DNA of 49,232 nt from a virus. The translations under genes were made by a program, and so were the position numbers. How positions within the stretch are numbered: the first letter of the stretch is position 1; every line of letters begins with the position of its first letter. The stretch spans positions 1-49,232 of IMG/VR virus record IMGVR_UViG_3300007609_000030. The stretch is one strand, 5' to 3'. Shown here in pieces: positions 1-49,232 of this stretch. The notes under the pieces are model-generated. The model saw nothing but the letters and a program-made list of their open reading frames with translations. It was not told where the DNA came from and made no database searches.

Positions 1-195
1 ACCAGAATATTGATAGTATTTTTTATTTTCAAAAATAACCGAATGTATAAACCCTTTTGTTTCTAAATCATATAATATCCACCTTTTATCTTCTGGTATT
101 TCAGTTTCCCAAACCTCTTCTTTAAAATTATAATTTTCTAAGACTTCAATTTCTCTATCCTCCAGCCATATTTTACTTATATAGAATTTTCCCAT
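1..195 (-). CDS. Hypothetical protein, cut by the left edge
   Basis: An ATG at 193-195 (minus strand) opens a frame that stays open for 65 codons to the window edge, so the C-terminus is missing. The visible part begins MGKFYISKIW and is rich in charged and aromatic residues (Glu, Lys, Tyr, Trp). There is no signal peptide or membrane segment. I recognise no family. It lies 29 nt downstream of the next minus-strand gene (225-461) and is probably co-transcribed with it. Both are small acidic proteins with many Tyr and Trp, but I see no convincing alignment between them. Confidence 0.55.
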   Translation of the reverse strand, partial: MGKFYISKIWLEDREIEVLENYNFKEEVWETEIPEDKRWILYDLETKGFIHSVIFENKKYYQYSG

Positions 196-224
196 AATGA
201 TCAAACTTTATCTAATTTAGTTTT

Positions 225-461
225 TTAAAATTCCCAGTTCTCTGTCTGAATAAATTTTTCGCCATCGTATTTATAAATACCTTTCGGACGGTCCTCTAAT
301 TCTTCTATGTAATATTCTATATATTCAACATATTTTTTCCCTCCAATCATCACTGTTATATCATAACCCTCCTGTCCAGAATCATCTCCACAGTTATCTG
401 ATTTAACTACCTGAACTCCAGTAACAATTTCCCCTGGCTTTATCATCTCTTTTCTACTCAT
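225..461 (-). CDS. Small hypothetical acidic protein (78 aa)
   Basis: An unrecognised 78-residue protein, strongly acidic and Tyr-rich towards the C-terminus (residues 45-60 hold several Glu-Tyr steps). There are no membrane segments. Its ATG overlaps the last codons of the upstream helicase by 8 nt, so it is probably translationally coupled to it. The tight coupling supports it as a real gene in a helicase operon. An accessory early function would fit the context, but nothing in the sequence shows it. A chance copy of the late-promoter-like word tataaata lies inside this ORF, with no start codon suitably placed after it. Confidence 0.6.
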   Translation of the reverse strand: MSRKEMIKPGEIVTGVQVVKSDNCGDDSGQEGYDITVMIGGKKYVEYIEYYIEELEDRPKGIYKYDGEKFIQTENWEF

Positions 462-1968
462 AGATCATGTAGTGTAATTTATGCTTACTCCTTGAAACTG
501 CAACATAATGAATATTTCTTGACTCCTCGTCTCCAGATGTGAACGAAACTCTCTCAAGCCTCTTCTTACCAAGCTTATCGTATAGGCCACACTCCTTAAG
601 AACATCTGGCGCAATTGAGTTGACAACTACACACTCATCGAACTCACGACCCTTACTCTTATGAATTGTTGTGATAAACTTCTGAGACTTTCTATGACTT
701 TCTATAAAAGTAATGATCTCCATGTCATTTTTAAAGTATGGCTTAAGGCTACTTAGCTTACCTTTAAGATGAGGGTTCATATTATCATTCTTTATGTTCT
801 TTATATCCTGATCACTTATGTAATTGAAGTATTGCATAGGAACTTTTCTCTTCAGTAGCTCCTTCTCCATTTTTCTAATTACAGAGTTTGTCCTTACAAG
901 AACAGCTATCTGACCTTTTTGCTTAAGAAGCTCGACTAGATCGTCCATCTTAAGCATAACATTCTTATCCACATAGCCATCTTCCTTGCTATTTGCAACA
1001 GCAGTAAGCGAGCTATACTTGTTTGAGTTTGATACTATATTCTCATCACTCCTAAAGTTTACAGATAGAGTCATTTCCTTAACATCCCTCTTTTTATTAA
1101 GCATTGTCTCAAGCTTCTTGCAATTGGCACCACTATATCCATAGATACTCTGGTTACGATCACCAATCATGTAGTAGTGCTTGGCATTAAGTGCTAACAG
1201 AATTTGAAGCTGTATTGTTGAAGTGTCTTGGTACTCATCAATGAAAATATAGTCATAGTGACCCCTAAACATTTTGAGCCACTTATTTTCTCTAAGAGAA
1301 TCACGTACTTCAATAAGCATATCCGAGAAATCCCTCTTCTTAGACTCTTTTAAAAACTTATTATAGTCTCCCATAAACTCAGGAAGCGGACATTTGACGT
1401 TATCAGCCATCTGCAGCTTGAATGCGCCTATTGCTGATGAAATCTGGTCCGAATCCTCATACATGTTAGCAATAAGCTCGTAGAACGCTTCCTTGCGCTC
1501 CTTAGTTGCGTGAACACTTGGTTTGTATTTCTTTTTGAACCATGCAAGGAATTCGTGAAACATTGCTATCTTCTTGAACTTTCCCATTCTAGCTAACAAG
1601 CTATTAGCAAATGCGTGAACGGTAGTTATCGTTACTCCATCCTGATCTTTTCCGCTAACCTTGTCTCTAACTTTTATACCAGCAATAGAAACTCTTTCAC
1701 GAAGCTCTTCTGTTGCTGCTTTAGTAAAGCTAAAGAAAATAATCTTGTTAGGGTCAACTCCTTGATCTACGAGTGACTTAAGTCTTTGAACGCATGAGAA
1801 TGTCTTACCAGAACCCGCTGTTGCTGCAAGTATTACAGATTCACGACTATCATGATATATGAAAGCCTCTTGCTCTTCTGTGTAATTAACCTCCTTTTTC
1901 TGACCCAAAGCCTCAAGCATGTCAAGCTGACCAGGAATTTCTTCTGGTGCTTTATTCTTCTTGGCCAT
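454..1968 (-). CDS. UvrD/PcrA-like superfamily 1 DNA helicase
   Basis: A 504-residue SF1A helicase, predicted to be an ATP-driven 3'-5' translocase for replication or recombination. Motifs seen in order: Q motif around residue 30 (YTEEQEAF), Walker A AATAGSGKT at about 49-56, Ia (FSFTKAATEELRERV), Walker B IDEYQDT near 244, III (GDRNQSIYGYSGA), IV (NFRSDENIV), V (TIHKSKGREFDECVV) and VI (YVAVSRSKHKL). All catalytic motifs are intact. It is about 200 residues shorter than bacterial UvrD, so the 1B/2B subdomains must be reduced. Near the N-terminus, QLDML (14-18) resembles a sliding-clamp-binding peptide. It starts 6 nt after the stop of the DnaQ-like gene and overlaps the next gene by 8 nt. 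The equivalent in T4 would be Dda or UvsW, but the sequence is UvrD-like. Confidence 0.93.
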   Translation of the reverse strand: MAKKNKAPEEIPGQLDMLEALGQKKEVNYTEEQEAFIYHDSRESVILAATAGSGKTFSCVQRLKSLVDQGVDPNKIIFFSFTKAATEELRERVSIAGIKVRDKVSGKDQDGVTITTVHAFANSLLARMGKFKKIAMFHEFLAWFKKKYKPSVHATKERKEAFYELIANMYEDSDQISSAIGAFKLQMADNVKCPLPEFMGDYNKFLKESKKRDFSDMLIEVRDSLRENKWLKMFRGHYDYIFIDEYQDTSTIQLQILLALNAKHYYMIGDRNQSIYGYSGANCKKLETMLNKKRDVKEMTLSVNFRSDENIVSNSNKYSSLTAVANSKEDGYVDKNVMLKMDDLVELLKQKGQIAVLVRTNSVIRKMEKELLKRKVPMQYFNYISDQDIKNIKNDNMNPHLKGKLSSLKPYFKNDMEIITFIESHRKSQKFITTIHKSKGREFDECVVVNSIAPDVLKECGLYDKLGKKRLERVSFTSGDEESRNIHYVAVSRSKHKLHYMIYE

Positions 1969-1974
1969 AAGTTA

Positions 1975-2814
1975 TTATGCGTTTTGTTGCTGAGTTGATT
2001 GAGCCTTGTCTACAATTCTCTTAATAAGAAGTTTTGTATCTGCTGGACCATCCCAAACATTTAGTGTCCAGTCATAATATCCTGGGTCACCAATCATGAT
2101 GTCAGCAATAAGATGTCCTCTGAACTTACCATAATTAAATACTGGCCTTCCCTCTGCGTTAAGAACGATATTCTTATGCACATCAAGAGCGTTCTTATTT
2201 CTATTGAAATTGTCATGGAACATTGCTGTTGTGGGATTCTGAAATCTCTCATCTCCAGCATAAGCTCCTACCATTCCATTTAGAATGTTAATAGCTACCT
2301 TATTAGCAGTCTCAGAACTAACAGGCTCATCAGTAAATTCTGCTCCTGCAAACTTTCTTGCAGCTGACCTGAAGTCTCTTCTTTCCATTTGGTTATAAGT
2401 AGAGCTAAGATCAACTATCTTTCTCCCAACAGTAGTAAAAGGAATCCCTGCTCTGTTAAACTCCTCTGTAAGGAACTTAAGATCGAAGTTCGTAATACTA
2501 AACCCTGCAAGATCAGCATCTCCAATAAATGAATACAAGTTCTGAGCTATCTCTGCAAATGTTGGCATGTTAGCCACCATCTCATTAGTGATTCCATTCA
2601 CCTTAGTAGCTTCTGCTGGAATTGTTATTCCAGGATTCACTAATCTTGTCCCAGTTTTTACAGTTCTATCCGCCTCAACCCTAACTATAGAAATTTCTAC
2701 AATTCTATCAGCTGGTTTAGGGCTATCTTTCTTTTCAAGAGGCTCCATGCCAGTTGTCGCAACCTTTATAAACACCAAAGGTTTGTTAATGTTTAATTTT
2801 AAATCTAAGTTCAT
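1975..2814 (-). CDS. DnaQ-like 3'-5' exonuclease homologue, predicted catalytically dead
   Basis: A 279-residue RNase-H-fold exonuclease homologue of the form common in Bacteroidota, with the C-terminal DPGYYDW region (about residues 225-270) typical of that group. The fold is clear: LVNPGITIPAEATKVNGIT and FAEIAQNLYSFI match the family. The catalytic residues are mostly gone. Exo I, normally DxETTG, reads KVATTG (codons AAG and GCG in place of Asp and Glu). Exo III, normally H-S-A-E-A-D, reads S-S-E-T-A-N, losing both His and Asp. Only the Exo II Asp (TNFDLKFL) remains. The reading frame is full length and not decayed, so a structural or DNA/clamp-binding role is likely. Its leader carries the AGAGACAA word. 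It lies between the small gene at 2854-3111 and the helicase gene. A complete proofreading exonuclease is present in the DnaE fusion. Confidence 0.85.
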   Translation of the reverse strand: MNLDLKLNINKPLVFIKVATTGMEPLEKKDSPKPADRIVEISIVRVEADRTVKTGTRLVNPGITIPAEATKVNGITNEMVANMPTFAEIAQNLYSFIGDADLAGFSITNFDLKFLTEEFNRAGIPFTTVGRKIVDLSSTYNQMERRDFRSAARKFAGAEFTDEPVSSETANKVAINILNGMVGAYAGDERFQNPTTAMFHDNFNRNKNALDVHKNIVLNAEGRPVFNYGKFRGHLIADIMIGDPGYYDWTLNVWDGPADTKLLIKRIVDKAQSTQQQNA

Positions 2815-2825
2815 ATCTCTTATTT

Positions 2826-2833
2826 TTGTCTCT
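2826..2833 (-). promoter_or_regulatory. Leader word AGAGACAA before the DnaQ-like gene
   Basis: The coding strand reads AGAGACAA, ending 11 nt before the start codon. It belongs to a set of exact copies in front of replication-type genes. Confidence 0.4.
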
Positions 2834-2853
2834 TGTTGCGAAGATAATAAAAA

Positions 2854-3111
2854 TTATAAGAACTCACCATTAATATGACGATTTCTTTTATTTATTTTTT
2901 CCTGACTCCAATCTTCTACTACTGTCTCTGAAAAAGCAACCTCTTCACTTGAGCACCAGAGAAAAATTGTGGAACCGTGTTCTCTGGACTCAAACTGAAT
3001 TAGCCCGTCCTCTTCTTTTATAAGAATTAACTTCTGGCCTTGGGGGATAATTACGCCATCCCCCATTTTCTTATCACTTTTTAAAGTGTAATAATCTAAA
3101 GATATGTTCAT
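2854..3111 (-). CDS. Small hypothetical protein (85 aa)
   Basis: An unrecognised 85-residue soluble protein. The middle (residues 15-60) looks like a small beta-barrel: alternating hydrophobic strands (GVIIPQGQKLILIKEED, STIFLWCSS), followed by a charged, basic C-terminal tail. It begins one base after the stop of the sigma-factor gene (the ATG ends at 3111, the sigma ORF at 3113), so the two are translated from one message. Such placement would suit a sigma partner or co-activator, but that is only context. No motif supports a specific function. Confidence 0.6.
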   Translation of the reverse strand: MNISLDYYTLKSDKKMGDGVIIPQGQKLILIKEEDGLIQFESREHGSTIFLWCSSEEVAFSETVVEDWSQEKINKRNRHINGEFL

Positions 3112-3112
3112 C

Positions 3113-4000
3113 TTACTTCATTTCACAATTTAAGAATTCCTTGAGCTTTGAGCTATTCCCATAAGTCCTAAGTTTCTTAAGTGCAAATTCTTTGATCTGT
3201 CTAACTCTTTCGTTAGTAAGCCCAATGTTTTCCCCAATCTCAGCAAGAGTCATCTCTTCATTTCCACCAAGACCGAAATACATTCTTAATATTTTTGACT
3301 CTCTTTCTGTAAGCTCTGACAGAACATCTCCTATTTCATGTTGAAGCGAGCTCTTATTCATTCCGCTCTCCATCTCTACAAGCCCTTCTCCTTCTAGAGA
3401 TTCATGTAACTCAGTAGCAGAGCCATCTGAAACTGTTGAATTTAAAGAAACATCAATACCACTATCATCGTAAGCATTAGTAATATCTTTCTCACTTAAC
3501 TCCGTAACTCCAGTTTCTGGATTCTTATAGTAATCACTTATTTCTTTAATAGAAGGCTCTCTATTAAGTTCCTTAGTTAACGCCTCTGTAGCTTTTATCA
3601 CCTTGTTAATGGCGTTAATTCTATTTACTGGAAGTCTCACCGAATTTCCAGTCTCATATGCTGATTGAAGTATTGATTGCTTAATCCACCATACAGCGTA
3701 TGATATAAATTTAAACCCTCTGGTTTCATCAAATCTTTCTACAGCTTTGATTAGACCAAGGTTTCCTTCGCTTATTAAATCTTCAAGAGGAACACCAGTG
3801 TATGTATACTCTTTTGCGATTGATAGAACAAATCTTAAATTACTCTCTACAAGCTTATTCATAGCCTTCTCATCCCCCGCCTTAGCCTTTATGGCTAATT
3901 TAGTTTGCTCGGCACCATCAATAAGGCCTAGCCTTCTTAGGTCCTTGTAGTAACATTTTAAAGATATGCTATCTCTATAGGTTGTCTCTTCTCCCTTCAT
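3113..4000 (-). CDS. RNA polymerase sigma factor, sigma-70 family, Bacteroidota primary-sigma-like
   Basis: A 295-residue sigma factor that should redirect host RNA polymerase. Region 1.2/2 is complete: NLRFVLSIAKEYTYTGVPLE, then DLISEGNLGLIKAVERFDET and GFKFISYAVWWIKQSIL (core binding, -10 recognition and melting). A sigma-3 segment follows (RLPVNRINAINKVIKATEAL). Region 4 ends the protein: ELTERESKILRMYFGLGG, then the helix-turn-helix TLAEIGENIGLTNERVRQIK. Length and layout match the short Bacteroidota RpoD rather than T4 gp55. The gene has AGAGACAA in its leader and again within its first codons. It is the best candidate reader of the TATTTATA box in front of the structural operons. Its nearest relatives (host rpoD capture or an older phage family) cannot be settled by eye. 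Confidence 0.93.
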   Translation of the reverse strand: MKGEETTYRDSISLKCYYKDLRRLGLIDGAEQTKLAIKAKAGDEKAMNKLVESNLRFVLSIAKEYTYTGVPLEDLISEGNLGLIKAVERFDETRGFKFISYAVWWIKQSILQSAYETGNSVRLPVNRINAINKVIKATEALTKELNREPSIKEISDYYKNPETGVTELSEKDITNAYDDSGIDVSLNSTVSDGSATELHESLEGEGLVEMESGMNKSSLQHEIGDVLSELTERESKILRMYFGLGGNEEMTLAEIGENIGLTNERVRQIKEFALKKLRTYGNSSKLKEFLNCEMK

Positions 4001-4004
4001 GTCT

Positions 4005-4012
4005 TTGTCTCT
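4005..4012 (-). promoter_or_regulatory. Leader word AGAGACAA before the sigma-factor gene
   Basis: The coding strand reads AGAGACAA, ending 4 nt before the start codon. A second copy (3982-3989) lies within the first codons of the same gene. Confidence 0.4.
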
Positions 4013-4024
4013 TAAATTTCGGGA

Positions 4025-4462
4025 TTAATCGTTCCAGTTCAAGTTTGAAATGAACTCTTTAAGTCTGTTAAAGTCTTCCTCATTGTTGATGTAAATCCTT
4101 GCTTCGCTCTGGTTGCCTTCTCTATCAGCTCCAAACGAATTAATAGATAAATATCTACTTTCCTGACCTCTTTCTCTAAAAGAGATTAAGTCAATATCCA
4201 ATACTCCAGAAACTTCTCCTTCAGCGTTTTTACAGCTTAGGTTCATGTATGTATTAGAATCTGCTGGTCGAGATTGAGTTTGATGCCCTTCAGAGGCAGT
4301 TTGATCTTCTGGTTGATTTACATTATTTTGCTGCATCTGTTGTGTTTGTTGCGTATGCTGCTGAGGTTGAGGTTTGTTTTGAGGTTGCGCCTTAGGTGGT
4401 ACGTTAGTACCTGGAAACACACCTTTATTACCCGTGTTAATTTTTTGATTATCGTTATCCAT
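4025..4462 (-). CDS. Gln/Pro-rich N-terminal, small C-terminal domain protein (145 aa), unknown function
   Basis: I start this at the ATG at 4460-4462; a TTG three codons upstream would also work. Residues 1 to about 75 are low complexity, rich in Gln, Pro and Asn, and likely disordered. Residues 75-145 form a compact domain with strands (TYMNLSCKNAEGEVSG, ARIYINNEEDFNRLKEFI). The disordered linker plus small beta domain suggests a nucleic-acid or protein-interaction module. A single-stranded DNA-binding-like role is possible but not shown. A strong host-type promoter (4485-4516) lies directly upstream, and the sigma-factor gene follows 24 nt after its stop, so it probably leads the sigma/exonuclease/helicase operon. 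Confidence 0.7.
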   Translation of the reverse strand: MDNDNQKINTGNKGVFPGTNVPPKAQPQNKPQPQQHTQQTQQMQQNNVNQPEDQTASEGHQTQSRPADSNTYMNLSCKNAEGEVSGVLDIDLISFRERGQESRYLSINSFGADREGNQSEARIYINNEEDFNRLKEFISNLNWND

Positions 4463-4484
4463 ATTCCACAATTTACATTATAGA

Positions 4485-4516
4485 CAAATGTACACAAAAA
4501 CACTTGTTATTCCAAA
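4485..4516 (-). promoter_or_regulatory. Host-type (Bacteroidota) promoter before the sigma-factor operon
   Basis: On the coding strand, TTTG (4513-4516), a 20-nt spacer, then TACATTTG (4485-4492) gives an exact TTTG-N20-TAnnTTTG. The start codon of the Gln-rich gene is 22 nt downstream of the -7 element. The same 20-nt spacing recurs at five other sites in the window. Confidence 0.75.
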
Positions 4517-4592
4517 AAATAAACACTCTTATAAGGCTTATTTTTCTAAAATTATAAATTTATTTTTTTTGAAATTATTCTCAGAACGAGAA

Positions 4593-5234
4593 TTATGATA
4601 CGATTGCAGTGATTATTTTCTCTAAAACATCTTCTTTTAAGTCATCGAAATCAACCTTTTTCTTAATGTTCTTAGCATATATAAGCTGCTCGTTTTCCTC
4701 GTCAATAAACCACTTTGCCCCTCCTAAATCTACAGAAGGTAAGTCTAATTGAGGTCTCTTTCTGCTTCCAGAACCTTTTGGGTTAAGTAATCTATTGACA
4801 TTTAAGTCAACTGTACCGTCTTCATTTTTCTGGACTTTATCATAATACCTCTTTAGAGAGTTAATATTGATCATATGATCTATGTTACTTATAGAAGATT
4901 GTTGTGAAGAATTTCTAAAGAATATAGTAGTTATATCATTTTCTCTTATTGTCATCCACAACTCATCTCCTTCTGAAGCTTTTTGACTATATGGGTCAAC
5001 CGACCTAAAAGTAATTGGAAATTTCTTAAGTTTTACTGCAAATGAAGTGTCTTTTGGGAAGTTTATTTTCTTAACAAGCTCAATACTTTCTTTAACAGAA
5101 TTGTAGTTAAACTCTGGAGTTGTATAAGAATCGCTTGTAAGTCTAGTATATATTCTATCCTTAAAATGCGTAGTAGGCACAGCCTCACTAACCACTTCTT
5201 TTAGAATTTTTCTTACTTCTGATTTAATATCCAT
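4593..5234 (-). CDS. Hypothetical protein (213 aa), probable late gene
   Basis: An unrecognised soluble protein. It opens with an amphipathic helix (MDIKSEVRKILKEVVSEA) resembling the N-termini of two other probable virion proteins here (5234-5563 and 33420-33770). The middle is mixed alpha/beta (KKFPITFRSVDPYS, LWMTIRENDITTIFFRN). The C-terminal half has a basic segment (GSGSRKRP) before an acidic helix. Its ATG overlaps the stop of the upstream gene (TAATG), so the two are translationally coupled, and that upstream gene has a late-type box. A structural or assembly role is an inference from this coupling. Confidence 0.7.
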   Translation of the reverse strand: MDIKSEVRKILKEVVSEAVPTTHFKDRIYTRLTSDSYTTPEFNYNSVKESIELVKKINFPKDTSFAVKLKKFPITFRSVDPYSQKASEGDELWMTIRENDITTIFFRNSSQQSSISNIDHMININSLKRYYDKVQKNEDGTVDLNVNRLLNPKGSGSRKRPQLDLPSVDLGGAKWFIDEENEQLIYAKNIKKKVDFDDLKEDVLEKIITAIVS

Positions 5235-5563
5235 TAAAACAAATCTTTATACTTTAATATTTGTTGCATCTTTACAGAATCAAGAACAGTACCATCCTTC
5301 GTAGTAATTGTGTATTCTTTTGAGATTGCATTTTCTATCTCCTCAAAACTCATTCTGGTATCACCAACAAGAAACCCTCTCTCAGAAAAAGTAATTACAT
5401 ACTCATTCTCAAGACCTTTGTTGAACCTAACTGCTTTAGGCTTCATCATTGTCTTTTTCTTAACTACTGGAGGCTGTGGCGCAGGCGCACCTTGTCCGCC
5501 AAGCGCTTCTTTCATCACTTTAGCAATTTCCTCTCTTAAGTTAATAGATTTGATGTCTTCCAT
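5234..5563 (-). CDS. Hypothetical protein (109 aa), late-promoter gene
   Basis: I choose the ATG at 5561-5563 (MEDIKS...); an in-frame TTG three codons upstream is less likely. Residues 1-25 form an amphipathic helix (NLREEIAKVMKEALGG), followed by an Ala/Pro linker (APAPQPPVVKKK) and a C-terminal domain with strands and short helices (ENEYVITFSERGFLVGDT). I recognise no family. A TATTTATA box lies 15 nt before the start, as in front of the tail and packaging genes, so I expect late expression. It is coupled by TAATG to the gene at 4593-5234. Confidence 0.7.
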   Translation of the reverse strand: MEDIKSINLREEIAKVMKEALGGQGAPAPQPPVVKKKTMMKPKAVRFNKGLENEYVITFSERGFLVGDTRMSFEEIENAISKEYTITTKDGTVLDSVKMQQILKYKDLF

Positions 5564-5578
5564 TGCATACAACTTTGT

Positions 5579-5586
5579 TATAAATA
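5579..5586 (-). promoter_or_regulatory. Candidate late-promoter box TATTTATA
   Basis: The coding strand reads TATTTATA, then ACAAAG, ending 15 nt before the ATG of the 109-aa gene. It belongs to the set of ten such boxes described in the findings. Confidence 0.55.
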
Positions 5587-5590
5587 GTGC

Positions 5591-5623
5591 AAAAAAAAAG
5601 GCGTTTGATCTCTCAAACGCCTT
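5591..5623 (-). terminator. Rho-independent terminator after the small basic gene
   Basis: A perfect 9-bp stem GGCGTTTGA/TCAAACGCC (5600-5608 with 5613-5621) has a 4-nt loop. On the minus strand it is followed by nine T residues (5599-5591). It ends transcription 20 nt after the stop of the 66-aa gene and separates it from the late pair downstream. Confidence 0.92.
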
Positions 5624-5643
5624 AAATTTATTATATGTCCAGA

Positions 5644-5844
5644 TTAAAACTCACCCTTGAATCTTGCTTCAAGAAATTTAGCCATCATCTCTTCATATTC
5701 TCTTCTTTCTCTCCTTCTCTTATCAGTAAGCTGCCTTCTTCTTTCAGCAACCTTTTTTCTAGATGCTTTGAACCTCTTGCTTCTCTTGGTAGCTCTCTTG
5801 ATGTCGGCCACTCTCTTAGTTTTACTCTTTTTTGGCTTTTTCAT
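5644..5844 (-). CDS. Very basic small protein (66 aa)
   Basis: More than a third of the residues are Lys or Arg, concentrated in residues 1-50 (KKPKKSKTKR, RRRQLTDKRRRERREYEE), ending in a short hydrophobic helix (MMAKFLEARFKGEF). Such composition fits nucleic-acid binding, or an RNA-polymerase or nucleoid-directed phage protein. No named family is recognisable. It has its own promoter candidate (5860-5891) and is closed on both sides by terminators, so it is a one-gene transcription unit. That isolation suggests early, strong, separate expression. Confidence 0.7.
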   Translation of the reverse strand: MKKPKKSKTKRVADIKRATKRSKRFKASRKKVAERRRQLTDKRRRERREYEEMMAKFLEARFKGEF

Positions 5845-5859
5845 AATTATATCTTTTGA

Positions 5860-5891
5860 AAAATATAAGAAAGGAATTTCTATAAATCAAG
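5860..5891 (-). promoter_or_regulatory. Candidate host-type promoter for the 66-aa basic protein
   Basis: CTTG (5888-5891), a 20-nt spacer, then TATATTTT (5860-5867) on the coding strand. It matches TTTG-N20-TAnnTTTG with one mismatch in each element. It lies just after a terminator and 15 nt before the start codon. Confidence 0.45.
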
Positions 5892-5894
5892 CAC

Positions 5895-5930
5895 AAAAAA
5901 GAAAAAGACCCCTAATTAGGAGCCTTTTTC
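5895..5930 (-). terminator. Rho-independent terminator after the nrdJ/DUF4031 genes
   Basis: On the minus-strand RNA, GAAAAAGGCUCCU pairs with AGGGGUCUUUUUC through two G-U pairs, with an AAUU loop, followed by a run of U. The plus-strand RNA would have mismatches at the same places, so the signal is oriented for the minus-strand genes. Confidence 0.8.
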
Positions 5931-5941
5931 TAAATTTATAA

Positions 5942-6199
5942 TTATCCATAATGTTCTTTTAGGAAATTGACTATTTCCTTTGATGGAACCAGCGTTGCAC
6001 CTTTCTCTGTTGCCGCTCGAAAAAGTCGTGCTGGGACATCATAGTGTGGGCTATTCTTTCCTCTCTTGTTAGAGTACATGTGTCTACCCAGTCCTATCTC
6101 CTCTGCGAACTTATGAAGAGCTTCAAGGTCGTTTGAAACCATATGACTATGATTCTTCCACGACCTCCTTGGCTCATCAATTAGAATAATTTTATCCAC
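5942..6199 (-). CDS. DUF4031 domain protein
   Basis: A small protein matching the DUF4031 pattern: an opening strand with Asp (KIILIDEP), a His-Met segment (HSHMVSND), a helix (LEALHKFAEEIGLGRHMYS), and the PHYDV motif near the middle. Biochemical function is unknown for the family. I start at the GTG at 6197-6199, which places the family's first strand at the N-terminus and overlaps nrdJ by 8 nt. A GTG five codons upstream (6214) would give 90 residues. The overlap implies translational coupling to nrdJ and thus a possible link to nucleotide metabolism. A terminator follows its stop. Confidence 0.75.
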   Translation of the reverse strand: MDKIILIDEPRRSWKNHSHMVSNDLEALHKFAEEIGLGRHMYSNKRGKNSPHYDVPARLFRAATEKGATLVPSKEIVNFLKEHYG

Positions 6200-8762
6200 A
6201 CTTAGCGTGTCCACAGTTAGAGCATGTCAAACACCCTTCTTGGAATACAAGAGATTCTTGATCACACTTAGGACACTTGTTATCAACCTTTGTACCATCT
6301 GGTATAAACTTCTTGATAACTCTGGTTACACCATTTTTCCAAGTTGTTAGTGTATCATCCTCCAGATTTAGAGAACCAACGAGATCAACAACATATGGAA
6401 GTGGCATACCATGTCTAAGCACTCCTGAGATCATCTTAGCATAGTTCCAGTATTCTGGGTCAAATGAACGAGAAAGACCTTCTATAGTCACTTTATAGCC
6501 TTCCTTATCTTCATACTGGAAGTCATACCTACTTGTTCCATCCTCATTTCTTGCCTTAACGATAAATCCGCTTTCAACACTATTTGGAATAGCTGGAAGG
6601 CCGTCAAGTTTACCTGTAAACATTTCGTATGGTCTTCCGTCAAGAGTTCCTACAACCGCAATCCACTTTTCAAAATTGTTTTGAAATCTTACGATCTCAG
6701 CATCAAGCTTCTTAGGTCTCTTAGGAGCGTGGTTATCTTCAAAAAGCTTTTTCTTTTCCTCTTTCTTCTTGTCATCTGCAGAAATAAGAACCCCACTTCT
6801 TGAGCCGTCTCTATACACAGTAATACCTTTACATCCTGCTTTCCAACCTGTCTCATAAACTTTAGCAACCATTTCCTCAGAAATTTCATTAGGAAGGTTT
6901 ACAGTTACAGAGATAGAGTGATCAACATGCTTTTGAACTTTACCTTGCATCTCTACTTTCTTAACCCAGTCAACATCGTTGGCTGTAGCTTTATGATAAG
7001 GAGACTTAGATATAATCTCAGTAATTTGTTCTGGCTTCATACTTCTAACCTCTTCCATATCGTATCCCTTAGCAATGAGGTATGCCTCAAACTTGTGGTG
7101 GAATACTGGATACTCTTGCCAAGAATCGCCAACTTCATCTACGAAATCAACTCTTGCATTCTTATCATCTGGATTAATTTTCCTTCTTCTTGTATAATAA
7201 ACCATAAATGCTGGCTCAATACCAGAAGTTGTCTGAGTCATAATTGATACAGACCCTGTTGGTGCAATTGTAAGAAGCGCAATATTTCTTCTACCGTGCT
7301 TAACAAGCTTTTTATAAAGCTTAGGATTCTCTTCTTTAATTCTTAATAGGAAAGGGTTTTTCTTCTCTCTATCGGCATCCCAAATAGGAAACGAACCTCT
7401 CTCTTGAGCCATCTCGCAAGATGATTCATAAGCTGAGTGCTTAAGTTTCATGTGAAGCTGATCTGAAAATTCATTACCTTTTTTACTTCCGTATCTAATT
7501 CCAAGAGCAGCAAGCATATCTCCTTCAGCTGTAATACCAAGACCAGTTCTTCTACCTTTCTCACACTTGTCTTTAATCTTTTGCCAAAGACCAAGTTCAG
7601 TTCTCTTGATCTCTTCTGGCTCTGGGTCATTTTTAATCTTGTTGATTATCCCCTCTACTTTCTCAAGCTCAAGATCAATAAGATCATCCATAAGTCTTTG
7701 CGCTATCTTAGCATGCTTATCAAAAAGCTCATAATCAAACTCTGCCTTTTTAGTAAAAGGATTCTTTACATAAGAATAGAGGTTGATTGCCATTAGACGA
7801 CACGAGTCATTTGGACAAAGTGGAATCTCGCCACATGGGTTAGTAGATACTGTTCTAAATCCAAGATCAGCATAACAATCTGGGATTGACTCATTGATTA
7901 ATGTATCCCAGAACAAGATTCCTGGCTCTGCAGACGCCCACGCATTGTGAATAATCTTTTTCCAAATGCTTTGAGCATCAACGTTCTTTGTGTGTGTTGG
8001 CTCCTTAGCTCCTACTGGGTAATGAAGCTGGTATTCATCTCCTATGAGAGCAGCTTTCATAAATCCATCTGAAATCTTAACAGATACATTTGCACCAGTT
8101 ACTTTTCCAGCCTGAGTCTTAGCATCAATAAAGCTTTCTGAATCTGGGTGGTCAATAGAAATAGACTCCATTAGCGCACCTCTTCTTCCGCCCTGAGCAA
8201 CTTCTCTTGTCGAGTTCGAGTATCTTTCCATAAATGGAACGACACCTGTAGATGTCATAGCTGAGTTCTTCACTACAGACTTATTAGGTCTTACGAATGA
8301 TAGATCGACACCAACACCAGCTCTTCTCTTCATTAGCTGCACTAGCTCTTGATCTAGCTTCAAGATACCTCCATATGAATCAGCATCTACATCATTACCG
8401 ATAACGAAACAGTTCGATATTGATACATACTGAAAATTGTTTCCAATTCCTGCCATAGGGCTACCTTGTGGAACGATGTACTTAAAATTCTTAATTACAT
8501 CGTAAATTTCTTCCTCACTAAGAGGATTAGGATACTTCTTTTCAATTCTTGCAAACTCACCTGCAATTCTTCTGTGCATATCATCTGGAGTCTTCTCATA
8601 GATGTTGCCCTCAGCATCCTTTAAAGCGTATTTCTTCATCCACACTTCTCCTGCAAGTGTATCTCCTCCAAAATATTCGATTGCTGCCTCTAAGACTTCC
8701 TCTTCCGAATATGTAACGCTTTCTTTCTTCATGTTTGTTTTTAAAGTTAATTTTTCCTTCAT
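6192..8762 (-). CDS. nrdJ: Adenosylcobalamin-dependent (class II) ribonucleoside-diphosphate reductase
   Basis: An 856-residue class II ribonucleotide reductase that makes deoxynucleotides for phage replication, using vitamin B12 to generate the radical. Seen: the first-strand cysteine (ISNCFVI), the substrate-site segment RRAGVGVDLSFVRP, the finger-loop motif STNPCGEIPLC with the active-site Cys and Glu, the phosphate-binding IAPTGSVSIMTQTTSGIEP, and a C-terminal Cys-rich tail (CPKCDQ ... CSNCGHAKCG) acting as redox tail or zinc ribbon. There is no partner beta subunit or NrdG, as expected for class II. The 40-aa ORF lies just upstream and the DUF4031 gene overlaps the 3' end. I saw no B12-box-like riboswitch in the leader. 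The host or its environment must supply cobalamin. Confidence 0.96.
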   Translation of the reverse strand: MKEKLTLKTNMKKESVTYSEEEVLEAAIEYFGGDTLAGEVWMKKYALKDAEGNIYEKTPDDMHRRIAGEFARIEKKYPNPLSEEEIYDVIKNFKYIVPQGSPMAGIGNNFQYVSISNCFVIGNDVDADSYGGILKLDQELVQLMKRRAGVGVDLSFVRPNKSVVKNSAMTSTGVVPFMERYSNSTREVAQGGRRGALMESISIDHPDSESFIDAKTQAGKVTGANVSVKISDGFMKAALIGDEYQLHYPVGAKEPTHTKNVDAQSIWKKIIHNAWASAEPGILFWDTLINESIPDCYADLGFRTVSTNPCGEIPLCPNDSCRLMAINLYSYVKNPFTKKAEFDYELFDKHAKIAQRLMDDLIDLELEKVEGIINKIKNDPEPEEIKRTELGLWQKIKDKCEKGRRTGLGITAEGDMLAALGIRYGSKKGNEFSDQLHMKLKHSAYESSCEMAQERGSFPIWDADREKKNPFLLRIKEENPKLYKKLVKHGRRNIALLTIAPTGSVSIMTQTTSGIEPAFMVYYTRRRKINPDDKNARVDFVDEVGDSWQEYPVFHHKFEAYLIAKGYDMEEVRSMKPEQITEIISKSPYHKATANDVDWVKKVEMQGKVQKHVDHSISVTVNLPNEISEEMVAKVYETGWKAGCKGITVYRDGSRSGVLISADDKKKEEKKKLFEDNHAPKRPKKLDAEIVRFQNNFEKWIAVVGTLDGRPYEMFTGKLDGLPAIPNSVESGFIVKARNEDGTSRYDFQYEDKEGYKVTIEGLSRSFDPEYWNYAKMISGVLRHGMPLPYVVDLVGSLNLEDDTLTTWKNGVTRVIKKFIPDGTKVDNKCPKCDQESLVFQEGCLTCSNCGHAKCG

Positions 8763-8877
8763 TTTTTAATTTTAATTTATCCTTGTTAGACAAAAATTTA
8801 GCTGACAATTCCCTATTTCAGCATAGTTATTACACTGACCAATCTTATAAATTAAGTACGTATTAGATACTAACCCA

Positions 8878-9000
8878 CTAAGTCTTACCTCTTGGTTTTG
8901 GGAAATGTTTGTGTGATAAAAAAAGTGCGGCTCCTAATGACTCAGGCTTCATATCTCTGAAGTGATTTTCTCTAAAAATATCATTAATAATTTTGCTCAT
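8878..9000 (-). CDS. Small hypothetical ORF (40 aa) upstream of nrdJ
   Basis: The frame from ATG (8998-9000) to TAG (8878-8880) encodes a 40-residue protein: an N-terminal helix (MSKIINDIFRENHFRDM), a short hydrophobic step (LGAALFLSHKHF), and a basic tail. It is the only plausible gene in the 328-base gap between nrdJ and the helicase. The rest of the gap (8763-8877 and 9001-9090) is AT-rich, with no hairpin terminator, tRNA or clear promoter. Support is weak and rests on position and composition only. Confidence 0.35.
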   Translation of the reverse strand: MSKIINDIFRENHFRDMKPESLGAALFLSHKHFPKPRGKT

Positions 9001-9090
9001 GAGTCAAACTTTTTAAGTAAATAACCTATAATTTTTATTATTCAAAATATGTGAAAAACTATTTATCAACATCCCCAAAACTTTTCTTTT

Positions 9091-10479
9091 TTAGCCAGAA
9101 TTTTCTCCTCTTTGTTGTCCCATAAATTCTGCAATAACCTCAAGAGATTCCTCATCTTGTGATGGACCGCCTCTAACTTGACTGTTGTTATCGTAAGAAA
9201 CAGCTATATGCACCTTGCTGGTATCAAACTCAAGAACTTGATATATACCATCTTGACCATTCCTGTTCTTAATGATACTCATCATTGCCAATTTCTGTTC
9301 TTTCATTTCATCTGGCCTACCAATACCTATAACAAGATCGGCAGTTGCCATAATACCAAGCGACTCCCCAATATGACTACTGCTTATTTTCTCTTCTCCA
9401 ATTGCAGTTCTATTCGTTTGGTGTGCACTCCAAACTGGTATTCTGTAATTGTTGGCAATATTTCTAAGACCCTCTGAAATATCTGTTAAGGCATGTCTCT
9501 TTTCAGCGTATGAGCCAAGAGGTCTCATAAGCCCAAGGTAATCAATAAAGATTACGTCTGGAATGAACCCTTCCATCTCAAGCGTCTTAAGGTGAGCCTT
9601 AATAGTGTTTACAGTCACGCCACCTTCAAGAAACTCTTTAATAACAAGGCTGCCCCCATTATCTGATATTTCCTCAAGTTTCTCTGTAATATACTCTGGG
9701 TAATCCCAAACGTGATTAAGCTCGATTTCATTAATACATGCATCAAACCTTTGTCCAACAACTTCTTCTGATAACTCAAGCGTATAATATACTGCTTTCT
9801 TGCCATCTAGAAGCGCTTTAGACGCATACTTAACAAGCTTCATAGACTTTCCTCCACCTGGAGGCGCAATGACAATAGCAAGCTCTCCAGGGGATAGTCC
9901 ACCTCCAATCATTTCATCAAGACCCTCCATTGCTGATACTGGTATTCTAAAGTCTCTAGAAAGCCTCTTGTTTACATCTTTTATATAGTCATGACCAGTG
10001 TCTTTTGGTTCACCTGCCTTTAAAGCTTCTTCAAAATCTTTTGATATGCTTTCAAGGTCCTGACCCTTTTCCCACTTAGTAGCTGCCTTTATGATAACAT
10101 CACGATAGGCTCTTCTTTTAAAAAATGTTCTTGAGCTTTCTTTTACTTCTTCAGCATCCTCGATCTTGAGTTTCTCGATTTTATCTACTAAACCAACCAA
10201 CTGTTCCTTAACAAGACCTTTCTCTCCAAATGAGATTCTGTCTTTTAGTGTATCAAATCTAATTACAGTTCCTCTATCATTAAAATACTTAAGGCAATAG
10301 TCAACCAGAATCTTCTGATTACCCTCGAAGTAATTGCTATCAAGAATGTCTACTATCGTCTCAGAAAATCCACTTCTATCTTCGCAGAAAACGTGAATAA
10401 GCTTATTCTGATAATTGGTTCCTAATGCAATGTCTTCAGCCTCCTCTGAGAGGAATGAATTAAATGCGTTACTGTCCAT
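9091..10479 (-). CDS. DnaB-type replicative DNA helicase (T4 gp41-like)
   Basis: A 462-residue RecA-fold hexameric helicase, predicted to unwind the fork 5'-3' on the lagging strand. An N-terminal helical domain (about 1-165) precedes the DnaB C-domain: GLDEMIGGGLSPGELAIVIA, then Walker A APPGGGKS (205-212), YYTLELSEE (the catalytic Glu region), Walker B VIFIDYLG near 300, WSAHQTNR, and an arginine-finger region near IIKNRNGQDG. Length and layout match T4 gp41 and host DnaB. A host-type promoter lies directly upstream (10509-10540), and the leader contains a variant of the AGAGACAA word. No primase or helicase loader gene is visible in the window. Confidence 0.94.
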   Translation of the reverse strand: MDSNAFNSFLSEEAEDIALGTNYQNKLIHVFCEDRSGFSETIVDILDSNYFEGNQKILVDYCLKYFNDRGTVIRFDTLKDRISFGEKGLVKEQLVGLVDKIEKLKIEDAEEVKESSRTFFKRRAYRDVIIKAATKWEKGQDLESISKDFEEALKAGEPKDTGHDYIKDVNKRLSRDFRIPVSAMEGLDEMIGGGLSPGELAIVIAPPGGGKSMKLVKYASKALLDGKKAVYYTLELSEEVVGQRFDACINEIELNHVWDYPEYITEKLEEISDNGGSLVIKEFLEGGVTVNTIKAHLKTLEMEGFIPDVIFIDYLGLMRPLGSYAEKRHALTDISEGLRNIANNYRIPVWSAHQTNRTAIGEEKISSSHIGESLGIMATADLVIGIGRPDEMKEQKLAMMSIIKNRNGQDGIYQVLEFDTSKVHIAVSYDNNSQVRGGPSQDEESLEVIAEFMGQQRGENSG

Positions 10480-10496
10480 CTGAATTTATAAGTTGT

Positions 10497-10504
10497 CTGT
10501 CTCT
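10497..10504 (-). promoter_or_regulatory. Leader word variant AGAGACAG before the replicative helicase
   Basis: The coding strand reads AGAGACAG followed by ACAAC, ending 17 nt before the start codon and a few bases after the predicted transcript start. Confidence 0.35.
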
Positions 10505-10508
10505 TCGG

Positions 10509-10540
10509 CAAATGTATGCCTATTTTTTGAATTAAAGAAA
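10509..10540 (-). promoter_or_regulatory. Host-type promoter for the replicative helicase
   Basis: TTTC (10537-10540), a 20-nt spacer, then TACATTTG (10509-10516) on the coding strand. It has one mismatch to TTTG-N20-TAnnTTTG. The helicase ATG is 29 nt downstream of the -7 element, with the leader word in between. Confidence 0.7.
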
Positions 10541-10557
10541 TAAAAACCAGAAAAAAT

Positions 10558-11607
10558 CTACTGATTAGAGCTCTCAAATTCCTTTTCCTTAGCTTGTAGG
10601 CTATAGAATGGAGCGAAGAAATAGTTCAAATTACTAAGCCCAGCTACCTGAGCAAGACCATCCTTTGTAAACATCTCCATTGCAGTCTCTATGCTCCTAC
10701 CTGTATCAAGCACACGATCTCTAACTTCATTTACAGCATCAATCGCAGGCTGATTAATATAAGGCTTTCTCAAGTTCATTAGCTTTGCGTTTCTATACAA
10801 CACCCTCTTCGTATCATCATCAACTAATTTGTTAATCTTGGCTAATGGCTTCTTTTTCGGCTTCGAACTGACTCTAGACTCATTGAGGGCATAACCCTCA
10901 TCAACCATTCTTTCATAAGTATACCTTTCATTAGCCATGTCTGGATAATACTCCAAAAGCGTCTTTAGGCCTATTCCACTAACTCCAGTTATATCATCAG
11001 AAGGGTCTCCCTCAAAGCACTTAAATAACAGCGCATTTTCATGAGTGTAGCCTTTTTTGTCTTTAAAATTATGAACTGTAATCATTTCAACACTATCTGG
11101 AGTGATCACAGAAACACCTTCTGAAATTAATTGATGGAAGTCTTTATCTCTGCTGAAGATTATAACTTCTTCATCTGGACGCTTTTTTAGAATATAGTAG
11201 GCAATAAGATCGTCTGCCTCTATATAATCCTCTTCTACCTGCCTTACAAACAGCTCCTCTAAGTATCTCTGGATTTCTATTTTCTGCCTAAACATCTCAA
11301 ACTTTTCCTTATCCTCTGGATTTCCAACTCCTTCTGTAGCAATTACCCTAACCTCGTTTTCAAAGTCTTTTTCTCTACTCTTTTTATAGAATGGGAACTC
11401 ACGGTATCTTAATTTACCAGCATTGAAGCCATCCCACATAACTATTACACGATCTGGCATCGTCCTATTTACTATAGACTTGATGCTATCTAAAAAGCCA
11501 TATGTACCACCACAAAGGTTTCCATCAGCACCTATTAAATTTTTTCTACTTGGATGATAAAAGTTTCTCTTAAGATTCCACTGACCATCCACCAAAAGGG
11601 TTCGCAT
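10558..11607 (-). CDS. 5'-3' exonuclease / flap endonuclease (T4 RNase H-like, Pol I 5' nuclease family)
   Basis: A 349-residue FEN-type nuclease that would remove RNA primers and 5' flaps on the lagging strand. Metal-site motifs are present: TLLVDGQWNLKR at the N-terminus, IVMWDG near 57, EADDLIAYY (about 129-137), FSRDKDFHQL, and the helix-3-turn-helix segment with acidic residues (EGDPSDDITGVSGIGLKT). The phage family A polymerase lacks a 5' nuclease domain, so this protein supplies that activity in trans, as in T4. The promoter at 11640-11671 and an AGAGACAA leader are specific to this gene. A terminator separates it from uvsX upstream. Confidence 0.92.
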   Translation of the reverse strand: MRTLLVDGQWNLKRNFYHPSRKNLIGADGNLCGGTYGFLDSIKSIVNRTMPDRVIVMWDGFNAGKLRYREFPFYKKSREKDFENEVRVIATEGVGNPEDKEKFEMFRQKIEIQRYLEELFVRQVEEDYIEADDLIAYYILKKRPDEEVIIFSRDKDFHQLISEGVSVITPDSVEMITVHNFKDKKGYTHENALLFKCFEGDPSDDITGVSGIGLKTLLEYYPDMANERYTYERMVDEGYALNESRVSSKPKKKPLAKINKLVDDDTKRVLYRNAKLMNLRKPYINQPAIDAVNEVRDRVLDTGRSIETAMEMFTKDGLAQVAGLSNLNYFFAPFYSLQAKEKEFESSNQ

Positions 11608-11625
11608 GATATTTGTTTTTATTTG

Positions 11626-11633
11626 TTGTCTCT
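11626..11633 (-). promoter_or_regulatory. Leader word AGAGACAA before the 5' nuclease gene
   Basis: The coding strand reads AGAGACAA followed by C, ending 18 nt before the start codon, close to the predicted transcript start of the promoter at 11640-11671. Confidence 0.45.
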
Positions 11634-11639
11634 AATCCA

Positions 11640-11671
11640 CAAAGTTACCTCTTTATTAGAACTAAAGCAAA
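11640..11671 (-). promoter_or_regulatory. Host-type promoter for the 5' nuclease gene
   Basis: TTTG (11668-11671), a 20-nt spacer, then TAACTTTG (11640-11647) on the coding strand. It is an exact match to TTTG-N20-TAnnTTTG, placed directly after the uvsX terminator whose T-run supplies the TTTG. The AGAGACAA leader word (11626-11633) lies just downstream of the predicted start site. Confidence 0.8.
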
Positions 11672-11706
11672 AAAAATCAGACAACACAACGTTTGCCTGA
11701 TTTTTA
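11669..11706 (-). terminator. Rho-independent terminator after uvsX
   Basis: The minus-strand RNA forms a 9-bp stem AUCAGGCAA/UUGUCUGAU (11693-11701 with 11676-11684, one G-U pair) with an 8-nt loop, followed by seven to eight U. It closes the polymerase/zinc-ribbon/uvsX side of the block. Confidence 0.85.
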
Positions 11707-11726
11707 TCTACTGTAAGTAAATATAA

Positions 11727-12848
11727 TTACTTGTCAGATACGTGGTCCCAGTACTCATCGTACTCTAGGTCCCATCCACTCTTGTAATCTTTCTTATAGG
11801 CATCAATAGTAGCCTTATCATCAAGGATAAATCCATGATCAGTACAAAGAATGTTCCCTCTTGCTGCCACATTTGTGATGTGGTTCTTATCAACTACAAG
11901 GGCTGACTTAATCGCAAATGATACTTTTGCCTTGTCTTTAGTTGCAGTAACTTTAGACGATCTTGACATAATACCTCCCATTCTAAACACAAGTGTAGAG
12001 GCAAGCCAAATTGCATCACCACCATAAGGCTGGATTGAACCGACTCTTGAAGGTGGTTGTGGCGGAGCAGTATATGCATGATTCACAATCAACAAAGTTG
12101 ACGTGTAAGGAAACTCTGCTTTTCTTGTTGAGTTGATTTTCGGAGCGATATACCTTGTAATCTTTGCCCTCAACACCTTAGCTGTTTCCATCATTGCTCT
12201 GTTTCCACCAGACTCATTTGCTTCAAACTCAGCTTCAGAAGGAGTACCTCCGATACTATCCCATAAGAAGATGAGATCGAATGGCAAGTCACCATTTTCC
12301 TGATCTCTCAAGTGTCTGATAACGTGTTCACAACCCTCTTCAATAGTCTCAACTCCATTGTATACAATACAATTTTCTTCATCAAGACCCATTGTTGAAG
12401 CTCTGTCCCAGCTGAATTTGTTTTCCGTAATAATAAGTACAGGAAGAATTCCTTGCTTTTGAGCATGAGCTCCAGCTTCTACAAGCATTGTTGTCTTACC
12501 AACATCTGATTTTCCATAGTTCATGATAACATGACCCGTTGGAATACCTGGAAGCTTTGTTACTTCCTTAAATCCTGGACTCATATCAATCCACTCCTGT
12601 GTCTTATATTCCACAGACTTGTGCTTGATCTTCTTCTTGTAATCACTAAGCTTAGGAAACTTTTTACTTAGTTTAGGTTTTTCATCAGACTTGCCCTTAG
12701 ACTTGTCTTCTGCTTCGTAGACTTCCCCAGTGCTTTTACACACTAGGTCTGAGTCTACCCAATCATACTCTTCCCCAGATTCTGTGTGAATGATGATGCC
12801 ATCTTTCTCTTCGAATCCTTCAGGAAGGTCGTTCTTCTTTTTCGCCAT
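11727..12848 (-). CDS. uvsX: UvsX/RecA-like recombinase
   Basis: A 373-residue RecA-fold strand-exchange protein for recombination-dependent replication and repair. The core (about 95-350) has Walker A GKSDVGKTT (112-120), a catalytic Glu segment (LIITENKFSWDRA), Walker B LIFLWDSIGG, the loop region around SGGNRAMMETAKVL, and LLIVNHAY. The first 90 residues are an acidic, Lys-rich lead with a small beta section (GIIIHTESGEEYDWVDSD) not found in E. coli RecA. Its length is close to T4 UvsX. It follows the zinc-ribbon gene by 17 nt, likely in one operon, and ends at a strong terminator. Confidence 0.92.
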   Translation of the reverse strand: MAKKKNDLPEGFEEKDGIIIHTESGEEYDWVDSDLVCKSTGEVYEAEDKSKGKSDEKPKLSKKFPKLSDYKKKIKHKSVEYKTQEWIDMSPGFKEVTKLPGIPTGHVIMNYGKSDVGKTTMLVEAGAHAQKQGILPVLIITENKFSWDRASTMGLDEENCIVYNGVETIEEGCEHVIRHLRDQENGDLPFDLIFLWDSIGGTPSEAEFEANESGGNRAMMETAKVLRAKITRYIAPKINSTRKAEFPYTSTLLIVNHAYTAPPQPPSRVGSIQPYGGDAIWLASTLVFRMGGIMSRSSKVTATKDKAKVSFAIKSALVVDKNHITNVAARGNILCTDHGFILDDKATIDAYKKDYKSGWDLEYDEYWDHVSDK

Positions 12849-12865
12849 GCTTATCTAAATTTTAA

Positions 12866-13327
12866 TTATTGTCTTGGTTGCCCCTGCTGACCTGGATTTT
12901 GTGGATTTTGGCCAGTGTAATTTTGAACCTGTTGCTGAGCTACTTGTTGTTGCTGCTGAACTGGCGCCTGTGGAGCTGGAGCTCCGCCTTGATTATTTGG
13001 CATTGGTTTCCAGTCTATTTCTTTTCCTGTTCCATCAGCCTTTTCTCTTGTCCTAAGATAAAATACATTATCATCTTCTTGTTGCTGACCGAAATTAACA
13101 GATGCCTTACACTTGTTACACTTAACAGTGGTGTACTTAAACTTTCCTTGAGCGACATGAGCATCAAGCACAAGGTCGTCACTTCCACAGCATCCACATT
13201 TGTGAACATCATAGAATGAAAGCTTTTTTGATTCCATAACAGCTTCGTAAAGGTTCTCACCCTCTACAGTAAATTCGTAGGTTCTCCTACCAATTTTTTT
13301 TTCGATTTTCATCTTGAAATTTCCCAT
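12866..13327 (-). CDS. Zinc-ribbon protein with disordered Gln/Pro tail, possible ssDNA-binding protein
   Basis: A 153-residue protein. Residues 1-40 form strands (IEKKIGRRTYEFTVEG). Two Cys pairs (KCGCCGSDDL near 44, KCNKCKAS near 73) build a zinc ribbon. The tail from about residue 108 is Gln, Pro and Asn-rich and disordered. Small DNA-binding proteins with a flexible tail next to uvsX are often single-stranded DNA-binding proteins or recombination mediators. That role is inferred from position and layout, not from a recognised SSB fold. It is the first gene of the uvsX operon, 108 nt after the polymerase-gene stop. No host-type promoter is clear in that AT-rich gap. Confidence 0.7.
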   Translation of the reverse strand: MGNFKMKIEKKIGRRTYEFTVEGENLYEAVMESKKLSFYDVHKCGCCGSDDLVLDAHVAQGKFKYTTVKCNKCKASVNFGQQQEDDNVFYLRTREKADGTGKEIDWKPMPNNQGGAPAPQAPVQQQQQVAQQQVQNYTGQNPQNPGQQGQPRQ

Positions 13328-13435
13328 AATTTCTTTTTATTAATTTTTATTTAAAGTATTATAATTAATAGTAAGAATTGGGCTACCAAAAATCAAGGGA
13401 AAAATGAAAAAAAATGAAGTTTTTTTAAAAAAATG

Positions 13436-15043
13436 CTAGAAATGCACTGTTTCCTCGGATAAATCTCTATAATTAGAACCAGACTTATAGTTTACTCCAA
13501 ATATCATCCCTCTATGATAAGAAAGTATTCTGGCTATATCGGACACTATATATATCTCTTCTGGGTGTATATCAAATATGATTGAATCGTGGACTTGAAA
13601 CATTAGCTGACTTTTCTTTCCATTCAACAATTCCTTCATTTCATATACTTTGTCAATCATGATCTCAGACGCTGTTGATTGAATGTAATTGTTAAATCCA
13701 GCATAAGATTTCTCTGGCTTTATAATAGAGCCCCACTTATTAACGATATACTCATTCTGATCAATCTCTTGCTGAATCTCGTCTCTTCTGATGAATATAG
13801 GACTAAGGAACCTCTTAACGTTAAGCATCGCTTCACTAGGATGGGATACAGTCTCTAATTTCTTCAAAATAGTAGCATCGCTTGCTCCATATAAAATAGA
13901 GTGATTAACAAGCTTAGCAACGTCTCTCTGCTCTTCTGTGAAGTCATAGGTGTCAAATATTATTCTAGCTGTCTCAGAATGAAGGTCTTTATCGTAATAC
14001 CTCTCAATGAACTCTTGATCTCTCGACAAATAAAGCGCTATTCTAGCCTCAAAAGAAGTGTAATCAAATTGATATATTTGACCTCCTCTGTATCTTGATA
14101 TGATCATTGCACGCTCCTCTCCCTCTTTAGGTAAGTTCTGAGGGTTGTATTTATCCTTACTCACAATCCTACCAGTTAGCGTTCTTTTGTTGGAGTAATT
14201 GATTTTAGATAACTTTGCATTCTCTCTGTATATAAACTTTAGATTCTTTTTTAAGTTATAAGAAAATGATACATATCTACTTGACATCCACCTGGTGATC
14301 TTATCTCTCACGCACATTCTCTTAAAGAATCTTTCTTCATCATCATTTAAGTCGGCCAGAGGAACTTTACTCATAAGAAATGGCACATACTTACTAACAT
14401 CAATATTTGGAACAATCTGAAAATACTTCATAGGAGTTTCAATTCCAAACTTTATCCATCTGATAATATCTAAAGCCCTTATGTTAGATAGCAGATCAAG
14501 ATCAGCATAATCTTCAATCCCATTGTATGAATATATGATGCAATTAAGGTTGTTAAGAACTCTTGCTACAGTAAACTTAAAATCTTTCTCTGTAACCTTC
14601 AATGACTTGACATTTATGATAAAATTATTATCATCATTCCTCATGTACAACGCACCATTATTAAAGTGCACATAAGTAAGTTCATCGTGATTTATATTTT
14701 CTACTAAAAATTTATGCAAATCGCCATGAAGTATTGAATCGTATAGCTTAAAGTCGCTAGGTAGCCAATCGAACAGGTATTTGTTTACAAACTCATCAAT
14801 TTGCTTATAGTAGTCATTTTCATCAAGTTCTTTGCACTCAATCTCATTGTACGCCCAAAATAAATTATGAGTAACCTCTTTAGAATTTATGTCTTGATTT
14901 GGAAATCTATGCTTTACGGAATTCCAACCTATCATTAGAGTTGGTACATCGAAGTAATTCTCTTCTGAAATGTGTTGAGTTATCTCAACAGGATAACCCC
15001 CAAGATACTCCTTAAGAGAATTGGTTTTTTCTGTTGTCTCCAT
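13436..15043 (-). CDS. Family A (Pol I-like) DNA polymerase without exonuclease domains
   Basis: About 535 residues. Polymerase motifs: A QFDYTSFEARIAL near residue 325 (metal-binding Asp present), B RDVAKLVNHSILYGAS near 376, and C FQVHDSIIFDI near 483. In motif C the usual VHDE reads VHDS: the metal-binding Asp stays and the next Glu is Ser. The region before the palm shows no DxE exonuclease motif, and there is no 5' nuclease domain. It is shorter than a Klenow fragment. I start at ATG 15043 (METTEK) because a host-type promoter predicts a transcript start near 15067; ATG 15067 and a TTG at 15076 are alternatives. A family C polymerase is encoded elsewhere in the window, so this one may serve repair, gap filling or initiation, or be the main replicase. 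Confidence 0.92.
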   Translation of the reverse strand: METTEKTNSLKEYLGGYPVEITQHISEENYFDVPTLMIGWNSVKHRFPNQDINSKEVTHNLFWAYNEIECKELDENDYYKQIDEFVNKYLFDWLPSDFKLYDSILHGDLHKFLVENINHDELTYVHFNNGALYMRNDDNNFIINVKSLKVTEKDFKFTVARVLNNLNCIIYSYNGIEDYADLDLLSNIRALDIIRWIKFGIETPMKYFQIVPNIDVSKYVPFLMSKVPLADLNDDEERFFKRMCVRDKITRWMSSRYVSFSYNLKKNLKFIYRENAKLSKINYSNKRTLTGRIVSKDKYNPQNLPKEGEERAMIISRYRGGQIYQFDYTSFEARIALYLSRDQEFIERYYDKDLHSETARIIFDTYDFTEEQRDVAKLVNHSILYGASDATILKKLETVSHPSEAMLNVKRFLSPIFIRRDEIQQEIDQNEYIVNKWGSIIKPEKSYAGFNNYIQSTASEIMIDKVYEMKELLNGKKSQLMFQVHDSIIFDIHPEEIYIVSDIARILSYHRGMIFGVNYKSGSNYRDLSEETVHF

Positions 15044-15073
15044 AATGATTCTGCAAATCTTGAACATACGGGA

Positions 15074-15105
15074 CAAAGATAGTTATTTTACTTTTAAAAG
15101 AGAAA
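15074..15105 (-). promoter_or_regulatory. Host-type promoter for the family A polymerase
   Basis: TTTC (15102-15105), a 20-nt spacer, then TATCTTTG (15074-15081) on the coding strand. It has one mismatch to TTTG-N20-TAnnTTTG. It lies right after the stop of the baseplate-hub gene and restarts transcription for the replication block. It decides the start codon (ATG at 15043). Confidence 0.65.
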
Positions 15106-18100
15106 TTAAATTCTATCTTGATAGGTTTGTAGGAAATATGAAGGATAATCCGAGTGAGCAGTGTTATTATTTTCTACAACCTCTCCATTTGCACTAGACA
15201 CCTTAGCTATAAGATCATCAATAGAGCCATAGGATTCAGGAGTCTTGTTAGATGCATTGTAACTCCAGTTAGACTTACGTGTATCAAGAACGGTGTTACT
15301 TCCGTAGTTAGCACTATCCCACTGATACTGATTATTTTTAGATGCAACTGGGTCACATAATCCAAAAAACCTTAACGATGGACTATAAGAAGATGATGCT
15401 ATCTTACCTCCATCAGAGTATAAAATAACACTTCTAACTACAGCTGTTTTTCCAATATTATTAAGAAGACCGTTCATAGCAGTTGTTGCAACACCTACTG
15501 AAGAATTACGGTTTGCATATACCATTACTCTACTTTCAGATAAAGATACTGGAGCTCCATTTGCCACATCTGCTCTATACCCGCTTTGTGGAGCATTTGC
15601 ATTACCTTCTAATCCAGAAATAAATATACCAGCTTCTAATGAAACGCTAGAATTAGGAACTGTTATTACAAACTCATTTGACTCATCATAAGTAACTGTG
15701 TTTTTTCCTACTTCCTGACCAGAACCATCTACTATGTAAACAGCATAATTACCTCTTGACTCGACACTTTTCTCACCAGCCTGAGCAACGCTTTCCTCTG
15801 TAGGCTTATCAATCGGAATTCCAAGCTTATCTGGTAGATCATACCACTTATTGTGATCTCTATTCATTTTATTGCTAAACCCAAACATAGGTGTTCCTGG
15901 CCTATATTCCCAGTGCCATTCCTCTGTTGACACTGTTCTAACAAACCCATACTTATAAGCATTTAGTAGTAGCCACTCATATATTCCTTGATCGAAGTTA
16001 TTAAATTTCGCTCCACCACAATTAAGGTCAATAGCAAGACCAGAGTTATGATTTGAGTATCCTGGCCTAGCTGTATATGGGTCAAAAGCTGTAGATGATG
16101 CTGTTCTCAAGAAATTGTCATCATCTTTTTTACTTTTATCAATAACATTTGCAACTCTTAGTGAATACTGAGATGATGATATATGACTTCCATTAGCTCT
16201 CTTAAGTGTTTCAAATGGGTCTCTATACCCAGAAGATAAGTGTAGATCAACCCCATCAGCAAAAGCTGCATCTTGCATAGCCTTATACGCAGACAACACC
16301 TGTGCAGTAATAGGGTATCTATCAAATATATATACAGTTTCCTGAGAAATAACCTGACCAGCTGAATACATACTTCTTTGCCCTAAGAAATCATCTGAAA
16401 TATTATCAATAACATTTTGAGGCAGCAGATCAACTGGCTGAGAAACTGGACCCCCATTCAATCCATCAACAAATGTTTGTCCAAGATAATCACCAGGACC
16501 TGAAGTAAATCTACCAGTGGCACTTCCAGGAGAAGGTATTTTTCTTGCATACTGAGCATTTCTTTCTCTAAGAGCCTCGTCAAAATTATTATACAATGTA
16601 TTTGGAGCCTCAACTTCTCCTAAATCTCTAAAAGTTTGAAGTGTTATTGGCCTAATACCACCATAAGAATCACTAGCAAATCTCATCCTAATACCTTCGA
16701 GAGATGTTGTCATGTTATTTGGGTCAATCTGATGCTTAACCTTCATAACTTGGTAAAGACCTCCAAATAAAGGAGAATTTTCAAGATAAAAGAATTGCAT
16801 GGGATATGCTTGAGAATTACCGAGCATATCAACACTAGCTGTATATGATCTACCAGCAAGGACAGGAAGCATTGAACAATCTGTCGTTACTTTCTTGTTC
16901 TGATTCTCATTGTCAACAAGCCTCTGAAGGTTAACAATACTCTCGGCAGTTACCTTATTATCATCTGTACCAACTTGAAGGTTGCTCACAATCTGGTTGT
17001 CTGGACTACCGAACTTTATAACAAAAGAGTTTGCATTGTAAGTCCTGTGGTTTTCTGATAAAGAAAGAGGTGTTCCATCTGCATTCTTTGTTTTTGATCT
17101 AGACTCTGGAGTTGGTGTAAATAATACGTGGAAGAAGTTTCTTATCTGTATATTGGCTGGCTCTCTACTCGGAGAGTAAATATCTTTAACATTCAAGTAT
17201 CCTGGGTTTCCTGGTATAGGTATAAACAGGAAATTATTCTTTGTACAAACTTGTTGGATTATATTTAGAATAGTTGTATTAGCATTTGGCTTATACAAAG
17301 GTTCTAAATTTATAATAGAGTCTCTTACGTTAACTGGCTGACCTGTACCCGCAATTCTCTGAAGTGGATAGTCATAAATAAATGTTCCATCTGGAACCCC
17401 TGATGCATGATCTTTATTACTTATACTTAAACAATACAAGCTTTCATCAGCATTAGCAGGTTTTAATGATTGAATTTCTTCAGCAGTTAAGTTAGTTCCC
17501 TCTGCAAGCTGCTCTTTACTGAAGCAAACAACTTCATTATTCAATAAATCGAGGTGATTATCACCAAACCTTTTCTCAAGAACTTCAGCAACATTAAATA
17601 CGGGCTCATCCGAATCAACACTTTTATTTTCTTGAACATCTCCTATAAGACATCCAGCAGCATCAGTTTTATCAGAATAAGCAAGACTTTGCCATTGGTG
17701 GTAAAGGGTGTGCATTTGTTTGTATATCAAATTCTCTTGCTCTCCAGCCTTACCTAAAACTTCTCCAACTATCTGGTTTCTTTCGTCTATTATCCCTTCT
17801 ATTTTCTCTTCAATAAGCTCAGCACACTTTCTTATGTAAGCTCTTTGATTTCTACTCTGCCTAGTTGGCAGAAACATAGCCCAAACAAGACCTGAATCCT
17901 GACCTTCGTGTTGTTCAGTACATATAGTATAACCTATATTACCAGTATACAAAGCGTATTCCTGGCTTACTGAGCTTAAATCAGGAGTATCTGATGGACT
18001 CTCCTTAATGGCGCCATTAAATATAACTGTGTCTATAATATCATCAATTGCCTCTAAAGCGCTTAATGGAGACTTTTCTCCAATTCCATATATAGTATCT

Positions 18101-20814
18101 GGAGGGTTTTTTACACCCTTATGCCTAAACATTGTTCTTGGATTGCCATCACCGTAAGTAGAACCATCTCTATAATCCATAACGGTAGCAACTCTCCATA
18201 ACATATTCCTACCATTACTTAACTCAGTTGTAGTATCACCTTCATCTCCATACTTTGAATTTATAGGTACGTAACCAAGAGGCTCGTTTTTACCTCCATC
18301 TTCTGCATCTTTATTTTCATTTCTAAATTGAGAATCTGTAGGAGCCGAGTTAGCTTCTGTAGCCCTCTTATTAGAATCGCCTTCAAATATGACCATGAAA
18401 TTACTTCCAGCCCTAGTTGTTCCTTCTGGGAATGTGTATAAAAGTCCGTTATTTATAATTCTAGTTGCTGTAAAACTCTGAGGGTCAATAAAAGAAAGTG
18501 GATTTTGCGCATTTCTAACACCTTGACTCTCCCCTCCATTATCATCAAATGTTTCAGTAGGAGCCTCTCCTCCCACTTGATCTTCTCTCTTAGACTCTTC
18601 CTCCTCTATATCTTCATATATAAGTTGATCATTTTCAATCTGATAATTACTAAGAATTTCTGGCTGATAAAGTTCATTCCATATAGTTTGAAAGTTAAGT
18701 GTTTCTATACCAGCTGCAGAAAGAGATTGTTTATCAGTAGGAATAGTGTTTCCATTAAAAGAAATTTCGCTTGATGTGTTTATGCTTTCAATACTATTTC
18801 CTGTCCCAGCTAAATTATTAATATTATCCTGCTCTTCATCAGTACTAGCTGGCTCGGTCATTACAACCTTCCAATTAAAAGGACCTGCCTGGGCTTGAGA
18901 AATAGTTTGTATAGATTGCGCTCCAGTAATTAAGCTAATAATTCCACCATTGGGATTTACGTCTAAAGGAAAACCTTCACTACCATCAGAGTTAGCAATT
19001 GCATCAGCATCTTTTGTAAAGTATCTGTTAAAAAATCTAGCAAACCTTTGAAGGAGCAAAAAATCAACATCAGATAAATTCTTTATTATGCTATCTGTTA
19101 AATTTTGCATATCACGCTCAGCAAGCTCTTCAATAGATTGAATGTCGTCTCTTGCTCCTCCGAAAAAACCTTCGTTATAACTTCCTGGTAAATTAGGGTC
19201 ATCACTTCTTGTGAAGTAGCCTGCTATTCCTCCACGTATCAAAACATTGGTTGCTATATTTGTATAATATGACTTATATGGATTGCCTTCAGCTATTTCC
19301 ATATTATTTACTCTCTGCTTAAGAATAGAATCATCTTGCCCGTTCTGAGGGTTATTAGCGAGTAAGTCCTTAGATATACCTTCACTAACCGCTGAAATAA
19401 AATTCTGAACAAATCTCATCTCATTCTCATCAACCCCTAAATCAGGAACTCCTTTTAAATTATTTGAAGTTGCTGGAACTTCTTCTCCATCTTCGTTTAT
19501 AACAAGAGGAAACGCCTCTCCAATTATATTACCCTCACCCGCCTGATCAACTCTGGTGTCGAAATTTCTATAATAACCTTCAAGTCCCGCATCAAGAACG
19601 CTTCCTATTACATAGGCGCCATCTTTAGCAAGTTGTGAGAATATCTCTCCAATAGTTATTTTTTCAAGTTTTTTCTCAGAAGTATTAAAAACCCTTCTTC
19701 TGATTTCATCTTCTATTGCCTCAAGATTGCTATTTATTAACTGAGTAGCACCAGCTACAGCCTCATCTATTTGAACTCTCCTACCTCCAGCATCATTAAA
19801 ATCTTTCAAAAACTGTCCCCAATTTCTAGAAAGTCCTTCTCCAAATTTAGAAAATCCCGTCTGACCAAAAGCAACTCCGCCTAAATCTTCTATAGCCTGA
19901 ACATCCTCTGCACCCGCATCTCTATATCTTATAGAAAGTAATATAAAAGCATTTAATGCAGATAAAGTTCTTGGGTTACCTAAGTTTTGTTCTATTCTTT
20001 GAACGCTTTCTAAACCTTCTAGCTCTGATGTTTTAGGAATTCTTAAATCAGAAAACCCTTTTATACCCTGGTTATTAACTTCACCCTTTATTGTCTCACC
20101 CTTAGGAAGTATTTCTGTCACAATCATAGCTCTTGCAACATTGGACTTTATAGAGCCCATCTGCTTCCTTATTTCATCAAATTCCTTAGAGGTATCTTGC
20201 GTTTGTATTTCAACACGCTTACCAATCTTAATGAGATCAAACACGCTAGTTACGTTTCTAAGCCTTCGCCTTCTCTCATCTTCAGGTAAATCATCTGTTA
20301 TACTAAGATTATCTTTTCTAAGCCTCTTTGCTGCTAATAAATACAAAAACGGCATATCTGCGAAGAAACCCCACTGATTAGGTACAAATTCACATTTAAT
20401 GTCATATGAACCGTCAGCTGAATTAAATGATGTAGACGTTCTCTTTAGGTTAAGAACCCATGTAGCTGGCTTTCCTAAATATCCTTTAAATGAAAATAAA
20501 AACTTAGGAGGTGGCCAGTTAAATAAAATACTATAATCAATGCTTTGACCATCTTCATCAGCCTCTCTCTTCTGAGAACCAAACACTGTAGCACCATACA
20601 GGTCTTTAAAAGTTACTGTAACAAGTGGCTGAAGTGATGTGTTGATCTCAATATCAATACTCGTAATACCGAAACCAGTACTATTACGAAAGAATTCTGT
20701 ACTAAACATCTTTCTCCCTAAAAAGTCAAAGGTAGTTCCGTTGACGCAAGCCTCAAGCTTTACGTCAATGAAGAGGTCCTTCATTCTAAACTGTGGAATC
20801 GGTTCTTGCGCCAT
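15106..20814 (-). CDS. Giant baseplate hub / tail-lysin protein with M15 peptidase domain
   Basis: A 1902-residue protein. The N-terminus (about 1-180: KMFSTEFFRNSTGFGITSID, VTVTFKDLYGATVFG) is a beta-rich baseplate-hub-like domain. A long middle of coils and beta segments follows, with DNLQVGT/TSLEGIRMRF regions of tail-hub type near 1250-1400. Residues about 1490-1645 are an M15 (VanY/D-Ala-D-Ala carboxypeptidase-like) zinc peptidase: LHLSSGYRDP, HNSGLAIDL (His and Asp ligands near 1589) and EEWHWEY (third ligand near 1633). It should cut peptidoglycan peptides during tail penetration. A beta-rich C-terminal domain follows. In T4 the lysozyme is carried by gp5; here a peptidase is fused into the hub. 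It starts 3 nt after the gp53-like gene, under the late box at 21140. Confidence 0.85.
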   Translation of the reverse strand: MAQEPIPQFRMKDLFIDVKLEACVNGTTFDFLGRKMFSTEFFRNSTGFGITSIDIEINTSLQPLVTVTFKDLYGATVFGSQKREADEDGQSIDYSILFNWPPPKFLFSFKGYLGKPATWVLNLKRTSTSFNSADGSYDIKCEFVPNQWGFFADMPFLYLLAAKRLRKDNLSITDDLPEDERRRRLRNVTSVFDLIKIGKRVEIQTQDTSKEFDEIRKQMGSIKSNVARAMIVTEILPKGETIKGEVNNQGIKGFSDLRIPKTSELEGLESVQRIEQNLGNPRTLSALNAFILLSIRYRDAGAEDVQAIEDLGGVAFGQTGFSKFGEGLSRNWGQFLKDFNDAGGRRVQIDEAVAGATQLINSNLEAIEDEIRRRVFNTSEKKLEKITIGEIFSQLAKDGAYVIGSVLDAGLEGYYRNFDTRVDQAGEGNIIGEAFPLVINEDGEEVPATSNNLKGVPDLGVDENEMRFVQNFISAVSEGISKDLLANNPQNGQDDSILKQRVNNMEIAEGNPYKSYYTNIATNVLIRGGIAGYFTRSDDPNLPGSYNEGFFGGARDDIQSIEELAERDMQNLTDSIIKNLSDVDFLLLQRFARFFNRYFTKDADAIANSDGSEGFPLDVNPNGGIISLITGAQSIQTISQAQAGPFNWKVVMTEPASTDEEQDNINNLAGTGNSIESINTSSEISFNGNTIPTDKQSLSAAGIETLNFQTIWNELYQPEILSNYQIENDQLIYEDIEEEESKREDQVGGEAPTETFDDNGGESQGVRNAQNPLSFIDPQSFTATRIINNGLLYTFPEGTTRAGSNFMVIFEGDSNKRATEANSAPTDSQFRNENKDAEDGGKNEPLGYVPINSKYGDEGDTTTELSNGRNMLWRVATVMDYRDGSTYGDGNPRTMFRHKGVKNPPDTIYGIGEKSPLSALEAIDDIIDTVIFNGAIKESPSDTPDLSSVSQEYALYTGNIGYTICTEQHEGQDSGLVWAMFLPTRQSRNQRAYIRKCAELIEEKIEGIIDERNQIVGEVLGKAGEQENLIYKQMHTLYHQWQSLAYSDKTDAAGCLIGDVQENKSVDSDEPVFNVAEVLEKRFGDNHLDLLNNEVVCFSKEQLAEGTNLTAEEIQSLKPANADESLYCLSISNKDHASGVPDGTFIYDYPLQRIAGTGQPVNVRDSIINLEPLYKPNANTTILNIIQQVCTKNNFLFIPIPGNPGYLNVKDIYSPSREPANIQIRNFFHVLFTPTPESRSKTKNADGTPLSLSENHRTYNANSFVIKFGSPDNQIVSNLQVGTDDNKVTAESIVNLQRLVDNENQNKKVTTDCSMLPVLAGRSYTASVDMLGNSQAYPMQFFYLENSPLFGGLYQVMKVKHQIDPNNMTTSLEGIRMRFASDSYGGIRPITLQTFRDLGEVEAPNTLYNNFDEALRERNAQYARKIPSPGSATGRFTSGPGDYLGQTFVDGLNGGPVSQPVDLLPQNVIDNISDDFLGQRSMYSAGQVISQETVYIFDRYPITAQVLSAYKAMQDAAFADGVDLHLSSGYRDPFETLKRANGSHISSSQYSLRVANVIDKSKKDDDNFLRTASSTAFDPYTARPGYSNHNSGLAIDLNCGGAKFNNFDQGIYEWLLLNAYKYGFVRTVSTEEWHWEYRPGTPMFGFSNKMNRDHNKWYDLPDKLGIPIDKPTEESVAQAGEKSVESRGNYAVYIVDGSGQEVGKNTVTYDESNEFVITVPNSSVSLEAGIFISGLEGNANAPQSGYRADVANGAPVSLSESRVMVYANRNSSVGVATTAMNGLLNNIGKTAVVRSVILYSDGGKIASSSYSPSLRFFGLCDPVASKNNQYQWDSANYGSNTVLDTRKSNWSYNASNKTPESYGSIDDLIAKVSSANGEVVENNNTAHSDYPSYFLQTYQDRI

Positions 20815-20817
20815 TTA

Positions 20818-21123
20818 TTAAGCTTTATCTCTTCTTGAGCTGATTTTTAAACTAACTTCGTTGATAACATCCTGAAGTGGATATGGCACTCTTATCACTG
20901 TATCGTCTGGAATGTCGAATTCTAAAAAGTATTCTGGATTTGCCCAAAGTATAAGTCTCCAAAATGTCTCATCTTCATAAATCTTTCCAGCGATAGTGTC
21001 AAGTCTATTTTTTTGCTTATTGTAAGTGACGCTTTTATCAGTAACCCTTCTGTCTATTTCAACTTGAGGCATATTTCTAAGATTGTCATTATTCTTTAAT
21101 AAGCTATAAAAATTGTAAGGCAT
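20818..21123 (-). CDS. LysM-like baseplate wedge protein (gp53-like)
   Basis: A 101-residue protein with a LysM-type signature in its C-terminal two thirds: DTIAGKIYEDETFWRLILWA, then NPEYFLEFDIPDDTVIRVPY. That is an Asp-x-Ile-Ala start, Trp in the middle, Asn-Pro, and a final strand ending in Pro. T4 gp53, a wedge protein, has the same fold and size class, and small LysM proteins are found at the tail hub of many phages. It leads the hub operon (3 nt before the giant protein) and has a late-type box 16 nt upstream of its ATG. Confidence 0.75.
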   Translation of the reverse strand: MPYNFYSLLKNNDNLRNMPQVEIDRRVTDKSVTYNKQKNRLDTIAGKIYEDETFWRLILWANPEYFLEFDIPDDTVIRVPYPLQDVINEVSLKISSRRDKA

Positions 21124-21139
21124 ATCTATATTGTTTATC

Positions 21140-21147
21140 TATAAATA
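21140..21147 (-). promoter_or_regulatory. Candidate late-promoter box TATTTATA
   Basis: The coding strand reads TATTTATA then GATAAAC, ending 16 nt before the ATG of the gp53-like gene. It would drive that gene and the giant hub gene. Confidence 0.6.
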
Positions 21148-21181
21148 ATAAACAATAAAAAAACAAAAACAAAGGAGAAAA

Positions 21182-24100
21182 TTAAGTAGACTTCTTTAGA
21201 GGGCTAAACATACCACCGTCATCCGTAGCAAGAGGTGGAGCTGCGTTAAACGATCTAAATGGACCAATCATGTTGAAGCTTATCGTAACAAGAGCCCACA
21301 TAGGCTGAACCCTTCCTCCTTCAAGTGTCCAAGGAGCATCTGCATAATCAAAACTAACACTATTAACGATGATGTCATGATTCCACCAATCTCCCAGGTG
21401 AATATGACACACTGGGGGCTTAGTAAATGAAAAACCTGTACCTGTTGTTCCAGAAACCCCTCCCTCTGCTGCAGCAGGCCTGGTAAGTTTAGCAAGAAAC
21501 TCTATTTTTCTAACAAAGTCAACCTTATCCCCAGAAAAATATGAAGGCTGAAACATAAGGCTTTGCTTCATGGTGTCAATTCTTACAATAGTATCTTCTG
21601 GCTTACAAACAGACTCCCCATTCTCGAACTCTTTCTTGGTTACGTTTACATTATAAATGTTAGAAGCCACCTGACTTGCTTCTGTGTAGTCTGTAACAGA
21701 GTTAAATTCATTATCAACTCCAACAATTGATTGCTCTGTGTTATTTATATTAGCAACAGCGTTAGATTGTCTTGTTTTAAGTATCCCTTCCTCAGTTCTA
21801 GCTTCATTAGCTTCCCTAACTCTGCTTTCCCTAGCTTTTTGACCATTAATTAAATCCTTAAAATTATCAAATCCGCTAGACTCTTTGCCAATACCTAACC
21901 AACCCTCATTCTCATCTACTGTGTTTACTTCTTTTTGAGCCTCTTGCGCAGTCTCAATCTGCTCTTTGTTTACATTTATTTGTTCATCTATTTGTTGAAG
22001 CTCCTGTCTTTGTTGCTGTTTAAGTTTTTCTAACTCTTGCTGCCTAAGTTTTCTAGCATCATTTTGAGCTTTATCCTTATCAGTAAAGTGTCTTGTAAAA
22101 GTAGAAGTTATCCTTTCGGCCCCATCAGATGAGTAGTCTCTACCAATATCAACAGACTGAGCATAGTCAGTTAATACATAAAATGATATTGTAGCATCCC
22201 TACTTGCATTATTGTAGGTATATATTGCTTCTGGCCTTCCAAGGAAATTTGTAGAGTTCCAGTTAGCATTCTCAGTATTTTGAATACTTTCAATGTATGG
22301 AGGGAAGAAGAACTGCTCGTTACTAGCATAATTCTTTATAAAAAACAATAATTTACCAGCCCCTTGAGGTGCGTATTGATTATTGATCGTAAACCTTTGT
22401 CTTGAAACTCTTGGTGAACCATCTCTATTCTTACCAGTTATGTATGCTGTATTATTCTGTGGGTCAAAGTTACCTCTTATAGAAGTTGGGTCATCATTAT
22501 TCCTAATTGTATTCATAACGTGCTTAACACCTCTTCTTCCAGTTAGAAAATCTTCATCTTCAAACGGGTTTCCAAGAACTGTTTTAGCCATCTTAGATTC
22601 AGCAGAACCTTCTTCGCCTACATTAGGCCTTAGAATATCTCCATCAGAATCACCACCAGCGTAATAAGCACCAAGGTTGTTTGTTATAATTCCAGCTGGA
22701 GTAGTTATAGTTCCAACCTGATTGTTTGATCTAAATGAGCCTATGGTCTTTGAAATAAGGTCTTGAAATCCGTCTATAGATATACCTTCAAGATCATTAA
22801 GAGAACCTGGGTTTCCTGGCTGAAGTCTATTTATGTTAAACGCATTTTTCTCCTGACCATAATTTCTTATAGTTTGAGTTATAGAACCTTCCCAAAATGG
22901 CACATAAGTATTTTTCTTAAAGAAGTTGTCAACAAACTGACCACCTTTACCAAGCTCTGGATTAACTTCATACAAAGCGTCTGTTATAACCCTATCTCTT
23001 CTTCTCGTAGGGAAATCTGTCCTTTGAGAAACACCATAAAGTTGCTGAAGCTCTCTAGCTCTACCAACAATATAATCATCAGTAGCAAATATAGCTTTTG
23101 AAGTCGGTGTAGAGTATGGGTCTAGCCTGCTATAATCAACAAGATTGGTATTGTAGCTACCCTGAACTATTCTACCAAGCTTCCAGTTTTCATTTGTTGA
23201 AGTATACTCATCCTCACCATATTGCCACTTATTCTCTTTTATATTGTTAGTTCTGAATACTTCAGAATCATTGAATAGATTTGAATTATTTGGACCATTC
23301 TTAGATAAAAGAAGTTGTCTTAGCAATATACCCTGAGTAAACACTCTTGAAACTCCAAGGAACGAACTTGTACCCGCTCCTTGTACGTTTACACCAATAA
23401 GACCAAACCCTTTGTTAGCTGCTAGTGCATCATTTCTTAATTGAGCTGAATCTAACAATAGATCGCTATCATTAGGTACGTTTGGAGATAAATTATCTTC
23501 TCTTAGCCCAACTGAATCGACAGCAAGGTTACTATTAATAGATACATTACTAGCAAGATCATCTTCTCTATATCCAGAAGAATCGGATTGAAGGTCTGTT
23601 TCTATAGGAACGTTAGCAGACAAATCATCTTCTCTGTATTGTTCTGAATCTACTACAAGATTTGAGTTGCTTGGTACATTTGCAGATAAATCATCCTCCC
23701 TATACTGTTCTGAATCTTCTTCTAAATCAGTCTCAATAGCAACATTAGCAGATAGGTTATTAAACAAGTAAGGAGTAGAATCAACTATAAGATCACTATC
23801 AATATCTACGTTAAATGACAAGTCATCATTCCTGAAAGGAATTGAATCTGTTTCTAAATCACTCGTGTTGGGGCTATTAAATGAAAGGTCATCTATTCTA
23901 TACGGAACCGAGTCAACCTCTAAGTCTGTTGTATTTGGAGTGTTGAGCGACAAGTCATCTTCTCTGTATACAACTGAGTCTGTCTCAAGATCAGTTATGT
24001 TAGGAGTGTTTAAAGATAAATCATCAGCCCTATATGTAACTGAGTCAACTTCTAAATCAGTTTCAACTGGATTGTTAAATGATAAATCATCATTTCTATA

Positions 24101-25567
24101 AGGAGATGAGTCAGTTTCTAAATCAGTTTCAATTGGATTGTTTTTAGAAATATCATCTTCTCTAAACTGCTCTGAATCTCTTTCAAGATCACTTTCACTC
24201 TCTACGTTTAGAGATAAGTCATCTGACCTAAACTGCTCTGAATCTTCTTCTAAATTACTATTGCTTGGCTTGTTTTTAGAAAGGTCATCATTCCTATAGT
24301 CAACAGACTCTGACTCAAGATCAGTAGTCTTTGGTTTATTCTTAGAAAGATCATCGTTTCTATATTCAACAGAATCAGTCTCAAGATTAGTGCTTCTTGA
24401 ATCGTTCTTTGATAGATCGCCTTCTCTATAAATTTCAGAATCACTTTCAAGGTCAGAATTTTTAGGAGTATTTTTAGAAAGATCATCAATTCTTGCCTGC
24501 TCCCCAGTCTCTTCTAAGTCAGGTTGACCAGACGGTGCGTTATTAGAAAGCTGACCCTGCCTTATTGACTCAGAATCAGACTCAATATTAGAATCTCTAC
24601 CAACTGTTTTGTTTGATAAGTTTGCTCTTCTAAATGCAATACTATCCTTTTCAAGATCACTATCTTTTTCGACATTCTTAGAAATATCGTTTTTTCTAAA
24701 TTGGTTTCTAATATTTTCAGAGTCTCTTAATAAATCTTGATCTTTAGATACATTTTTAGCTGTATCATCTATCCTATAAGCTTCAGAGTCTTCAAGAAGA
24801 TCGTCCTCCTTGATTCCAGGGGAGTTTTTAGACAATGCATCTGACCTCTTTGCATCAGCTGTATCATCAATGCTCTGAGGTTTTGTGGTATTTTTACTTA
24901 AGTTCGCCTTTCTGTATGCTTTAGAATCTTTCTCTAAATCACTATCAATAGGAACATTCTTGTGAATATCTTTAGTTCTAAAACGATTTCTATATTCTTC
25001 AGAATCTCTTAATAAATCCTGATTCTTGTCAACATTTTTAGATATAGAGCTGTCTCTATAAGCAGGACTATCCTTTTCTATATCACTCTCCGAAGAAAGG
25101 TTCTTTCTGTTTTTTGAAATGTTCGATCTTCTTGCTTGATCTGAGTCCTGACCTAAATTACTATCCTTGGGAACATTTTTTGAAATAAGGTTATCCCTCA
25201 TAGTCTCAGAACTTCTTAGCAAATTTTCTCTATCTTGCTGTATTTTTTGTCTGGCCAGAAGTGCTTTTCTAAAATCTACAGAAATTTTTTCAAGATCAGT
25301 TTCTTCTGAAACAAGCTTAGAAATAAGATTATCTCTTATAAGCTTAGAATCCTCTTCAATATCACTATTGATTGGTACATTTTTAGACATTAGCGTTTCC
25401 CTTGTTCTCGGATAAAGAACATCATATACACTCTCAGGTCTAACAACATTTTTAGAAAGCAATCTCTTTCTAGCATCTGCAGAAAATTCTTCGTAGAATT
25501 CCTTCAGCCTCTGCTCTTGTCTTGCTGCCTCGTCATTAGGGTCAAATAATGGGAAACCGTCTTCCAT
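21182..25567 (-). CDS. Repeat-rich baseplate/tail protein (1461 aa), possible gp48/gp54-like tube-initiator C-domain
   Basis: Residues 58-713 are about 28 tandem copies of a 22-residue unit (pattern D-L-S-x-N-x-P, then S-D-L-E-x-D-S, then Y-R-x-D). A lone copy lies at 753-774. Units from 339 onward keep an exact 22-residue register and are very acidic; earlier ones are Lys-rich and carry insertions. The C-terminal half is different: FFPPYIESIQNTENANWN, GRPEAIYTYNNASRDATISF, a Gln/Glu coiled coil near 1120-1170, and a closing beta domain (GDWWNHDIIVNSVSFDYADA). This resembles proteins at the tube-baseplate junction, which fits its place between tape measure and hub genes. That assignment is moderate. 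The repeat function is unknown. A late box lies 13 nt upstream. Confidence 0.75.
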   Translation of the reverse strand: MEDGFPLFDPNDEAARQEQRLKEFYEEFSADARKRLLSKNVVRPESVYDVLYPRTRETLMSKNVPINSDIEEDSKLIRDNLISKLVSEETDLEKISVDFRKALLARQKIQQDRENLLRSSETMRDNLISKNVPKDSNLGQDSDQARRSNISKNRKNLSSESDIEKDSPAYRDSSISKNVDKNQDLLRDSEEYRNRFRTKDIHKNVPIDSDLEKDSKAYRKANLSKNTTKPQSIDDTADAKRSDALSKNSPGIKEDDLLEDSEAYRIDDTAKNVSKDQDLLRDSENIRNQFRKNDISKNVEKDSDLEKDSIAFRRANLSNKTVGRDSNIESDSESIRQGQLSNNAPSGQPDLEETGEQARIDDLSKNTPKNSDLESDSEIYREGDLSKNDSRSTNLETDSVEYRNDDLSKNKPKTTDLESESVDYRNDDLSKNKPSNSNLEEDSEQFRSDDLSLNVESESDLERDSEQFREDDISKNNPIETDLETDSSPYRNDDLSFNNPVETDLEVDSVTYRADDLSLNTPNITDLETDSVVYREDDLSLNTPNTTDLEVDSVPYRIDDLSFNSPNTSDLETDSIPFRNDDLSFNVDIDSDLIVDSTPYLFNNLSANVAIETDLEEDSEQYREDDLSANVPSNSNLVVDSEQYREDDLSANVPIETDLQSDSSGYREDDLASNVSINSNLAVDSVGLREDNLSPNVPNDSDLLLDSAQLRNDALAANKGFGLIGVNVQGAGTSSFLGVSRVFTQGILLRQLLLSKNGPNNSNLFNDSEVFRTNNIKENKWQYGEDEYTSTNENWKLGRIVQGSYNTNLVDYSRLDPYSTPTSKAIFATDDYIVGRARELQQLYGVSQRTDFPTRRRDRVITDALYEVNPELGKGGQFVDNFFKKNTYVPFWEGSITQTIRNYGQEKNAFNINRLQPGNPGSLNDLEGISIDGFQDLISKTIGSFRSNNQVGTITTPAGIITNNLGAYYAGGDSDGDILRPNVGEEGSAESKMAKTVLGNPFEDEDFLTGRRGVKHVMNTIRNNDDPTSIRGNFDPQNNTAYITGKNRDGSPRVSRQRFTINNQYAPQGAGKLLFFIKNYASNEQFFFPPYIESIQNTENANWNSTNFLGRPEAIYTYNNASRDATISFYVLTDYAQSVDIGRDYSSDGAERITSTFTRHFTDKDKAQNDARKLRQQELEKLKQQQRQELQQIDEQINVNKEQIETAQEAQKEVNTVDENEGWLGIGKESSGFDNFKDLINGQKARESRVREANEARTEEGILKTRQSNAVANINNTEQSIVGVDNEFNSVTDYTEASQVASNIYNVNVTKKEFENGESVCKPEDTIVRIDTMKQSLMFQPSYFSGDKVDFVRKIEFLAKLTRPAAAEGGVSGTTGTGFSFTKPPVCHIHLGDWWNHDIIVNSVSFDYADAPWTLEGGRVQPMWALVTISFNMIGPFRSFNAAPPLATDDGGMFSPLKKST
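23429..25396 (-). repeat. Tandem 66-bp coding repeats (22-residue unit, about 28 copies)
   Basis: The repeat encodes residues 58-713 of the large baseplate protein. The stretch 23429-24553 (17 units) is strictly 66 bp per unit. Units 24554-25396 vary from 66 to 138 bp. The protein unit is conserved while the DNA of neighbouring units differs at many silent and non-silent sites, so the array is old and kept by selection rather than freshly duplicated. Confidence 0.9.
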
Positions 25568-25580
25568 GATTAACGTTTCT

Positions 25581-25588
25581 TATAAATA
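25581..25588 (-). promoter_or_regulatory. Candidate late-promoter box TATTTATA
   Basis: The coding strand reads TATTTATA then AGAAAC, ending 13 nt before the ATG of the repeat-rich baseplate gene. Confidence 0.6.
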
Positions 25589-25624
25589 AGAAGATAAAAA
25601 ATTTTGGAGGCTAAATTAAAGGAA

Positions 25625-28600
25625 TTATGACACAATCTCTGTATCATCAACGATGAGACTCTGCAAGTCTCTACCATTGAGCTTGAGATTAATTTCAATT
25701 TTCTTTTTACCACCACCTTTAGAGCTACCACCTTTTCCGATGTTTGCAAGCTTAGCTAGTGCTTCAGCAATCTTGTCAATTGAGGTCACCATTCCTCCGC
25801 CAAATGAACCAATAGCCATAGACCAAGCAAGACTTCTTAACATCTCTAATTTACTTACATCAAGATTTTGTGCAGCAGTAGACAGTTTTTCAATACCATC
25901 AGCAAGACCGCCAATAGCATCAGACATCTTCATAAGAGGGTCAGCAGCTACCATAGCTATACCAGCAAGCATCTGAAGTGTATCAAGTGGCCCTCCACCA
26001 CCAAGAAGACTTCCAAGTCCGCTCATAAGCCCTCCAATTAACGCACCAGCTGAAAATGCCATTAACCCAGGAACAACAGCAAGAAGTGCGTCACCCATTT
26101 GAGCAAATGTACTCCAATCTACGTTACTAACTCTTTCTGCAAGAGATACGATAGGTATTAAGGCAAGACCACCAAGAGCTAATCCAGGTGCAGCTAACAA
26201 CAAGCCAAGTCCAGCTAAAATAAGACCAGGCGTTGCAGTAAGAAGCGCAGAACCGAGATCACTTAGCCAAGTGAAGTCTAGTCCCTGCATCATTTGAGAT
26301 GCTTTTGCAAACACCATCATGGATTCTCCAAATATCATAAGCCCTACACCAACACCAATAAGTGCAGCAACACCAATAACAAGAGCTATAAGCTGAGGAC
26401 CCATAAGCAATGCTCCAATAACTGTAAGTGCAATTATAACCGCAGTAAGAACACCTATACCCATGAGAACACTACCCCAGTCAACGTCAGTGAACATGGT
26501 AAGAGCAAATGCAAATGGAATTAACGCTGCTCCAGCAATAGCAACTGCCAAGGCTCCTTTAAGCACGTTCTTAAGATTAGAGCCCATGATTCCAAACCCT
26601 CTAGCAATTGCGCTAAACCCTGCTGTAACAAGCTTAGATAAAGCTCCTATACCTGCAAGAAGTAGTAATGTAGGCATACCAGGAAGTAATAGAACTAATG
26701 CTGGACCAGCAAGCGCAACTGCACCAATACCCTGAAACACTTTCTTATCACCCATTGCCTTCAAGCCTTCTGCAAGTGATTTAAGACCACCTCCAGAGCC
26801 TTTAGCCTTAGCAGTCTCCCCACCTTTGTCTGCAGTTTTATTAATTTGTCCAGCAAGCTTATCCTGGCCTCCGCCACCTCCGCCACCAAATCCAAGTAGC
26901 TTCTTGCCTTTTGCAAACATGTTTTTCAATCCACCAGCTACAGCCTTAAATCCTTGAAGGGCCATTCCAAGCTTAGGAGCAACAGCTGCAAAGGCGATCA
27001 GACCTCCTACAAGCATTTTTATAGGACCTGGCATTGAATTTAGTGTCTGTATAAAGCTGGTGAGCATTTTTATAAATGGCTCAAAAACAACAAATAAATT
27101 AAGAATTGCATCTTTAAATGCTGATATGCTATCTTGAAACGACTGATTTGCTTCTGCTTGCTCAGCTAGAGTTTTTTCTTTTAACTTCTTTTCTTCCATA
27201 AGAGCGTTTATCTCAGTCTGACTCAAATCCTCAAGATCATCTACATTAGAAATATCAATACCAGCTCCTGTAGCTAAATCTTTAAGCTCATCTGTCATCT
27301 CTATCTTTCCGCCATCCATTTCGGTCATGTCGTTAAGGAAGTTTCTGGCCTCATCTGGTATCGCATCACTTAAGCCAAGTAAGTCAGCTTTCTTAGCGTC
27401 CTCTGCATTCTTCTGAATCATTTTCTGTATACTATCGAGAGATTGTCCAGTTGCGTCTGCAACAATCTGAAGACGGTCAACATCTACTGGGTCAAACTTA
27501 AACTCACCATCTTCGTTAAATGCTCCTATATCATCACCCATATTGGTTAATATCTTCTGAAGTTCTTCTGGACCCTTACGTGCAGCAGATAATAAGTCCA
27601 TAGGATTAATATTAGCAAATGAACCACCAGCAAGTTGAAGTTGTGTTGCCATATCCATAGCGCCCTCTATTGTTCTAGCTCTCTTTGCAACATCAAATAT
27701 TTCATCAACATTCATACGAAGTCTCTGGGCTGTAGCTACCATCCTAGTTAATGACTCTTCTCCGCCCTGGAATCCCATCTGACGCATCTTGTCAATATTT
27801 CTAGAAACACCTTGTAAAAGCTTCTTGGTATTAACCCCAAACAACTTAGCAGTCTTGTTAGCCCCTTCCATGTATGATTCGACCTGCTCTGCAGATTGTC
27901 CAGCACGCATCATTTCACCAGCGATTGTACTTATCTCTTCAGAAGATATACCAGTAGCTTTCTCTATGGCTACAAAATGCTCTACAGCTCCAGCAAGATA
28001 GTCTTGATCAATGGTTGCGAGCTCTTCTCCAAGAGAACCCATTAGTCCTAAAGTATCCCCCACGCTCATGTTAAACCTAGCTGCCTCAGATGTAAGATTT
28101 GCCATTTCATAAGATGCTGTAATACCTTTATCTACAACAAAACCAAAGTTTTTTCCAGCATCTGAAATAGCTTGATCATATTCAAGCATTCTAGGAATAA
28201 TTCCTGAAGAAAGATTTTTTGCCCCTTTTTGAAACGCATCAGTAAGACTAAATACTTGTTTTGTTGATTTTTGAGCTTCTTGTGAAACTTGCTCAAATTC
28301 CCCAGACAACTCTTCTGCAAATCTAACTGCATTTTTTTCACTTTCTACAAAACCATCACTATGATATACAATATCTTTAAGAAGACTTGATTGGTCTTCA
28401 ACAAGACCATTCAGACCCTTTTGCTGAATTTGTATTAAAGCCTGTATTCTCTCTTGCTCATTAAGCCCAGACATAAAATCTGGATGCTTTGCAAGTATCT
28501 TTTCATAATGCTCTGAGTGATCTTCAAAGTACTTTTTTTGATCGTCTATAAATTCATCGCTTTTCCCTATAAAGTCCTCAAAACTTTTCTTATGCTTTTC

Positions 28601-29053
28601 AAACGTATCAGAATCCTCCTCCCTAAGCTTAGCAACTTCTTGCTGAAGCCTAAGCACATCATTAGCTGTCTTTAACTCCTCTTCAAAACCAACTGCTTCA
28701 GCTATTTTTTTAAAGTCTTCTGGGATAGATGCAGTAGTTGACTTCATGCTATCAAGACTCTTCTCTATATCAGAAAACTTACCACTTATGGTGTCTCCAA
28801 TCTGCTCGTATGCTGTATTTATTTTCTGAGATAAATTAGAAAGCTCCTCTTTTTGTTTGACTATCTCCTCCGTAGTCTTATCCATTTCCTTGAAGAATGC
28901 TGCTCCAGATATACCGAAAAGCTGAGTAGCCACATTACCAAAAGCATCATCAATAGATTTGACATTTTTTTTAGCTTGCTCTGTTTTCTTTATAAAATCC
29001 TCAACTGCCTTTAAGGATTCTTTGTTTATATCACCACTGTTCTTCTTGGCCAT
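25625..29053 (-). CDS. Tail tape-measure protein
   Basis: A 1142-residue protein with the classic layout of a tape measure. A long helical/coiled-coil N-terminal half (residues 1 to about 650, Lys/Glu-rich) is followed by strongly hydrophobic segments (about 780-990, for example LTAVIIALTVIGALLMG and LIALVIGVAALIGVGVGLMI) thought to enter the host membrane. A Gly-rich hinge (KKLLGFGGGGGGG) lies between them, and a short beta tail ends the protein (KIEINLKLNGRDLQSLIVDD). It sets tail length and is packed in the tube before injection. It lies between the membrane-protein gene and the repeat-rich baseplate gene, with its own late box and a terminator just upstream. Confidence 0.88.
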   Translation of the reverse strand: MAKKNSGDINKESLKAVEDFIKKTEQAKKNVKSIDDAFGNVATQLFGISGAAFFKEMDKTTEEIVKQKEELSNLSQKINTAYEQIGDTISGKFSDIEKSLDSMKSTTASIPEDFKKIAEAVGFEEELKTANDVLRLQQEVAKLREEDSDTFEKHKKSFEDFIGKSDEFIDDQKKYFEDHSEHYEKILAKHPDFMSGLNEQERIQALIQIQQKGLNGLVEDQSSLLKDIVYHSDGFVESEKNAVRFAEELSGEFEQVSQEAQKSTKQVFSLTDAFQKGAKNLSSGIIPRMLEYDQAISDAGKNFGFVVDKGITASYEMANLTSEAARFNMSVGDTLGLMGSLGEELATIDQDYLAGAVEHFVAIEKATGISSEEISTIAGEMMRAGQSAEQVESYMEGANKTAKLFGVNTKKLLQGVSRNIDKMRQMGFQGGEESLTRMVATAQRLRMNVDEIFDVAKRARTIEGAMDMATQLQLAGGSFANINPMDLLSAARKGPEELQKILTNMGDDIGAFNEDGEFKFDPVDVDRLQIVADATGQSLDSIQKMIQKNAEDAKKADLLGLSDAIPDEARNFLNDMTEMDGGKIEMTDELKDLATGAGIDISNVDDLEDLSQTEINALMEEKKLKEKTLAEQAEANQSFQDSISAFKDAILNLFVVFEPFIKMLTSFIQTLNSMPGPIKMLVGGLIAFAAVAPKLGMALQGFKAVAGGLKNMFAKGKKLLGFGGGGGGGQDKLAGQINKTADKGGETAKAKGSGGGLKSLAEGLKAMGDKKVFQGIGAVALAGPALVLLLPGMPTLLLLAGIGALSKLVTAGFSAIARGFGIMGSNLKNVLKGALAVAIAGAALIPFAFALTMFTDVDWGSVLMGIGVLTAVIIALTVIGALLMGPQLIALVIGVAALIGVGVGLMIFGESMMVFAKASQMMQGLDFTWLSDLGSALLTATPGLILAGLGLLLAAPGLALGGLALIPIVSLAERVSNVDWSTFAQMGDALLAVVPGLMAFSAGALIGGLMSGLGSLLGGGGPLDTLQMLAGIAMVAADPLMKMSDAIGGLADGIEKLSTAAQNLDVSKLEMLRSLAWSMAIGSFGGGMVTSIDKIAEALAKLANIGKGGSSKGGGKKKIEINLKLNGRDLQSLIVDDTEIVS

Positions 29054-29066
29054 GAATTACTTTTCA

Positions 29067-29074
29067 TATAAATA
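29067..29074 (-). promoter_or_regulatory. Candidate late-promoter box TATTTATA
   Basis: The coding strand reads TATTTATA then TGAAAAG, ending 13 nt before the ATG of the tape-measure gene, immediately after a terminator. That position argues that it starts transcription. Confidence 0.65.
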
Positions 29075-29083
29075 GTATGAAAC

Positions 29084-29114
29084 AAAAAAAAGTCGAAGAC
29101 AAACGCCTCCGACT
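29084..29114 (-). terminator. Rho-independent terminator after the membrane-protein gene
   Basis: The minus-strand RNA forms an 8-bp stem AGUCGGAG/CUUCGACU (29107-29114 with 29091-29098, one G-U pair), loop GCGUUUGU, followed by at least seven U (29090-29084). Confidence 0.87.
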
Positions 29115-29148
29115 CTAATATGAAAAATAATTAGTCTAAATTAAATGC

Positions 29149-29715
29149 TTATTTATCATTCTGCAAATACTCAAGAGCAGTTTTATTATCCATCATAGCA
29201 ACCTTATTGTTTAAGTAACTAATTACTTTTTTACTCTGAGGGTGATCTGGATTTGCTAAAAAAGAATCAACGTGACTTGTTTTCTTCATAACCTCCGCAG
29301 CCTGAGCATTGTTCATCATAGCCATCTTATTATCTCTATAGCTAAGAACATTTTGCAAACTGTTTGTTCCACCTCCATTTGAATCGCTTGTCCAAAAGTG
29401 AGGGTCATTTCTCATCTCTCCAAAAGACTTAAATACATGTCTAAAGAAGTTAAAAATACTTGTGTTTCTGCCATTAAGTGCAGAACCTACGAAAATGTAA
29501 ATAACTGACTGAAGGATGTAAAATGACAAAATACCTAATGAAACAGCCATAACAATACTTACGATTGCAGTGTTTCTAAGTTCAGCACTATAACCACCGT
29601 GAATTAATTCTGAAATCATTAGCTTATACTCAAATGGGTCAGAAGGAACATCTAACACCACAAAAAGAATAGCTGCTAATAATAATCTGAAAACTCCTAT
29701 TAATTGCTTATCCAT
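29149..29715 (-). CDS. Two-segment membrane protein of unknown function
   Basis: I start at ATG 29713-29715 (MDKQLIG), which avoids overlap with the upstream gene. A longer frame reaches 29799. There are two hydrophobic stretches: FRLLLAAILFVVLDV near the N-terminus and IVSIVMAVSLGILSFYILQS further on. A soluble tail of about 100 residues holds two similar segments: SYRDNKMAMMNNAQAAEVM and, 30 residues later, SYLNNKVAMMDNKTALEYL. Two membrane spans with a soluble tail could fit a holin, spanin-like or injection-related protein, but no family is recognised. It follows a structural gene and ends at a terminator. Its leader has no late box and only a weak host-type match (GATCTTTG). Confidence 0.65.
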   Translation of the reverse strand: MDKQLIGVFRLLLAAILFVVLDVPSDPFEYKLMISELIHGGYSAELRNTAIVSIVMAVSLGILSFYILQSVIYIFVGSALNGRNTSIFNFFRHVFKSFGEMRNDPHFWTSDSNGGGTNSLQNVLSYRDNKMAMMNNAQAAEVMKKTSHVDSFLANPDHPQSKKVISYLNNKVAMMDNKTALEYLQNDK

Positions 29716-29767
29716 AATCTTTGTTTTTATTGGTTTTATCTTGTTATACGCACAAAGATCAAAAATG

Positions 29768-31243
29768 TTACATATTATCTGCAATAATTTTACCCACAAG
29801 ACCTCTAATCTCGTTCTTAAGCTTAATTTTACCCATTTTTTCCTTAGTCTTTCCTCCTGATGGCTGTTGTTCTGGAGATTCTGGCTGCTTTTGAACTCCT
29901 AGCGCTGATCTAAGCTTATCCATTACTAGCTTTTGCCTTGCCTCGTCTTCTTGATTATTATCTCCTTGGACATGCATCCTATCGACAAAGAACCTTACAA
30001 AATCGTTAATTCTACTCAAAGACTCTTTAACTTCCTTTGGAGCCTCCTTGTTGTCGCCTTGTTCTCCAAATATTGGTTTTAGATAAGGGTTGGTTCCATA
30101 TCCGTTTATTAACCCATTTTTTATAGCACTTCTTACAATGCTTATGTCTTTTTGAAATATTCCGCTCTTAATGTTAGATACAACTTCATTATACTTTTTC
30201 ATATAAGAAGCGTCTGGTATATAAAAATAAGCTTTTCCTTTAGCTTCTGGTGGAAGTGGAAGCATTTTACCTCCTGGCCCCCTTTGTTGCTGCTTAACAT
30301 TAAGCCCTGGTATTTTTGCAAGATCATAAACTTGCTGAGTAGCTGCATAATCAACATTTTCTCCTTCAGGCTCTGACACAGGCCCAGTAGTTCCAGCAAG
30401 AGCTACACTAGCTGATTTAATACCAGACGAAACATCAAGCTTAAAAACTTTTATCTCTTTTAACGAAGGTGATTGAAAGTTTATAGTCGTGTTTTTATGA
30501 AATGATACTTTATCGGCTCCTCTTATATCAGACCAATCATAAGTAACTCTTTGTTTATTACCAGTTCTACCATCAACAACATCATATGAAAACATTCTAT
30601 TGTTTCCTCCAAGCCTCTTTATACAAGTTACGCTATGGCTAGTACCATCATTTAGGTTTATAGTTATTGTTTGACCTGGCTTTATAGCAAGCAAATTAAA
30701 TGAATAATCAATCTCTCCTGGTGCTAAGTTATCAACTCCAAGAATACCTCCTCCAGTTTCTTCAATTATTCCATCGAAAAAGAAATATGGACTTGCTTTC
30801 CATTGGTCGTGTTTTGGTAAAAACGCTGGCTTAGCATCTGTATCACCAAACTGTCCTCCTGCAAATTTGCTCACTCCTCCGAAGAACTTTCCTTTAAATA
30901 TACCATCAAACCAGACACCATTAAATGATGTTACTTCAACCTGACCTGTAAGCTTTATAGTTAATTCTCCTTTGAACTTTGCATCAAGCAACCATCTTAA
31001 TGGACTATTTTTAAAGTCATAATCCATAAAAACCTCCTCACTAACTCCGTTCAACTTGGTAACGACACTATTTCCTATTACGTAATCATTACCCTTTTTT
31101 GTTACCTGTCCTTGTCCAGAAAGCTCCTGAGCCCTTTGTTTCATAGCTTTCTTGGCAGCTCTAGCCTTAGAGCCAAACAACTCACTAAACACAGCATCTG
31201 TGCTTTCCTTAAGATTTTTTAGCTTATCATCGTGACTACTCAT
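29768..31243 (-). CDS. Probable virion structural protein (491 aa)
   Basis: An unrecognised large protein under a late box. Residues about 85-150 are rich in Gly and Phe in repeated strand-turn steps (FNGVWFDGIFKGKFFGG, VSKFAGGQFGD), like a small beta-helix or MORN-type fold. The middle has further beta domains (GQTITINLNDGTSHSV). The last 150 residues are helical with a Pro/Gln linker, ending in KIKLKNEIRGLVGKII, an amphipathic helix similar to ones at the N-termini of other probable virion proteins here. Its position between gp26-like genes and the tape measure fits a tail or baseplate component. The exact role is open. Confidence 0.65.
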   Translation of the reverse strand: MSSHDDKLKNLKESTDAVFSELFGSKARAAKKAMKQRAQELSGQGQVTKKGNDYVIGNSVVTKLNGVSEEVFMDYDFKNSPLRWLLDAKFKGELTIKLTGQVEVTSFNGVWFDGIFKGKFFGGVSKFAGGQFGDTDAKPAFLPKHDQWKASPYFFFDGIIEETGGGILGVDNLAPGEIDYSFNLLAIKPGQTITINLNDGTSHSVTCIKRLGGNNRMFSYDVVDGRTGNKQRVTYDWSDIRGADKVSFHKNTTINFQSPSLKEIKVFKLDVSSGIKSASVALAGTTGPVSEPEGENVDYAATQQVYDLAKIPGLNVKQQQRGPGGKMLPLPPEAKGKAYFYIPDASYMKKYNEVVSNIKSGIFQKDISIVRSAIKNGLINGYGTNPYLKPIFGEQGDNKEAPKEVKESLSRINDFVRFFVDRMHVQGDNNQEDEARQKLVMDKLRSALGVQKQPESPEQQPSGGKTKEKMGKIKLKNEIRGLVGKIIADNM

Positions 31244-31260
31244 AGTAAGGGCGGTTTTCT

Positions 31261-31268
31261 AATAAATA
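31261..31268 (-). promoter_or_regulatory. Candidate late-promoter box TATTTATT
   Basis: The coding strand reads TATTTATT then AGAAAAC, ending 17 nt before the ATG of the 491-aa structural gene. Confidence 0.55.
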
Positions 31269-31297
31269 GGTGAATTTTTGAATAAATTACCTTCTAA

Positions 31298-32374
31298 TTA
31301 TTTTTTACCTTTAGCCTTCGCCTGCCTCATAGCTTTCTCTTCAGCTTCCTTCTTCTTAGTGAGCTCTTCATTGATTCTATTTATGAACCATCTTCTTTCA
31401 GTAACAGGCATTTTCTTGGCATCTTCTATACTTATCCCTTTGCCATAGTATGTGATCAAAAACAATTCCTCTTGAACGTTCTGCCTAAATGTAGACGGGA
31501 ATGCTAGGAAGCTATGTGCACCGCCAAAATCATACTCAGTCTCATGTCCACAACTTGCACATGTATGCCTAACCGTTGCGTCAACACCAGGTATAACTTT
31601 TGAAAGAAACTTCTTCACTCTTCTTATTTGCTCAAGATTAAGCCTTCTTATAACGCTTTCGATTATTCTTTTATCTTCACAGCCATTTATTGATTTAGTC
31701 ATGTATATGATCTTATCCATCTGACTGACTTTAGCTCTTTTCATACCGAGCTCTTCAAAATAAGTAAGTGGCTTAAACATAAAAACCATTTCAGTTCCAT
31801 CTAGAAGCATTGGAATCATGCCATTCTCAGGCACAACGATTACATCTTTCATTTGAAATGATGAAAGTCTGATAGGGACTTCTTCTGTAAATCCGCAACT
31901 CTTGCAATCAAGCTCAACCTCCATCTTATCACCGTATGCAAATGATCTTAAGAATAACCCAATAGCTTCCACATCTCCAGTAAGCAAGTCTTCTGGCTCC
32001 ACGTTTTGCTCAACAAGTATATTCCTGAGAAGAAACTCCATAGCCTTTCCAGATTCTACCAGAAACTCACTTGTAAGGAGGTTTTCCTCAATGTACGTCA
32101 TTTGATTTAGAAGTAGATAATTTTCCTTGGTAGGATAAAAAAGGCCTCTTGAGGGTATAAACAACATCTCAAAAGGCCTCTCAATATGACTATCCTTCTT
32201 TTGCTGCTGAACTATTTCTGCAAGCTTCTTGACCTCTTCAGTATTTTCACTGAACTTAGTCTTAAGCTCGTCAATGGATTCTAACAGCTCAGAAGAATTT
32301 TCTCTTTGTTTTAATACTTCTTCTAAATCACCAATAGACCTAATGTCCTTGTTTTCTTGATGATCTTCTTTCAT
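31298..32374 (-). CDS. gp26-like baseplate hub/assembly protein, paralogue 1
   Basis: A 358-residue protein of the T4 baseplate (gp26-type) family. It has the opening IPSRGLFYP motif near 75, a middle with EDLLTGDVEAIGLFLRSFAY, and two Cys pairs likely binding zinc (DCKSCGF near 157; TCASCGHE near 270). A Glu/Lys coiled coil of about 65 residues precedes the domain, and a Lys-rich tail ends the protein. It starts one base after its paralogue at 32376-33341, and both share PSRG..Y, the Cys pairs and a run of similar helices. The two may form hub subunits or an assembly pair. The assignment to gp26 rests on motif resemblance. Confidence 0.75.
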   Translation of the reverse strand: MKEDHQENKDIRSIGDLEEVLKQRENSSELLESIDELKTKFSENTEEVKKLAEIVQQQKKDSHIERPFEMLFIPSRGLFYPTKENYLLLNQMTYIEENLLTSEFLVESGKAMEFLLRNILVEQNVEPEDLLTGDVEAIGLFLRSFAYGDKMEVELDCKSCGFTEEVPIRLSSFQMKDVIVVPENGMIPMLLDGTEMVFMFKPLTYFEELGMKRAKVSQMDKIIYMTKSINGCEDKRIIESVIRRLNLEQIRRVKKFLSKVIPGVDATVRHTCASCGHETEYDFGGAHSFLAFPSTFRQNVQEELFLITYYGKGISIEDAKKMPVTERRWFINRINEELTKKKEAEEKAMRQAKAKGKK

Positions 32375-32375
32375 A

Positions 32376-33341
32376 TTAATCTACGTCTGGATAGAATAGC
32401 TTAGGTGTAATTGGAATATCTCTAATGTCCAGCTCACCACATGCAGGGCACTCAAATTCATAAGACAAATCAAGACCTGGCTCAATCCTTCTTACATATT
32501 CTCTAAAGAACATTGAATCCTTCATTGGCATTGCTGCGATAAACTTCTTAATATATAGCTTATCTCTGTTTCCATTAACTTCCATGATCTGAAGAACATA
32601 CTTCTCTGTTACGAGCTTGTTTATTCTCATTCCACCTGACTTCTTAGCATTGTTTTCTGCAAGCTTAGAAAGTCTCTTTTCATCACGACCACTTAATAGT
32701 CTGAATTTGATGGTAAGCTTCATTACTGGTAGCTCTACTTCATACTCTCCATCATCATCTGGCATAATCTCAAGCGGCTTTGCCTTTAACTGATCAAGAT
32801 CAATTGTTGGCTCATGAACCTGTCCGCATGCTGGACAAGTCATCTCACCTGGAACGTATTCATTACCAAGCCCAGTCTTTCTAATCTGAACTAACAGGAA
32901 GTTCCTATCTCCAGATAACATTGCTTCTGGTCTTAGGTCTGGGTCCTTAACCGCCTTATCAAGAAGAACATCAAGAACTCTACCAGATTTAATAAGGTCT
33001 GGTGAGTATAGAATATCATCTTCTTCTGCTGTAAGGTATTTAATTGTTACTGAAGATTTTCCATTTGAATAGAACTTACCTCTTGAAGGTAGTTCAATTT
33101 CTTCCGTAGGAACCTTAAACTCAGTATCTATAAAGTGTTCTGGAATATTGTGCTCCTTGGCAATGTCAGAAACATTTTCCTTAGGCTCTTCTTTAGATGG
33201 AGCCTGGCCTTGTGGAGCCTGATTTTGTGGAGCTTCGTTTTCCTCTGGAATGCTTGCTCCTTGTTGTTCTGGCTTCGGCATGTTAGACTTGTTATTGTCT
33301 TTTTCTTCTCCGTCACCTAATACGATTTGGTCGTTGGCCAT
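32376..33341 (-). CDS. gp26-like baseplate hub/assembly protein, paralogue 2
   Basis: A 321-residue protein. The first 75 residues are disordered and rich in Gln, Pro, Ala and Glu. The family domain follows: EIELPSRGKFYSNGKSSV, EAMLSGDRNFLLVQIRKTGL, and the zinc-ribbon pairs CPACGQVHEP and CPACGELDIR, ending in a short PDVD tail. The domain plan is the same as in the neighbouring 358-aa protein, which marks an old duplication. A late-type box lies 21 nt before the ATG and would drive both genes (one-base gap). Confidence 0.77.
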   Translation of the reverse strand: MANDQIVLGDGEEKDNNKSNMPKPEQQGASIPEENEAPQNQAPQGQAPSKEEPKENVSDIAKEHNIPEHFIDTEFKVPTEEIELPSRGKFYSNGKSSVTIKYLTAEEDDILYSPDLIKSGRVLDVLLDKAVKDPDLRPEAMLSGDRNFLLVQIRKTGLGNEYVPGEMTCPACGQVHEPTIDLDQLKAKPLEIMPDDDGEYEVELPVMKLTIKFRLLSGRDEKRLSKLAENNAKKSGGMRINKLVTEKYVLQIMEVNGNRDKLYIKKFIAAMPMKDSMFFREYVRRIEPGLDLSYEFECPACGELDIRDIPITPKLFYPDVD

Positions 33342-33362
33342 AATTTATGAGTTTTAGTTTCT

Positions 33363-33370
33363 CATAAATA
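33363..33370 (-). promoter_or_regulatory. Candidate late-promoter box TATTTATG
   Basis: The coding strand reads TATTTATG then AGAAAC, ending 21 nt before the ATG of the gp26-like pair. It has one mismatch and the longest spacing of the set. Confidence 0.5.
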
Positions 33371-33419
33371 ATAAGCAATAAAAAAGTTAAACTAAATAGA
33401 AAATATTTTTTTGTTTTCC

Positions 33420-33770
33420 TTAGGTTTGTGACTGAATTGTTGAATTTTGTTGAGAGTCTTGTGACTGTTGCATAGTCTGGTATTGCGTAGCATTAACAAG
33501 AGACTGCTGAGCTAATTCAAGCTCTTTCTCTGCCATTTCAAGCCTATCTTTTACCATTTTAGCTCTAGAAGTCCTTGCGTCCTTCTCATCTCTTGGTAGG
33601 TTACTAACTCTAGCATCTGCCTCTCTAAACTTAAGTTCATCCTTGAGTTGCTTTACCTGCTCTTCGTTGGACTTGATCATATCTTGAGCTACCTTTACTG
33701 GGTCTTCCTCTCCGATTTCTTTCATTACCTTCTGAAACTCTTCTCTAATTATCTTTCTTATCTTGTCCAT
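33420..33770 (-). CDS. Coiled-coil protein (116 aa), probable virion or scaffold component
   Basis: An almost fully helical protein. Its N-terminal amphipathic helix (MDKIRKIIREEFQKVMKEIG) resembles those of the proteins at 4593-5234 and 5234-5563. A long Lys/Glu coiled coil follows (residues 30-90), then a Gln/Ser/Thr-rich tail with no fixed structure. There is no membrane segment. Its start overlaps the end of the nuclease gene by 26 nt, so it is translationally coupled and shares that gene's late box. The function is unknown; scaffold, chaperone or tail-assembly roles fit the shape. Confidence 0.65.
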   Translation of the reverse strand: MDKIRKIIREEFQKVMKEIGEEDPVKVAQDMIKSNEEQVKQLKDELKFREADARVSNLPRDEKDARTSRAKMVKDRLEMAEKELELAQQSLVNATQYQTMQQSQDSQQNSTIQSQT

Positions 33771-34239
33771 CCTTAAGTATTTTTTTAAAACGTTTTTTCT
33801 GTTCTTTATAATTGTTCTTTAGATCATATTCCCATACTCTCTCGAACTTATATCCATTCCCTTTAGCTAGAGTCTCCTTATACTTATCGTTCTTCTGATT
33901 TCTAAGCTGAGTCTTATTTAGCTCCTTGTTCTCATATATTAGAGGATTTGCATGCCAATAATCACCATCAACCTCAACTATCATATTTTTTGAAGGTATA
34001 TAAAAATCAAAAATTTTCTTTCCAACAACCTTTTGTAATTGAATCTCCACTCCAAGCTCCTTCATCATCTTAGCAAAGACTCTCTCTGGCTCAGTCATTT
34101 TCTTAGCCATCTTATTCGCCTTTGCCTGGAGCTTCTTCTTTCTATTAGCTTTAGCTGCTTCAGGGTTTGCCTGAAATTTAGCCTTAGCCATAGCTCTTTT
34201 AACCATTTTGCTGTAGGAACTTTTCTTCTTCTTTGCCAT
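33745..34239 (-). CDS. Vsr/DUF559-like PD-(D/E)XK endonuclease with basic N-terminal tail
   Basis: A 164-residue protein. The first 48 residues are extremely basic (KKKKSSYSKMVKRAMAKAK and more). The nuclease domain follows: MTEPERVFAKMMKELGVEI, KKIFDFYIPSKNMIVEVDGD with the acidic Asp ... Glu-x-Asp set, then DYWHANP as in very-short-patch-repair-like enzymes, and a closing strand (YKFERVWEYDL). It could be a free-standing homing-type endonuclease. Because it has a late box 12 nt upstream and is coupled to a structural-type gene, a DNA-end processing or head-completion role is also possible. The basic tail would bind DNA. Confidence 0.78.
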   Translation of the reverse strand: MAKKKKSSYSKMVKRAMAKAKFQANPEAAKANRKKKLQAKANKMAKKMTEPERVFAKMMKELGVEIQLQKVVGKKIFDFYIPSKNMIVEVDGDYWHANPLIYENKELNKTQLRNQKNDKYKETLAKGNGYKFERVWEYDLKNNYKEQKKRFKKILKDGQDKKDN

Positions 34240-34251
34240 TCAGTGCTTTAT

Positions 34252-34259
34252 AATAAATA
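34252..34259 (-). promoter_or_regulatory. Candidate late-promoter box TATTTATT
   Basis: The coding strand reads TATTTATT then ATAAAGC, ending 12 nt before the ATG of the nuclease gene, in the divergent spacer shared with the plus-strand pair. Confidence 0.5.
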
Positions 34260-34356
34260 TGAATTAAAAAGCCTATTTTTTGTATAAAACTGCATTTTTT
34301 GAAAAAATTGAAGCTATATAATAGTAACGACTCACCTACTAAACCAAAGAATAATA

Positions 34357-34521
34357 ATGAATACTATCTTAGTCAATTTTGATGACGAATCTAAAGGAGT
34401 TATCAAAGAATTAGAGAGAGAAGGTATAAATTTAGAGAAGCTTATTGAAAAGCTAGATGGAGCTAAACATAAACTCAAAAAAAGCAACACTCCTAAAGAT
34501 GAGCTTGAAGGTAAAATTTAA
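34357..34521 (+). CDS. Small acidic/basic helical protein (54 aa)
   Basis: ATG (34357) to TAA (34519-34521), 54 residues. A short strand and acidic turn (TILVNFDDES) are followed by helices rich in Lys and Glu (VIKELEREGINLEKLIEKLD). It sits 5 nt before the plus-strand membrane protein, so the two form a small operon against the direction of all nearby genes. The codon pattern is coding-like and the start-to-start arrangement is tidy. I do not recognise it. The spacer upstream contains TATATAAT but no good host-type or late promoter. Confidence 0.55.
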   Translation: MNTILVNFDDESKGVIKELEREGINLEKLIEKLDGAKHKLKKSNTPKDELEGKI

Positions 34522-34526
34522 AAACA

Positions 34527-34931
34527 ATGGCTGGTAACGATTACTCACTTATATTGAATCACTTAGAAAAGCTAGAAGGGAAAATTGATGGTCTCGCAAC
34601 TGAGTTGCAGCAAACAAACATTGAAATGACAAGAATAGCTGGGATGAAGCACGCTCTTAATGACATAAAAGCATGGAAAGAAAATATGGAAAGCATTGTT
34701 AATGCAGACGATCTCAGGGGAATGAAAACTACAATTCAAGACCTAAAAAGCGTAGTAGAGTCCGTTGATGACTTTGAAAAAGAAATTGAATCTCTAAAAA
34801 AAGAGAAGGAAGAAGATAGAAAGGAAATAGAAAAGCTCAAGCTTTTTAGAACTAAAACAGTTACTATAGGTGGTATACTATTCTTTGTATTTACAACCGC
34901 TATTACTGTTCTTGGCTGGTTCCTATCTTAG
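34527..34931 (+). CDS. Coiled-coil protein with C-terminal membrane anchor (XhlA-like)
   Basis: 134 residues. A long coiled coil (residues 5-105, with DFEKEIESLKKEKEEDRKEI near the end) is followed by one C-terminal membrane span (VTIGGILFFVFTTAITVLGW). This is the plan of XhlA-type holin-associated proteins and of other tail-anchored phage proteins. A role in lysis is plausible but unproven, and no endolysin is next to it. It is the second gene of a two-gene plus-strand unit, and its last 29 nt overlap the 3' end of the convergent RNase HI gene. No terminator is visible at that junction. Confidence 0.7.
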   Translation: MAGNDYSLILNHLEKLEGKIDGLATELQQTNIEMTRIAGMKHALNDIKAWKENMESIVNADDLRGMKTTIQDLKSVVESVDDFEKEIESLKKEKEEDRKEIEKLKLFRTKTVTIGGILFFVFTTAITVLGWFLS

Positions 34932-35412
34932 AAGCTGACTTAGCCATTCCATCTACTTTCTTAATAAATTTTGTTGAGTTTCTCTTCACATGATAAAACT
35001 CAACCTCATAACTTATAGCAAGCCTGTTCAGGGCTACTAACAACCTCTCCCAAGCATCACGATTCTCAACTGGTTTCTTTTTGCTATTTAACCACCCATT
35101 ATTAATCCACTTACTGTACCACTTATCTTTAAGACAGTTTATAACATACGCACTATCTGAATATAGTGTTATCTTTTCATCTTCCTCAATTATAATTTTA
35201 GAATTTTCTACTTCCTCAAAAGCACAAGCTACAGCTGTGATCTCCATTTCTTGGTTTGTAGAACCTTCCTTACTTCCACTACCAGATAAAACAACTTCCA
35301 TATCTTTTCCAGGTATTTGCTTTAGAGCAACATATGCCCATCCACCCTGACCTAAGGCAACTCCGTTTTCCCTAGAGTTTTCCTTGCATGCACCATCTGT
35401 AAATATATTCAT
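34903..35412 (-). CDS. rnhA: Ribonuclease HI
   Basis: A 169-residue RNase H type 1, which degrades the RNA strand of RNA-DNA hybrids (primer removal, R-loop clearance). Catalytic acids seen: Asp in FTDGACKEN (residue 6), Glu in NQEMEITAV, Asp in LYSDSAYVINCL, and the last Asp in KKVDGMAKSA. The handle region with KWINNGWLNSKKKPVEN is typical. It is the last gene of the family C polymerase operon and is coupled to the zinc-ribbon gene upstream by TAATG. Together with the FEN-type nuclease at 10558 the phage has two primer-removing activities. Confidence 0.93.
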   Translation of the reverse strand: MNIFTDGACKENSRENGVALGQGGWAYVALKQIPGKDMEVVLSGSGSKEGSTNQEMEITAVACAFEEVENSKIIIEEDEKITLYSDSAYVINCLKDKWYSKWINNGWLNSKKKPVENRDAWERLLVALNRLAISYEVEFYHVKRNSTKFIKKVDGMAKSASKIGTSQEQ

Positions 35413-35897
35413 TACGCAAACATACTTTCAAAATCCCAAACTACAACTTCTTTTTTTTGGCACTCATCAAGAGTGTACTCCTCTATACGACCTTCATAAA
35501 TTCCATAGTAGAAGTACTTGCCATCTGATTTCCTTTTAAACACGTATAGATACCATCTTCCACTGGCATCATCAGCCTTCTTGTCTAAAGTGTCTACGTA
35601 TTCATAGGGAAACTTATCGAAATAATCTTTATACTGATCGTCCATAGACCATTCTTCAAGACCACAAATAGTGTTAAAAGCAAAATCTTTAAACTCACTA
35701 TTCCTAACCTCATATTCCTCTTTCTCTATTTCTGCACCGTCTTCTGGGCAAAATTTTGTTTCTTCTGAGTATGTTCTTGAGCATTTTGGGCATTTGTATC
35801 TAAATTTATTCTCAGGTGTTAATGCGCCTGTCTCTACATTAAAAGCCTCTGTAAATTCCTTTAAAAAATCGTCTAACTTAATCGTTTCCCTTTTCAT
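35412..35897 (-). CDS. Zinc-ribbon protein of unknown function (161 aa)
   Basis: Residues about 33-57 form a zinc-ribbon-like element: KCPKCSRTYSEETKFCPEDG. The rest is an acidic mixed domain (GLEEWSMDDQYKDYFDKFPY, WYLYVFKRKSDGKYFYYGIY) with many aromatic residues. I recognise no family. The start overlaps the end of the HNH gene by 20 nt and the stop overlaps the start of rnhA, so it is locked into the polymerase operon. A replication or nucleic-acid accessory role is inferred from that only. Confidence 0.7.
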   Translation of the reverse strand: MKRETIKLDDFLKEFTEAFNVETGALTPENKFRYKCPKCSRTYSEETKFCPEDGAEIEKEEYEVRNSEFKDFAFNTICGLEEWSMDDQYKDYFDKFPYEYVDTLDKKADDASGRWYLYVFKRKSDGKYFYYGIYEGRIEEYTLDECQKKEVVVWDFESMFA

Positions 35898-36327
35898 CTT
35901 CCTTGTTTTCTAAAATTGATATATCTAATTTCCATTCTTTTTCACTTCTTTTTGACCACTCCTCAAAACAGTGTTCCACATATAGAGCTGCTTCTTCAAG
36001 AGTTATTTCATTAACTTTTGCTAAATGTTCTATAGCCTCGGCTTGTTTGCCCTTAATTCCAGCAAGACCTATATGCTTAACCTGATGACAGTCTGGGCAT
36101 AATGCAATCATACCTTCCAGTGTCTGAGTACAATTTTCATCATCATAATTCCATATCTCATGACATTCTACTGGATGCTTAGGACCCTTGCCTCCGCAAA
36201 TCTCACATTTATAACCAGCTTTCTTGTAGCAGGCTCTTCTGATCACATCCCACTCTGCCTGGGTCACATTCGACCTAACATTACTATACCATGCGGTACT
36301 GGGAACTAATTCAATCGTTAACTTCAT
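35878..36327 (-). CDS. HNH endonuclease-family protein
   Basis: 149 residues from ATG 36325-36327 (MKLTIELVPSTAWYSNVRSN). This start fits a conserved opening in this family and an ATGA overlap with the preceding 49-aa gene; a GTG at 36360 is the longer option. The HNH core has two Cys pairs and the His-Asn-His set: YKCEICGGKGP, ECHEIWNYDD, ALCPDCHQVKH. A helical C-terminus follows. It may be a homing-type or DNA-nicking enzyme, but its coupling within a replication operon suggests a conserved cargo gene rather than a passing intron remnant. Confidence 0.82.
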   Translation of the reverse strand: MKLTIELVPSTAWYSNVRSNVTQAEWDVIRRACYKKAGYKCEICGGKGPKHPVECHEIWNYDDENCTQTLEGMIALCPDCHQVKHIGLAGIKGKQAEAIEHLAKVNEITLEEAALYVEHCFEEWSKRSEKEWKLDISILENKEDEKGND

Positions 36328-36473
36328 TTGTTTATTCTTATTAAAACCTTTTGTGGACACTTCTTAGTTAACCTCTTGTAAAATGGCATCTGATAATATG
36401 CTATTATCTCTTTATAGTTTACAAGAGCATGCTTCTCATTATCTGAATATATTTCAATAACCTCAAGTCCCAT
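36324..36473 (-). CDS. Small coupled protein between dnaE and the HNH gene (49 aa)
   Basis: ATG at 36471-36473 overlaps the TAA of the polymerase gene (TAATG). Its TGA (36324-36326) overlaps the ATG of the HNH gene (ATGA). Both joins are used elsewhere in this genome. The 49-residue product begins MGLEVIEIYSDNEKHALVNY and ends with a basic stretch (RLTKKCPQKVLIRINK). I do not recognise it. The double overlap makes chance unlikely. Confidence 0.6.
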   Translation of the reverse strand: MGLEVIEIYSDNEKHALVNYKEIIAYYQMPFYKRLTKKCPQKVLIRINK

Positions 36474-39400
36474 TAAACCCTTGTATCTTGTTTTTTCTGA
36501 TCTATTCTTATAACCCTTGTACCATGCTTAAAGTTTATGTAGCCTTTTTGGTTCTTAGTGAACTCGGCAACAAAAACTCCGTCTTTTTCTAATTTTGGAA
36601 AAAGGTCATGACACATTGGTTCAAAAGCTCTTAGTGTAGTAGTGCTTATTCCATCTCCTACTCTCATAGTCAAATACTGCTTCCCAGTCCTTCCTGTAAG
36701 CATTTTATAAGAATCAACAACAAATATGTAGTAATCATCCTCATCGAAGTTTATAATCATCTCTACTGGCTTCTCACGCTTTGATTTAGCGTTGATCTCC
36801 GCCTTAAGCTCTGTAATCTGCTTAATCCTATCAAGATCGAAATTACACACCTCTATGAACTCTAGTCTTTTTCTAACAGGGCTTGTAGGTGGATATTTTG
36901 CTTCATCGTCAACAACTGGAATATTAAAAGCTTCATCGTTCATGTCAAACATTACCATCTGGTTTGGAGCCTTCTTCTTTTTCTTCTTTTGCTTTATAGC
37001 TAATAGCTGATCTCTAGAATTAGCCCAATCATCAAAAACACCAGCCTTAAGACAAGCTACAAACGCTGTCTTATTAAACTTACTAAATGGAAGTCTCATG
37101 AAAACACTCATATTAACAGTGTCAAGCGTTTTCTTAGGCTCCCCCTCTTTAACTTTAATTTCGTCAATAAGTCTAATCATTTCCTCATATGCAATTGGGC
37201 CTAGACCATTGATTCCAGAAAATCCCATAGAAATTTCTTTCTCACCTGTCATTGTCCATCTCCAACCAGATTTCCTTGACGGTGGTTTAATCTCAATTCC
37301 CTTAGACATTGCTGATGCAATTGCTGACGCAACCCATTGTTGAGTCTTCTCTTTACCTCCACTTTTCTTTGGGTGGTTAAGAAGTGCTGTATAAAACTCA
37401 GTAGGATAGTAGTGCTTTAAATAAAGCGTCTGCATCGCAAGGTATGAATAAGATAGAGAGTGAGACTTATTGAACGAATATCCAAGATATTGTATTACCC
37501 AATCCTTTATTTTATCTACCTCCTGCTTATCGTAGCCTTGAGCAGCAGCTCCTTCAAGGAACATGTTCCAGTACTGCTGAAACCCTTTCCAATTCTTGTT
37601 ATTCTTTTCACTTTCTGTAAGCTGTTCTCCAGCTGAGTGGCGAGCAATTATCTTACTAGCCTTATCCATATAACGTCTAAGCATATCTCCCTTACCAAGA
37701 CCCATTCCACCGATCTTATCAGCAATAAACATAAGTTGTTCCTGAAATACAAGTACTCCGTTTGTTTCTGCTAATATTGGCTCTAGCGCAGGATGAACAA
37801 GTTCTATCTTTTCTGGATTGAACTTGTTGCTTATAAATTCTTCGTGTGCACCAATACCCATTGGTCCTGGTCTATACAATGCATTACATGCAACGAGTTC
37901 TTCAAACTTTTCAACTCTTACGCCTCTTATAAGGTTGTTCATACCATGACTCTCAAACTGAAATATACCATGATTAAGTCCAAGTCTAAGTTCTGAAAAT
38001 AGATTAGGGTCTTCAAGATCAACATAATCTATTGTATGAGTTACGTCAACTCCCTTGTTCTTCTTAATTATTTCAATAGACTCTTTGATTACGTTTAAGG
38101 TTTCAATATTAAGTCTATCAAGCTTAAGAATACCAAGAGCACTCAAATCCTTCCCAGACTTATCTGCCTCTTGAAAGGCTGTTACAATATTCTCGTTAGT
38201 AGGTATGACATTAGTGGGAATATAATTCCAAGATACATCTGGAGTAATTACAACACCAGCCGCATGCTGACCAATACTTCTTATGTTTCCTTGAAGTGAT
38301 AGCGCAGTCTCTATGATCTCCTTGTTCTTAGGGTCTCTAATCCAATTTCTAACAACATCGCTACATTCTGGCTTATCTGGCCATGTTTCAAACCAGTGCC
38401 TAAGCGTGTCATTATATTTTAAGAAATCAGGCATCTCATCAGTAACCTTAAACACTGGAGAGTTAAATCCTGTATATTCCTTCCCTTTGTAAGCACGAAC
38501 AACGTCCTTAATAGAGTTCTTTTCAGAAAATGTACCAAATGTCCCAACAGACATTACACGCTCTTCTCCGTACTTCTCATATAAAAATCTATCTGTAACA
38601 TGATCAGTACCCTGCATAAAGTCAATATCAATATCAGGTGGCGAATCTCTTTCTGGATTAAGGAAACGCTCAAAGTATAGATTAAATCTTATAGGGTCAA
38701 TCTTGGTAATATCAAGACACCATGACAACAAAGAACCTGCAGCTGAACCACGAGCAGGACCAATATCATAGTTAGGTATTGTATCATCACCCTGCTTTCT
38801 GTAGAAGTTAATTATCTCCCAGTTAACCAGGAAGTAGTCAAGCATTTTCTTAGACTCAATTACACTGAGCTCATAGTTAAGACGATCAACATACTCTTTG
38901 ATCTTTTCATCATTAATCTCAACTAACCCAGTTTCCTTGTACTTATTTATTTTTTGCTTGAGCTTTGCAAACGCAAGCTTAACAATTATATCCTCAGTCT
39001 TATCTGACTTGAAATAATCTATTATATCTTGAGTCGGTTCATACTTAGGGTATTTCTCAACTCCAAGCTCTAATTCAAAATTACATCTATCTGCAATTGT
39101 CAGCGTATTGTTAAGACATAGATCAATAAAACTATCTGGGTAATTAAACCCATACTTAGTATTCATATTCCTAAAATCTTCGCTGTTAAAATAGTACATC
39201 TCCCTATTCTCCTTAAGACTGCACATATGCATTGGTCTATGCTGCTTAATAGATGTCACAACGTCCTGAATAACTGAATCCTTTTCTCTTGGATAATAAG
39301 TATTGTTACTTAATACTGGAATTAGATTATACTTCTTTACCATTTTAAGCAAGAAGTTATTGTACTGCTTTTGAATTGGGAATTTACTGAGCTGAATTTC

Positions 39401-40624
39401 TACAATTAAATCCTCTCCAAACTCGCTTCTTAGCATGTTAAGATAATTCTCAGCCTCTTTATCTTTACCTCTCAAAACAGTATGTGCAAGCTTACTGTCA
39501 AGGCCAGATGTAGAAACCATTAACCCTTCCTTATTCTCAAGAAGCCATTTAGTAGTAATTCTTGCTGACTTGTTAAAGTAGCCTTCATTATTTGACATGT
39601 AGACGAGCTTGTTAAGACTTCTATATCCTTGCTCATTCTTTATGAAAATCTTCATCTTGTAATTATCCCCCTCAAGCTTTCGATCTTCAAATTTTCCTAT
39701 ATTGTCATTAAGAATAATTTCTATCCCAAACACTGGCTTAATATCATTAGCCCTACATTTTTGAAAAAGTTCAAGCATACTAGATAGGGTTGAATTATCT
39801 GTGACAGCTATTGCGCTATGACCATATGCCTTCGCCATCTTAACGTAATCGTCAACAGAGCCAGCACCCTCAAGTATAGAGTGAAACGTATGAAGGCCTA
39901 ACGGAACCAGTGGAGTGGAATCTTTAGATTCCTGCACCTCTTCACCAACCTGAAAAGAAACTGGAGTTTGTGGAGTAGCCTCCTCATTTGCTTGCTTTGC
40001 AAATTCTGCAAGAGACTCCGAAGCCACTTCCTGATCTGCTTCTTTATATCCAAGCACTCCTAGCTCCTGAAGTTTAAAGAAACAATTAGCAAGAGCATCA
40101 ACATCGACCATCGCATCATGGGCATCTTCAAAACCTTTTCCGAAAAGCTTAGTGTGAAGCTCAGTAAGAGAAGGGTACTTAAACCCACCCCTTCTCTTGT
40201 TTGGTATAGCCACGAACTCTGTTGTGAGCTTCATGGTATCAACATGCATTATATCCTGCACATGGTTGTGCATACCCTCTCTAAGATACTCACAACCAAC
40301 TACATTCTCATCAAAGGGAATATTATGAGCAATAAGATACTTACTCCCTTTTATTGCTTGAGCAAACTCTTCAAGAGCCTGTTTTAAAGGAATGCCCTCC
40401 TCTTTTGCACGTTGTGTTGAAATTCTATGAATTTTAACCACCTCTTCTGGTATGATATACCCTTGTGGTTTAATGATATGATTCTTAGAATCAATTTCCA
40501 CCCCATTGTTATCAAACACTTTCCAAGCAATTTGGACCATTCTTGGCCAATTGTTAAAATCGTGTACGGGTGCGCTAAAACTCTTTGCTCTACCTGTTGT
40601 CTCGGTATCAAATACTATATACAT
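36473..40624 (-). CDS. dnaE: Family C DNA polymerase: DnaQ-PHP-DnaE fusion
   Basis: A 1383-residue polymerase III alpha with its own proofreading exonuclease. Residues 1-185: DEDDh exonuclease with all acids intact (FDTETTG; AHNIPFDENVV; DAHDAMVDVDAL). Residues about 245-480: a PHP domain with a partly degenerate metal set (LGLHTFHSILEGAG). Then the palm with PDIDIDF near 662 (two catalytic Asp) and LKLDRLNIETLNV (third Asp), fingers, and a C-terminal region with QMVMF near 1221. That motif matches the clamp-binding QxxMF of bacterial DnaE and follows a Lys run. An OB domain ends the protein. It should bind a beta-type sliding clamp, probably the host's, since none is in the window. It leads an operon with the 49-aa, HNH, zinc-ribbon and rnhA genes. 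Confidence 0.95.
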   Translation of the reverse strand: MYIVFDTETTGRAKSFSAPVHDFNNWPRMVQIAWKVFDNNGVEIDSKNHIIKPQGYIIPEEVVKIHRISTQRAKEEGIPLKQALEEFAQAIKGSKYLIAHNIPFDENVVGCEYLREGMHNHVQDIMHVDTMKLTTEFVAIPNKRRGGFKYPSLTELHTKLFGKGFEDAHDAMVDVDALANCFFKLQELGVLGYKEADQEVASESLAEFAKQANEEATPQTPVSFQVGEEVQESKDSTPLVPLGLHTFHSILEGAGSVDDYVKMAKAYGHSAIAVTDNSTLSSMLELFQKCRANDIKPVFGIEIILNDNIGKFEDRKLEGDNYKMKIFIKNEQGYRSLNKLVYMSNNEGYFNKSARITTKWLLENKEGLMVSTSGLDSKLAHTVLRGKDKEAENYLNMLRSEFGEDLIVEIQLSKFPIQKQYNNFLLKMVKKYNLIPVLSNNTYYPREKDSVIQDVVTSIKQHRPMHMCSLKENREMYYFNSEDFRNMNTKYGFNYPDSFIDLCLNNTLTIADRCNFELELGVEKYPKYEPTQDIIDYFKSDKTEDIIVKLAFAKLKQKINKYKETGLVEINDEKIKEYVDRLNYELSVIESKKMLDYFLVNWEIINFYRKQGDDTIPNYDIGPARGSAAGSLLSWCLDITKIDPIRFNLYFERFLNPERDSPPDIDIDFMQGTDHVTDRFLYEKYGEERVMSVGTFGTFSEKNSIKDVVRAYKGKEYTGFNSPVFKVTDEMPDFLKYNDTLRHWFETWPDKPECSDVVRNWIRDPKNKEIIETALSLQGNIRSIGQHAAGVVITPDVSWNYIPTNVIPTNENIVTAFQEADKSGKDLSALGILKLDRLNIETLNVIKESIEIIKKNKGVDVTHTIDYVDLEDPNLFSELRLGLNHGIFQFESHGMNNLIRGVRVEKFEELVACNALYRPGPMGIGAHEEFISNKFNPEKIELVHPALEPILAETNGVLVFQEQLMFIADKIGGMGLGKGDMLRRYMDKASKIIARHSAGEQLTESEKNNKNWKGFQQYWNMFLEGAAAQGYDKQEVDKIKDWVIQYLGYSFNKSHSLSYSYLAMQTLYLKHYYPTEFYTALLNHPKKSGGKEKTQQWVASAIASAMSKGIEIKPPSRKSGWRWTMTGEKEISMGFSGINGLGPIAYEEMIRLIDEIKVKEGEPKKTLDTVNMSVFMRLPFSKFNKTAFVACLKAGVFDDWANSRDQLLAIKQKKKKKKAPNQMVMFDMNDEAFNIPVVDDEAKYPPTSPVRKRLEFIEVCNFDLDRIKQITELKAEINAKSKREKPVEMIINFDEDDYYIFVVDSYKMLTGRTGKQYLTMRVGDGISTTTLRAFEPMCHDLFPKLEKDGVFVAEFTKNQKGYINFKHGTRVIRIDQKKQDTRV

Positions 40625-40642
40625 ACATTCTCTCCAGTTAAG

Positions 40643-40650
40643 TTGTCTCT
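40643..40650 (-). promoter_or_regulatory. Leader word AGAGACAA before dnaE
   Basis: The coding strand reads AGAGACAA followed by C, ending 18 nt before the start codon. It has the same distance and flank as in the 5' nuclease leader. Confidence 0.45.
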
Positions 40651-40666
40651 AAAAACTACTCAACTG

Positions 40667-40698
40667 CAAATATAACCCAAAACATCTCTGAAAGCAAA
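40667..40698 (-). promoter_or_regulatory. Host-type promoter for the dnaE operon
   Basis: TTTG (40695-40698), a 20-nt spacer, then TATATTTG (40667-40674) on the coding strand, an exact match to TTTG-N20-TAnnTTTG. The leader holds the AGAGACAA word (40643-40650) and GGAGAG just before the start codon. Confidence 0.8.
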
Positions 40699-40705
40699 TT
40701 AAAGA

Positions 40706-40960
40706 TTAATCATCTTCATAATTACTGTCGTAGTCCTGCTTTATAAGCTGTATCTTTTTCTTGATATTCTTGATGATAGATTCCATTTGTCTACAATGCC
40801 TCCTGGCGTCAACACCAGCTTCCTTAACCTTCTTTGGCCCAAGGAATTTTCTTAGCCTAGTGTCGAAACCTTCAAGCTCCTCCATAAGCAATAGAACTTC
40901 CTCCTTAAGCTCGTAGCGATCATTCTTGTTCCAGCCTTCGTAGTATTTTCTATCAAGCAT
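40706..40960 (-). CDS. Small helical basic protein downstream of the portal (84 aa)
   Basis: A mostly helical, charged protein: KKEEVLLLMEELEG-type helices (ELKEEVLLLMEELEGFDTRL), a basic middle (KKVKEAGVDARRHC), and a second helix (MESIIKNIKKKIQLIKQD), ending in acidic residues. It overlaps the portal gene's stop by 8 nt, so it is probably translated together with it and may act in head assembly. No named T4 homologue (gp67, gp68) can be claimed from sequence. The operon has only a weak late box (42994-43001). Confidence 0.62.
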   Translation of the reverse strand: MLDRKYYEGWNKNDRYELKEEVLLLMEELEGFDTRLRKFLGPKKVKEAGVDARRHCRQMESIIKNIKKKIQLIKQDYDSNYEDD

Positions 40961-42980
40961 TACCCTTGTTTCTTTTTCTTAGCATTTCACCAATCTTATC
41001 CATTAACTCATCGCTATTTTTAGATAGGTCTTCAGTACTATTGATTAAAGGGTTTACTTTTTCTTCCTGAATAACATTTTTAACACCTCTCTTTTGAAGC
41101 CCGCTCTCAATGCTTCTCATAAGCTTTTTAGACTCATTGTTCATCGTATGACTTCTCTTAATAAGGGCGTTGTCCTCCATTTTTTCTTCTTTGGTAATTA
41201 CTCTCTCATCTTCACCAAGAAGATCGTTGAGCATGTTATCAACATATTTATCAGAAATCACTTGAGCTTTTCTAAATTTAGACTCAGATACTGGCGCTGG
41301 CTCTTCACCTCCACCTTCACCTCCTCCAAGGTCTTCACCTCCAAGGTCTTCTCCACCACCTAAATCATCTGCTCCACCCATGTCGAAGCCGCCACCGAGG
41401 CCACCGCCTCCGCCTCCACCAAGGTCTCCACCTTCGTCTCCGCCTTCGCCACCTTGCTGTTGCATCATCTCTTCAGCACCTTCAATCTCAAATTTCTCAT
41501 CAAGGTCTTTAAATAAGCCGATCTTCTTATACATTTCAACAGCAGAGTCAATTTCTGCAAATATTTTCTTCTCAACTTTCTTCTGCTTAAGTATGAGCTT
41601 GATCTCGCTCTTAGAAAATCCTAAAATGTTTTCCATTGCCCAGACATATGATACTGGAGATGTAGCCTCTGCTGAGAACATTTCCTTAAACACCTCAAGA
41701 CGAGCCTTCATTGTCTCAAGCTTAAGAAGCTCTTGTTGAGTTGAAGGGTTTGTAAGTGTAATCGTAAAATTGTCTATGTCATCCTCAAAACCATTAAAAT
41801 ATAGGTGGATGTTTGCAATCCTCTTAAGCTCTGCAAGAACTGCTTGCTGAATCGTGTTGATTGTTCTAGCAAATCTAAGGTCTTGCTGAGAAAGGGTTGA
41901 GCCTCCAGGTAAAGCTTCTCCATAGTTCAAGTAATTCTTAGGAACTTGAAGGGATGCAAATAGCTTATTCTGGAAGTATTCAATATCTTGAATGTCACCA
42001 AGGTTAGAAGCACCTGGCAGTGTCTCAATTCTTGATGATCTATCTGCTCTCATTGGAATGAAGTAATCCTCCGTTACGTTCATAGGATTATACTTCATAT
42101 TGATGTTACCTGTATTCTGATCAACAATTGGCTGCTTCTTAAGCTGCATCTGGAACTGCTGGATAAACTGACCAACATCCGCATGCTCAAGGTTACCTAC
42201 ATCAATATAAAACACTCTTCTTTCTGGTGCTCTTGTGATACGATAAACAAGCATAGAATCTTCTGCAAGCTGAAGTTGCTTCCAAAGCTTTCTAGCTGGG
42301 TCAAGTATTGATCTACCGTATGGAAGTTTTCTAGTATCTTCAAGGAGCCTGAAATGCGCAACCTGCCAATCCTCGAAATAGTCACCAGTTGTTTCCCAAC
42401 GGAATCTTACATCATCTGTTCTACCTTCATAACCTTCTTCTCTGTGTATTTCCTCAGATGGAAGTGTCATAACATCATAAATACCTTCATCCTTATCTAT
42501 GTGAAGGTGAAGGAAGAAATCCCCATACTTAAGTAGGTCTCTAATCCATAACTTAAGCGAAAACTCAATATCAAGTCTATTGTAAAATAGGTCTTCAAGA
42601 ACTGTCTTAACTCTTGAATTCTCTGAGAATATTTCAAGTATTCTACCCTTCTCTCCTCTGGTGATACACTCATCTCTAATTATGTTTAGAGCTGCAGCAA
42701 TCTCTGGAGACATATCCATTGCTCTAAAATCCTGATAAGAATTAATCCTATCAGTATCGTAATATATTGTTCTTGTGTAAAGGTCGTGAGCAATCTTGTT
42801 TACCTGCCAGTCAAGGAATTGCTGCTGTATATTTTCAATATTACCCGCACTACGGATAAGTCCGTTGTTAGGTTGAACCGTTCCTGGAGTTTCAACCTTT
42901 GGTGTTCTACGCTTATTCTTATTGATAGCATCGTTAACACCACTAAATATACTTAAGTCATTTTTATTCTTATCAGCCAT
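40953..42980 (-). CDS. T4 gp20-like portal protein
   Basis: A 675-residue portal, which forms the dodecameric ring at the head vertex for packaging, head-tail joining and ejection. Recognisable gp20 features: the conserved RITRAPERRVFYIDVGNL segment, GDFFLHLHIDKDEG, and the LPGASNLGDIQDIEYFQNKL and GEALPGGSTLSQQDLRFART stretches. It is longer than T4 gp20 (524) mainly through a Gly/Asp/Glu-rich low-complexity tail (about residues 505-570), then a helical Lys/Glu tail. The terminase lies directly upstream and an 84-aa gene overlaps its end. Confidence 0.94.
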   Translation of the reverse strand: MADKNKNDLSIFSGVNDAINKNKRRTPKVETPGTVQPNNGLIRSAGNIENIQQQFLDWQVNKIAHDLYTRTIYYDTDRINSYQDFRAMDMSPEIAAALNIIRDECITRGEKGRILEIFSENSRVKTVLEDLFYNRLDIEFSLKLWIRDLLKYGDFFLHLHIDKDEGIYDVMTLPSEEIHREEGYEGRTDDVRFRWETTGDYFEDWQVAHFRLLEDTRKLPYGRSILDPARKLWKQLQLAEDSMLVYRITRAPERRVFYIDVGNLEHADVGQFIQQFQMQLKKQPIVDQNTGNINMKYNPMNVTEDYFIPMRADRSSRIETLPGASNLGDIQDIEYFQNKLFASLQVPKNYLNYGEALPGGSTLSQQDLRFARTINTIQQAVLAELKRIANIHLYFNGFEDDIDNFTITLTNPSTQQELLKLETMKARLEVFKEMFSAEATSPVSYVWAMENILGFSKSEIKLILKQKKVEKKIFAEIDSAVEMYKKIGLFKDLDEKFEIEGAEEMMQQQGGEGGDEGGDLGGGGGGGLGGGFDMGGADDLGGGEDLGGEDLGGGEGGGEEPAPVSESKFRKAQVISDKYVDNMLNDLLGEDERVITKEEKMEDNALIKRSHTMNNESKKLMRSIESGLQKRGVKNVIQEEKVNPLINSTEDLSKNSDELMDKIGEMLRKRNKGNA

Positions 42981-42993
42981 TTATGCGCATTTT

Positions 42994-43001
42994 ACTAAAT
43001 A
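42994..43001 (-). promoter_or_regulatory. Weak late-type box TATTTAGT before the portal gene
   Basis: The coding strand reads TATTTAGT then AAAATG, ending 13 nt before the portal ATG. It has two mismatches to TATTTATA but sits at the right distance with the A-rich patch. It is the least certain of the set. Confidence 0.3.
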
Positions 43002-43029
43002 TATGTATTGGAATCTATAAATTAAATAG

Positions 43030-44784
43030 TTATCCCATTAGCCAGCTTAAATCATCATCTGGCCCACCTGTTTCTCCTGTAGTAGGGTTTCCGTTTCCAT
43101 CAAATAGATATATGCTGTTACCCTCTTTGGGTACTTCTTTCTTCTTGTTTGGGTCCTCATTGATCACTTTGCCATGAGATGAGTTTGTATTAAGCATCAT
43201 AGCATTGAGCATACTTTTTGTCATTTCTGTGCTCGATGTGACGTTCTCAAACTCTGTATCTCTTATATATAGAGCAAGTCCAAGTGCAAAAATAAGGTCA
43301 TCATTAAATCCTGGCTCGTGCTCAGGCTTATCTCCATTCATAATGAAGGTCTCAAATTCTGACATCAATCTCTGAGAGTGTAGTGTAAGAGAGTTCTCTC
43401 TCATATGCTCTATTATCGCCTTAACGAGAAGAACCCTGTTTTTTCTTGTTGTCTGGAATCCTGGAATCTCTGTCCCCTCATTAACCTTGTAGTCATAATG
43501 CCTAACATGAATATCCTTGATATTCTTTGAGAAATACAGTCTATTTCTTGGATATGAAAACTTATCTCTAATGTCAAAACAAACACCAAGACCAAATGAG
43601 TTTGCCTCGATCACAACATACGCCATGTTGTACATCTTAGCCATGTAATATATTACAAAAGGAAAGAGGTCTGGAGATACCTTCTCCCTAAACTCAGCTA
43701 CCTGCTCAAGAGTATCAACATCAAGAATTTGAATAGTAGAATAGTCCATACCATCACCCCTGGCGACATCGACTCCGATTATATACTGCTTACCTTCCTC
43801 AGGCATCTTAAATATTCTAAGGTTAGTCTCTTTATCAGTAAGCTCTGCAAACTCAGCAAGATTACCCTTCTCCATGTAGTTAAACCTTAAATATTTAACT
43901 GGGTCACAATCAGCATCAACTTTTTTCTTATATGCAGAAACTAATTGAGAATCAATAGCAAGTCTCTTAGAACCTTCGAATGATAGATCGAGCTCCTGTG
44001 CGATCTTAACACTATCCCAGTGCAATCTCTTACACTGAGCTTCGTACCAAGGGCTCCAAGGGTATTCGTTACCAGTTGAATCCATTCTATACTCAAGGCC
44101 AATAATACTATTAGGGTTTTCAGTCCAGTGCACAGTAGTCCCTACAAAATCTTCTGGGTTATCGTGATTAGTGTTTATTGATTGTTTCCAAGTCTTGTAG
44201 TATAAGTTACCTGTACCGTTAGGTGTAGAGATCATGATACACTTACCGCCAGTCTGTGAAAGCGCCATACCTGCACCCATCCAAATATCTTCATCATCCT
44301 TAATAAAGGCAGTCTCATCAAGAATAAGCATTGTAAGAGATTCACCACGACCTGCATCTGGACTTGAGGCTTTAGCTTCAGCCCATGAACCATTTGAGAA
44401 TTCGATCTTCTTAGTATTGTTTGTACCAACTGAGTCTGGCTTCATCCAATCTGGAGTCTTTTCAATAAATTGCTTAACGGTCTTAAGGAACCTCATAGCA
44501 CCAGCACCGTCATTGGCAATAATCAAAATCTTCTCATCATATCTAAACAACAATCTCCATGCTACGTATCCAGCTGTAACAACTGAAAGACCAGTCTGCC
44601 TGGACTTAAGTATTATATTGTTTCTGTACTTATGAAATTTGTTGATACAGTCTTCCTGATAGTCAAAACACTTCATTGGAAGGACCGCCTTCTTTCTTGC
44701 GTTGAACACATATCCATAATTGTTCAAGTAATAAAGAGGGTCTTTTGCGCACTTGGCGAACTCTATCATTGATCTATCTACCAT
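43030..44784 (-). CDS. Large terminase subunit (T4 gp17-like)
   Basis: A 584-residue packaging motor: N-terminal ATPase plus C-terminal RNase-H-fold nuclease. ATPase: a deviant Walker A LKSRQTGLS (60-67), in which the Lys comes early and the usual GKT is GLS; Walker B with catalytic Glu LTMLILDETAFI near 155; and the coupling motif MISTPNGTGN. Nuclease: IIGVDVARGDGMDYSTI (metal Asp), YVVIEANSFGLGV and a final FNDDLIFALGLAL Asp. It cuts concatemers and drives DNA into the prohead through the portal encoded downstream. No small terminase is recognised in the window. A late box is 15 nt upstream. Confidence 0.94.
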   Translation of the reverse strand: MVDRSMIEFAKCAKDPLYYLNNYGYVFNARKKAVLPMKCFDYQEDCINKFHKYRNNIILKSRQTGLSVVTAGYVAWRLLFRYDEKILIIANDGAGAMRFLKTVKQFIEKTPDWMKPDSVGTNNTKKIEFSNGSWAEAKASSPDAGRGESLTMLILDETAFIKDDEDIWMGAGMALSQTGGKCIMISTPNGTGNLYYKTWKQSINTNHDNPEDFVGTTVHWTENPNSIIGLEYRMDSTGNEYPWSPWYEAQCKRLHWDSVKIAQELDLSFEGSKRLAIDSQLVSAYKKKVDADCDPVKYLRFNYMEKGNLAEFAELTDKETNLRIFKMPEEGKQYIIGVDVARGDGMDYSTIQILDVDTLEQVAEFREKVSPDLFPFVIYYMAKMYNMAYVVIEANSFGLGVCFDIRDKFSYPRNRLYFSKNIKDIHVRHYDYKVNEGTEIPGFQTTRKNRVLLVKAIIEHMRENSLTLHSQRLMSEFETFIMNGDKPEHEPGFNDDLIFALGLALYIRDTEFENVTSSTEMTKSMLNAMMLNTNSSHGKVINEDPNKKKEVPKEGNSIYLFDGNGNPTTGETGGPDDDLSWLMG

Positions 44785-44799
44785 ACTTACTGTTTTTTA

Positions 44800-44807
44800 A
44801 ATAAATA
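44800..44807 (-). promoter_or_regulatory. Candidate late-promoter box TATTTATT
   Basis: The coding strand reads TATTTATT then TAAAAAAC, ending 15 nt before the terminase ATG. Confidence 0.55.
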
Positions 44808-44831
44808 GGGGTAAAAAATGAGTTCTCAAGT

Positions 44832-45149
44832 TTACAGGCCAACATACACTGTTGTTCCTGAGCCAGAAGATGTTGTTTGATTTGATACAGTAACTGTATC
44901 TGACACGAAAATGACGTTTGTAGAATTGTTTTTTGCATATAACTGATAGTCCCCAAGTGTAGATGCAGACCACTCTGCAGTATATACACCTCTTGTAGAG
45001 TCTGCAAGGCCTACACTAACTGTAACACCAGTAAATGGGTCACCGTCTTTATATATTGCAATATCAAATGTTGCGCCAGTAACTGGGCTGTTATCTGCAT
45101 TTACAGATAAGATTTGTTCATATACGGTTTCACCAGTTAATATTGTCAT
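44832..45149 (-). CDS. Ig-like beta-sandwich protein (105 aa), probable virion component
   Basis: A small all-beta protein with a bacterial Ig-like plan: ETVYEQILSVNADNSPVTGA, FDIAIYKDG, a RGVYTAEWSASTLGDYQLYA pair of strands (Gly-x-Tyr and Gly-Asp-Tyr are typical), and a Ser/Thr/Gly-rich C-terminal tail. Such domains decorate capsids, necks or fibres. Its place directly upstream of the terminase and its good late box support a structural role. Head decoration is the simplest guess, but adhesion or tail attachment is possible. Confidence 0.7.
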   Translation of the reverse strand: MTILTGETVYEQILSVNADNSPVTGATFDIAIYKDGDPFTGVTVSVGLADSTRGVYTAEWSASTLGDYQLYAKNNSTNVIFVSDTVTVSNQTTSSGSGTTVYVGL

Positions 45150-45162
45150 AGCCTAACTTTTC

Positions 45163-45170
45163 TATAAATA
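45163..45170 (-). promoter_or_regulatory. Candidate late-promoter box TATTTATA
   Basis: The coding strand reads TATTTATA then GAAAAG, ending 13 nt before the ATG of the Ig-like gene. It is among the best matches. Confidence 0.62.
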
Positions 45171-45184
45171 GAGATAAAAGATTA

Positions 45185-46117
45185 TTATTCTATCTCTTTG
45201 AACACGTTTGATCTGGTAATTCTGTATTTTTTTACGTTACCAGACTTAGCGTTAATATAGCCCTCATCCCACCACTGTATCATTTGCTCTTTATTAAATA
45301 CAAGTGAGTTTTCTGTAAGCATGTATGGAGTGTAGTAAATGTTTATCGAAATCTCACGTCCAAACGAGTTTAATCTACTTAAATCAATGTTATCCTTTGC
45401 AATTTTTCTCTGCATAATATCCAGCAACCTTATAAAGTACTGAAGCACATTATTAACCATACCCCTTTTAACAACACCAAACCCTTCTGGTGCGAGCACA
45501 ATAACATCTATATCCGTTGCTCCATTTTCTATTGCAACCTGAATTGGTATATGCTGGTATATAGCTCCATCTGCATATTGACACTCATCCTTATCTATGA
45601 TCGTTGTAAATATAGGAGCATTAGATGATGCCCAGAGCCAATCTACAAAATCTTCATAAGTATTGTCGTTTGATGACTTAAACTCTGGTTTTTTATCAGT
45701 TAGGTTAGCAACAACCGCAATCACTTCCTTATCTGATTTATATAATCTATCGAAATGCTTCTCCTTAAAATGTTTTTTTATTAAAAGCCTCAAGTTATGA
45801 GTTTCACCGAGAGTTTTTTTAAGCATTACAGTTCTTCTCACAGCATTCATAATCTTAATATTTCCATTTTTATCAAATGGATTTACTGAAAATATATCAC
45901 TAGAAGTTATGCTTGTATACCCTTTTTTTAAAGTACTTATTTCACGTATTGAGGTCAATGGAGCAAGCAGACTTCCAGTTGAAGTTCCTACGTATAAATC
46001 ATAATCTTTTTTTTGATCTTCGATTAAATACTGAATGACCCCCCCTGCATACGCACCCTTACTTCCTCCTCCACCTAAGACTAGAGCCTTTTTTCTATTG
46101 TTATTTGATTTTTTCAT
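45185..46117 (-). CDS. Patatin-like phospholipase
   Basis: A 310-residue patatin-family lipid acyl hydrolase. Seen: the oxyanion loop GGGGSKGAY (15-23), the nucleophile elbow GTSTG (44-48, Ser46), and the catalytic Asp in YADGAIYQH near 182. The dyad is therefore complete. There is no signal peptide, so it acts in the cytosol or at the inner membrane face unless packaged. In a phage it might attack host membrane lipid at lysis, act in the virion, or interfere with host signalling; context does not decide. It is the last minus-strand gene. Its leader has no clear late box or host-type promoter, and it faces the glycosylation cassette across an 86-nt AT-rich spacer. Confidence 0.88.
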   Translation of the reverse strand: MKKSNNNRKKALVLGGGGSKGAYAGGVIQYLIEDQKKDYDLYVGTSTGSLLAPLTSIREISTLKKGYTSITSSDIFSVNPFDKNGNIKIMNAVRRTVMLKKTLGETHNLRLLIKKHFKEKHFDRLYKSDKEVIAVVANLTDKKPEFKSSNDNTYEDFVDWLWASSNAPIFTTIIDKDECQYADGAIYQHIPIQVAIENGATDIDVIVLAPEGFGVVKRGMVNNVLQYFIRLLDIMQRKIAKDNIDLSRLNSFGREISINIYYTPYMLTENSLVFNKEQMIQWWDEGYINAKSGNVKKYRITRSNVFKEIE

Positions 46118-46203
46118 TTTGTAAACTATTTTACGCTTAAATAATATAAAATAAATTATTTAATATATTGGTATATATTAATAAATTGTTTTAAATTTAA
46201 TCT

Positions 46204-48318
46204 ATGGAAAAATTATTAATAATAACACCACACTTATCAACTGGAGGTCAACCTCAATATGTTCTTAAAAAAATAGAATTACTTAAACATATATATGACA
46301 TATATTGCATTGAATACAATTACTTGTCACCACATTATGTAGTCCAAAGAAATATAATAAAAAAAATGATAGGTGATAATTTTTATTCAATAGAAGAGGA
46401 GAAATTAAATTTATGTGAAAAAATAAATTCTATAAAACCAGACATTATTTGGGTTGAGGAAATTGCCGAGACATTCATTTCAGAACAAGAATGTAAATTT
46501 ATATATAACAAAAATAGAACTTGGAAGGTACTGGAGACAACTCATACATCAGAAGACTTAAGTAATAAGAAGAATTTTTTGCCTGATAAATTTATGCTAG
46601 TGTCAAAGTGGTCTGAAAAACAATACAAAAAATTTGAAATAGATATATCAACACTTCAATACCCAATTGATAAGAAAGAGAAAAAAACAACCTTCTTTAA
46701 AGAATTATTAGGATTTAAAAAAGGTTATAAACACATTTTATGTGTAGGATTGTTTACTCCAGGTAAAAATCAAGAATATGCTATAGAATTAGCTAAAAAC
46801 TTAAAAAATGAAGATATAATATTTCATTTTGTGGGCAATACCGCATCTAACTTTTCAAGCTACTGGAAACCTTTAATTGATAATCTTCCTAAAAATTGTA
46901 TATTACATGGGGAAAAAGAAAATGTAGATGAATACATACAAGCTTGCGATCTGTTTCTGTTCCCCTCCACACTTGAGCTAAACCCTTTAGTGATAAAAGA
47001 AGCTTTATGTTATGAAGATTTACCTATTTTAATGTTTAATTTAAAAACTTATTGTGGCCAACATAATGATCATAAAAACATCAGCTTCTTAACAAATAAA
47101 ATTAATGATGATAGTTTTTTAATAAATAAAGCTTTATTTAAAAAAGATAAAACATATGAAGATATTGATGGGTGGTTTTCTTATGAATGGTTATATGATA
47201 AGTTCGTTGATGAATCGACAAATAACAGTACTATTGTTGAAATAGGTAGCTGGTTTGGAAAGTCTACAAAATATCTATTAGACAAGATTAATAACTCAAA
47301 TAAAGATTTAAACCTAATATGTATTGATACATTTAAAGGCACGCAAACTGAAGAATTACATAAGGAGATAGTAGGTGATCGAAGTATTTATCAAGACTTT
47401 TACCATAACGTAGATAGTCCTAATATAAATATAATTAAAGAGAGCTCGCACGAAGCATCTAAACTATTTAGTAACGGCTCTATTGATTATTTAATGATTG
47501 ATGGGGACCATAGTTACGAAGGTGTTAAGCAAGATATTCAAGACTATTTTTATAAAGTAAAACCTGGAGGAATTATATCTGGAGATGATTACAAAGCTTT
47601 TCAAGGAGTTAAATCTTCGGTTGATGAATTTTTTGTTGGAGCAAATACAAAAACTACTGGAGAATTACATTGGTATTACAAAATCCCTAAAATACAAGTT
47701 ATTCACATGTCCACATTACCAAAGCAAAAAAGAGCTGAAATTTCTATTTCAAACATCAAAGAATTATCTAGATATAATATAGATGTAACTTATATTGAAA
47801 ATGAACTATATAATGGGAAATTAGATTTAGATAACTACAGAGAACCTAGTAATAAAAATGTAAATAAAGGTCATTATGGATGCTATTTAGCTCATAAACA
47901 AGCAATATTTAGTATGAACGATGATTATGATTACACAATAATACTAGAAGAAGATGCTTATATATTTGAAGATTTGAAAACATTTGTTGACGTTGTGCAT
48001 AAAGCAATATTTGAGTGTGTTAAAAATGATATATATTTTGTTTCATTTGGCTCTTTACCATTACAATCTGAAATTAAAACATATAATAACTTATTTGAAG
48101 AATGCTGGCACCAATCATTAGCGCATTGCTATATGATTCCAAATAAGCACAAAAATTGGTATGTTAGTAAATTTAAAAACAACCCATGGGATTCAGCTGA
48201 CATTTGGTTTAATCACATTTTTTATCATGATAGAAAAACGAGGTTAATGACCAAAAAAATGTACAGCAAACAATTAGACGGATTTTCGCTAATAGATAAA
48301 ATAGAAAAAAAATACTAA
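46204..48318 (+). CDS. Three-domain fusion: GT4-like glycosyltransferase, methyltransferase, GT25-like glycosyltransferase
   Basis: A 704-residue multi-enzyme protein. Residues 1 to about 310: a GT-B fold glycosyltransferase (ITPHLSTGGQPQYVLKKIEL; CVGLFTPGKNQEYAIELAKN; FLFPSTLELNPLVIKEALCY). About 325-490: a class I SAM-dependent methyltransferase (VEIGSWFGKSTKYLLDKI; ICIDTFKG; YLMIDGDHSYEGVKQDI; KPGGIISGDDY). About 495-704: a GT25-type transferase (IQVIHMSTLPKQKRAEIS; HYGCYLAHKQAI; TIILEEDAYIFEDL with the acidic metal motif). It probably builds and methylates a short sugar chain. It is on the opposite strand to the rest, visibly more AT-rich, and 3 nt before a protein O-heptosyltransferase gene, all suggesting a transferred glycosylation cassette. 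The acceptor is unknown. Confidence 0.87.
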   Translation: MEKLLIITPHLSTGGQPQYVLKKIELLKHIYDIYCIEYNYLSPHYVVQRNIIKKMIGDNFYSIEEEKLNLCEKINSIKPDIIWVEEIAETFISEQECKFIYNKNRTWKVLETTHTSEDLSNKKNFLPDKFMLVSKWSEKQYKKFEIDISTLQYPIDKKEKKTTFFKELLGFKKGYKHILCVGLFTPGKNQEYAIELAKNLKNEDIIFHFVGNTASNFSSYWKPLIDNLPKNCILHGEKENVDEYIQACDLFLFPSTLELNPLVIKEALCYEDLPILMFNLKTYCGQHNDHKNISFLTNKINDDSFLINKALFKKDKTYEDIDGWFSYEWLYDKFVDESTNNSTIVEIGSWFGKSTKYLLDKINNSNKDLNLICIDTFKGTQTEELHKEIVGDRSIYQDFYHNVDSPNINIIKESSHEASKLFSNGSIDYLMIDGDHSYEGVKQDIQDYFYKVKPGGIISGDDYKAFQGVKSSVDEFFVGANTKTTGELHWYYKIPKIQVIHMSTLPKQKRAEISISNIKELSRYNIDVTYIENELYNGKLDLDNYREPSNKNVNKGHYGCYLAHKQAIFSMNDDYDYTIILEEDAYIFEDLKTFVDVVHKAIFECVKNDIYFVSFGSLPLQSEIKTYNNLFEECWHQSLAHCYMIPNKHKNWYVSKFKNNPWDSADIWFNHIFYHDRKTRLMTKKMYSKQLDGFSLIDKIEKKY

Positions 48319-48321
48319 AAC

Positions 48322-49232
48322 ATGAACTCACAAGAATTTATAAATACTATTGTTTCAGAAATTGCATCTACTGAAATATCTCATAAAGAAGTTACTAAAC
48401 AAATAAATATTAACCTACACTTTGTTGGTAATCCATTTTTAGAGATAACAGGCAATGTTGATGATGATTATGATGTTATATTTTATGATCGTGAAGAAAT
48501 AATACATAGAACAACATTAAAAAATAACACATGGACCAGGGTTAATAAAAAATACTATACTGATTGGAGAGTTGTAGTTTTTAATAGTAATGGTAATAAA
48601 ATTTTTGAAAATAAAATTAATTTACATAATAAAAGGGTTTATATTAGTTTTAATTCAAAATCTTTAGGTGACACATTGGCTTGGGTTCCATATCTTGAGG
48701 AGTTTAGAAAAAAACATAATTGTGAGTTAATCGTATCAACGTTCTTAAATGATTTATTTTTAGAACAATACCCAAATATAGAATTTGTAGAACCTGGTGA
48801 AATTGTTGAAAACTTATACGCTATGTATGAATTAGGATGGTTTTATGATGATAATGATAATATTGATTATTTTAAAACACCGAATAATTTTAGAACACAA
48901 CCTTTACAAAAAACAGCTACCGATATATTAGGTTTAGATTATATCGAAATTAGACCTAAACTAAAATTAACTGAATCTGTAGCTAGTCTTAAAAAAGTGG
49001 GTATTGCTATTCATGGTACTGCTCAATCAAAATACTGGAACCGTGAAGAGGGATGGCAAGAAGTTGTTAATTATTTAAAAGGTTTGGGTTATGAGATAAT
49101 GTTATATTCTGTTGAGGATGATGGCTATATGGGTAATACACACCCTAAAGGTATTCAGCAATTCCCTAAGAGTTCGCTACAAGAAGTTATTAATGATATG
49201 CAGACCTGTGAATTTTTTATTGGCATAGGCTC
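48322..49232 (+). CDS. TibC/Aah-like protein O-heptosyltransferase, cut by the right edge
   Basis: The frame opens at ATG 48322 and runs 303 codons to the edge without a stop. After a small N-terminal beta domain comes the family signature: KKYYTDWRVVVF, VYISFNSKSLGDTLAWVPYL, FRKKHNCELIVSTFLNDLF, YPNIEFVEPGEIVENLYAMY, then ELGWFYDD. These match the autotransporter O-heptosyltransferases (Aah, TibC), which put heptose on Ser residues of strand-loop-strand repeats in adhesins. The C-terminal half begins (KKVGIAIHGTAQSKYWNREE) as a GT-B nucleotide-sugar domain and is cut. It follows the GT/MT/GT fusion by 3 nt, so one operon is likely. The target in this phage or its host is not visible. Confidence 0.85.
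   Translation, partial: MNSQEFINTIVSEIASTEISHKEVTKQININLHFVGNPFLEITGNVDDDYDVIFYDREEIIHRTTLKNNTWTRVNKKYYTDWRVVVFNSNGNKIFENKINLHNKRVYISFNSKSLGDTLAWVPYLEEFRKKHNCELIVSTFLNDLFLEQYPNIEFVEPGEIVENLYAMYELGWFYDDNDNIDYFKTPNNFRTQPLQKTATDILGLDYIEIRPKLKLTESVASLKKVGIAIHGTAQSKYWNREEGWQEVVNYLKGLGYEIMLYSVEDDGYMGNTHPKGIQQFPKSSLQEVINDMQTCEFFIGIG

Follow-up and report, generated by a model that had tools for sequence, protein, structure and literature searches.

Why does a protein encoded among the baseplate genes of a virus carry some 700 residues of short tandem repeats, and what might this extension do? The question is raised by a 49,232-nucleotide stretch of viral DNA (IMG/VR record IMGVR_UViG_3300007609_000030, positions 1 to 49,232; here called the window). 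A first-pass annotation, made from the letters alone, had noticed 22-residue repeats in one gene and suggested that the C-terminal half of its product was a tube-baseplate junction protein. The gene and its relevant neighbours are as follows.

31298–33341, minus strand: two baseplate genes of the T4 gp26/gp51 type (PF12322)
25625–29053, minus strand: tape measure protein (TMP), 1142 aa, directly upstream of the array gene; BLASTP E 1e-18 to the annotated immuto tape measure
21182–25567, minus strand: array gene, 1461 aa, made up of an N-terminal cap, a 30-unit array and a C-terminal tube-initiator-like core
20818–21123, minus strand: next gene downstream, for a 101-aa baseplate protein of the LysM/gp53-like type (PHROG match to baseplate wedge, E 1e-7)
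15106–20814, minus strand: hub-like protein of 1902 aa that includes a VanY carboxypeptidase domain

The gene order is two gp26/51-type genes, two others, the TMP gene, the array gene, the 101-aa gp53-like gene and the VanY hub-like gene. We take the 101-aa protein to be of LysM type from its gp53-like PHROG match. Sheath, tube, gp25 and Baseplate_J genes were not found in the records of the window's family, to which we attach little weight because most structural genes are missing from these incomplete records.

The protein contains 30 consecutive repeat units

We used a profile scan combined with hand registration to divide the protein into the following parts.

25460–25567, minus strand: conserved N-terminal cap, aa 1–36 (majority-residue fraction 0.81 on average, on a par with the core)
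24485–25459, minus strand: units 1–14, irregular (22–26 aa), near-neutral and Lys-rich
23429–24484, minus strand: units 15–30, keeping exact register at 22 residues, with net charges of −2 to −7 per unit
23312–23428, minus strand: conserved non-repeat insert of 39 aa, aa 714–752 (GFGLIGVN...FTQGILLRQL)
23246–23311, minus strand: isolated 31st unit, aa 753–774
22133–22402, minus strand: core part 1, aa 1056–1145, with the motif W...(F/Y)(L/M)GR...Y.Y...R common to Mel-JY01, immuto, LR756508 and the DP phages
21593–22132, minus strand: coiled-coil insertion that interrupts the core and is poorly conserved, aa 1146–1325
21185–21592, minus strand: core part 2, aa 1326–1461

The array comprises 30 consecutive units (aa 37–713, window positions 23429–25459), with one extra lone unit (aa 753–774) after the 39-aa insert. 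The array first reported is therefore real, but the span given for it, about 28 repeats at 23429–25396, holds units 2–30, that is, 29 units. Similarly, the final run in exact 22-residue register consists by registration of 16 units (aa 362–713) and not of 17. Self-identity at a lag of 22 residues is 0.60 over this run, compared with at most 0.19 in 10,000 shuffles over 15 lags. In the irregular half the best lag is still 22 (self-identity 0.21), and units 7 and 11 there are extended by 4 residues, as in RNQFRKND. The contrast in charge along the array was borne out, with summed net charges of about −7 for units 1–14 and −67 for units 15–30.

The solenoid that had been proposed for the array finds no support in structure prediction. 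AlphaFold2 models of the array, built from 10 sequences, consist of isolated helices, one of ~15 residues per unit, with N-x-P-containing loops between them and no fold between units, at low confidence (pLDDT 52, pTM 0.17). A Foldseek search of the array against BFVD gave nothing below E 2. The extended spacer proposed alongside the solenoid is compatible with the data, and the models fit an arm that is either ordered only when bound or flexible.

Weak matches link the C-terminal core to tube initiators of contractile injection systems

Sequence searches with the window protein found nothing meaningful in PHROGs, Pfam (including its repeat families) or NCBIfam, and core and array profiles had no match in PDB sequences. 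The core is related to a protein of Microcystis phage Mel-JY01 (profile-profile comparison by hhalign, E 5.5e-6; tblastn, E 2e-3) and, through the family of that protein, is linked to proteins of immuto, LR756508, L041–L043, L112 and RM378. Its distant homologues in the DP phages have weak Pfam CIS_tube matches (E 0.002–0.009, below the cut-off).

AlphaFold2 modelled the core poorly (pLDDT 45), and Foldseek with the resulting model gave weak results, with no match at E 0.001. In VIA-align, most rows were coiled-coil matches to the insertion in the core. Apart from rows explained in this way, the only matches in the top 50 that covered both sides of the insertion, spanning approximately aa 1066–1441, were baseplate chains of the contractile injection systems PVC (6j0n_b, Z 10.1, 117 aligned residues) and AFP (6rao_G, Z 9.9, 121 aligned residues). 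A Z of about 10 on a low-confidence model is not far above the level that the tool calls common.

The closest known counterparts of the core, with fold similarity either side of its insertion, are probably the tube initiators of contractile injection systems (Alg5/Alg7 of AlgoCIS, PMC8894135; AFP 6rao; PVC 6j0n; CIS_tube PF19266). The matched AFP and PVC chains are ~220 aa long, whereas the window protein adds the ~700-aa arm of 30 units and the coiled-coil insertion. As with these tube initiators, the gene adjoins that of the TMP and has a LysM-type part adjacent to it, its LysM nature being partly presumed; here that part is a separate gene, whereas Alg7 has a C-terminal LysM domain. A parallel for separate proteins is offered by cyanophage A-1(L), in which the corresponding roles fall to a tube initiator that forms a hexamer and to six LysM proteins (PMC10966104). 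In T4 the same slot is taken by gp48 and gp54, the tail tube cap and tube initiator (order gp51-27-28-29(TMP)-48-54), but gp48, of 364 aa, has no array. Membership of the gp48/gp54 group by sequence was rejected, as hhalign against gp48 and gp54 alignments, which were small (3–4 sequences), gave no significant match.

Because of the AFP/PVC fold match, the weak CIS_tube matches, the gene order and the A-1(L) parallel, we consider the window protein to be most likely a tube initiator whose LysM partner is encoded separately. The original assignment of the C-terminal half to the tube-baseplate junction type is supported by fold, by the CIS_tube matches in homologues and by the position of the gene between those for the TMP and the LysM/gp53-like protein.

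Unit number is fixed in the window's family and the array is under purifying selection

Scans of IMG/VR added nine distinct proteins in which the whole architecture is present (L001–L004, L008, L009, L015, L016 and L027; L011, L012 and L014 carry a protein identical to that of L009, which was counted once). Their arrays are 37–67% identical to that of the window. By our own count, unit number is 30 in all ten distinct proteins, the window's included. No unit is gained or lost in the alignment of seven of the ten, again including the window, and the arrays of L016 and L027 register one-to-one with the 30 units. The array region of L015 is ~65 aa longer and was read by hand as 25 ordinary and 5 long degenerate units (~31–50 aa), a total of 30 that depends on the reader; L015 also contains recently copied units, with DNA identity of up to 94%. 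The TMP encoded directly upstream is 1124–1148 aa long throughout the family, wherever its start is clear. The family is a group of uncultured large phages with exactly 30 repeat units on the protein that most likely connects tail tube and baseplate.

Divergence of the DNA copies with retention of the protein pattern had been noted within the window itself. There, the array copies are on average 59% identical in DNA (maximum 76%) and 55% in protein, which is insufficient as proof of selection. The proof comes instead from comparison between relatives, where dN/dS is 0.13–0.22 for the array and 0.15–0.18 for the core; these values were obtained where dS could be estimated and are rough, as several dS exceed 1. 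The fraction of majority residues is 0.81 in the cap, 0.77–0.80 in the core and 0.60–0.73 in the array. The array is under strong purifying selection in the window's family.

Distant homologues carry unrelated arrays or none

The Mel-JY01 homologue, a hypothetical protein of 2255 aa at the same locus after the TMP, contains ~22 units of 44 aa. Arrays of 44-aa units also occur in ~45 IMG/VR relatives of Mel-JY01; one profile scan returned 78 loci, and measurements were made on 45 distinct ones among them, together with their TMPs. This Mel-type family shares with the window protein a homologous core preceded by a long tandem array, the post-TMP locus and conservation of an N-terminal peptide. 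The Mel-type peptide, M[SA]L[VLI]DLxSDL[SA][KR][YF]R, is nearly invariant across 46 proteins. The Mel-type units differ in being ~44 aa long, rich in aromatics and unrelated in sequence to those of the window, and their number is labile (7–31).

The lability of the Mel-type arrays allows a rough rate comparison. The tree of the window's family contains 4.96 substitutions per site and no change in unit number, whereas on the Mel-type tree, with 18.9 substitutions per site, array length must have changed at least 28 times. At the Mel-type rate ~7 changes would be expected in the window's family (P(0) ~7e-4), on the assumption of one rate for both families and with array length in the Mel-type family set against unit number in that of the window. 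One Mel-type clade, of nine members, is likewise constant, and thus rates differ among clades.

A third kind of array is found in the uncultured huge phage LR756508, in which the same locus encodes a 1579-aa protein with a related core and a long acidic N-terminal array, but with units of 16–17 aa, ~52 in number by hand count, and a net charge of −237. The TMP of this phage is 1602 aa long. Both this array and that of the window are hydrophilic in composition, with few aromatics. A scan of genome contigs found no relative, and relatives of LR756508 were absent from the viral contigs scanned. As far as can be seen, the three unit sequences are unrelated, either through separate origin or through divergence past recognition. 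The view that such an extension is unexpected on a protein of this type therefore needs correction, since at least two other lineages bear unrelated arrays at the same place.

Other homologues have no such array: those of immuto (716 aa), the DP phages (325–329 aa), L041–L043 (446–479 aa) and L112 (465 aa). By eye, the immuto and L041 proteins nevertheless begin with TDL+SL+YG, similar to the cap. Immuto, the DP phages and L041–L043 keep the same local gene order without the array, so tail assembly does not in general require it.

Mel-type relatives do not support a strict length gauge

One function originally proposed for the array was that of a length gauge. We considered it in the form of a companion of the tape measure, with one unit per tail ring and a unit number matching tail length. 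The constancy of both unit number and TMP length in the window's family agrees with this proposal, but leaves no variation that bears on it. We therefore examined Mel-type relatives only, taking TMP length as a proxy for tail length. One clade with large insertions in its units or unusual unit numbers was left out after the data had been seen. In the remaining 38 loci, array length and TMP length are correlated (raw r 0.89), and they remain correlated in phylogenetic contrasts (r 0.68, permutation p < 1e-4), whereas the downstream hub gene does not covary with array length (r −0.08).

However, the contrast correlation falls to 0.44 when all 45 loci are included, and also to 0.44 after dropping two contrasts. 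Unit number does not track TMP length over all 45 (contrast r 0.21, p 0.16), with 7–31 units found at TMP lengths of 1240–1300 aa. Close pairs show the array changing at constant TMP length. The TMPs of L049 and L052 are 89% identical without internal indels, yet their arrays differ by a net 82 aa that includes two whole 44-aa units; in L048/L084 and L096/L098 the arrays have changed by 56–96 aa, with practically equal TMP lengths. Collapse of repeats during assembly is an unlikely cause of these differences, because the gained units differ in sequence from their neighbours. The close pairs and the unit counts contradict a strict one-unit-per-ring gauge in the Mel-type family, and we reject it there. 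The array-less relatives, moreover, have TMPs of ~700–1186 aa. A length-related role in general we regard as distinctly unlikely.

A docking arm is the favoured of several possible readings

The reading that we favour, with a probability of roughly 0.4, is an extended docking arm between the conserved N-terminal cap and a tube-initiator ring. The C-terminal core would form a ring connecting tail tube and baseplate hub, and the 30-unit array would be strung as an extended arm from this ring to the cap, which would dock elsewhere. Each unit would be a short helix with an extended N-x-P linker, ordered only on binding, and successive units would dock singly onto a row of repeated putative partner subunits in the tail or baseplate. 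Direct results of the analysis are the array and its constant unit number in the family, the strong purifying selection acting on the array, the conservation of the cap and the surrounding gene order. We infer the ring position of the core and the presence of the protein in the virion, as well as the existence and identity of the repeated partner and the mode of docking. Several results count against this reading: the poor model of the core, the Z of about 10, the sub-cut-off CIS_tube matches, the lack of a gp48/gp54 profile match, and the absence of sheath and tube genes from a 195-kb contig of a relative, itself without most structural genes. The labile unit number of the Mel-type arrays, too, would be easier to reconcile with a loose spacer or a surface arm than with docking of a fixed kind.

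An arm or whisker at the surface, in which the acidic array would project from the baseplate and either set a spacing to the cell surface or be decorated, for example by glycosylation, for adhesion or shielding, comes next in our ranking as a somewhat less likely explanation. Besides the lability of the Mel-type arrays, it is favoured by the hydrophilic, aromatic-poor composition of the window and LR756508 arrays, by the recent duplicates in L015 and by the occurrence of three unrelated unit types at the same place. It sits poorly with the constant unit number, exact register and core-like dN/dS of the window's family, and the conserved cap suggests anchoring at both ends. Below the length-related role we place an improbable fourth reading, that the array acts in assembly only, chaperoning the TMP or tube subunits before being cleaved or left out of the mature virion. 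The array gene does adjoin the TMP gene, and in AlgoCIS the tube-initiator protein Alg7 has a cleaved linker (PMC8894135), but we identified no protease or cleavage site, and every unit is conserved without an obvious need for this in a short-lived segment. Finally, tandem units and recent copies in L015 are what replication slippage would leave behind; as an array without a function of its own, however, such a by-product is largely refuted by the low dN/dS and by a unit number held fixed over very deep divergence, and we consider it highly improbable.

Repeat arms in other phages

A repeat arm on the tube initiator seems to be a widespread tail part and is apparently undescribed: a search of largely open-access literature found no description of such arrays. 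To our knowledge, tube initiators in the systems studied so far are small, conserved rings. A large repeat arm of up to dozens of units, with at least three unrelated unit sequences and, in one lineage, a count that stays at 30 over deep divergence, suggests that present models lack a tail function. We think it rather unlikely that long arms of many units, docking one unit after another along the tail and fixed in count in some lineages, have been gained repeatedly by phage tube initiators. If true, this would add a second periodic tail component beside the tape measure, not known from any characterised phage. The arrays of 7 to ~52 units, together with the array-less relatives, form a natural test set for the function of the arm.

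Gene content around the array gene

On the 195-kb contig of L009 (G001), a relative that shares the full architecture of the window's array protein, we found no sheath, tube, gp25 or Baseplate_J genes and few other virion genes. This record is therefore probably a portion of a larger genome in which structural genes are scattered.

The cores of the array protein are identical or 98% identical within the pairs of loci L081/L083 and L044/L045, yet the tape measures of these pairs are just 77% and 36% identical, respectively. This disparity suggests that the tape measure recombined separately from the array gene. Between L037 and L039, near-identical phages of the Mel type (Microcystis phage Mel-JY01 and its relatives), a single unit of the TKLDDIKKFNTKPLSGLLGK type, some 21 residues long, sets the two arrays apart at the N-terminus.

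Downstream of the array gene, the window has a single hub-like gene with a 1,902-aa product, whereas L016 and L027, members of the same family, have two or three tandem paralogues with the common N-terminal start GFYLDG.LT.IVDGS.YDFMGR:

L016, 12807-17186, 17281-21414 and 21439-22116, hub-like paralogues
L027, 12480-16781 and 16835-17806, hub-like paralogues

Replication and accessory genes

The following further genes were read in the window:

6192-8762, minus strand, ribonucleotide reductase large subunit
13436-15076, polymerase I-like gene, separate from the polymerase III alpha gene
36473-40624, minus strand, DNA polymerase III alpha subunit with N-terminal exonuclease domain
45185-46117, minus strand, patatin-like phospholipase (PF01734, E 1e-26)
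46204-48318, plus strand, group 1 glycosyltransferase and SAM methyltransferase domains fused in one 704-aa gene

The polymerase III alpha gene is uninterrupted here, in contrast to the G001 copy (8405-14076), which an insertion resembling an intein or a homing endonuclease gene apparently divides in two; the ORF there begins MRLSKIKSINKIDYKNKVYDL and resumes at SPPDIDIDF. The patatin-like gene adjoins the terminase region and is also found on G001 (2942-3877). The 704-aa gene, the C-terminal third of which is glycosyltransferase-like as judged by eye, is the sole large plus-strand gene among those read in the window.
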